From assembly GCA_005116775.1 (NCBI GenBank), contig SWDN01000007.1:16026-51391 (forward strand): a DNA stretch of 35,366 nt, read 5' to 3'. The stretch comes from Nitrospira sp. Lineage in GTDB: Bacteria > Nitrospirota > Nitrospiria > Nitrospirales > Nitrospiraceae. Positions within the stretch are counted from its first letter, which is position 1, and each line of letters begins with the position of its first letter. Position numbers and translations under genes: made by a program. This document shows, piece after piece, positions 1 to 35,366 of this stretch. Below the pieces are notes generated by a model. It was not told the DNA's origin, did not search any database, and was given only the letters and a program-made list of their open reading frames with translations.

Positions 1-1
1 A

Positions 2-190
2 GACGCAAGGCAGCGAATCGAGTCGGCCATGACACAATACGGGGTCCACGCAGGGGTGGCGATCGATCTGGTGATCAGTGAGGTAAAGTCGGATCTTGGT
101 GTGTCCACGGCCAATGAATTAATCGATGAGTTCGACCTCGAATTACAATACAACATCGCTCCGATAGAACCGGGATACTCAAGCAGCTAA
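2..190 (+). CDS. C-terminal part of a hypothetical protein
   Basis: An open frame enters from the left edge and stops at TAA 188-190, giving 62 residues without an internal stop. The tail is acidic and mostly soluble in character (ending IEPGYSSS), with a segment reading AGVAIDLVISEVKSDLG. There is no membrane segment and no motif I recognise. The true start lies outside the window. It reads in the same direction as the peptide operon that follows but is separated from it by about 210 bases holding a strong hairpin, so it probably belongs to a different transcription unit. Function unknown. Confidence 0.55.
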   Translation, partial: DARQRIESAMTQYGVHAGVAIDLVISEVKSDLGVSTANELIDEFDLELQYNIAPIEPGYSSS

Positions 191-284
191 GCCATGGGCG
201 CATCGCCTCACGCATCGTATTCAAGCTGCTCAAAAACCTTCCTTAATAAGGTAGCAGGCCAACAATCGCTCACTCCCTTACTAC

Positions 285-376
285 GGGGTGGCTGGGATGA
301 TCCCATCTGCGCACGTCCAACGAGGGCTTTCTCAAGCCGCGCGTTGCGCGAGCACGGGGATTATCCCAGCTACTCC
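285..376 (+). repeat. Long hairpin element in the leader before the peptide operon
   Basis: Bases 285-304 pair with 357-376 as a continuous 20-bp helix if the strand is RNA: 17 Watson-Crick pairs and three positions where a G in the left arm faces a T in the right arm (G-U wobble). The 52-base loop has further stems: GGCTT(325-329)/AAGCC(334-338), or alternatively CGCGC(338-342)/GCGCG(346-350). No T-run follows, so it is not a simple intrinsic terminator. The region 191-399 otherwise has no convincing gene. It may be a dispersed palindromic element, an attenuator or a processing site. Confidence 0.6.
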
Positions 377-399
377 GCCTCCCTTTTCAGCACCCTACT

Positions 400-1497
400 A
401 TGCCGTTAATTTGGTGCGCCATCTCCGGACATGGCTACGGCCACGCGGCACAAACGGTGCCCGTACTCAATGCACTGGGGACTCTCGTCCCAGGCGTGAA
501 CGTCATCCTCCGCACGACTGTCCCAGCCTCGTTTTTCAAGGACCGTCTGACGATCCCTTGGGACCATCAACCTGTCCAGCAAGATGTCGGCTGTCTCCAA
601 GATGGCCCCCTCAAGATCGACATCGAGGCAACTTGGGAGGCGCACCGTCGCTTTCACGACACCTGGGAGGCACGGTTGTCCCATGAAGTCGCCGCCATGC
701 AGACCGCATCGCCGGCATTGGTCATCGCCGACACACCCTATCTTGCCATTGAGGCCGGTTCTCGCGCAGGGATACCGACCGTCTCCTTGGCAAGCTTTAC
801 CTGGGATCTCGTGCTCACGGAGTACCGCAGTACGTCAGACCGGTCGCATCAACAATTGATCCAGCATATCCGTCGTTCCTACGCCAAAGCCGACAGAGCC
901 CTTCGCATCACCCCCGCTCCAAAATTTGATGTCTTCTCTCACATGGTGGATATCGGTCCGATTGCCGATCCCGCTCGACCTGAACGGGACCGCCTTGCCT
1001 CAACCCTCGCCTTGACACCCAGCGAACGAATTGTATTGGTGGGATTCGGGGGCATTCCTTTGACATCCCTCCCGCTTGAACACATGGAGCAGTTGCTCCG
1101 CTATCGTTTTCTCATCGATGGCTCAGTCCCAGCAGGCTATTCCCGCATTCATTCCATCGAGGCGCTTCCTTTCTCTTTTAAGACACTGCTCGCCTCTGTC
1201 GATATCATCATGACCAAGCCCGGCTATGGCACCCTCGTCGAAGCCGTCGCGCTGCAACAACCAGTCGTGTACGTTCGCCGATACAATTTTGCCGATGAAC
1301 CGCCGCTCGTCGACTATCTGAACCGCTATGGACGCAGCATCGAGCTCTCAATAGATGACTTCACGAATGCCCATTGGGAGCCGGCGATCAGTCAGGCCCT
1401 AGCCATGCGTTCGCCACAGGCTGCCCCCCCGTCATCGACCGGCGCAATACAGGCAGCCTCCATTCTCGCACCATACCTGAGCAGGGCAAAAACTTGA
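400..1497 (+). CDS. GT28/MurG-like glycosyltransferase
   Basis: The 365-residue product has a GT-B fold layout. The N-terminus carries SGHGYGH (residues 9-15), the glycine-rich loop after the first strand as in MurG-like and L-arabinokinase-N-terminal-like proteins. The C-terminal half has TKPGYGTLVEA (about 272-282), matching the nucleotide-sugar binding signature of GT28 enzymes, followed by a typical VVYVRR strand. No signal peptide or membrane segment is seen, so it is probably cytoplasmic. The ATG at 400 has no good Shine-Dalgarno; the hairpin element ends 23 bases upstream. The stop overlaps the start of the next gene by one base, showing tight coupling. The sugar donor and acceptor cannot be told from sequence. 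A role in decorating the peptide encoded downstream is inference from operon position. Confidence 0.75.
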   Translation: MPLIWCAISGHGYGHAAQTVPVLNALGTLVPGVNVILRTTVPASFFKDRLTIPWDHQPVQQDVGCLQDGPLKIDIEATWEAHRRFHDTWEARLSHEVAAMQTASPALVIADTPYLAIEAGSRAGIPTVSLASFTWDLVLTEYRSTSDRSHQQLIQHIRRSYAKADRALRITPAPKFDVFSHMVDIGPIADPARPERDRLASTLALTPSERIVLVGFGGIPLTSLPLEHMEQLLRYRFLIDGSVPAGYSRIHSIEALPFSFKTLLASVDIIMTKPGYGTLVEAVALQQPVVYVRRYNFADEPPLVDYLNRYGRSIELSIDDFTNAHWEPAISQALAMRSPQAAPPSSTGAIQAASILAPYLSRAKT

Positions 1498-2306
1498 TGC
1501 GCTTTCTGGGCCTGCTGATTATCTACCTCTCTCGCATTTGCGCCCGTGTCGGAAGTCTTGTCTACGAGGTCAATGAGTTTTTAAACGGCCTCTTACCGGC
1601 ATTATTGCCTGCGGAAGAACTCACAAGGTTGATCCGAGTCCACTATGAAGGCATGTATCGCGATGCCGCAACTCACTATTCGGCAATAGTCCTTGAATGG
1701 GGTCTTGAACCCTGGGAAGAAGAGGTTATCGCCCAACACAAGATTCAATCCGGCATCACCGTTGTACTAGGCGCCGGCGTTGGCCGTGAATCCATCGCCC
1801 TCGCCCAACGCGGACTGCGCGTGATTGGACTCGACGTCAATCATGAAGCCCTGTCTTTTGCGGCTCAAACCGCACGGTCCAAATTCATCGACATGGCATG
1901 TGTCCAAGCCAGCTTCTTGGCGCTCCCGATAGTCCCCGGACAAATAGACTACTTGTTTCTCTCCAGTATCATGTACAGCTCCGTTCCCGGCCGACATGCA
2001 CGCCAAGCCTGGCTCCGAAACCTCAGCACCCATCTAAAAGTCGGCGGGGTGGCCTTAGTCAGTTTTCTTATCGACCGAACCGGAAAATCTGGCCCTCCGC
2101 GACTGGCCCACCGGCTCAGCTCTTGGCTGGCCGGATTGCCTGGCGCAAACCATGCTTATCAACTCGGAGATGTATTTTCCGGCGGCCACTTTCTCCACGC
2201 CTTCGTCACCGAAGAAGAGCTTCGATCCGAAATGATCGAAACAGGCGCCACGATCATCCAACTCAACTGGGACAGACAATTTGCGGTGCTGACCTGGCCC
2301 AGCTGA
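1497..2306 (+). CDS. Class I SAM-dependent methyltransferase
   Basis: The start is placed at ATG 1497, which shares its A with the TGA of the glycosyltransferase; an in-frame ATG at 1374 lies deep inside the previous gene and is less likely. The 269-residue product has motif I at about 89-105 (VVLGAGVGRESIALAQRG), an acidic end of strand two (GLDVNHEA), and a post-motif strand reading IDYLFLSS, all typical of Rossmann-fold methyltransferases. The N-terminal 30 residues are hydrophobic and may touch the membrane. The substrate is unknown. Coupling to the glycosyltransferase suggests the pair act on the same molecule, possibly the ribosomal peptide or a lipid or sugar partner. Confidence 0.75.
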   Translation: MRFLGLLIIYLSRICARVGSLVYEVNEFLNGLLPALLPAEELTRLIRVHYEGMYRDAATHYSAIVLEWGLEPWEEEVIAQHKIQSGITVVLGAGVGRESIALAQRGLRVIGLDVNHEALSFAAQTARSKFIDMACVQASFLALPIVPGQIDYLFLSSIMYSSVPGRHARQAWLRNLSTHLKVGGVALVSFLIDRTGKSGPPRLAHRLSSWLAGLPGANHAYQLGDVFSGGHFLHAFVTEEELRSEMIETGATIIQLNWDRQFAVLTWPS

Positions 2307-2390
2307 AAGAGCACAGCAACTGTTTTTCTCGAATCGGGGGCAGAAATACCGCTGGAAGGACGGGAGCGGATTTGCTATCCTCCAACGTCC

Positions 2391-2702
2391 ATGAACCTCG
2401 CCACCATCTATTCGAAGAATCCCGACTTTGTTCAACGCGATGTGGCCGGAGAATGCATCCTCGTCCCCATCCGCCGGACCCTCGCTGAAGCCAACAGTAT
2501 TTATGTCCTGAACGAAACCGGCGCGGCTCTGTGGAACCGCATTGATGGAGCCCGGCCCTTCCACGAAATTGCATCAGTCTTCGCGGAAGAATACGATGTG
2601 ACCATCGAACAATTGAATCAGGATCTCGAACCCCTCCTGGCAGACCTGCTGTCGATTCACGCCATTGAAGAGGTTGCCGTCGCCCATGATCCGAGCAGAT
2701 AA
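2391..2702 (+). CDS. PqqD-family peptide chaperone (RiPP recognition element)
   Basis: The 103-residue protein has the PqqD-like pattern: an early beta hairpin (VAGECILVPIRR), then LNETGAALWNRIDG, the alpha-helical segment IASVFAEEYDV and a terminal helix LEPLLADLLSI. In this family the winged-helix domain binds the leader of a ribosomal peptide and presents it to a radical SAM enzyme. It lies 84 bases after the methyltransferase and overlaps the first radical SAM gene by 17 bases, as expected for partners made together. No clear Shine-Dalgarno is visible before ATG 2391. PqqD relatives also occur in HprK-related cassettes, which fits the kinase-like gene downstream. Confidence 0.85.
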   Translation: MNLATIYSKNPDFVQRDVAGECILVPIRRTLAEANSIYVLNETGAALWNRIDGARPFHEIASVFAEEYDVTIEQLNQDLEPLLADLLSIHAIEEVAVAHDPSR

Positions 2703-3597
2703 ACTTCCCCAACTGCCCGAACGATTTCCAATCGCATGCCAGTGGGAAATCACGTGCCGCTGCAACTTGCGATGCGTGATGTGCTATACGGACTGTTTCA
2801 ATCGGCCGGAGTTTGTACGTCAGGAACTCACGACCTCGGAAATCCTTCGCATCATGGATGAGCTGGCCGAGGCCGGCACACTCGAACTCTGTCTCACCGG
2901 CGGAGAGCCGATGGCTCGGGCAGATTTTTTCGACATCTATGAGCATGCTGTCCGCGCCGGCTTTCTGGTGACCGTCTTTACCAACGGTACACTTGTGACA
3001 GAGACTCACGCCGATCGTTTTGCTGCACTCCCCCCTCATCGCATTGAAATCAGCCTGCATGGAGCTACGCCGGAGACCTTCGAGCGGATCACTCAGGGAC
3101 GGGGCTCTCATGATCGATGTCTCAATGCTGTCAAGCTGCTGCTCGATCGCCACGTGCCTTTGGCCTTGAAAACTACGGCGATGACGCTCAACCGACATGA
3201 AATCCTGGCGATCAAGCGTTACGTCGCCTCGCTTGGATCTGTCCAATACAAATTGGGAGAAGAAATGCGGCCAGAGCTTGACGGAGGCTGCGGGCCTTTT
3301 CACTATGCGCTATCCAACCAAGATCTCACGGCCTTGAACCGGCAAGACGAAGAATTGTGGGCTGAGTCCTGCAAACAACAATCTGCGGATCCTTTGCCAT
3401 GCCGAAGCGGCATGCAGCGGTTCCACATCGATGCGTATGGAGGCTTACAGCTCTGCTCCGGCAATCGGACACACAGCTACAACCTGCGGGCCGGCTCGTT
3501 TCGAGAAGGGTTTTTCGAGGCCTTGCCGGCCTTTGCTTGTAAATGGAGCGTCCCTACCGCAGCTGAACTCATTCAGCCAACGGTGTCTCATGCATGA
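2686..3597 (+). CDS. Radical SAM/SPASM-type peptide-modifying enzyme A
   Basis: The start is taken as ATG 2686, with GAAGAGG at 2667-2673 as ribosome site; a TTG at 2665 would add seven residues. The 303-residue product has the iron-sulfur motif C26-x3-C30-x2-C33, then the GGEP motif (LTGGEPMAR), which mark a radical SAM core. The C-terminal part resembles PqqE-like SPASM domains (FHIDAYGGLQLC, then YNLRAGS), but only scattered cysteines are present and the usual closing CxxC...C cluster seen in its two paralogues is absent; it ends soon after FACKWS. It may be a Twitch-type or truncated SPASM enzyme with one fewer auxiliary cluster. It overlaps enzyme B by eight bases. Confidence 0.85.
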   Translation: MIRADKLPQLPERFPIACQWEITCRCNLRCVMCYTDCFNRPEFVRQELTTSEILRIMDELAEAGTLELCLTGGEPMARADFFDIYEHAVRAGFLVTVFTNGTLVTETHADRFAALPPHRIEISLHGATPETFERITQGRGSHDRCLNAVKLLLDRHVPLALKTTAMTLNRHEILAIKRYVASLGSVQYKLGEEMRPELDGGCGPFHYALSNQDLTALNRQDEELWAESCKQQSADPLPCRSGMQRFHIDAYGGLQLCSGNRTHSYNLRAGSFREGFFEALPAFACKWSVPTAAELIQPTVSHA

Positions 3598-4720
3598 GCG
3601 CAGACTCCTTCCCACCATGCAGTACGGTGAGTTCAGCCGCCAGGCTTACAATCGGTCCGTCACGCAGGGACGCATCATCAAAGCGCAGCTTGAGCTGACC
3701 TATCGCTGCAATCTCCACTGCCGTCATTGCTACACCGATCCCTACAACGCGGCGTCACTCTTTCCCCGCGAACTCACCCTGAATGAAATTCACCGTCTCC
3801 TCGATGAAATGCGCGATCTCGGCATCATCTGGCTGAACCTCTCAGGCGGCGACATCTTCATGCATCCCGACTTCTTCGAGATATACGAGCGCGCGCATCG
3901 GCAGGGATTCCTCCCCCAACTCTATACCAACGGCACCTTATTCACTCGCGCAGTCATCGAACGATTGCAGGCCATGCCTCCCTTCACAATCGATGTCTCA
4001 TGCCACTCGGTGAAGGAGGAACGGTTTGATTGGTTCACACAAGTACCCGGCTCTTATCGCGCATTCCGACGAGGCATGACGTTGCTCCAAGAAAGCGGGT
4101 TGCCATTTACGCTCAAAACCAAGCTGATGGACTGGAACAAGGACGAGATCGACGATCTTCGCGCTTTCACCGAATCGTTCGGGCAATCGTTTGGATACAC
4201 GACCTCGCTCTCCCCACGGCTGAACGGCGATTGTTCATCGCTGGCCTATCGGATCGATCCACAAGATTTACGGCGCCTGGAACAGACCAATCTCGCGACC
4301 GACGACAACGACCTCTGCGCGGGAAAACAAGAAATCGCCAGACCTGACAGTGATCGGCTCTATCGATGTGGATGCGGAACAAACTCCATTCACATCAGCG
4401 CTTGGGGCGAATTAGGTGCCTGCACCTTACAGTATGAGCATCGGGTCTCCCTACGCACACACTCCCTACGGAATGCGGTGGCCCAGGTGTTCGGAGCCAT
4501 ACAATCAATGCGCTATCAGAGCGACAGCCCATGCCGCTCCTGTGATATCCACCGTTTTTGCGAGAAAAAACCAACCGATGCCCGATGGGAACAAGGTGTC
4601 GCAGAAGCCCCCATCCCCTACGACTGCGATATCGCGCTAGTTCGAGCGGAACACGCCGTCCGTCAGCCGCTCATTCACCCGTTACGAAACCAGGTCGTGA
4701 CACCGGTACGCATCCCATGA
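3590..4720 (+). CDS. Radical SAM/SPASM peptide-modifying enzyme B
   Basis: The ATG at 3590 is chosen because it overlaps the stop of enzyme A; ATG 3617 is an alternative. The 376-residue product has C40-x3-C44-x2-C47 for the 4Fe-4S cluster that cleaves SAM and a modified glycine motif (LSGGDIF instead of GGEP). The SPASM part is complete by eye: CGCG..., ACTLQ and the closing PCRSCDIHRFC. Such PqqE-like enzymes use auxiliary clusters to crosslink or epimerise residues of a ribosomal peptide. The stop lies 38 bases before the candidate substrate peptide, which strongly suggests that peptide as substrate. The type of modification is not predictable from sequence alone. Confidence 0.88.
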   Translation: MHERRLLPTMQYGEFSRQAYNRSVTQGRIIKAQLELTYRCNLHCRHCYTDPYNAASLFPRELTLNEIHRLLDEMRDLGIIWLNLSGGDIFMHPDFFEIYERAHRQGFLPQLYTNGTLFTRAVIERLQAMPPFTIDVSCHSVKEERFDWFTQVPGSYRAFRRGMTLLQESGLPFTLKTKLMDWNKDEIDDLRAFTESFGQSFGYTTSLSPRLNGDCSSLAYRIDPQDLRRLEQTNLATDDNDLCAGKQEIARPDSDRLYRCGCGTNSIHISAWGELGACTLQYEHRVSLRTHSLRNAVAQVFGAIQSMRYQSDSPCRSCDIHRFCEKKPTDARWEQGVAEAPIPYDCDIALVRAEHAVRQPLIHPLRNQVVTPVRIP

Positions 4721-4744
4721 CGTCGCTCAATCTCAATGTCGTGT

Positions 4745-4749
4745 AGGAG
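4745..4749 (+). promoter_or_regulatory. Strong ribosome binding site of the precursor peptide
   Basis: AGGAG ends nine bases before ATG 4759. It is the clearest Shine-Dalgarno in the operon, whose other genes mostly rely on overlapping starts, and agrees with the substrate peptide being translated more heavily than its enzymes. Confidence 0.7.
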
Positions 4750-4758
4750 CACTTCACT

Positions 4759-5010
4759 ATGACGGAAAGAAAACCCTATAGCCCTCCGGTCCTCTATGAG
4801 GTACCCCTGGATCACGAACAGGCCATCCTCACTGCTTGCAGTTTGACGACCATGTCCGCCGCTGCAGGAGGCGGCATGAACGGCTGCCGGACCAGTGGTA
4901 GGTGTGAATCAGCCATGTGCGGCGGCTCATTGGGGGGGTGCAAACGCTCATCCCTCGCGCTATCGTGCGGCGGACAAACCTGTCACGATTCAGGCGTTCG
5001 AGCTTCATAG
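4759..5010 (+). CDS. Candidate RiPP precursor peptide, Cys/Gly-rich core
   Basis: This 83-residue peptide sits between radical SAM genes and has the shape of a leader plus core. Residues 1-30 are charged and ordered-looking, with the spaced pattern K5-x-Y7-x2-P10-x-L12 and then AILTACSL (22-29), which I regard as the recognition leader. Residues 33-39 read SAAAGGG, a small-residue junction. The remaining core holds six cysteines at 43, 49, 54, 61, 70 and 75 (spacing x5, x4, x6, x8, x4) among Gly, Ser and Arg; a seventh, C27, is in the leader. Composition is unlike its enzyme neighbours. Radical SAM thioether crosslinks (sactipeptide or ranthipeptide style) or another Cys-based modification are plausible. 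An alternative is a small metal-binding protein, but the gene context argues for a modified peptide. Confidence 0.82.
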   Translation: MTERKPYSPPVLYEVPLDHEQAILTACSLTTMSAAAGGGMNGCRTSGRCESAMCGGSLGGCKRSSLALSCGGQTCHDSGVRAS

Positions 5011-5018
5011 GTTGCCCT

Positions 5019-5924
5019 ATGCAGATTGAATTGCAGCTAGGCGGGCTCGTCCTTCACCTCCGCGAACGGCATGACTACCCCTGCTTGGCATGGCCAATTC
5101 GGCCATTCGACAAGTTCCTGGCAGAGCCGGGCTTACAACCGGATTTCGAGATCGACGTCGAGGTCTGCTCTACCCTCCCAGAATTTAAGAAAGGCCTCCT
5201 TCGATTCGACGCAGCCCACGGCTATTGGACCGTTTTCGAGTCGGATTCCGGACTCGTCATCGAAAGCTTGAGCCCGCAGCTCCTCCAGCCACGGGCTCGG
5301 GCGCTCCTATCAGCCGACTACCGGACAGTGCGTGCGTGGATCTTGCCGGAGTTTCATCTGGGACAAGTCGGTTGGAGTCCCATGCACCTCTTCAATCCCA
5401 TCGTTGAAGTCTGCCTCCTCTCCCGTCTCGCCCTTGACGGCGGTCTCCTGCTCCACGCGGCTGGCGTCACCACCTACGATCAGGGCTACGTCTTCACCGG
5501 CGCCTCAGGAACGGGCAAATCGACCATCTCTCAATTCTTTGCCGACCAGGGCGCATTGATCCTCAGTGACGAACGAGTCATCCTGCGCCAACATGGAAGC
5601 GCCTTCACCGTCTATGGAACACCCTGGGTCGGCTCCGGACAGTACGCGGCGAACGCTTCGGGCTCGATCACCGGCCTCTACGGGATTGCGCACAGCGAGC
5701 ATCAGCATCGGATAGGGCCGCTTTCTCCGACGAAAACGATGTCTCTTCTTCTACAACAATCCTTTCTTCCCCATTGGGATCGCGCGGCGATGGAAGCGAC
5801 GCTCGAATTTCTTGCTTCATTCACTTCACATATTCCTTGCTTCAGCCTCGGATTTCTGAAACAAGCCGACGTGGTCGAACTGCTTCAGACCCGTCCGGCT
5901 TCCTTGGCGGCAGGCATCACATGA
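5019..5924 (+). CDS. HPr kinase-like P-loop protein (HprK-related)
   Basis: Starts at ATG 5019, eight bases after the peptide stop; the frame is open upstream but that part overlaps the precursor. The 301-residue product has LLLHAAGV (143-150) followed by the Walker A loop GASGTGKST (161-169) and LILSDE shortly after, the arrangement of HPr kinase/phosphorylase-like proteins found in peptide cassettes and HPr-rel-A type systems. It lacks the N-terminal domain of true HprK. In some lasso-peptide clusters, homologues phosphorylate the peptide; whether this one phosphorylates the core Ser residues, another protein or a small molecule is open. The next radical SAM gene begins inside its stop codon. 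Confidence 0.78.
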   Translation: MQIELQLGGLVLHLRERHDYPCLAWPIRPFDKFLAEPGLQPDFEIDVEVCSTLPEFKKGLLRFDAAHGYWTVFESDSGLVIESLSPQLLQPRARALLSADYRTVRAWILPEFHLGQVGWSPMHLFNPIVEVCLLSRLALDGGLLLHAAGVTTYDQGYVFTGASGTGKSTISQFFADQGALILSDERVILRQHGSAFTVYGTPWVGSGQYAANASGSITGLYGIAHSEHQHRIGPLSPTKTMSLLLQQSFLPHWDRAAMEATLEFLASFTSHIPCFSLGFLKQADVVELLQTRPASLAAGIT

Positions 5925-6976
5925 AGCAACTCGACAGAGAATCGTACCTAGCCGCAGTCACATCGAAAGCTCTGCAGACCCGCCGGCCCGAAGGCGTAAC
6001 CTTTGAGCTGACCTATGGCTGCAATTTCAAATGCGTCCATTGCTACAACCCCACCCATCGCGCCCTACCCTATGAACTCACTACTTCCGAGATTTGTGAG
6101 ATCCTGAACCAGATCGCCGATCTTGGGGTACTCACAGTCACCTTCACCGGCGGTGAGCCGAGTGTACGCCCCGACATCGATGACATTCTTCGACATGCAC
6201 GGCAGCAGGGATTGATCATTCACTTGATGACCAACGCCACCCGCATCACTCCATCGTTTACCGACCTCCTCCATGAGGTCGGCGTCAGTCAGATCGAGGT
6301 CTCGATTTATGGCGCAACAGAAACAGTTTATGAACAGATGACCGCAATCCCAGGCTCCTATCGGCAATTTCGACAAGGCCTACTCAATCTTGCCGCTGCC
6401 GCGCTGCCGGTTGTCGTGCGCATGCCGGTGACGACCATCAATCACGAGGAAATCCAGGCCTGTCGGCAACTGGTGGAGTCTCTGTACATGAAATTCCAAT
6501 ATTGTTTGGAAATCATGACCACCATCACGGGCGATCGGACCCCGTTGCAATATCGCCTTGCCTCTGAAGAGAAAGTCCGAATCGATCAGGAACTGCTTCC
6601 ACACCGATGGACTGAGACCTCGGAAGAATCCTGTTCAAACAACCCCTTCATCGAATGCGCCTGCGGCCAGAGTCGATTTGCCATCACTCCCTATGGTGAG
6701 ATGAATCTCTGTACGGCCTTCCCGATCCCGCGCTATAATCTCCGTGCTGGCTCGGTGAAAGAAGGCTGGGAGATGCTCAAGCTGACTGTCGACCAGGCGC
6801 ACCCCAGTCAGCAGTATGAATGTCCGACCTGTGACGCGCGGCCTCACTGTCGCCAAGGACGGAGCGATGCGTGGCTTGAAACCGGGGACATGAGTTCCTG
6901 CCTCCCGCACTATAAGGAATGGGCGCAATTGGAGCATCACACCCATGCCCTCCTCGACCCTCGACGACCTCGCTGA
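5921..6976 (+). CDS. Radical SAM/SPASM peptide-modifying enzyme C
   Basis: ATG 5921 overlaps the kinase stop as ATGA. The 351-residue product has C34-x3-C38-x2-C41, the motif FTGGEPSVR, and a full SPASM region: CACGQSRFAITPYG, NLCTAF and the closing ECPTCDARPHC. It shares YNLRAGS with enzyme A and is closer to it than to enzyme B around that block, so the three are diverged paralogues. Its place after the substrate and kinase suggests a later step, which is inference. The 3' end overlaps the nucleotidyltransferase gene by 32 bases. Confidence 0.88.
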   Translation: MKQLDRESYLAAVTSKALQTRRPEGVTFELTYGCNFKCVHCYNPTHRALPYELTTSEICEILNQIADLGVLTVTFTGGEPSVRPDIDDILRHARQQGLIIHLMTNATRITPSFTDLLHEVGVSQIEVSIYGATETVYEQMTAIPGSYRQFRQGLLNLAAAALPVVVRMPVTTINHEEIQACRQLVESLYMKFQYCLEIMTTITGDRTPLQYRLASEEKVRIDQELLPHRWTETSEESCSNNPFIECACGQSRFAITPYGEMNLCTAFPIPRYNLRAGSVKEGWEMLKLTVDQAHPSQQYECPTCDARPHCRQGRSDAWLETGDMSSCLPHYKEWAQLEHHTHALLDPRRPR

Positions 6977-7910
6977 CGCCTACACGCAGGTCAGCCTGAT
7001 CAACAAACGCCTGCTCGACGAGTATGAGCTAGTTGGCCTGGCATTCCATCGGCAGGGCATTGAGTGTATTCTCCTGAAAGGGGCCGATCTGCTCTCGCGC
7101 CTCTACGGGATGCGCGGGACGAGGCCCCTCTCCGACGTAGATCTGCTAGTCCATGAACAAGACCTCCCGGCCATTCATCGGCTGTTAATTGAGATCGGAT
7201 TTACACAACAGATCGACGGCAATCCATCCTATCGTTCATCCCTCTGCACACTCTCTCTGGATCTGGTTACGAACCTCTGGTATCTCGACAATGAAGGACT
7301 TGCGGCGGTGTGGGCGCGGGCGCGAATTCGACCACTCGGTCAGCTGACAGTCAAGCAACTGAGTTCTACCGACCTGTTGCTCTACTTGAACGCATACTCG
7401 GTCGTTCACCGTGGGCACCTCTCCCTTTCTTTTTTTACCGATCTCCGATTGCTGATTATGAAGGAGCCGATTCATTGGCCTGCGCTCGTCGAGGAAGCAC
7501 ACCGCCGCCACCTCAAGATTCCTCTGTACCACGGCCTGCGTCAGCTGGCATTGTCAAACCCCTCGCTCGCCGTTCCTGCTCCCGTGATCCAGCAGCTCGC
7601 GCCATCGACCACCGGCGAACGCATCCTGGAATTTCTTTTCCAACGCTTAGTGGAAACCAGACCGATCCCAGAGCTCGGACATTTTTTGCTATGGATCACT
7701 CAACCGCCTGGGCATAGGCTGGCCTGGGTCCGGCGCGCCATCCTTCCGCCATCGCCCTTTCTCGCCTATCGCTATGGGGATATGGGAATCGCCCGGCCCT
7801 GGCAGACCAGAATCACCAGATGGTGGCACCTGACTAAAGCGGCAAGTCTCTTACTGACTCGCATCCTGATTCGGCTCACATTGTGGCGCACGGCAAGGAC
7901 GGTGTCATGA
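6945..7910 (+). CDS. NTP_transf_5-type nucleotidyltransferase family protein
   Basis: The 321-residue protein has the family hallmarks ILLKGADLL (42-50, with K45-G46) and the nucleotidyltransferase acid pair in RPLSDVDLLV (D64 and D66). GGAG at 6931-6934 serves as ribosome site for ATG 6945. Members of this family (PF14907) recur beside HprK-like kinases and PqqD-like proteins in lasso-peptide and exosortase-linked cassettes, but their reaction is not established; nucleotidyl transfer to peptide or sugar is possible. The C-terminal part is rich in Arg, Trp and Leu and may associate with membrane. It ends within the start codon of the peptidase-like gene. Confidence 0.75.
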   Translation: MPSSTLDDLADAYTQVSLINKRLLDEYELVGLAFHRQGIECILLKGADLLSRLYGMRGTRPLSDVDLLVHEQDLPAIHRLLIEIGFTQQIDGNPSYRSSLCTLSLDLVTNLWYLDNEGLAAVWARARIRPLGQLTVKQLSSTDLLLYLNAYSVVHRGHLSLSFFTDLRLLIMKEPIHWPALVEEAHRRHLKIPLYHGLRQLALSNPSLAVPAPVIQQLAPSTTGERILEFLFQRLVETRPIPELGHFLLWITQPPGHRLAWVRRAILPPSPFLAYRYGDMGIARPWQTRITRWWHLTKAASLLLTRILIRLTLWRTARTVS

Positions 7911-8692
7911 TTCGCCTCGTAGCCCCACTCACGTTGGATGGCTGTTTTTCGGCTCAGGATTTACCGGACGAACTTCCGCTCACTCTCCTGAACGACTTAG
8001 TCATTCCTCGCATCGTCTCCTCAAGCATGTTGCCGACAATTCAAGAAGGCGACAGACTTGAACTCAGTCCTCCGACCTCTCTCACCGTCGGCGCCATCGT
8101 GGTATTCAGGCACGACAGCCTTCTCATCTGCCACCGCATCACCGCCATCGATCCACAAGGCACAGTCACGACGAGAGGCGACGCCACACAGGGCCCCTCT
8201 GAGATCGTTCCACCAGACTCTGTGATCGGAGTGGTCACCGGAGTCATCCGCAAGGGCGCTCGTGTATCGTTCGATCAACACCCGCGTATGTCATCGGCCA
8301 CAACGCATCCTGGCGCCCTTACGAGCCGTACTCGGACTGTGGCCACGAAGTCAGTGACCGGGACCTTTCGCATCCTCACGCAATTCTCATTGTTTCAGCC
8401 AACGATCAGTCTGCTGCTCTACTGGGTAGCGACGGTCGATGTCCTCACTCTTGCGCCGCTTCAATCTCTCCATTCCCACTCCAAAGTTGCTTCATGTTCA
8501 CTCCGAACGTATCAACGCAAAGCCGGACGTCTTGCGGTTTCCGAGGCGAAAAAACCTGCTTGCTTCGTCATTCGCCTGGGGCCCTGGCGATTCGCTCAAT
8601 ATGATCCGGCTACAGAGTCGCTATTGCTCCGCCGATCCTTCCAGGCAGCCGGTCTAGAACCTCTCATTCGGCAATACTGCGGCACGCTGTAA
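7907..8692 (+). CDS. S26-type signal peptidase-like protein (Ser/His)
   Basis: ATG 7907 overlaps the previous stop as ATGA. The 261-residue product has the S26 box SSSMLPT (nucleophile S40), then ICHRIT (H76 in the place of the bacterial general-base Lys, as in SipW/ER-type enzymes) and the TRGDA box (89-93). It lacks the usual N-terminal membrane anchor; one hydrophobic stretch lies at about 160-182, followed by an 80-residue C-terminal part I do not recognise (with FVIRLGPWRFAQYD). In this operon a leader or signal cleavage role on the Cys-rich peptide is the natural hypothesis. It is the last gene of the run; no obvious T-run terminator follows. Confidence 0.72.
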   Translation: MIRLVAPLTLDGCFSAQDLPDELPLTLLNDLVIPRIVSSSMLPTIQEGDRLELSPPTSLTVGAIVVFRHDSLLICHRITAIDPQGTVTTRGDATQGPSEIVPPDSVIGVVTGVIRKGARVSFDQHPRMSSATTHPGALTSRTRTVATKSVTGTFRILTQFSLFQPTISLLLYWVATVDVLTLAPLQSLHSHSKVASCSLRTYQRKAGRLAVSEAKKPACFVIRLGPWRFAQYDPATESLLLRRSFQAAGLEPLIRQYCGTL

Positions 8693-8808
8693 TCCGACCT
8701 TAGAATGACCCCTCATCCGTTGCGGCTCGATGGCAGCCCCCCCCCATTCCGCTACATGTGACACGGCCAAAGCCTATTCCCATCTCATGACCTCAGACAC
8801 AGATCCTT

Positions 8809-8838
8809 TTGCCCCTGCCTTCCGTAGAATGTTATAGT
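8809..8838 (+). promoter_or_regulatory. Possible sigma-70-type promoter before the ECF sigma gene
   Basis: TTGCCC (8809-8814) and TATAGT (8833-8838) are 18 bases apart, about 50 bases upstream of ATG 8887. The -10 match is good, the -35 partial. The rest of the 8693-8886 gap has a run of nine C and no gene. Confidence 0.35.
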
Positions 8839-8886
8839 GCGTGTGCATATGAGGTGATCACGACTTTTCTTCATCACTCACTCCTC

Positions 8887-9489
8887 ATGGATAAAGCCTC
8901 TCAGTACACCACATCGATGATCGACCCGGCTTTGCTCGCTCGCGTGATGACCGGCGATCAGCAGGCGTTCAGCCAGCTCTATGACCATTCGAGTACCCTC
9001 TTATTCACGTTGGCAGTCAGAATCTTGGGAAATCGCGAAGAAGCGGCGGAACTCTTGCAGGATGTGTACTTAGAAGTCTGGCGAAAGGTCTCACGCTATG
9101 ATGTCGGGCGTGGAACTCCCATCGCATGGTTGGTCACCTTGACCAAGAGTCGGGCCATCGACCGACTGCGAGCCAGAGCCTCACGAGGGTATGGATCCAC
9201 GAACCAGCTGGAATCAGAAACCGCTGCACAGATGGCCGATCCAGGGCCAAGCCCTCTTGAGACGCAGGCCGATCAAGAACTGCGTAGTGCAGTCGGGACT
9301 GCTGTGTCAGGATTGCCTCAGGCGCAGCAACAAGCGATTGCACTGGCTTACTATGAAGGACTCTCCCATAGCGAGATCGCCTCGCGGCTCAACCAGCCGC
9401 TGGGAACAGTCAAAACCAGGATCAAACTGGGGATGTCCAAGCTTCGCGAGAGCCTCCAACAGTGGAGAAATCATGGTGACCTTCAATGA
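8887..9489 (+). CDS. ECF RNA polymerase sigma factor, SigK-like
   Basis: The 200-residue protein has sigma region 2 (FSQLYDHSSTLLFTLAVRIL, then EEAAELLQDVYLEVWRK and a GTPIAWLVTLTKSRAIDRLR segment) and region 4 with the helix-turn-helix LSHSEIASRLNQPLGTVKTR. The signature is that of ECF factors controlled by RskA-type membrane anti-sigma factors, which is what the next gene encodes with a four-base overlap. ATG 8887 is chosen over the upstream TTG 8809 because the latter would add residues unlike the family; ATG 8917 is also possible. The target genes are not visible here, and no obvious autoregulatory promoter was identified. Confidence 0.9.
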   Translation: MDKASQYTTSMIDPALLARVMTGDQQAFSQLYDHSSTLLFTLAVRILGNREEAAELLQDVYLEVWRKVSRYDVGRGTPIAWLVTLTKSRAIDRLRARASRGYGSTNQLESETAAQMADPGPSPLETQADQELRSAVGTAVSGLPQAQQQAIALAYYEGLSHSEIASRLNQPLGTVKTRIKLGMSKLRESLQQWRNHGDLQ

Positions 9490-10502
9490 CGCATGAAGAA
9501 CTCGAAGATTCGGTTCCTCTGTATGCTGCGGGCGCGCTGGACAAGGTCGAGCGGCAGGCGCTGGAAGCCCACTTACTTTCCGGCTGCGCATCGTGCCACA
9601 GCGCGCTGAAGGACTATCAATCGATCGCCGCGCTTCTCCCGCTCAGTCTCAGCCCGATCACCCCCCCACGCTCCCTCAAAGCTAGAGTCATGGCCGAGCG
9701 AAACCCTATGCCGCTTCCAGCTGTAACGGAAAAGAAGGAACCGGCCAAGCCAAGTTTGGAGCCCGGCGAATGGATGGAACACCTCTTTCCTCCCGTTGCT
9801 CCCGCTCGATCCTCATCATTGCCCTGGGCTCTCGGTTTCGCCGCACTTCTGATCCTAGCGGTCGGGGGATATGTGGCATGGAGCCTCTCGACACAACGGT
9901 CCATCGCCACATCCAACATTCAGCAGCTCGAAACATCGCTTCAGGAAAAATCGGCGAAGCTTGCCGATGTGAGCCGAGAAGTTGCCGACCAAGCCAAAAC
10001 CCTCGCGGAGTTACGCAATGAATTGGAGCAACGAACGATTGAGGCAACGGCAGTGAAAGAACAGTTAGCCCGGCGTGAGGCGGAACTGGAAGACACTCGC
10101 GTTGAACTCACTCAGCGAAACGCTGCTCGCATCGGCAAGACTCCCCAAGACGAATTGGCCACACTCCTTAAAATTCCCAACGTCACAGCCGTGTCTCTCA
10201 CCGGATCAGACATGGCCAAACGAGCAGTGGGATTCTTGCTCTACGATGCTCGAACCCAAAACGCGTGGCTCTACTCCATCAACCTACCGGAAAGTCCCCC
10301 TGGTACGACCTATCAGCTATGGGCCATTCACGATAAACCCGTGAGCATCGGAACCTTTAACATGGATCCGGGGGAAACCTCTCACCTATTGACCAAGAAG
10401 GCGCCGAGATTCGCGGCTGCGAAGACATTTGCCGTCAGCCTCGAACCCTCAGGCGGCCGCCCACAACCAACTGGACCAATCTTCCTCTTGAGCCGGTCCT
10501 AG
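9486..10502 (+). CDS. RskA-like transmembrane anti-sigma factor with coiled coil
   Basis: The 338-residue protein begins with a zinc-finger anti-sigma domain (LYAAGALDKVERQALEAHL then GCASC, an H-x4-C-x2-C site). One membrane helix follows at about 116-135 (WALGFAALLILAVGGYVAW). Outside it is a long charged segment with heptad character (LETSLQEK... to VELTQRNA), predicted coiled coil of roughly 70 residues, and then an RskA C-terminal domain (GFLLYDARTQNAWLY, YQLWAIHDKPVSIG, FAVSLEPSGGRPQPTGPIFL). It should hold the ECF sigma at the inner membrane until a periplasmic signal triggers proteolysis. The coiled coil between membrane and sensor domain is longer than usual. Confidence 0.88.
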   Translation: MTHEELEDSVPLYAAGALDKVERQALEAHLLSGCASCHSALKDYQSIAALLPLSLSPITPPRSLKARVMAERNPMPLPAVTEKKEPAKPSLEPGEWMEHLFPPVAPARSSSLPWALGFAALLILAVGGYVAWSLSTQRSIATSNIQQLETSLQEKSAKLADVSREVADQAKTLAELRNELEQRTIEATAVKEQLARREAELEDTRVELTQRNAARIGKTPQDELATLLKIPNVTAVSLTGSDMAKRAVGFLLYDARTQNAWLYSINLPESPPGTTYQLWAIHDKPVSIGTFNMDPGETSHLLTKKAPRFAAAKTFAVSLEPSGGRPQPTGPIFLLSRS

Positions 10503-10507
10503 CTCGG

Positions 10508-10604
10508 TTGCTGGTCTATCTCGTTTGTCTGGTTCATCAGGTTTGTTTTGTTCATCTTGTTCGTCGGGTTCAACCACATAAACCAGATCAAGCAGACAAA
10601 TCTA
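10508..10604 (+). repeat. T/G-rich then A/C-rich intergenic element, copy 1
   Basis: Directly after the anti-sigma stop the top strand is rich in TTTGTCTGGTT-like words and then switches to AAACCAGATC/AGACAAA words, so the two halves can pair imperfectly. The same arrangement recurs at 29124-29182, 30778-30841 and 32192-32297. It could act as a transcription terminator or be a dispersed repeat. No gene is supported in 10503-10676. Confidence 0.6.
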
Positions 10605-10676
10605 CAAGTATTTTAGTTTCACGACGGGAGCGTCATGCGGCCTCCCCGCAGAGTCAGCAGGCTCGGGAGACCCGTG

Positions 10677-11516
10677 ATGCCGATGCGACCCAATAGGGCG
10701 ATCCACATATGCTGCGCACTGATCGTTCTCTCCTCCTTTGCTGCCTATTTCTGTCCGGAAGACGCGCTCGCCGTTCGCCCATTTGTGACGGATGATGCCA
10801 GGATTGTCTATAAAGGACAGGTTGAGACTGAAACATATGGCGGCATGACGTTGGCGAAAGGGGGACAAGCGGCCATTGAGGCGCGCTCGTTGCAAGGCAT
10901 AGCCATCACCGACCGCTTCGAATTGATTGCTGGAGGATTCGGTTTCACCTATCAGGACAATCAAGCGCGTCCACTCGACATGCTGATTCAGCCAAAGTAT
11001 GTCTTGCATAGTTCCCTCGGCGCGATTCCCTCCCTCTCCGTTGCAGCGGCCTCTTTATTTCCCCTCAGTGGCAATCGCCAGCATTGGGACGGTTACGCCA
11101 TGGCTCATGTCAGCTGGTTTCTGTTTACACCGGATGCCGACACGGACCCCTATGACAATAACCTAGCCATTCATCTCAATCTCGGCACGAAATCACGGTA
11201 TGACGCAGGCCCAGCAACGTACCAGAGTAAACTGTATTGGGCTGCAGGTTTCGAAATCATCACGCCGATGACACGCAAGGTACGATTCTTGGGAGAGGTT
11301 TTCAACGGTGATCCGTTTTCTTACGAAGAAAAGTTTCCCGCTTATCAAACCGGCTTTCGCTGGTACAAAAGTCCCATGGTCCAGATGGACGTGGTCTTTC
11401 GGGGCCTAAGGAATGGTTCGCTGGAGACGCAAGCCCCGACCGGTGCGGAGTTTGCTCCCGGCTGGAACTATACGATTCAGGTAGGCCTCCGCGTCTTGTT
11501 CGATGTCTTCAGATAA
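10677..11516 (+). CDS. Exported probable outer-membrane beta-barrel protein
   Basis: Start chosen at ATG 10677 because GGGAGA lies six bases upstream and the product then opens with a classic signal peptide: basic MPMRPNR, hydrophobic ICCALIVLSSFAAYF, and cleavage probably after EDALA. ATG 10635 (GGGAG four bases upstream) would add 14 basic residues. The mature part of about 250 residues has alternating amphipathic strands, many aromatic residues and a terminal strand ending in Phe-Arg (LRVLFDVFR), typical of small transporter-like barrels of the MetA-pathway type. Ligand and role are unknown. It may share transcription with the sigma/anti-sigma pair but is separated from it by the repeat element. 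Confidence 0.7.
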   Translation: MPMRPNRAIHICCALIVLSSFAAYFCPEDALAVRPFVTDDARIVYKGQVETETYGGMTLAKGGQAAIEARSLQGIAITDRFELIAGGFGFTYQDNQARPLDMLIQPKYVLHSSLGAIPSLSVAAASLFPLSGNRQHWDGYAMAHVSWFLFTPDADTDPYDNNLAIHLNLGTKSRYDAGPATYQSKLYWAAGFEIITPMTRKVRFLGEVFNGDPFSYEEKFPAYQTGFRWYKSPMVQMDVVFRGLRNGSLETQAPTGAEFAPGWNYTIQVGLRVLFDVFR

Positions 11517-11656
11517 TCGCTCTGAATTTCAAAGCGGTACGAATTCAAGTTAATTAAGTCTGCGCAACCAGCAACTTTCCTGTCGACGACAGCTCGTCCC
11601 TTCTTTCCAGCCGAATCGCCATGCTAGTATGCCGGCTCTGAGATAAGGAGGAAACG

Positions 11657-12157
11657 GTGCGAGAGGATGAACGCGCAGCGGACCTCATATTTATGCGGCT
11701 GGCCCTGGAGGAAGCGGCCAAAGCGCCGTCTGTCGGCGAAGTACCGATCGCCGCCTTAGTCGTTCGCGAGGGTCGCATACTCGCGCAAACACACAATTAT
11801 CGCGAACTCTGGCAAGATCCAACGGCCCATGCAGAGGTCATCGTAATTCGCGCTGCGGCGGCCGCCTTGGGCACATGGCGACTCACAGGCGCGACGCTCT
11901 ACGTGACCGTCGAGCCCTGTGCCATGTGTATCGGGGCAATTATCTTGGCCAGAATCGATCGAATCGTCTTTGGGGCGAAGGATCCCAAGGCCGGCGCGTG
12001 TGGATCGCTGTTCAATATTCCGACAGAGCCGAAACTGAACCATCAGGTCTTGGTGGTAGGCGGAATCCTCGAACAGGAGAGCCAATCTCTTCTTCAGAGT
12101 TTCTTTAAGCAGCTTCGCGAGAACGCACCTGTGACACACTCACGTTCAACTCAATAG
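11657..12157 (+). CDS. tadA: tRNA adenosine(34) deaminase TadA
   Basis: The 166-residue protein carries the cytidine-deaminase-like zinc site: HAEV (His ligand and catalytic Glu) and PCAMC (two Cys ligands), in the context GTWRLTGATLYVTVEPCAMCIGA and ARIDRIVFGAKDPKAGA that is diagnostic for TadA. It converts adenosine to inosine at the wobble position of tRNA-Arg(ACG). The start is GTG 11657, fixed by a near-perfect AAGGAGG at 11645-11651 with five bases spacing. It ends 17 bases from the convergent phosphopantetheinyl transferase gene, with no strong terminator between. Confidence 0.95.
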   Translation: MREDERAADLIFMRLALEEAAKAPSVGEVPIAALVVREGRILAQTHNYRELWQDPTAHAEVIVIRAAAAALGTWRLTGATLYVTVEPCAMCIGAIILARIDRIVFGAKDPKAGACGSLFNIPTEPKLNHQVLVVGGILEQESQSLLQSFFKQLRENAPVTHSRSTQ

Positions 12158-12174
12158 AAAGAGTTCTCCCATTA

Positions 12175-12948
12175 CTACACTAGTCCACACGGCACGACCC
12201 GCTCTATCCCTTGTGCGGCTACGGCAGCCTCCCATCCTTCGCCACAAGAAAGAAAACGAACCTTCCAGCTTTCCTCAAGTGGCGACCTCACTGGAGCCAG
12301 AACTTCTGCATCGATTCCGTTCCCCCCTAGGATAATCTCGCACTGACCTAACCCCAGCAGTCCGATACCTTGTGCCTTGAGTACCGCTTCTTTCGCAACC
12401 CACAACCGAAAAAATCTCGCAGCTCGTTGCTCCTGAGTCAATTGCATAATCATGGCATGCTCTGAGGGAGCAAAGTAACGCTGGGAAAGTTTCTCAATCT
12501 CTACCTCCGAACGAATACGTTCAAGATCGACTCCGACCTCTAGTCCCTTTGAAATTGCGATAAGCGCACGGCCGTGTGCATGGGATAAATTGAAGGTAAT
12601 TCCGAACTGGCCCTGCAACTCTTTCGTCAAGGCAGGTTTGCCGGTTTCACTCCGACACATCTTTACGGCAGCTGGGCCAAGATCGAGATACCGGCTAAGC
12701 ACCGATCTGAGGCCGCCATGCGCCAGCACATAACGCCATCTGTCCTCCTCTCGAACCAATCGCGCAGCTCTGTCCTGCTCGTATTCGTCCAACCAATCTC
12801 CACATCGCTCCAGAGAGCATCGCGTTCCGTCGAGCGTAATTCCCCAGAGATGAACGGCTTTCGGCTCTAGGCAGATGCGGTTCTGCCACGGAACATCCGT
12901 AAGCTGATTAATCGAGCAGAAAGACATCAACACATTGTCATCCAGCAT
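12175..12948 (-). CDS. 4'-phosphopantetheinyl transferase, Sfp type
   Basis: The 257-residue product has the motifs of Sfp-family enzymes: TGKPAL (102-107), FNLSHAHG (119-126), VGVDLERI (138-145, with metal-binding D141 and E143) and FFRLWVAKEAVLKAQG (179-194). It moves the phosphopantetheine arm of coenzyme A onto the conserved Ser of carrier domains. The adjoining synthetases contain four such domains (one ACP, three PCPs), so this is their activating enzyme; it may also serve other carriers in the cell. It is the last gene of the minus-strand operon, starting 24 bases after the ABC transporter stop. No Shine-Dalgarno is obvious; ATG 12927 is a second possible start. Confidence 0.92.
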   Translation of the reverse strand: MLDDNVLMSFCSINQLTDVPWQNRICLEPKAVHLWGITLDGTRCSLERCGDWLDEYEQDRAARLVREEDRWRYVLAHGGLRSVLSRYLDLGPAAVKMCRSETGKPALTKELQGQFGITFNLSHAHGRALIAISKGLEVGVDLERIRSEVEIEKLSQRYFAPSEHAMIMQLTQEQRAARFFRLWVAKEAVLKAQGIGLLGLGQCEIILGGNGIDAEVLAPVRSPLEESWKVRFLSCGEGWEAAVAAQGIERVVPCGLV

Positions 12949-12972
12949 CTAGCCAGTTGAATGCATGAGCCA

Positions 12973-14637
12973 TCAAAGCGGTTGAGGATTACTTGCCACG
13001 GTCTTCAAGCATTGCACAACTTTACCATCCTCTAATTTAATGACCTGATCACCAAGATGAAAATACCGATCGTCATGAGTAATGACGACCACCAACTTCC
13101 CTCGTGCACGCAGGTCCGGAAGCAACGTTTTGTAAAAAATTTCCTTGTACTGCGGATCTTGGTCTGCCGCCCATTCATCGAACACATAGATCGGGCGATC
13201 CTCCAAGTAAGCTGTCACAAGGGCCAACCGCTTTCGTTGCCCTTGCGAGAGGTCGAGAGTCGAGAATGTACGCTCACGCATGGTGACTTTCTGATCCATG
13301 TGCAGCCATCGCAGGTATTGGGGCGCGAACCTCTCGGCATGGGCATCCGAATGACCCAGGAGTTTATCGAAGAGATGAAAGTCTGAAAATACGACCGAGA
13401 AATGCTCCCGATACCACTCTCGATTTCCGTCGGTAATCATCGTACCAGCCAGCGTCACATGCCCCTGTGAAGGCTGATACAGGCCTGCGAGGACTTTCAC
13501 GAAGGTTGATTTCCCGCTTCCATTCCCTCCGATGACAAACACCAGTTCGCCAGGATGCAGATCGAGACTGATCGGGCCAAGCGCGAAAGGCACTTCGACC
13601 TCTTTTTCCTCGCCGTATGAAAACGTAACGTCGTTCCACTGCACAATGGGAGACATTCCCTCCTTAAGGTCTGTCACGTCTCCCGTCGGGGCATCCTCCA
13701 ACGCGATGTTCAGAGACACACCTAATCGTTCAATATTCTCCAATGCCACTTGACCTCGTTCCAGAGTGGGCACCGCGCCGACAATGCCCCAAACAGGCCC
13801 CATCATATAAAGGACAGCCACCACATACCCCGTCAAGGCCTCAGGGGACAATGTCACCACAGATGGAAACAGAAAGACGACGAAGCCGATGAGGGAATAA
13901 AACATGACCTGAGTCCATGCTTCCGACAGAGCTTGCCGCCGCGTGGCTTCCAAATTTGCTCGCCGATATGATTCGGCCGCCCTCCGCACTTCAAGATCCA
14001 CAAATTCCCGCCGACGCGCCCGATGCATCAATAACTCTTTCAATCCATCCGTGAGGGAGCGAAAGTGCCGAAATAACTCAGCCCTCGCATCGCGAGCTGC
14101 ATAGATGACGCTGAGCGCGCTGATGTGCAACCATCGATATCCCAGAGCGCCGAACAGAGTGAGTCCAACCACCCCCAGAAATGTGCTCCACGACAACCAG
14201 GCCAGGTAGAATCCGCACCCCAACACCACTGCCACGTTCATGATCAGCTGAGGGAAACATTGGATCGCCCAAGTCACCCAGCTGACATCATCTGTCAGGG
14301 TGACGAGCATATTCGCAGCGCCTCGCTGTTCTGAACGCCGCAACGGAGCGCGCAGGATCTTTGCGCAGAGGGACAAAGAAAGATCTAAAATCGTGTCTTG
14401 TGAGAATCGGACGAGTAAAAGCTGCGCCCACAGGTTGGACAGAAGCTTCCCGGCGACGAGCCCCACAAACCCCAGTATCACAAGCGAAGAATGATCGGAG
14501 GAACGATGGAGCACATGAGTAATGAGGGCCAACACTCCGGCGCTCAAAAGACCCGACACGACACCGGCACAGACCAGAAGCCAGGCCATGGTTCTCGAAC
14601 GCTGCACGACAAAGCGGAGAAACCGTCTAAATGGCAT
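12973..14637 (-). CDS. Cyclic-peptide/siderophore-type ABC exporter (PvdE/SyrD-like)
   Basis: The 554-residue protein fuses a six-helix membrane domain (first hydrophobic spans at about 17-45 and 52-75, others to about 290) to an ATPase domain. Walker A is GGNGSGKST (370-378), the signature is LSQGQRKRL, and Walker B runs into YVFDEWAADQDP, a wording characteristic of the cyclic-peptide transporter family (PvdE, SyrD). These move non-ribosomal peptide products out of the cytoplasm. It lies 40 bases after the terminal synthetase and before the transferase, so it is the likely exporter of the lipopeptide made by this operon. Confidence 0.93.
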   Translation of the reverse strand: MPFRRFLRFVVQRSRTMAWLLVCAGVVSGLLSAGVLALITHVLHRSSDHSSLVILGFVGLVAGKLLSNLWAQLLLVRFSQDTILDLSLSLCAKILRAPLRRSEQRGAANMLVTLTDDVSWVTWAIQCFPQLIMNVAVVLGCGFYLAWLSWSTFLGVVGLTLFGALGYRWLHISALSVIYAARDARAELFRHFRSLTDGLKELLMHRARRREFVDLEVRRAAESYRRANLEATRRQALSEAWTQVMFYSLIGFVVFLFPSVVTLSPEALTGYVVAVLYMMGPVWGIVGAVPTLERGQVALENIERLGVSLNIALEDAPTGDVTDLKEGMSPIVQWNDVTFSYGEEKEVEVPFALGPISLDLHPGELVFVIGGNGSGKSTFVKVLAGLYQPSQGHVTLAGTMITDGNREWYREHFSVVFSDFHLFDKLLGHSDAHAERFAPQYLRWLHMDQKVTMRERTFSTLDLSQGQRKRLALVTAYLEDRPIYVFDEWAADQDPQYKEIFYKTLLPDLRARGKLVVVITHDDRYFHLGDQVIKLEDGKVVQCLKTVASNPQPL

Positions 14638-14677
14638 CGTAGGCCAGCCTCGTCTTGACGAAGGAAGGAGATGAACG

Positions 14678-17600
14678 TTACACGTTTACATCGTGAGTAC
14701 GGCAACTGGGGCTGGTCTCGTCTTGAGCATCAATCGCCCTGAAAAATGCCTCGAGATGGCCGAATAACATTTCGACATGAGGAGTCACAAACAGTTGCCC
14801 GGAGTTTGCCGCCGGAATACTGAGCGAGGTGACACCGCCGCGAGTCAGCACCTCCCACACCTTTCTGGTGTCCACAACCGAGTCGGCAACGACCCGATGC
14901 GAAGCCGTGATATTGAGGAGCGTCCCCTTAAACTCTTGCGTCTTATAGAACGCGATGGCTTCCAACGTCGCCTCTGCGACGCGTTGGTTGGTAAACGTTT
15001 CGCCGAAAATCTTACCATCAGCATCTATGCCAATCCGCTCAATCCGTTCATGCAATTTACCTAAGCCTAGTCGGATTCGAGCCCCAACTGACATCTGTCT
15101 AGAGCCGGCAAGGAATTGGGACATTCGCTTCCATACGTAGAGCAATGGCCGCACATATCTCTTGGTCCGCAAGACAAACCCGTTGTACGACAGTGGGTGC
15201 CACGATTCTATGACGATCAAGACAACGCGCTCATGGCGCGCCATCAACTGCTGTGCTATTTCATAGGCGATCACCCCTCCGGTACAGGTTCCGGCAATCA
15301 CATAGGGGCCCTTGGGCTGCACAGAACGAATCTCATCGACATAATGAGCCGCCATCTTGACCACAGACGTAAAAGGGGCTTCCCGTCCGTCAAGCCCCCT
15401 CGTTTGCAATCCGTAGAACGGCTGATCCTTACCAAGGAGCTGGGCAAGTTTGGCGAACACCAACACATTTCCCCCTACACCAGGCACCGCAAAAATCGGA
15501 GAAGCTGTGCCGCTCGACTGAATTGCCACCAACGAACGCCATGGCGGCGTCCACTGGTCGCGTGAAAGAACCGACGCGAGCTCAGCAATGGTCGGCGCTT
15601 CAAACAGAGTGGCGAGCGGAAACTGTCGTCCATATACCTCTTCGAGTAGATAGAAGAGTTGCGCTGCCTTGAAGCTCTGTCCGCCAAGGTCAAAGAAATT
15701 ATCGTAGACATCAGGGTCGTGGACCCCCAGCACCTGCTGCCAGAGAGCCGCCAACTGAACTTCCAGCCCGTTACGTGGACCGACGTGTACTTTGTCGCTC
15801 GATGCGCCAGATACAGCAGGAGCCGGCAACGCATTGACGTCAACTTTATTATTCGCAGTCAGGGGCATTGCATCGAGAAACACAAAGTAGGAAGGCACCA
15901 TATATTCAGGAAGGGTCTTGCGAAGTAGCGCACGAAGCTCTGTCGGAGTCGCTACGGTTCCATTCTGACAAACCAAGTAGGCCGCCAGCTGTTTGAGACC
16001 CTGCTGATCCTCCCGTGCTGTCACCACCACCTGGCGGACAGCGGGATGGCTGCTCAACGCAGCTTCGATCTCCCCGAGCTCGATCCGGAATCCACGAATC
16101 TTCACTTGATGATCGAGCCGCCCCATGTGCACCACGTGTCCATCCGATCGATAGCGCGCCAGATCGCCGGTCGTGTACAATCGCGCTCCCGAACGATCGG
16201 AGAACGGATGGAGAATAAATCGCTCGGCTGTCAGCTCTGGGCGATGCCGATAGCCATTCGCCACACCGTCCCCTCCGATGTACAGCTCCCCTGGCACCCC
16301 GATTGGAACCGGTTGAAGCGAGTCATCGAGAATGTAGAGCTGCGTATTGGCGATCGGGCGTCCGATCGCGATCTCCGACTCGCCTCGTTCAATTTTAGAG
16401 AGTGTTGACCAGATCGTCGTCTCTGTCGGTCCATACATATTCCAGAGCGAGCCAGCCCGGGCGAGAATTTGATCGGCAAGCTTCTTCTGAAGAGTTTCCC
16501 CACCGCACAATGCTGTCAGATGGGGAGTAGCCTCCCATCCTGCATCGATGAGCATATGCCATGTTGCCGGCGTGGCCTGCATGATGCTGGGGCGAACTTC
16601 CATCAGCCGTCTCCTGAGCAGCCGTCCATCTGAAGCGACCTGGCGGCTCACCAACTCCACGCGTCCGCCCACGATGAGTGGTAGATAGAGTTCCAGTCCG
16701 GCAATATCGAACGACAGGGTCGTCACCGACAAGAGCACATCCCGGCTCGTGCAGCCAGGTGCAGTTCGCATCGACCATAAAAAATTCACGAGTGCTTGGT
16801 GGGTGATCTCCACGCCCTTCGGCTTTCCGGTGGAGCCTGAGGTATAGATGACATAGGCTACATCGCCTGGGCCTGGATACTCCAATTCCGTCGATGCCTC
16901 CCGATCGATCGCATCCCAATTGCGGTCGATACAGACTGTGTGTCGGCCTTCGTGTGGAATACGATCGAGAAGCGCGGAAGACGTCACGATGACACGGCTG
17001 CCTGAGTCTTCCATCATAAAGCCAAGTCGATCGAACGGATAGTCGGGATCGAGGGGAACATACCCAGCCCCCGCCTTGAGAATTCCAAGCAGCCCCACTA
17101 CCATTATGGGAGAACGCTCCAAACAGATGCCGACCAGTTCTCCACGTCTCACGCCCAACCGGCGGAGATATCGGGCCAGACGATTGGCCTGAGCATTCAG
17201 AGCCTCATACGTCAGAGTTCGTTCACCCATCGAGAGCGCGATCGAGTCCGGCGTCGAAGCCGCTTGATCCGTAATCAGCTCTGGCAGCGCCTTCAAATGA
17301 GGGTATCCCGCGCGCGTCTCATTCCACTGATGAAGAATGAGGTGACGATCGGACTGGCTGAGTATCTGGTAGTCGGCGATGTGCTTTTGAGGGTCGGCAG
17401 CCACCTCGTCGAGAAGAGTCTTGTATTGCGCCGCCATCCGCTCAATGGTCGAGCCATCGAATAAATCTGTGCGAAATAAGAGATACGCTTTCTTCGTCAA
17501 CTCCGTGTCGACGGCCATAGTCAAGTCAAACTGGGCGGATCCCCCATCAAACTCGAACGGAGCCCATGTCAATTCATGAAATCCGGTCTTGCTCATCGGG

Positions 17601-20600
17601 ACATTCGCCACATTGAACAGCACTTGTACCAGGGGTGAGTGACTCAGGTCTCGCTTCACACCTACCTCTTCAAGTAAGCGTTCAAAGGGCAGATCCTGGT
17701 GATCGTAGGCCCCTAATGCCACTTCCCTGACTCGTCGCAGCACCTCAGTGAACATCGGATTACCCGAAAGGTCGGTACGCATCACGAGTGTGTTCACGAA
17801 CGTCCCGACGATCCCTTCAGTTGACAAGTGGGTTCGATTGGCAATCGGGACCCCGATCGCGAAATTCTGCTGACCGGCATATCGTCCAAGCAGAATCTGA
17901 AATGCCGCCAAAAGGGTCATGAACAGTGTGCTGCCTTGTTGGGCACTGAGACGAGTGAGCTTTGTGAGTAGGTCTTGCGTCAAGTCGATGGTACGGTACG
18001 AACCCGTAAAGCGTTGTGTCTGAGGCCGAGGATAATCGGTTGGAAGTGTGAGCACCGGCAACCCAACCAGCTGTGTGCGCCAGTACGCCAGTTGATTCTG
18101 CAGTACCTCCGTGTTGAGCCACTGCCGCTGCCACACGGCAAAATCCGCATACTCAATGGCAGACGGCTCAGGAATCGCCTCATCCCCTTTGCAGAAATTG
18201 TTGTACAGTACCATGCACTCGTGCGCAATAATCGCAAAGGACCACTGATCCCCGATGACATGGTGCATGTTCAGGAGGAAGATATGATCGTGATCTCCAA
18301 TCTGAAACAACACAAAACGAGCAAGAGGCCCATTCACCAGATCGAATGGGCATCCGGCATCCTGCGCAATCTGACGAGTTGTTTCCTGTAACCGATTGAC
18401 CTCCGGTAAGGGACGAAGGTCGATTTCTTTCCAGTCTGGCATCTGAGGTTGTCCGACAATTTGTACCGGACCTTCGGTCGTCATGGCGAATGTGGTACGG
18501 AATGACTCGTGGCGCCACATAAGTCCCTTCATGGCATGCACAAGCGCCGCGCGATTAAGCGGCCCCCTGAGTCTCATCGTCATCGGCATATTGTAGGCCG
18601 TGCTGCTTGGAGCCAACTGCGACATGAACCACATGCGTTGCTGGGAATACGAAAGCGGCAACGGCCGATCGCGCGAGGCTCGCATGATCGGCAATGCAGC
18701 AGAGACAGCGTGCCCATAGCCTCTGAAACGCTCCACTTCCATAGCCAACTCAGCGAGCGTCGGTTTGTCGAACAGCAGACGCAGCGGCAACTCCACGTCA
18801 AACGTTTCACGTATCCTAGCTGCCACCTGTGTCGCTAAAAGGGAATGCCCACCTAATTCAAAGAAATTATCGTGAGCACTGACAGTTCTGACTTTCAGAA
18901 TGGTCTTCCATATTTCTGCTACAGCTTGTTCGATAGAACTCCTGGGAGCAGTGCTGGCGAACCCTTCCGAAAAATCTTCTGCACCCGGCGCCGGAAGAGC
19001 CCGTCGATCAATCTTGCCCGTGACGGTCAATGGAAGAGATTCCAGCCAAATGAACGCAGATGGGACCATGTAGGCAGGTACCCGCTCAGCGAGAAACGTT
19101 TTCACCTGAGTACCAGACGGGGTCCGCCCGGATTGGCCTCTCAGATAGGCAATGAGTCTCGGTTGCCCTGGCGTGTCTTCGCGCAAACTGACCACCGCCT
19201 GCAGCACCTCAGGACAGGAGCCCAAGACCTGTTCGATCTCGCCTAGTTCAATCCGATGCCCACGAAGCTTGATCTGATGATCGCGTCGTCCAATAAACTC
19301 AAGCGCGCCGTCTGCACGAAACCGCGCAAGGTCTCCGGTCCGATATAGCCGCTGGCCCGTCACAAATGGGTCTAGAACAAAGCGCTCAACCGTGTGCTCC
19401 GGCCTATTGAGATAGCCGCGCGCAAGGCATGGACCTCCGATATAGACCTCCCCGACCGCTCCTATCGGAATCGGTTGTCCATACGCATCCAAGAGATACA
19501 CCCGCGTGTTGGCAATCGGTCGGCCGATCGGAACGGGACCCAATTGCGGCTCCCCTTCAACAACAAACGAGGTTGCGACATGCGACTCAGTTGGTCCATA
19601 GTGGTTCGCGAGTCGACATCCCTCACACAGACGCAGAAATTGTCGAATCGTGGGAGTCACGACTAGTTGCTCGCCTGCACAGATAACTTCTTTCAATACT
19701 GGAAGCGGCTGTGCCTTCATCATTGCGGTTTCAGCCAAGTGCTGGAATGCCACGGGAGGGAGAAATACCCGTTCCAATTGATGCTCCCTAATGAAGGCGA
19801 GAAGCTTTGCCGAAGAGATTCGAACCTCATCCGTAGCGATGAACAATGTCCCGCCGGTACAGAGGGTCGAGAGAATCTCTTGCAAGGACACGTCGAAACT
19901 CATCGAGGCAAACTGTAACGTTCTAGAAGCCGGTCGAGAAATGAACTGTGCCTTTTGCCATGCAATCAAATTCGTGAGACAACGATGAGGCATCAGCACG
20001 CCCTTCGGCGATCCAGTCGATCCTGACGTGTAGAGGATGTAGGCGCCATGATCCGGCGTGACCGATGACGAACCTTGATCGAAAGGGAGCGGCGACGGCA
20101 GCTCTCTCAACTCTTCGAACAAAACTGTGCTGCCTTCATATGTGGAGAGTCTTCCCGCGAGAGCGTGCTCGGTGACCACCACCACCGGTTTGGCATCCTG
20201 GAGTATGAAAGCTAGCCGTTGGTCCGGATAGGTTGGATCCAGTGGAACATAAGCGCCCCCGGCTTTCCAAATCCCTAACAATCCGACCACCATCTCGACT
20301 GACCGCTGGACACACAGCCCTACGGGTGTGTCGGGACCAACACCCAGGCTGCGCAATCGAATCGCCAGTCGAGCGGCTTGCTGATCCAATTCTCTATAGG
20401 TCAGGCTAGTTCCCTCGCAGCTCACAGCGCTAACCTCAGGCGTCTGTTTAGCCTGAATCTCTACAAGTTGGTAAGCACAGCGATCTGCGGAGTACTCTCT
20501 TTCGGTTTGGTTCCATTCATGCAAAATAATCTCTCGCTCATGCGATGTGAGGTACGACAGATCATAGAGCCGCGCCTTGGGTTGTTCTGCCATCGCCATC

Positions 20601-21880
20601 AACAAAGTTTCCATCTGAGCCAAGAGCCGCTCAATGGTGTCCACTTCGTACCGATCAGCCCTGTAGGAAAGGGTCATCGACGTCCGATCACCAGGAACAA
20701 TTTCGAGGGTCATTGGGTAATTGGTCGGATCGGTCACCCCCACATCGCTGACTTGGAAATCGCCGGAAGATGTTTCCAGCGCTTGGTCAACCGGATAGTT
20801 CTCGAAAGCCAGGATGGAATCGAACAGCGGTATTCCACGAGGCACTTCACTCCATCCCTGCACGTCGACCAGCGGGCTATGTTCAAACTGGCGCGCTTCC
20901 AGAAAACGGGATTGAAGATCTTGAAGCCAGGGAACGAGCAGGCCATCGGGACTGACGATTGCGCGAAACGGCAAGGTATTGACGAAAAGGCCGACCGCCG
21001 CTTCAATCCCGGAAAGCGCAGCCGGTCGTCCGGACACCACCGCTCCAAATACGACATCGTCCTGCCCGCTGTATCGACTCAGCAAAAGTGCCCAGGCGCC
21101 CTGAAAGACAGTATTGAGTGTCAGTTGTTGATTCCTGGAAAATGACTTCAGCGAGCGGGTAAGATCTGCGGACAATTGGCGAGTCAGGCGTCCGTGCTGT
21201 CCGGTCTTTTCCTTTCCTTCTGGGTCTTCAAGTCGATAAAACGGAAGTACCGTGGGTGTGGCGAAGCCCTTGAGATAGTCTTTCCAAAAGAACTCTGCTT
21301 GTGATAAGTCCAGTTGACGGTGCCAGACAATGAAATCGCGGTATGGGCGAACAGGGGGAAACTGTTGGTCCACGCCTCTAACGCTTCCTTTGTAACAAGC
21401 CAGAACCTCTTTCAGCACGATAGCCATGGACCAACCGTCGAGGATGAGGTGGTGCTGTGTCCAGACGAGTCGATGCAGGTCATCCTTCAAACGAATGATG
21501 GCGACCCTTATGAGAGGTGCATGGGACAAATTAAACAGCTTCAGCCCGTCTTCCCTGAGAAAGCCATCCCACGCCTGACTCTGCGCTGCAACATCCTTCT
21601 CGGTCCAGTCATGTACCTCCCACGGAAGAGTCGCGTGCTGCCGCACCACCTGGAGCCATTCGTCCAATCCTTCCCAGAGAAATACCGTGCGTAGAGCAGG
21701 ATGTCTATCAAGCACCTGCTGCCAGGCTCGTTGAAAAGCTGGAAGATCCAAAGGGCCAGTTAATGTGCAATGGAATTGCAGCAGGTAGATGGATGACTGG
21801 GGTTCCGAGACTGCATGGAACAGGATGCCCTTCTGAAGTGGTGAAAGCGGGTACAGGTCTTCGACATTCTGCATCTTCAT
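14678..21880 (-). CDS. Non-ribosomal peptide synthetase, C-A-PCP-C-A-PCP-TE
   Basis: A 2400-residue, two-module terminal synthetase. Condensation domain 1 starts YPLSPLQKGILFH with HHLILDG (143-149), the style of D-C-L domains that accept a D-residue, matching the epimerase ending the upstream protein. Adenylation domain 1 (about 465-965) has binding-pocket residues I read as D-V-Q-F-I-A-H-V-A-K, near the proline code. Carrier Ser is S1013 (LGGHSL). Condensation domain 2 (about 1072-1510) has HHVIGDQ, with Gln replacing the usual Gly. Adenylation domain 2 (about 1530-2020) reads D-I-L-Q-L-G-M-I-W-K, nearly the glycine code. Carrier Ser is S2069 (LGGQSF). The thioesterase (about 2125-2385) has GTCTGG with C2199 in the nucleophile place. 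ATG overlaps the upstream gene stop as ATGA. Confidence 0.96.
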   Translation of the reverse strand: MKMQNVEDLYPLSPLQKGILFHAVSEPQSSIYLLQFHCTLTGPLDLPAFQRAWQQVLDRHPALRTVFLWEGLDEWLQVVRQHATLPWEVHDWTEKDVAAQSQAWDGFLREDGLKLFNLSHAPLIRVAIIRLKDDLHRLVWTQHHLILDGWSMAIVLKEVLACYKGSVRGVDQQFPPVRPYRDFIVWHRQLDLSQAEFFWKDYLKGFATPTVLPFYRLEDPEGKEKTGQHGRLTRQLSADLTRSLKSFSRNQQLTLNTVFQGAWALLLSRYSGQDDVVFGAVVSGRPAALSGIEAAVGLFVNTLPFRAIVSPDGLLVPWLQDLQSRFLEARQFEHSPLVDVQGWSEVPRGIPLFDSILAFENYPVDQALETSSGDFQVSDVGVTDPTNYPMTLEIVPGDRTSMTLSYRADRYEVDTIERLLAQMETLLMAMAEQPKARLYDLSYLTSHEREIILHEWNQTEREYSADRCAYQLVEIQAKQTPEVSAVSCEGTSLTYRELDQQAARLAIRLRSLGVGPDTPVGLCVQRSVEMVVGLLGIWKAGGAYVPLDPTYPDQRLAFILQDAKPVVVVTEHALAGRLSTYEGSTVLFEELRELPSPLPFDQGSSSVTPDHGAYILYTSGSTGSPKGVLMPHRCLTNLIAWQKAQFISRPASRTLQFASMSFDVSLQEILSTLCTGGTLFIATDEVRISSAKLLAFIREHQLERVFLPPVAFQHLAETAMMKAQPLPVLKEVICAGEQLVVTPTIRQFLRLCEGCRLANHYGPTESHVATSFVVEGEPQLGPVPIGRPIANTRVYLLDAYGQPIPIGAVGEVYIGGPCLARGYLNRPEHTVERFVLDPFVTGQRLYRTGDLARFRADGALEFIGRRDHQIKLRGHRIELGEIEQVLGSCPEVLQAVVSLREDTPGQPRLIAYLRGQSGRTPSGTQVKTFLAERVPAYMVPSAFIWLESLPLTVTGKIDRRALPAPGAEDFSEGFASTAPRSSIEQAVAEIWKTILKVRTVSAHDNFFELGGHSLLATQVAARIRETFDVELPLRLLFDKPTLAELAMEVERFRGYGHAVSAALPIMRASRDRPLPLSYSQQRMWFMSQLAPSSTAYNMPMTMRLRGPLNRAALVHAMKGLMWRHESFRTTFAMTTEGPVQIVGQPQMPDWKEIDLRPLPEVNRLQETTRQIAQDAGCPFDLVNGPLARFVLFQIGDHDHIFLLNMHHVIGDQWSFAIIAHECMVLYNNFCKGDEAIPEPSAIEYADFAVWQRQWLNTEVLQNQLAYWRTQLVGLPVLTLPTDYPRPQTQRFTGSYRTIDLTQDLLTKLTRLSAQQGSTLFMTLLAAFQILLGRYAGQQNFAIGVPIANRTHLSTEGIVGTFVNTLVMRTDLSGNPMFTEVLRRVREVALGAYDHQDLPFERLLEEVGVKRDLSHSPLVQVLFNVANVPMSKTGFHELTWAPFEFDGGSAQFDLTMAVDTELTKKAYLLFRTDLFDGSTIERMAAQYKTLLDEVAADPQKHIADYQILSQSDRHLILHQWNETRAGYPHLKALPELITDQAASTPDSIALSMGERTLTYEALNAQANRLARYLRRLGVRRGELVGICLERSPIMVVGLLGILKAGAGYVPLDPDYPFDRLGFMMEDSGSRVIVTSSALLDRIPHEGRHTVCIDRNWDAIDREASTELEYPGPGDVAYVIYTSGSTGKPKGVEITHQALVNFLWSMRTAPGCTSRDVLLSVTTLSFDIAGLELYLPLIVGGRVELVSRQVASDGRLLRRRLMEVRPSIMQATPATWHMLIDAGWEATPHLTALCGGETLQKKLADQILARAGSLWNMYGPTETTIWSTLSKIERGESEIAIGRPIANTQLYILDDSLQPVPIGVPGELYIGGDGVANGYRHRPELTAERFILHPFSDRSGARLYTTGDLARYRSDGHVVHMGRLDHQVKIRGFRIELGEIEAALSSHPAVRQVVVTAREDQQGLKQLAAYLVCQNGTVATPTELRALLRKTLPEYMVPSYFVFLDAMPLTANNKVDVNALPAPAVSGASSDKVHVGPRNGLEVQLAALWQQVLGVHDPDVYDNFFDLGGQSFKAAQLFYLLEEVYGRQFPLATLFEAPTIAELASVLSRDQWTPPWRSLVAIQSSGTASPIFAVPGVGGNVLVFAKLAQLLGKDQPFYGLQTRGLDGREAPFTSVVKMAAHYVDEIRSVQPKGPYVIAGTCTGGVIAYEIAQQLMARHERVVLIVIESWHPLSYNGFVLRTKRYVRPLLYVWKRMSQFLAGSRQMSVGARIRLGLGKLHERIERIGIDADGKIFGETFTNQRVAEATLEAIAFYKTQEFKGTLLNITASHRVVADSVVDTRKVWEVLTRGGVTSLSIPAANSGQLFVTPHVEMLFGHLEAFFRAIDAQDETSPSCRTHDVNV

Positions 21881-24800
21881 GCTGCGCGCCCTTCCGAGTC
21901 ATCGATTTGTGAGAGCATCGCCGAAACTTTCTGGAGCACCGACTCGTCAAGGGCGGCCAACCCATAATTCTCCACTCCCGCGCCCGCGGCCTGAGAAGAG
22001 CAGACATAGCCGATAAGGGCGCGAAGCTCTTCCATGAAGCCTTCAGCAAGCCGCTCGATTGTCTCTCGGCAATGTACCCTCTCACTATAAGCCCACTCCA
22101 CCGACAATTGCCCTTGAACGATACACGCGTTCAGGTTGAGCACATGACTCCTCATGCACTCGCCGCTTCGATCCCTCTCGTACCCAGCACGTTCCAATTG
22201 AAAGAGGGCATCAGCTGGGAGTACGTGGTCATACTGACCTAAATAATTCCAACATACTTGCGCTGCTGGGAAACTCCTCATATGGTCTTGTATCTGTTTG
22301 TCATGACTCAGATAACGGAGAAGTCCAAAACCAATTCCTGCCTGAGGGACCGCCTGCAGTTGTCGCCTGACGGACCGGAGCGTCGCAAGGGGATCAGCCC
22401 CTGCATCGACGTGGAGACGTACGGGAAAAACCGACGTGAACCAGCCGACGGTCCGAGACAGATCGACATCATCAAAGAGCAACTCACGTCCATGACCCTC
22501 AAGATCAAGCATCACCGAATCGGAGCCGGTCCATCGCACCATCGTACGAGCCAGTGCCGACACGAGAATCTCAGATACGTGCGCATGAAGGACTTGGGAC
22601 ACCCGATGCAGAAGATCGCCTGTCTCACGCTCATCCAGAGCAACAATCTCTCTCCTGGTCCAACACTCACGATTCTCGCCGTCGGTATGATCTACGGAAA
22701 TCCCGGTTGTTCTGCCATCTATCAGCGTCTGCCACTGGTTACACTGATTTCCTAGAGGAACGGATTGAGCGTACGCCGTCAACCGCTCGGCCCATTCTTT
22801 GAACGAGGTCGTCTTGAGTGGGAATTGGATTGGACGTCCTGCCATCGCTTGGCGACAACCCGTCTCTAGATCCTCAATGAGAACTCTCCACGAGACTCCA
22901 TCTACAACGAGGTGGTGCGCAAGAAGCAACAGCCTGGAGCTTGGCTCGCCACCAACGCATAACACCGCCGCAAAGAGGGGTCCACTTGTGAGATTCAGAC
23001 CGCCCTCAACTTCTTGGACCGCGTTATCAAACATTAGTTTCCGATCGTTTTCCGATAGCTGTCTGCAGTCCAGGACACGAATCGGGACGCCATCCTCCGA
23101 TTCGGCACCGACCTGTTGCCATCCGGAAGAGCCTCTATGGAACCGCAAGCGAAGAGCGTCGTGATGCCGAGCGATCTGCTGAAGGACTTCGCGGATAATG
23201 TCGGGAGTGACCGGTTCTTTGATACTGAGCAGAATCGATTGGTTCCAGTGGTGGGCTGCCTGAAAATCTTGCTCGAAGAACCATTGCTGAATCGGAGTGA
23301 GCGGCATCGGTCCAGCGATGATCCCTTGTTCAACCTTGATCGCATGATATTGGCCGACAGCGGCTGCCAATTCTGCAATAGTCTGGTGCTGAAACATCTG
23401 TTTCGGCGTGAGGCTAATTCCCGCTTCACGCGCCCGACCAACTATCTGCAAACTGAGTATCGAGTCCCCCCCTAACGCAAAGAAATTATCCGAGAGGTTC
23501 ACATGATCCACTCCAAGCACCTTCACCCAAATCTCGGCGAGAACCAACTCTGTCTGCGTGAGCGGCCCGCTCTCGGCCCGCTCCAAATTTCGGGGAGTCA
23601 ATTGCGGAGCGGGCAGCGCTTGCCGATCAATTTTCCCGTTAGACGTCACAGGCCAAATATCGATTTGTACGGCGGCGCTCGGAACCATGTACTTTGGTAA
23701 GCGACTGTCGAGGTAAGCCAGTATGTCCGCTCCACTAAGGTTCTGCTGCTTATGAGGTTGGACATAGAGAATTAACCGTCGTTGCCCTGGTCTATCCTCT
23801 CGCAAATGCACCACTACTTGCTGAACTCCCGAATATTCGTAGGCCGCCTCCTCAATTTCGCCCAGTTCAATTCGGTACCCTCGTAGCTTGACTTGGCGAT
23901 CACGTCGCCCCAGGAACTCGATCTGCCCATCGGTACGAAACTTGGCCACATCGCCAGTCCGATACAGGCGTTGGCCAGGCATGAATGGATTGGGGAGAAA
24001 TCGCTCGGCAGTCAGCTCCGGCAGATTCATATAACCTTGCGCAACCCCAGGCCCGCCGATGTAGAGTTCTCCCGGCACACCGACCGGAACAGGCTGCTGC
24101 CGTTCATCCAGAACGTAGAGCGTTGTATTGGCAATCGGCCGCCCGATTGGAATGCATGGCCTCGGCTCCTGAGACTTTGTTTGGTACACACTGGCCCAGA
24201 TAGTCGCCTCCGTGGGACCGTATTCATTAAAGAACAGCGTTCGAGGCAAGAGCCGATGATGCAGGGAGACCAGTTCACCGGAAAGTTCCTCCCCGCCGAC
24301 AATAACCGTCTTGAGAGATGCCAATACGTCCGGATTGGCCGCTGCCAGCATCTCACGGTACAAGACGGGAACGGCAATCAGGTGTGAGATGTGGTGCTGG
24401 GCAACGAGTGCTGCCAATGCCTCGACATCACCTTGTCTTCCCTCGGTTGGCAACACAACCGTACCGCCGGCAACTAACCCCCAAAATATTCCAGCCACGG
24501 ACCCGTCGAAGATAAGCGGCGGCAGGACAAGAATCGCTGTGGGAACGCTTGCATAATAGTGGAGACGAGCCTGCGTGGAGTGGCTGAGATTTCGATGAGT
24601 AATCAATACGCCTTTGGGCTGGCCCGTCGATCCCGATGTATAGATCACATAGGCAAGGGTATCGGCGCATCCCTCCCTTGCCACTGTCCCCTGTCCCTCA
24701 TTGGACCAAGCTGCCTCATTACGATCGAGACATACGATCTGGCAGCTTAGGCTCGAGAACATCGCTTTCAACTTGTCTTGAGTCACAACGAGTGTTGCGT

Positions 24801-27800
24801 GCGCATCATCCAGCATGAAGGCCAGCCGTTCAGACGGGTGACCGGGATCCAGAGGCAGATAGGCCCCGCCGGCCCTCAGAATAGCGAGTACTCCCACGAT
24901 CATGTCGACTGAGCGTTCCACGCAAAGCCCCACCACGACATTGGGGCCGACACCCAGCGACTGAAGATGCCCCGCCGCTGAATCAACCCGGCGCATCAAT
25001 GTGTCATAGGTGACTTGTTCTGTTTCACAGACGACCGCCACCGCATCTGGCGTCTTCGCAGCTTGCTCGGCGATCAGCTCACCAACACTGCGCTCCGTTG
25101 AATAGTCCGCGGTCGTACGGTTCCAATCCGTCACGATCAACTGCCGCTCAGCCGACGTGAGGAGAAACAACTCGGACAGTTTCGCCTGAGGCCGCGCAAG
25201 CATGTCCTTCAACACAGTCTCCAGATGACCCAGCAGCCGCTCGATGGTGGAGGCCTCAAACAGATCCGTATTGTATTCCGCGGTGAGCCGCACCTCCCCG
25301 TCTTGGTCCCTTACAGATAGGGTCAAATCAAATAATGCAACTTGGCTATCGATCTCTTGCCTCGAACAGGACAGATCTCCGACTTGACGTGGCAACCCAA
25401 TAGGAGGCTCCCAGGTGAACATGACTTGGACGAGGGGCATTCGACCCAGCTCTCTATTCAGCTGAAGCGCATCGACAACCTGCTCGAATGGAATCACTTG
25501 ATGGTCATACGCCTCTAACGTGAGCGTGCGAACTCGCTCCAATAGAGTTGATACGAGAGGATCACCGGAGAGGTCGGCTCGCAACGCGACTGTATTGACG
25601 AACATCCCGATCAAGGGTTCGATTTCCGCCCTGCCACGATTGGCCATCGTGCTACCCACGACGACATCCGTTTGGCATGTGTAGCGTGACAGGAGACAGA
25701 AAAATGCGGTTAACAAAACCATGTATCTCGTCGTCTTATGCTGTTCACTCAACCGATCGAGCGCGGCAACGAGAGTCGAAGAAAATGTCCGTGACTGAGT
25801 CGATCCTTGAAATCTCTGCACTGCCGGCCTGGCGTAGTCTCTCGGAATATCCAACAGCGACGCTCCGGTTAACTGGCATTTCCAATAGGCGAGATGTTTT
25901 TCAACGGCGCCATTGTGGGCGCTGCGTTTCTCCCAGAGACTGAAGTCGGCATACTGAATGAATGGCTCAGGCAGTAACACTGGTTTCCCAGCGCAACCAG
26001 CCTCATAGATTGTGGTTAATTCTTGCAGCAAGACGCCCACCGACCATCCATCGATCACGATATGGTGAACGGTCAGCAGGAGGAGATGCTCCTGCTCGTT
26101 GAAACGGAGGAGTTTCCCCCTCATCAACGGCCCGCTGGTCAAATCGAAAGGCGTTGAGGTTTCTTCCCGTGCAATCCGTTTCCACTCGGCCTGGCGCGCT
26201 TGCTCCGTAAGGTCTCCGAGGTCGATCATTGGGAACGCCACATTCCACACGGCAGCGATCACTTGCTGAGGTTCACCGCGAACAATAGGAAACGTCGTTC
26301 GCAGAGCCTCATGACGCCGCAGGATTTCTCCAAAGCTCGCCTCTAACAACACAGCGTTCAGAGGGCCGGAGAAGCGTACCGCCATCGGAAGATTGTAGAG
26401 GCAGGCAATCGGCTCCATCTGGTCCAAAAACCACAATCGTTGCTGAGCGGAACTGAGCGGAATCTTTTCCGGTCTCGGCATGAATGTGAGGGGGCTCGTC
26501 AGTGACCCTGAACGACTGCGGGCCGTTGCTTCAAATGATTCATTCTTGGCGTCACAGGAAAAATCTGCATCAAGAGTGGATGACGAAATGGCGATTGCAA
26601 GACCCTCGATTGTCGGCCCTTGGAGCAGTGTGGACATGGGCAGGAACACGCCCAGTGACTCCTCTAACTGGTTTTTCAGACGTACGGCCATCAGGGAGTC
26701 AAGCCCAAAGGATCTGAGGGGTTCCTGAAGAGAGAGTCTCTCTGAATCGATCGAAAGGGTTCGAGCTACCAGATTCCGGAGATGTTTGGCCACGGCATCG
26801 GTTCTTGCATCCGGAGACAATGCAAGTAACCCTTCTCTGGTCAGCCCCTCCAGAGAAAGCGTCACCGCCACCTGCTCTAGGCGGCTTCTTCCCACAACGC
26901 GGAACGTATTCGCCAGATAGGCCTCTCTGCATGCCCTCCGCTGAACTTTCCCGCTAGATGTCTTTGGAAGGCTGCCGGCCTGAATGAACACCATGTCATA
27001 CACATGCAGTTCGTGTTGCTCCGCCACTGCTTCGCGGACTCTCGCGCCGATCTCTTCAAAGTCGAGATCTTTCATATGGCGCGACACCTCCTGAACCACC
27101 ACCACCTGTTCTTCACCATGTTCGTCAATTGAAACCACCGCGCCACCGCCAACGCGCAGCGCAGGGTGGACTTGCTCGACGGTTCGTTCGACATCGTGGG
27201 GATAGTGATTTCTCCCATGCACGATAATCAGATCCTTGAGCCGGCCGGTCAGAAACAACTCTCCCTCATGAATGAATCCGAGATCTCCAGTCCGTAGGTA
27301 GGGACCTTCTCCTGAGTCAGCGAGGGTGGCCTTGAAGGTAATGTCACTTTCCTCCTGCCTCCCCCAATATCCAACAGCAATCCCAGCTCCGGCCAGCCAG
27401 ACTTCTCCCACTTCACCAGCCAGGCATAGGCTCCGGGTCGAAGGATTCACGATCCTGACATGAGTTTCTTCGAGAGGCTCCCCGCATCCGACCAGCGTTC
27501 GAGTTCCTTTTTCAGACGCGGAAGATTCTTTGACAATCGATCCGGCCAATGCCGCTGCTTCTACCTTTAAGAACGTAGGCTCCTCATCAGTCCGCTTCAT
27601 CGTCACCAGCAGCGTGGCTTCAGCGAGTCCGTATCCTGGCGCAAACGACGTTCGCCGGAATCCCCATGGATTAAAAGCTTCGATAAACTGCTCAACCGTA
27701 TCGGCATTGATGGGTTCCGCGCCGCAGCTTGCAACCGCCCACGAACTCAAGTCGGCCTGCCACTCACGCTGATGCCGGACGGCCCTGAGACAAGACTCAT

Positions 27801-28623
27801 AGGAAAAATTAGGCCCACCGCTGTGGGTGATGGCAAATCGAGATATTGCCTCAAGCCAACGTAGCGGCCGCCTGAGAAACGTAACCGGCGACATCAGATA
27901 GGCAGGAATACCGGCATAGAATGGAGCGATGATTCCATGCAGTAATCCATAGTCGTGGTAATACGGCAGCCAGCAGAGCGACCGGCTACTGACCGATACT
28001 CCTGCAGCCGCACTCAAGGCCTTGCAATGCGACAGCACATTCCCATGGCTCACCATGACGCCGCGAGGAGTAGTCGTCGATCCTGAGGTATATTGCAAAT
28101 AGGCGAGGTTGCTTTCATTGAGCCGTGGCAAGTCTTCTGCACCGCTTTCATCGGAAGGTTGATCGGTAGCTATCCACTCGATGTGGCTCCCATCTTCGAT
28201 GATCGAAAGTTCCGAAGACACGATCTTGATATCGGAGGTTGTGAGCACCAGCGATACGTTCGCATCCTGGATAATGGCAAGTAATCTCGGCAGACTGTGC
28301 TTCCGCCTGACGAGATCCGGAGCCGGAGCAGGAACCGGTACGAGTCCAGCGCAGATACAGGCCCAGAATGCGCGGACGACATCGAGTCCTGGTGGGTAGA
28401 GGAGAAGAACTCTCGTGCCAGGGGGAGCCCTGCGCGCAAGATAGCCGGCAAGCGAATGCACGGCATATTCAAGGTCGCTATATGTCAGCTGGCTCTCAAG
28501 TTCGAGAGTGTCGCGAACAAAGGCATAGGCAATACCCTGCGGTTTTCGCCGGCAACAAAACTCAAAGAGGTGAGCGAGACTATGCATAGCAGAAGGCAAA
28601 GATTTCGGCATCAACGGTTTCAC
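21877..28623 (-). CDS. Lipopeptide loading synthetase, FAAL-ACP-C-A-PCP-E
   Basis: A 2248-residue protein. Residues about 10-585 are a fatty acyl-AMP ligase (YTSGSTTTPRGVMVSH at 178-193, LPYYHDYGL, YGLAEATL, SSGKVQRR with K559). An acyl carrier follows (LDSLMAV, S643), then a condensation domain with HHIVIDG (853-859), an adenylation domain (about 1175-1670; SGSTGQPKGV at 1330-1339, K1664), a carrier with LGGDSI (S1721, the form usual before epimerases), and an epimerisation domain (about 1770-2210; HHLVVDG 1903-1909, NYLGQYD). It should activate a fatty acid, acylate the first amino acid and convert it to the D-form. The adenylation pocket reads D-G-A-I-I-G-E-I-W-K, which I cannot match. Start is GTG 28623 or ATG 28611; neither has a clear Shine-Dalgarno. 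Confidence 0.95.
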   Translation of the reverse strand: MKPLMPKSLPSAMHSLAHLFEFCCRRKPQGIAYAFVRDTLELESQLTYSDLEYAVHSLAGYLARRAPPGTRVLLLYPPGLDVVRAFWACICAGLVPVPAPAPDLVRRKHSLPRLLAIIQDANVSLVLTTSDIKIVSSELSIIEDGSHIEWIATDQPSDESGAEDLPRLNESNLAYLQYTSGSTTTPRGVMVSHGNVLSHCKALSAAAGVSVSSRSLCWLPYYHDYGLLHGIIAPFYAGIPAYLMSPVTFLRRPLRWLEAISRFAITHSGGPNFSYESCLRAVRHQREWQADLSSWAVASCGAEPINADTVEQFIEAFNPWGFRRTSFAPGYGLAEATLLVTMKRTDEEPTFLKVEAAALAGSIVKESSASEKGTRTLVGCGEPLEETHVRIVNPSTRSLCLAGEVGEVWLAGAGIAVGYWGRQEESDITFKATLADSGEGPYLRTGDLGFIHEGELFLTGRLKDLIIVHGRNHYPHDVERTVEQVHPALRVGGGAVVSIDEHGEEQVVVVQEVSRHMKDLDFEEIGARVREAVAEQHELHVYDMVFIQAGSLPKTSSGKVQRRACREAYLANTFRVVGRSRLEQVAVTLSLEGLTREGLLALSPDARTDAVAKHLRNLVARTLSIDSERLSLQEPLRSFGLDSLMAVRLKNQLEESLGVFLPMSTLLQGPTIEGLAIAISSSTLDADFSCDAKNESFEATARSRSGSLTSPLTFMPRPEKIPLSSAQQRLWFLDQMEPIACLYNLPMAVRFSGPLNAVLLEASFGEILRRHEALRTTFPIVRGEPQQVIAAVWNVAFPMIDLGDLTEQARQAEWKRIAREETSTPFDLTSGPLMRGKLLRFNEQEHLLLLTVHHIVIDGWSVGVLLQELTTIYEAGCAGKPVLLPEPFIQYADFSLWEKRSAHNGAVEKHLAYWKCQLTGASLLDIPRDYARPAVQRFQGSTQSRTFSSTLVAALDRLSEQHKTTRYMVLLTAFFCLLSRYTCQTDVVVGSTMANRGRAEIEPLIGMFVNTVALRADLSGDPLVSTLLERVRTLTLEAYDHQVIPFEQVVDALQLNRELGRMPLVQVMFTWEPPIGLPRQVGDLSCSRQEIDSQVALFDLTLSVRDQDGEVRLTAEYNTDLFEASTIERLLGHLETVLKDMLARPQAKLSELFLLTSAERQLIVTDWNRTTADYSTERSVGELIAEQAAKTPDAVAVVCETEQVTYDTLMRRVDSAAGHLQSLGVGPNVVVGLCVERSVDMIVGVLAILRAGGAYLPLDPGHPSERLAFMLDDAHATLVVTQDKLKAMFSSLSCQIVCLDRNEAAWSNEGQGTVAREGCADTLAYVIYTSGSTGQPKGVLITHRNLSHSTQARLHYYASVPTAILVLPPLIFDGSVAGIFWGLVAGGTVVLPTEGRQGDVEALAALVAQHHISHLIAVPVLYREMLAAANPDVLASLKTVIVGGEELSGELVSLHHRLLPRTLFFNEYGPTEATIWASVYQTKSQEPRPCIPIGRPIANTTLYVLDERQQPVPVGVPGELYIGGPGVAQGYMNLPELTAERFLPNPFMPGQRLYRTGDVAKFRTDGQIEFLGRRDRQVKLRGYRIELGEIEEAAYEYSGVQQVVVHLREDRPGQRRLILYVQPHKQQNLSGADILAYLDSRLPKYMVPSAAVQIDIWPVTSNGKIDRQALPAPQLTPRNLERAESGPLTQTELVLAEIWVKVLGVDHVNLSDNFFALGGDSILSLQIVGRAREAGISLTPKQMFQHQTIAELAAAVGQYHAIKVEQGIIAGPMPLTPIQQWFFEQDFQAAHHWNQSILLSIKEPVTPDIIREVLQQIARHHDALRLRFHRGSSGWQQVGAESEDGVPIRVLDCRQLSENDRKLMFDNAVQEVEGGLNLTSGPLFAAVLCVGGEPSSRLLLLAHHLVVDGVSWRVLIEDLETGCRQAMAGRPIQFPLKTTSFKEWAERLTAYAQSVPLGNQCNQWQTLIDGRTTGISVDHTDGENRECWTRREIVALDERETGDLLHRVSQVLHAHVSEILVSALARTMVRWTGSDSVMLDLEGHGRELLFDDVDLSRTVGWFTSVFPVRLHVDAGADPLATLRSVRRQLQAVPQAGIGFGLLRYLSHDKQIQDHMRSFPAAQVCWNYLGQYDHVLPADALFQLERAGYERDRSGECMRSHVLNLNACIVQGQLSVEWAYSERVHCRETIERLAEGFMEELRALIGYVCSSQAAGAGVENYGLAALDESVLQKVSAMLSQIDDSEGRAA

Positions 28624-28892
28624 TAATTATCTATTTTGGGGGAGAAAAACGCTGCGGCCATTGTGTCACGACATACTGTAAATACTATCCTTTTAAAGAG
28701 TTATCATTGAAACTCAAAGGAGCAAGATCGGCCCTTAGCCGATGAAATCTAGCCCCCTCACCGTCGCACTATCCAACAGCGTAATATGACCAATGAAAAC
28801 GCGAAAGAATATTTTGCTTCTTCAAGGCTGGCAACTTTGCGGAATAACTTGCATTGCCTAACGAGCAGGGTATTAAAAACGAAGAAAACCGA
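28624..28892. other. Intergenic region upstream of the lipopeptide operon
   Basis: AT-richer than its surroundings and without a credible gene. It must contain the minus-strand promoter of the synthetase operon, but I could not place a convincing -35/-10 pair. A perfect small hairpin is visible: ATCGGC (28727-28732), five-base loop, GCCGAT (28738-28743), not followed by a T-run on either strand. Confidence 0.5.
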
Positions 28893-28921
28893 TTGAAAAA
28901 ACACATCTCACGGGGTAAGCT
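28893..28921 (+). promoter_or_regulatory. Possible promoter for tRNA-Ser
   Basis: TTGAAA (28893-28898), a 17-base spacer and TAAGCT (28916-28921). Transcription would begin about 65 bases before the mature tRNA end, leaving a normal leader for RNase P. The -10 match is only partial. Confidence 0.35.
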
Positions 28922-28993
28922 GCCGTCCACAACAGACCGAAGCACCAACATACGCTTGCAACCAACCCTGACCTGAAGCGAGTTCTACTATGC

Positions 28994-29083
28994 GGAGAGG
29001 TGCGAGAGTGGCCGAATCGGGCAGTCTCGAAAACTGCTGTCCTGGCAACGGGACCGTGGGTTCGATCCCCACCCTCTCCGCCA
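28994..29083 (+). tRNA. tRNA-Ser (anticodon CGA)
   Basis: The cloverleaf folds by eye: acceptor GGAGAGG (28994-29000) with CCTCTCC (29073-29079), discriminator G and encoded CCA (29081-29083). The anticodon stem GCAGT/ACTGC encloses loop CTCGAAA, giving anticodon CGA for UCG codons. The long variable arm (GTCCTGGCAACGGGAC) is the class II feature of serine tRNAs, and the T-loop is GTTCGATCC. Total 90 bases with CCA. A T-rich stretch (29140-29163) downstream may end transcription. Confidence 0.96.
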
Positions 29084-29123
29084 AACCAAACGACTGATGC
29101 CCTCCGGCATCCCAGGCACGGTT

Positions 29124-29182
29124 GCCTTGTCTATTTGGTTTGTCTTGTTTGTTTGGTTTTTGGTTAAACGAACCCAACCAGA
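29124..29182 (-). repeat. T/G-rich then A/C-rich intergenic element, copy 2
   Basis: Lies between the tRNA and the stop codon of the minus-strand exonuclease gene. Read on the minus strand it begins CTGGTTGGGTTCGTTT just after the stop and then becomes AACCAAAAACC- and AAACAAACAAG-like, the same order as the copies at 10508 and 32192 relative to their upstream genes. It may serve as terminator for the gene ending here and, in the other direction, for the tRNA. Confidence 0.6.
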
Positions 29183-30715
29183 TCAACCCGTCTCGCCTTT
29201 CATGTGCGCCTTTTCCATCAACGCTCGCCTGAGTTCAACCATCGCGAGCGTGTCGCGCTGGCAGTAGGCCAGCAACGCTTCTTGAATTTTTGCCCGTTCA
29301 ATCCAATCCGTTTCGACAAAGACCATCCGATAGTACTGACTAGCGGCATGCCCGCCTTCTTTGATGGCCAGGTCATCGTACCCCATCGATGGGACGAGCG
29401 CAGGAAGAATTTCTTTGAGTGAATACGAACCTTCAAAGTGCGGATGATAGTAGTGATCGCGCACGATTGGATGCAGATCCCAGAGACGCTTTACTAATGC
29501 GCGAAGCGCAGTACGCAACAAAGGAAGCGCTTCGGCTAGTTGCTCGATCACAGACTTTTCATAGGGTGAGTAGACACAAATGCTCCCTTTGCTTCCAAGC
29601 GACTCCAACAAGGCTTCGGCCAGCTGCTTGCGCGGATCAGTCCCTTCTCCGTGCAGGTACTCGTGATGCACGATGTCACCGTGGTCTCGTTCGATGTGGT
29701 TCGACCATTGAACAGGCAGCGCTTGATACGGACGCGTTTCTGGAAATCGTGGAACTGCCAGCATCACCGTTTCGAAATCCAGATGGTGGACGGGAAACCG
29801 CACAGTCTTGAGCGTAGAGCCCAATTTTTCCGACACCCACTCGACATTCTCCTTCACACGGCGCTGAACAGGAGACAGCTTCGTCTCGGTTGGAATTTCG
29901 TCGATCGTCGTCACCCCCTGTTGAGCCAATTGACTGACTACCTGTTTTGACCCAGGCAAGTAATGAATCCATCGTGGCGGTTTGTCTTTGGTGCAATGTT
30001 CCCAGAACGGGCAATCGTAGGGCGTATGACAATGCCGGTCCGGCTCAATGGCAGGGGGTTGCGTCTGGAGTAACATGCGAGTCATCTCAGCCAATCGCCC
30101 TGGCACCTCAGCCCGTCGTTGAGCCACCGCTTCGGATAGATCCTGAATCGCAAATAGCTCCGTCAGATCGATTGCTCCATCTCGATACAGATACCCGGTA
30201 TTGATGTGCATGAGACCGACCGAAAGGAGCGTCAGCCCTGCGCCTAATATCACTTCGCTTTGCACGGCAAGATCTTCGAGATGCACGTCTTTGACCTTCG
30301 TGGAAGACTTGACCTCGACCAGGCGCCAGCCACAAGGTTGTCCCTCCGCAGCCAGGACACGCTCCAACACATCGGCACGAATCAGCACCCCGCCGTGCAA
30401 AAACGCCGCTTCGAAGATGGCCGGTACTGTGAGGTCCTGGATCAGTGCGGCGGTCTGCGCAAGAGCGGCTTCTGTCTGGCGATGCCCCGCTGTCACCAAT
30501 ACTCCGCCAGGAAAGCGGCTCCGAGCCAACTCTCCGACCTCTGTTCCCATATCGAACATCGCCTGAGTCGCCGCATCCGGCTTAGTCGCAAGAAATGGCT
30601 GATGAATTTCGAGGTACAGACGCTTGTGACATTGCAGGCCCGACAAGAATTTTGATTTTGACAGGCGCGGGGTCTTCGGAAGAGGGACTGATAAGAGATC
30701 GTTGAGATCAGTCAT
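29183..30715 (-). CDS. DUF2779-type protein: Cas4-like nuclease fused to DEDD-like exonuclease
   Basis: A 510-residue protein. The first part has a PD-(D/E)XK site (LIRADVLE and LVEVKSS) plus an early Cys (LQCHKRLYLE) and a later cluster CHTPYDCPFWEHC, the four-cysteine arrangement of Cas4/AddB-like nucleases with an iron-sulfur cluster. The second part begins HHLDFETVML and later has YSPYEKSVIEQL, GSYSLKEILPALVP and CQRDTLAMVEL, the signature of a DnaQ/RNase-H-fold 3'-5' exonuclease. The match is to the DUF2779 family, whose function is not established; a role in DNA repair or defence is guessed. It stands alone, divergent from the MATE gene. The nearest ribosome-site match is AGGG about ten bases before ATG 30715. 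Confidence 0.8.
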   Translation of the reverse strand: MTDLNDLLSVPLPKTPRLSKSKFLSGLQCHKRLYLEIHQPFLATKPDAATQAMFDMGTEVGELARSRFPGGVLVTAGHRQTEAALAQTAALIQDLTVPAIFEAAFLHGGVLIRADVLERVLAAEGQPCGWRLVEVKSSTKVKDVHLEDLAVQSEVILGAGLTLLSVGLMHINTGYLYRDGAIDLTELFAIQDLSEAVAQRRAEVPGRLAEMTRMLLQTQPPAIEPDRHCHTPYDCPFWEHCTKDKPPRWIHYLPGSKQVVSQLAQQGVTTIDEIPTETKLSPVQRRVKENVEWVSEKLGSTLKTVRFPVHHLDFETVMLAVPRFPETRPYQALPVQWSNHIERDHGDIVHHEYLHGEGTDPRKQLAEALLESLGSKGSICVYSPYEKSVIEQLAEALPLLRTALRALVKRLWDLHPIVRDHYYHPHFEGSYSLKEILPALVPSMGYDDLAIKEGGHAASQYYRMVFVETDWIERAKIQEALLAYCQRDTLAMVELRRALMEKAHMKGETG

Positions 30716-30747
30716 GGCACGATGACCCTAAACGGACAGACACATCT

Positions 30748-30767
30748 TTGTCTAGCCTGCTAGACAA
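30748..30767. promoter_or_regulatory. Perfect 9-bp inverted repeat, possible operator
   Basis: TTGTCTAGC (30748-30756), two bases, then GCTAGACAA (30759-30767), a perfect palindrome in the gap between two divergent genes. Size and symmetry suit a dimeric repressor (TetR- or MarR-like). No regulator gene is adjacent. Confidence 0.45.
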
Positions 30768-30777
30768 CCGTGCGAGA

Positions 30778-30841
30778 CCGGTCCATCTGGTCAGTTTGGT
30801 TCAACCAAACAAACCAAATAAACGAGACAGACCAAACAACG
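30778..30841 (+). repeat. T/G-rich then A/C-rich intergenic element, copy 3
   Basis: Contains GTTTGGTT(30794-30801)C-AACCAAAC, a near-perfect 17-base palindrome with one central unpaired base, flanked by CATCTGGTC on the left and AAACGAGACAGACC on the right. Same word content as copies 1, 2 and 4, but here it lies in front of a gene rather than behind one. Confidence 0.6.
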
Positions 30842-30865
30842 GTCTTCTGTTAGGATGGACCCGCC

Positions 30866-32191
30866 ATGGCATCCAGCATTTCTCAGATCAGGAAGTCCGT
30901 CCTGACCCTTGCTTTACCGGTCACGGTCAGTACTCTACTTCAACGCACAGAAGGCATCGCCGCAGTCTTCCTCGTCGGCGGTCTCGGCGCCACATCCATC
31001 GCAGCCGTGGGACTCGGCCAATTGCTGGCCTTCATCGCCACGACACTCGTTTCTGGATTATCAGTGGGTGCCAATGTCCTCATCGCCCAATTATGGGGCG
31101 CTCGCCGTACCAAAGACGTTGGAGAAGCCGCCACACATCTTCTCGGATTGGCCGCCATTGTGTCCTGCTCACTTGTCGTACTCGGATGGTCCCTGAATCG
31201 TGTCATCATGGAGCTGTTGGGCGCAGAACAGGACGTCATTACACTGGCCCTGCCCTACTCGAATTTCATCTTCCTGGTCATTCCCTGCACCATATTCTTG
31301 CAGGTCCTCTCCTCGATCATCCAAGGCACCGGAGACACCAAAACGCCCATGTACGCCTTGATCGCAGTCAATCTCCTGTATCTGACAATCGCCTATCCGC
31401 TAATCTACGGACTCTGGGGCTTCCCTGCCTTGGGTATCACCGGAGCAGCCGTGGCAGCCGGTCTCGCGGAGGGAACGGGCGTGGCTTATCTCATCTGGTC
31501 CTGCCGAAGACTCTTGAAACAATCACTTCACATTCGGCGCGATCTCTTGCGCTCCACCTGGCAGATTGGCGCGTCGGTCTCAGGCGAACGTATATTTCAG
31601 CAGGCAGGGATTATCCTCTATACCAAGATCGTCCTGCTCTACGGCACCGTGACCTACGCCGCCCATCAAGTCGGCTTGTCGATCGAGTCCCTGTCGTTCC
31701 TGCCGGGATATGGCTTCGCCATCGCAGCAGCCACGATGGTGGGGCAGAGTATCGGCGCAGGGAAATATGTCCGGGCCAAATTGGAAAACTGGGAGGCGAA
31801 CCGCCTGGCTGGCATCGCAATGGCCTCGATGGGCGTGCTGTTCTTTTTCTTTCCCTATGCGCTTCTCCGCGCCTTTACCAACGACGAAGCCGTCGTCGAA
31901 CTCGGGACGGTGTTCCTCCGCATCGTCGCCATCCTCCAAGTGCCGCTCGCTCTCACCATGGTCTTGGCCGGATCGTTACGTGGAGCCGGCGACACCCGTT
32001 TCATTATGGTTGCGACGACGGTTGGCATGTGGGGAGTCCGCCTGCCCCTCGCGGCCATCGCAGGGCCTTGGCTCTCACTTGATGTCCTCTTCGTATGGAG
32101 CGCCATGATCGCAGATTGGACAGTCCGAATGGGGCTGCTACTCTGGCGCTATCGATCTGAACGGTGGAAAGCGATTCAGGTCATTCGCTAG
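30866..32191 (+). CDS. MATE family efflux transporter
   Basis: The 441-residue protein is hydrophobic throughout with about 12 membrane spans in two related halves, typical of MATE proteins. Family wording includes ALPVTVSTLLQ near the start, the conserved VGANVLIAQLWGA loop, IIQGTGDTKTPM in the first half and SLRGAGDTRFIM in the matching place of the second half, and AAATMVGQSIGAGK. It exports cationic drugs or metabolites using a Na+ or H+ gradient. TAGGA at about 30851-30855 serves ATG 30866. It is divergent from the exonuclease gene; the palindrome at 30748 could control it. Its physiological substrate, and any link to the peptide products in this window, is unknown. Confidence 0.92.
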   Translation: MASSISQIRKSVLTLALPVTVSTLLQRTEGIAAVFLVGGLGATSIAAVGLGQLLAFIATTLVSGLSVGANVLIAQLWGARRTKDVGEAATHLLGLAAIVSCSLVVLGWSLNRVIMELLGAEQDVITLALPYSNFIFLVIPCTIFLQVLSSIIQGTGDTKTPMYALIAVNLLYLTIAYPLIYGLWGFPALGITGAAVAAGLAEGTGVAYLIWSCRRLLKQSLHIRRDLLRSTWQIGASVSGERIFQQAGIILYTKIVLLYGTVTYAAHQVGLSIESLSFLPGYGFAIAAATMVGQSIGAGKYVRAKLENWEANRLAGIAMASMGVLFFFFPYALLRAFTNDEAVVELGTVFLRIVAILQVPLALTMVLAGSLRGAGDTRFIMVATTVGMWGVRLPLAAIAGPWLSLDVLFVWSAMIADWTVRMGLLLWRYRSERWKAIQVIR

Positions 32192-32297
32192 TCTGGTCTG
32201 TCTGGTTCATTTGGTTTGTTTTGTTTATCTGGTTGATTTGGTTCATCTGATTAGTTTCGTTCAAACAAATAACCCAAATAGATTAGATCAAGAATAG
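32192..32297 (+). repeat. T/G-rich then A/C-rich intergenic element, copy 4
   Basis: Begins at the base after the MATE stop: GTCTGGTCTGTCTGGTTC, several TTTGGTTTG- and TTATCTGGTTG-like words, then AAACAAATAACCCAAATAG. The reverse complement of the last part (ATTTGGGTTATTTGTTT) nearly matches ATTTGGTTTGTTTTGTTT in the left half, so the transcript can fold back. Confidence 0.6.
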
Positions 32298-32494
32298 AAA
32301 TCCTCCGGCTCTCGCGCTTCACTCCCCCGGTGCTCTAACTTTTCTATTGATTTCATTATCAGATTGTCAGTACGCTAGCCCACCAGGTAGACGGGGAACT
32401 AAAAAGTTCCTACTACCATGTGTGTGGAGTTGTTTCTGCGCTATTGTGGAAACGCAAGTATCATTAAAACCATCATCTTTTAAGGGGGAATGTC
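32298..32494 (+). other. Leader region of the thioredoxin-like gene
   Basis: No gene is seen. It contains a perfect six-pair hairpin GGAACT (32395-32400), AAAA, AGTTCC (32405-32410). AAGGGGGA (about 32483-32490) is a strong ribosome site for ATG 32495. I could not fix a promoter. Confidence 0.45.
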
Positions 32495-32731
32495 ATGAAA
32501 ACCAAAGCAACTTTCTACCACGCAGGATGCCCCGTATGCGTCGCAGCCGAGAACAGCGTCGCCAACGCTTTGGATCCGGCGAAATATGATGTGGAACACG
32601 TCCATCTCGGCACGAACAAAGCGCGGGTGAAAGAAGCCGAAGCAGCCGGCGTCAAGTCAGTACCGGCTCTAGTGATGAATGGCGCGGCGTTTCACATCAA
32701 CTTCGGCGCCGGCATTGACGCACTGAAGTAA
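32495..32731 (+). CDS. Small thioredoxin/glutaredoxin-like protein (CPVC)
   Basis: The 78-residue protein has a beta strand (KATFYH), then the redox motif C-P-V-C (GCPVCVAAE) and, later, the cis-proline segment VKSVPALVMNG, the minimal layout of thioredoxin-fold redox proteins. It is shorter than thioredoxin (about 105) and near glutaredoxin size. It could reduce disulfides or carry a thiol-bound group. A strong ribosome site precedes it and a strong intrinsic terminator follows 31 bases after the stop, so it is a single-gene unit, probably well expressed. Confidence 0.85.
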   Translation: MKTKATFYHAGCPVCVAAENSVANALDPAKYDVEHVHLGTNKARVKEAEAAGVKSVPALVMNGAAFHINFGAGIDALK

Positions 32732-32762
32732 CCGTATCCGTGATCTGACGGCCCGGAGTACA

Positions 32763-32793
32763 GGGGGCGTGCCTAACAGCACGCCCCTTTTTT
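32763..32793 (+). terminator. Intrinsic terminator after the thioredoxin-like gene
   Basis: GGGGCGTGC (32764-32772), a six-base loop CTAACA, GCACGCCCC (32779-32787) and six T (32788-32793). A nine-pair GC-rich stem followed by a T-run: a textbook Rho-independent terminator. Confidence 0.95.
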
Positions 32794-32915
32794 ATCTCCC
32801 AACGGACTGGTGCTCAGCTGCTGGCCAGGCACCGAGTCACACAACCAACGGGCGACCGTCTGACTGAAGAGCCTAAGAAACCTCTTGGTTGGGGGTCGGT
32901 CTGCTGCAACGTCTG

Positions 32916-33206
32916 TTAGGAGGCGTCCGGATCAACCTTCTCGAAGTCATTGAGCACGGTGTCGTCCCAAGTATGAGATTGGCCACTCGGCTCTCGCAAC
33001 CAAACGACGTCCGGTTCATGAGGGAGCCCTGCGAGAACCAACCAGATAGACCCAGCAGTGATAGTATCTCGGGTGTGCCTGCCTTCGGGTTCAAGGGGCG
33101 GCAGATCGCGCTTGAGCCGGAGACGCTCTCCGGCACGTACCCCGCACGGGTACTCCATCAGCGTGTGCTCTCTCGGAAGAACCAATCGGTACTCGTCGTC
33201 TGACAT
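32916..33206 (-). CDS. Small hypothetical protein
   Basis: A 96-residue reading frame with balanced, protein-like composition: acidic ends, a strand-rich middle (GERLRLKRDLPPL, GSIWLVLAGLP, DVVWLREPSG) suggesting a small beta-barrel such as an SH3-like fold. No catalytic motif, signal peptide or membrane segment. The start ATG 33206 lacks a clear Shine-Dalgarno. It has no cotranscribed partner, running convergent to the thioredoxin-like gene across its terminator. I believe it is a real gene because the competing plus-strand frame reads poorly, but its function is unknown. Confidence 0.5.
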   Translation of the reverse strand: MSDDEYRLVLPREHTLMEYPCGVRAGERLRLKRDLPPLEPEGRHTRDTITAGSIWLVLAGLPHEPDVVWLREPSGQSHTWDDTVLNDFEKVDPDAS

Positions 33207-33454
33207 TGTTGAACCCGACTAACTATTAAAAATATGAATGCACTGATCGACATAGCACACGAGCTCGACCCACATATTTCTCTGTAATTTTCACGTAGTT
33301 CCAATGATTCTCAACGATATCCACATAGCCAGATTAGCGTGACATACGGCACCAGCTCCACAGGCTGTGGTACGTGAAGTTGAACTCGTGAAGCGTCGTT
33401 CGCTTTCGAACTTATCCAAAACTTTCACGTTTTACGGTTAACGAATGCCTTGTA
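33207..33454. other. Intergenic region with repeated TTCACGT words
   Basis: AT-richer stretch without a gene. The word TTCACGT occurs at 33290-33296 and 33424-33430, its complement ACGTGAA at 33372-33378, and a one-mismatch copy TCGTGAA at 33386-33392. This could be binding sites or the debris of the adjacent gene loss. Confidence 0.3.
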
Positions 33455-33685
33455 TTAGCAATTCGTTGGCCGCGTATCCTTTCCGGTTCCGATGGTCACT
33501 TCGATTCTTGCCACCCCCTTCACGTTGGCGCAGAGATCTCCGAGACCTGGCGTCACTAACCGGAAGGGACCGCCTTTTGCGTCAGGCAACGCTGCCCCAT
33601 CGAGTTCATAGACGAGAACCCCATGCTCTCTCGCCTGCGAGCGCTCTGGTGCCCCATCAACTCCCCGATCGCCACAGCCCCCCTC
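33455..33685 (-). pseudogene. C-terminal fragment of a molybdopterin-binding oxidoreductase domain
   Basis: In a frame different from the overlapping reductase remnant, the minus strand reads VLVYELDGAALPDAKGG, PFRLVTPGLGD, CANVKGVARIEV and stops at 33455. This wording is the end of an Oxidored_molyb (sulfite-oxidase-like) domain: the NG-x-PLP segment, the PLRLVxPG strand and the CxNVKGVxxI helix. No start codon or N-terminal half is present, and similarity begins near 33646, exactly where the reductase homology gives out. It is a gene remnant left by deletion or recombination. Confidence 0.6.
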
Positions 33686-34107
33686 TTATAGTGGTCGATG
33701 ACCCCAGGTTCCGCGATCTTGGTATAGATATACGCGATACCGCCGACGACACAATCCCGTTGAACGCGTGCCAAGATGCGATCTTCCGTATCGACCCCGT
33801 TCTGTAGGGTCAAGATGACTGTCTTATCGGTCAGAACCGGCTCGATTTGGGTCAGCACCTCGTCCAAATCGTAGGCTTTCACGGAAAGGATAATCAGGTC
33901 TGGCTTCGCGAGATCTCGCGGATTGGATGCGGCTGGTGGATGCACGGTGAAAGAGCCATTGGCACTGCGGATCGTGAGACCATTCTGTTTCACGGCTGCG
34001 AGCGTCTTGGGCCTCAGCAGGAACGACACAGAAAGATTTGCTTTCGCAAACTGTGCACCGAAGAATCCACCAACCGATCCGGCTCCTACCATGAGAATCT
34101 GTTTCAT
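33556..34107 (-). pseudogene. Truncated ketopantoate reductase-like gene (ApbA/PanE family)
   Basis: ATG 34107 with ribosome site GAGGA (complement of 34113-34117) opens a Rossmann domain: MVGAGSVGGFFGAQFAKA, then LRPKTLAAVKQNGL, LIILSVKAYD and LTLQNGVDTED, all diagnostic of 2-dehydropantoate 2-reductase relatives. After GVIDHYKRGAVAIGE the protein loses family likeness and stops at 183 residues instead of about 300, lacking the all-helical C-terminal domain with the catalytic Lys-to-Glu pair region. The same DNA in another frame encodes the molybdopterin-domain tail. It may still be transcribed but is unlikely to be an active reductase. Confidence 0.7.
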
Positions 34108-34136
34108 AATTTTCCTCACAAGAATATCGGAGGCGT

Positions 34137-34165
34137 ACTATACCACGCAGATTCGGCTGCTCGAA
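34137..34165 (-). promoter_or_regulatory. Possible promoter of the truncated reductase gene
   Basis: On the minus strand TATAGT (complement of 34137-34142) is preceded 17 bases upstream by TTCGAG (complement of 34160-34165), 30 bases before the ATG at 34107. The -10 is good, the -35 weak. Confidence 0.3.
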
Positions 34166-34190
34166 ATACAGTACAATCACCCCATTCGCC

Positions 34191-34919
34191 ATGACGACCG
34201 ACGATCAAATCCTTCTCGCCCGCACTCATCTCGCGTCCGCTCGACATGTCACGGTTCTTACAGGCGCCGGCATCTCTGCGGACAGCGGTGTGCCGATCTT
34301 TCGCGGGACGGACGGGTTATGGCGCAACTACCGACCGGAAAATCTGGCAACACCGGAAGCCTTTGAGCGAGACCCGCAGCTGGTCTGGGAATGGTACAAC
34401 TGGCGGCGAGAATTGATTGCCACGAAACAGCCAAATCTCGCCCACATCGCCCTGGTAGAACTCGAACGTCGCAGGCCCGATATGTTCTGGCTGATCACGC
34501 AAAATGTCGATGGACTCCATCGAGCCGCCGGCTCGCAACAGCTCTCAGAAATTCACGGCAATATCTGGAAGGTTCGCTGCACGGGTTGTGGCGTCATCTC
34601 GGAAAATCTGGAAGTCCCCCTTTCCATCCTGCCGGTGTGCCGATTGTGCCAGGCACTGCTCCGGCCTCATATTGTCTGGTTCGGGGAATCGCTCCGGGAG
34701 GAAGACCTCCGTCGCTGCGATGAGGCACTGCGGAATTCCGACCTCCTCCTTGTCATCGGCACATCGGGGGTCATCTATCCTGCGGCAGGATTTGCATCGG
34801 TCGCTAAAGATGTGGGCGCGCTGGTCATCGAGATCAATCTCGAAAGCACCTCGCAATCGAATCTGGTTGACCTTTCGTTGCAGGGCCGCGCGAAAGATCT
34901 GGTTCCGCTACTTCTTTGA
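34191..34919 (+). CDS. cobB: NAD-dependent protein deacylase, sirtuin (SIRT5/CobB-like)
   Basis: The 242-residue protein has the sirtuin NAD-binding start TGAGISADSGVPIFRG, the TQNVDGLH motif (103-110), catalytic H122 (EIHGN), the zinc ligands C130/C133 and C150/C153, and the late IGTSGVIYPAA motif. Residues Y69 and R72 (WYNWR) match the Tyr-x-x-Arg pair that lets SIRT5-like enzymes remove succinyl and malonyl groups from lysine. It consumes NAD+ and releases O-acyl-ADP-ribose. Its last 12 bases overlap the convergent HAD gene. ATG 34191 is the natural start; a TACAAT at 34172-34177 may be a -10 too close to the start, so the promoter is unsettled. Confidence 0.94.
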   Translation: MTTDDQILLARTHLASARHVTVLTGAGISADSGVPIFRGTDGLWRNYRPENLATPEAFERDPQLVWEWYNWRRELIATKQPNLAHIALVELERRRPDMFWLITQNVDGLHRAAGSQQLSEIHGNIWKVRCTGCGVISENLEVPLSILPVCRLCQALLRPHIVWFGESLREEDLRRCDEALRNSDLLLVIGTSGVIYPAAGFASVAKDVGALVIEINLESTSQSNLVDLSLQGRAKDLVPLLL

Positions 34920-35366
34920 TACCAGTGCCAGGGGAAGAATTTCTTCTAATGTGCGAATCATAATTCCGTCCGACACCTGAGCACGCCCTGTCCGATCCAG
35001 CAACACACCGGTTAACCCGGCCTTCGTCGCACCTTCGAGATCGTCTCTGACACTATCTCCTATGTGCATCGCTTCCTCGGGATCGACTGCATGTTTTTCC
35101 AAGGCGATCTCGAAAATCTTCGGCGCCGGCTTGGCAGCCCTGGAGAGACTGGCAATCGTCACAGTATCGAAGAGTCGGTCGATGCCGAGTCCCCGCATCA
35201 CAGGAAAAAGTCGAGAATCGAAGTTGGACACAATCCCCAACTCAAACCCCTCTTCACGCAACGTGGTCAGCACGGCTAGGGTTTCAGGAAACAAGGCCCA
35301 GGAGCGAGGATCTTCAAACACCTGAAAGACCTGTTCAAAAAATTCATCGAATCGCTCGAACATCCC
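34908..35366 (-). CDS. HAD-family hydrolase, N-terminus beyond the window
   Basis: The frame runs off the right edge; 153 codons are visible (152 residues plus stop). Motif II is IVSNFDSR, motif III the Lys in AAKPAPKIFE, motif IV GDSVRDDLEGA, in the HAD-IA (REG-2/HDHD3-like) pattern. Motif I with the nucleophile Asp must lie beyond the edge, since a complete family member is about 220-240 residues, so the ATG at 35363 is probably internal. Likely a small-molecule phosphatase of unknown substrate. Its stop overlaps the end of cobB by 12 bases, tail to tail. Confidence 0.85.
   Translation of the reverse strand, partial: GMFERFDEFFEQVFQVFEDPRSWALFPETLAVLTTLREEGFELGIVSNFDSRLFPVMRGLGIDRLFDTVTIASLSRAAKPAPKIFEIALEKHAVDPEEAMHIGDSVRDDLEGATKAGLTGVLLDRTGRAQVSDGIMIRTLEEILPLALVSKK

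Follow-up and report, generated by a model that had tools for sequence, protein, structure and literature searches.

What would be made by ten adjacent genes that combine three radical SAM (rSAM) enzymes, a PqqD-like protein and an HprK-like kinase with a small Cys-rich peptide? The question is raised by a locus at positions 400-8692 on the + strand of a 35,366 nt stretch, here called the window, of contig SWDN01000007.1 (assembly GCA_005116775.1, Nitrospira sp.). A sequence-only reading had proposed a candidate RiPP locus with partial resemblance to the SynChlorMet and HPr-rel-A cassettes, and this proposal was followed up by computational comparison of the locus with its relatives and with described systems.

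Organization of the gene cluster

All ten genes reported in that reading as codirectional and mostly overlapping were present on the + strand (Table 1), with overlaps at six of the nine junctions. Counting overlaps as negative, the junctions are −1 (glycosyltransferase/methyltransferase), +84 (methyltransferase/PqqD), −17 (PqqD/rS1), −8 (rS1/rS2), +38 (rS2/peptide), +8 (peptide/HprK), −4 (HprK/rS3), −32 (rS3/NTP5) and −4 (NTP5/S26).

Table 1. Features of the cluster, in window coordinates
Feature	Position	Strand	Length	Evidence
Glycosyltransferase	400..1497	+	365 aa	AF2 model and PDB matches
SAM-dependent methyltransferase	1497..2306	+	269 aa	PF13649 3.6e-10
PqqD-family discrete RiPP recognition element (RRE)	2391..2702	+	103 aa	PF05402 2.1e-14
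Radical SAM enzyme 1 (rS1), truncated SPASM/twitch-like region	2686..3597	+	303 aa	PF04055 8.1e-26
Radical SAM/SPASM enzyme 2 (rS2)	3590..4720	+	376 aa	PF04055 6.8e-20
Predicted RiPP precursor peptide, ATG start, C-terminal Ser83	4759..5010	+	83 aa	Invariant residues of alignment A1, dN/dS
Leader motif Y7 to S28, putative RRE-binding segment	4777..4842	+		Strong conservation; lasso RRE motif
Core segment C43 to Lys62, with two universal Cys (C43, C61)	4885..4944	+		Alignment, core Cys counts
C-terminal Ser83 codon, predicted phosphorylation site	5005..5007	+		Terminal Ser counts
HprK-like kinase	5019..5924	+	301 aa	Invariant residues, PEPCK/HPrK fold
Radical SAM/SPASM enzyme 3 (rS3)	5921..6976	+	351 aa	PF04055 1.6e-26
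NTP_transf_5 protein (NTP5), predicted phosphoserine capping	6945..7910	+	321 aa	PF14907 2.2e-28
Archaeal-type signal-peptidase-like (SpI-like, S24/S26) protein, predicted leader peptidase	7907..8692	+	261 aa	PF00717, TIGR02228

Pfam matches confirmed the earlier assignments of the PqqD, NTP_transf_5 and methyltransferase proteins. The glycosyltransferase, for which a Pfam match at E ≤ 1 was absent, was recognized through its AF2 model (pLDDT 92.4), which matched UDP-sugar glycosyltransferases (best 7vm0, E 7.4e-12, TM 0.63) and whose fold we take to be of the GT-B type. The peptidase reached Peptidase_S24 (PF00717) with 23.6 bits (cut-off 23.3), and its best model was the archaeal signal peptidase TIGR02228 with 43.9 bits against a cut-off of 51.85; the relative in locus L102 scored 50.1 bits, and SM.PT and CHR motifs are conserved in the signal-peptidase-like protein. 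No exporter was found by Pfam among the ten operon proteins, and an ABC protein at 12973-14637, next to NRPS-like ORFs, is encoded on the other strand. In many Nitrospira loci the chromosomal position is conserved.

Conservation of the cluster and its distant relatives

When 100 relatives were searched, the peptide was present in all 20 rSAM-positive genomes. Of 36 named loci, which fall under seven phylum-level labels, 34 have it, the hosts being uncultured nitrifier-like bacteria. Co-occurrence across Nitrospirota and beyond thus upheld the candidate RiPP locus. A search for loci lacking a Cys-rich small ORF returned, among the 36, only L079, a fragmentary locus in which everything after an rS2 fragment is missing, and L087, a 9.7 kb contig with PqqD, rS1 and rS2 on which neither peptide nor kinase was found. 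A search for peptides conserved away from the enzymes yielded a stop-containing relic in G031, a genome without rSAM match, and two copies in genomes with a cluster besides, one an orphan in G012 (L055), the other standing alone about 10 kb away in G270 (L134); two weak matches were seen besides, one in G003 and one of 24 residues in G051.

The order rS1-rS2-HprK-rS3 was observed in all those of the 36 named loci, 32 in number, in which the four genes were placed; a cruder re-count flags L062, L074 and L085, where the best rS3 match falls on rS1 or rS2. In the named loci having both peptide and kinase, the peptide sits between rS2 and HprK in all but two: it follows rS3 in L085 and separates HprK from rS3 in L090. 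By tblastn, PqqD was detected in 35, the methyltransferase in 27 and the glycosyltransferase in 24 of the 36 loci. Ten of the 36 lack NTP5 and 11 lack S26, some of these, not all, being on short contigs, and both domain types occur in one ORF in L050 and, in the opposite order, in L101. The cluster is a real unit: co-occurrence, synteny and the dN/dS of the peptide given below speak against chance.

A search with a leader profile led to relatives in other Nitrospirota families. These share the same basic parts, mostly with one rSAM enzyme: in 16 distant cluster loci (L118-L133), PqqD and an rS2-type rSAM enzyme were present in all, HprK in 15 and the SpI-like protein in 14, while NTP5 was found in few distant loci. 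L124, the locus without HprK, lies close to a contig end. As L101-L103 also carry HprK, the kinase occurs in 18 of 19 distant loci. In L122, L127, L128 and L130, kinase and rSAM gene are encoded on different strands, indicating that the parts do not always form one operon. The distant peptides end in Ser in 22 of 23 cases and in Thr in one, and none of the 23 leader-profile alignments reached beyond position 59 of 63.

The precursor peptide

As claimed earlier, the 83-residue peptide is rich in Cys (seven) and Gly (12); it had no match to any Pfam or NCBIfam model. Its leader is nearly fixed and carries a lasso-like YxxPxL motif, whereas the core is variable around an invariant Cys pair. Residues Y7, P10, Q21, A22, L24, C27, C43, C61, D77 and S83 were invariant in the 30 peptides of alignment A1, the invariance of the leader Cys coming partly from selection, as it was demanded by the regular expressions used. 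Purifying selection acts on the peptide, with dN/dS of 0.03-0.21 in the seven computable pairs out of eight. Distance correlations, calculated with no control gene, in part mirror common descent. One to three tandem precursors occur per locus, with near-fixed leaders and differing cores. By these features of its sequence, the peptide is a RiPP precursor.

A C-terminal Ser was found in 55 of 56 distinct peptides, many of them closely related and so not independent, the remaining copy being cut by a stop; the background was 39 of 235 ORFs. In G044, a copy (L050:9572-9730) that is degenerate, cut short by a stop and ends in Leu stands outside this count. Besides the Cys pair, the C-terminal Ser is the constant feature of the peptide, which would explain the presence of the kinase.

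The HprK-like kinase and its predicted target

NCBIfam gave only HprK-related matches below cut-off for the kinase (TIGR04355, 39 bits, cut-off 200). Its proposed HprK-like nature was substantiated by the AF2 model (pLDDT 92.8), which matched PEPCK structures (best E 6.5e-8, TM 0.41 on query) and HPr kinase structures (E 1.7e-6, TM 0.55 on target), and residues 136-200 align weakly to L. casei HprK. H146, the P-loop K167 and D184-E185-R186 were invariant in 33 kinase sequences of the three-rSAM type, all of which have Asp-Glu as their acidic pair, whereas lasso kinases are described with Asp-Asp. In a set of 20 aligned kinases, window included, His, Lys, Asp and Asp/Glu were present in 19, 12 of them having Asp-Asp and seven, the window among these, Asp-Glu; one was different.

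Kinases of phosphorylated lasso peptides are reported to act on the C-terminal Ser, to which PsmN adds hexoses. In the linear polyphosphorylated peptides (LPPs), the kinase LppK phosphorylates core Ser3 and not the C-terminus, so kinases of this group do not all phosphorylate the same site (Popov et al. 2026, PMC13381572). The kinase of the present cluster might accordingly target an internal Ser of the same RiPP, such as S28, with the C-terminal Ser kept for recognition by, for example, the rSAM enzymes or NTP5. LppK works near the cleavage site, and S28, next to the leader Cys, is conserved to at least 90% in A1. Several copies, however, have another residue at this position: Thr is found in L049, Ala in L090 and Glu in L091, and the distant relatives mostly have Lys. 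A terminal Ser or Thr, by contrast, is kept in the 55 intact and the 23 distant peptides, and we regard an internal target as unlikely. We consider it decidedly unlikely that the HprK-like protein serves in regulation or as an adaptor without catalysis, with a plain sactipeptide or ranthipeptide as product: the scores far under the named HprK models and the Asp to Glu change in 33 of 33 sequences would fit, but the catalytic His and P-loop Lys are invariant in those sequences, His-Lys-Asp-Asp is found in 12 of the 20, and in the distant loci a terminal Ser or Thr goes along with the kinase. Phosphorylation of the C-terminal Ser is thus the reading that we prefer.

The radical SAM enzymes

Three PF04055 proteins were found, as the sequence-only reading had stated, but its assignment of all three as SPASM enzymes stood for rS2 and rS3 only. 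In rS1, just a truncated SPASM region is present, with invariant MCYTDC, C239, C257 and C285; rS2 has the full SPASM Cys set (invariant C40/44/47 and C260/262/278/315/318/324/346), as does rS3, where it is likewise invariant. Since there are relatives with a single rSAM enzyme, which is of the rS2 type, the three-enzyme set looks like an elaboration.

Among the best 25 NCBIfam matches per enzyme, all rSAM maturase models, those of PqqE and mycofactocin included, remained far below cut-off. These matches, together with PqqD, an operon without exporter and the conserved chromosomal position, would be compatible with a small PQQ- or mycofactocin-like redox cofactor, made from the peptide as a mere scaffold. 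The strongly differing cores and up to three different precursors per locus argue against such a product, as does the fact that the above-cut-off Pfam matches of the operon include no dehydrogenase, and we hold it to be quite improbable. An even number of core Cys (2, 4 or 6), seen in all but two of the 55 distinct peptides that are intact, would suit an unmodified metal-binding or disulfide peptide with the rSAM enzymes acting elsewhere, but the RRE-motif leader and the constant presence of the peptide inside the cluster and in rSAM-positive relatives make this very unlikely.

Comparison with known systems

The closest described systems are the phosphorylated lasso peptides and the LPPs of Bacillota, both without radical SAM enzymes. 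With the former (paeninodin, pseudomycoidin), the window shares a [Y/W]xxPxL leader, a PqqD-like B1 protein, a nucleotidyltransferase and the pairing of an HprK-like kinase with a Ser-terminated peptide; the lasso RRE motif is given as [Y/W]xxPx[L/V/I/A/F/Y] (PMC13381572). It differs in having rSAM enzymes in place of the macrolactam cyclase and the B2 transglutaminase-like peptidase, and neither an Asn-synthetase-like cyclase nor a B2 peptidase was matched by Pfam among the ten operon and ten flanking proteins.

LPPs are described as linear, confined to Bacillota and served by an MsbA-like exporter, and LppS is their leader peptidase (PMC13381572). Like the clusters studied here they have a discrete RRE, an HprK-like kinase, an NTP transferase, a leader with YxxPx(V/L) and no lasso cyclase, and their precursors, too, number one to three and are conserved at the N-terminus but variable at the C-terminus. 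Their leader is removed by an archaeal-type signal peptidase, to which the signal-peptidase-like protein of the window may correspond, TIGR02228 being its best model, below cut-off. Their leader reads YxxPxVLxHQxIxFETxxS, of which the window has YxxPx(L) without FETxxS. The MsbA-like transporter of LPP clusters has no counterpart among the window's ten operon proteins, and the word 'radical' is absent from the main text of PMC13381572, whereas one to three rSAM enzymes occur here, with Cys cores, a terminal Ser and other phyla.

Sactipeptides and ranthipeptides share SPASM-type rSAM enzymes, as rS2 and rS3 with their full Cys sets, and a Cys core, but in the window a leader of lasso type, a PqqD protein of its own, a kinase and NTP5 are added. 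The resemblance to SynChlorMet and HPr-rel-A held for part types only, lasso peptides and LPPs being nearer. SynChlorMet (ScmC-ScmF) likewise has HprK-like, PqqD-like and two rSAM proteins, but its models were not reached (rS1/ScmE 95.6 and rS2/ScmF 77.7 of 400 bits, kinase/ScmC 21.4 of 125, PqqD/ScmD 14.7 of 100). The HPr-rel-A system likewise has an HprK-related kinase alongside a PqqD-like protein; against TIGR04352, the window kinase scored 30.9 bits with a cut-off of 200.

Proposed pathway and its significance

The whole is probably best explained as a radical-SAM RiPP line equipped for tail phosphorylation with the same kit as phosphorylated lasso peptides and LPPs, as sequence and analogy suggest. 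By family knowledge, PqqD would bind the 83-aa precursor at its YxxPxL leader and hand it to the enzymes. The three rSAM enzymes would cross-link the Cys core, most likely by thioether or C-C bonds at the C43/C61 pair and optional extra Cys. HprK would phosphorylate the C-terminal Ser, and NTP_transf_5 may cap the phosphate and, with the glycosyltransferase and methyltransferase, decorate phosphate or tail, so that the last residue would probably bear phosphate and sugar; the SpI-like peptidase, by analogy with LppS, would remove the leader. That this constitutes an undescribed, widespread RiPP class we give an even chance; it would join cross-linking by one to three rSAM enzymes to a (poly)phosphorylated, sugar- or nucleotide-capped C-terminal Ser. 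Several Nitrospirota families would have its basic form (PqqD, one rSAM enzyme, peptide, HprK, SpI), Nitrospira and scattered phyla the elaborated three-rSAM form.

The cluster appears to unite tail phosphorylation and capping with radical SAM peptide chemistry, two kinds that until now had been described apart. Should this hold, the tail chemistry would be a general module attachable to lasso ring, linear and radical cross-link backbones, and a signal-peptidase-like leader protease would accompany the RRE leader motif and the kinase across phyla. HprK-like, NTP_transf_5 and S24/S26 genes beside PqqD are offered a testable role and named precursors, together with a search rule (YxxP or WxxP leader, C-terminal Ser, HprK nearby), and the one-rSAM relatives provide a small system for assays of a single enzyme with a single kinase. 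Among the hosts of the cluster is Nitrospira, of whose secondary metabolites little is known (PMC9765116).

Gene content of the window locus

All ten genes that the sequence-only reading had described were present, in the order glycosyltransferase, methyltransferase, PqqD, radical SAM enzymes rS1 and rS2, an 83-residue peptide, HprK-like kinase, radical SAM enzyme rS3, NTP_transf_5 protein (NTP5) and S24/S26 peptidase. Pfam and NCBIfam scans upheld the identities of PqqD, the three radical SAM proteins, NTP5, the methyltransferase and the S24/S26 peptidase, the nearest model to the last being archaeal signal peptidase I (SpI). Identification of the kinase and the glycosyltransferase needed structure comparison: AF2 models (pLDDT 92.8 and 92.4) matched PEPCK/HPr kinase and UDP-sugar glycosyltransferase structures, respectively. 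A SPASM region had been attributed to all three radical SAM enzymes; it was full in rS2 and rS3 and truncated in rS1. The peptide matched no Pfam or NCBIfam family at E ≤ 1, and 30 of its relatives scanned singly gave only weak and unrelated NCBIfam matches (best E 0.015). No exporter was found within the window operon. The genome itself comprises 2.67 Mb in 53 contigs, with a completeness estimate of 70%.

Membership in the SynChlorMet or HPr-rel-A cassettes, to which a partial likeness had been noted, was rejected, as the corresponding models scored far below their cut-offs. The genes directly downstream, which we take to encode an ECF-type sigma factor and an anti-sigma-like protein, were matched in 19/36 and 20/36 of the related loci described below, and were excluded as members of the system, being part of a conserved chromosomal neighbourhood. 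Two large ORFs of 2400 and 2248 aa further along are presumably NRPS-like, judging by their motifs; family scans assigned one gene of the same stretch to the phosphopantetheinyl transferases (PF01648) and another to the ABC transporters (PF00005), the ABC gene also lying downstream in loci L056, L068, L069 and L072.

Coordinates of features in the window and in related loci (locus:positions)
Feature	Location	Strand
Ten-gene locus	window 400-8692	+
Presumed sigma and anti-sigma-like genes	window 8917-10502	
Presumed NRPS-like stretch	window 12175-28623	-
Peptide holding a stop (G031)	L035:4145-4330	
Degenerate first peptide copy (G044)	L050:9572-9730	
NTP5 and S24/S26-type domain in one ORF	L050:11950-13629	
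NTP5 and S24/S26-type domain in one ORF, opposite order	L101:10714-12216	
Lone precursor	L055:9653-9952	
Lone precursor	L134:7285-7437	
Several methyltransferase matches, second PqqD	L082:7720-16779	
Several methyltransferase matches, second PqqD	L083:266-8295	
Two rS3-like enzymes, second PqqD, second HprK-like protein	L119:2556-7862	

Related loci and co-occurrence of their parts

A single scan of GTDB contigs with an rS1 alignment yielded 37 loci, from which L092 was rejected (32% identity over only part of rS1), leaving 36. By tblastn these carried rS2 (36, as a fragment in L079), PqqD (35), HprK (33), rS3 (32), the methyltransferase (27), NTP5 (26), the S24/S26 peptidase (25) and the glycosyltransferase (24), and the peptide was found in 34/36 when ORF reading was added to tblastn. 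Many of the absences are from short contigs, yet NTP5 is absent from L085 and L090 despite 10 kb of downstream sequence. In L087 PqqD, rS1 and rS2 are there, and peptide and kinase were not found. In L079 (Nitrospira sp. CG24B) the glycosyltransferase, methyltransferase, PqqD and rS1 are kept; the cluster stops inside rS2 and is decayed beyond, with reverse-strand ORFs next.

The system was checked as a defined unit by co-occurrence in 100 related genomes, using an rS1 profile (E ≤ 1e-60) and a peptide profile, which matched 20 and 23 genomes, respectively. The peptide was present in all 20 rS1-positive genomes, one of which (G010) was counted solely via its rS2, and this together with its presence in 34 of the 36 loci supports the system as defined. 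Of the three genomes with a peptide and no rS1 match, G025 and G073 have contigs ending within the cluster with part of rS2 still there, and in G031, a 99% complete genome, the peptide holds a stop. Within the genus, 15/32 genomes gave a peptide match, the window genome counted in. The cluster is not an assembly artefact, since it is also intact in G199 and G334, which are assembled into one or two contigs.

Flanking genes on both sides are common to many Nitrospira loci, indicating a conserved chromosomal place there. Loci titled outside Nitrospirota belong to Rokuibacteriota, Omnitrophota (two), Acidobacteria, Planctomycetota, Terrabacteria ANGP1 and Elusimicrobia; every one is a MAG record in which single contigs may be misplaced. 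These phyla were reached via rS1 alone, the leader profile described below having been run inside Nitrospirota only. A midpoint-rooted rS2 tree, which carried long-branch warnings, placed the Nitrospira-type, Rokuibacteriota and Elusimicrobia loci apart from a clade of the other phyla and three Nitrospirota loci. Protein distances correlated at 0.84–0.95 among rS1, rS2, rS3, HprK and PqqD and at 0.68–0.85 with NTP5, the comparison having no control gene. Plasmid-borne spread was rejected, since all 310 matches of rS2 in 72,556 plasmid records were below 60% identity; among the eight matches listed, one was a mycofactocin maturase and one a PQQ maturase, the others being radical SAM proteins without a specific name or carrying a PqqD-family label.

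Some loci carry further genes. L082 and L083, both divergent loci from Nitrospirota, are listed in the table; L084 (Omnitrophota) and L091 (Elusimicrobia, match just below cut-off) have PMT_2-like membrane glycosyltransferases within or next to them, and an ABC-2 type pair lies immediately upstream in L103.

The precursor peptide

The 83-residue peptide is the precursor. In seven of eight pairs its dN/dS was 0.03–0.21, the eighth being without synonymous change. Invariant across 30 aligned copies were Y7, P10, Q21, A22, L24, C27, C43, C61, D77 and S83, the leader Cys having been demanded by the regular expressions used for retrieval. The leader matches the lasso RRE motif [Y/W]xxPx[L/V/I/A/F/Y] as quoted in PMC13381572. 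One to three copies occur in tandem, with near-identical leaders and differing cores. Two lone precursors lie apart from the cluster that their genome also holds (L055 and L134, the latter near-identical to the L131 peptide of the same genome); they are possible in-trans substrates.

A C-terminal Ser was found in 55/56 distinct peptides, many of them close kin and hence not independent events, the exception being the stop-cut G031 copy. The background was 39/235 among greedily called ORFs of ≥120 aa, some possibly spurious. Beyond the 56, a Planctomycetota copy inside a long open frame also ends in Ser, and the degenerate, stop-cut first copy of G044 ends in Leu, its second copy being intact.

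Of the 55 intact distinct peptides, 33 have two core Cys, 15 have four, five have six and two have three, an even number in 53/55; a tail Cys was present in all 20 peptides with four or six core Cys and in none of the 33 with two. The even counts were dropped as proof of disulfides: loss of, and exchange between, tandem two-Cys and four-Cys paralogues could produce the pattern, and a single core Cys is found in some of the distant relatives (L127, one L124 copy).

A wider family found by the leader

A search of 395 Nitrospirota genomes with a leader profile built from 18 diverse peptides (E ≤ 1e-4) gave matches in at least 48, at least 18 of them outside the family of the window genome; these are lower bounds, as at most 15 candidates were scored per genome in the two phylum searches. 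Analysis covered 17 regions from 15 of the 18, the remaining three being represented by earlier-retrieved loci. The 16 cluster loci (L118–L133, 15 genomes) had PqqD and an rS2-type enzyme in 16/16, HprK in 15/16 and, within the retrieved stretch, a SpI-like peptidase in 14/16; the locus lacking HprK, L124, has a contig ending near the peptides. PqqD, radical SAM and HprK genes followed in this order on the same strand in 10/15 HprK-bearing loci, the radical SAM gene came first in L129, and the kinase was on the opposite strand in L122, L127, L128 and L130. A single radical SAM gene was found in 15/16, and three in L119.

Of 23 peptides from the distant loci and L101–L103, 22 end in Ser and one in Thr (L103, kinase present). 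None of the 23 profile alignments went beyond position 59 of 63, so the last residue was not required by the search. The cores have little in common except one or more Cys. Several leaders are of the WxxP type, which is reported for paeninodins in PMC13381572.

Proposed tail chemistry and pathway

In the 20 kinases that were aligned, His, the Lys of the P-loop and an Asp are kept, followed by a second Asp in 12 and by Glu in 7, among them the window kinase; the second HprK-like protein of L119 differs at this point. All 33 kinases of the window type have Asp-Glu, in contrast to lasso kinases, which are described with Asp-Asp. According to reviews, paeninodin-type lasso systems have HprK-like kinases that phosphorylate the precursor C-terminal Ser, where PsmN adds hexoses (PMC9266682 and PMC8498205). 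The linear polyphosphorylated peptides (LPP) of Bacillota are reported to combine a discrete RRE, the HprK-like kinase LppK, the NTP transferase LppN and the SpI-like leader peptidase LppS; the kinase and peptidase roles are backed by deletions, the LppK site is core Ser3 and lppN deletion was without effect in the host used (Popov et al., 2026; PMC13381572). As the LppK site is internal, kinase homology alone is insufficient to tell the phosphorylation site. The window locus has counterparts of the LPP set except for the exporter, that of the leader peptidase being putative, and adds the radical SAM enzymes and the Cys core.

NTP5 and an S24/S26-type domain are fused in one ORF in L050 and L101, in opposite orders, which argues that the two proteins belong to one pathway. 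From these fusions and the LPP and lasso counterparts we infer a mechanism in which the radical SAM enzymes would cross-link the peptide, guided by the RRE, Ser83 would be phosphorylated, NTP5 with the glycosyltransferase and methyltransferase would cap the tail, and the SpI-like protein would remove the leader. Against this model stand the internal site of LppK, the Asp-Glu of the window-type kinases, the lack of NTP5 in part of the loci, and the incomplete loci L087 and L079.

Each module has a described counterpart, and searches of a collection of open-licence papers, by titles, abstracts and selected passages, found no description of the full combination. The sequence-only reading of this locus is correct, and the finding extends further than was claimed.
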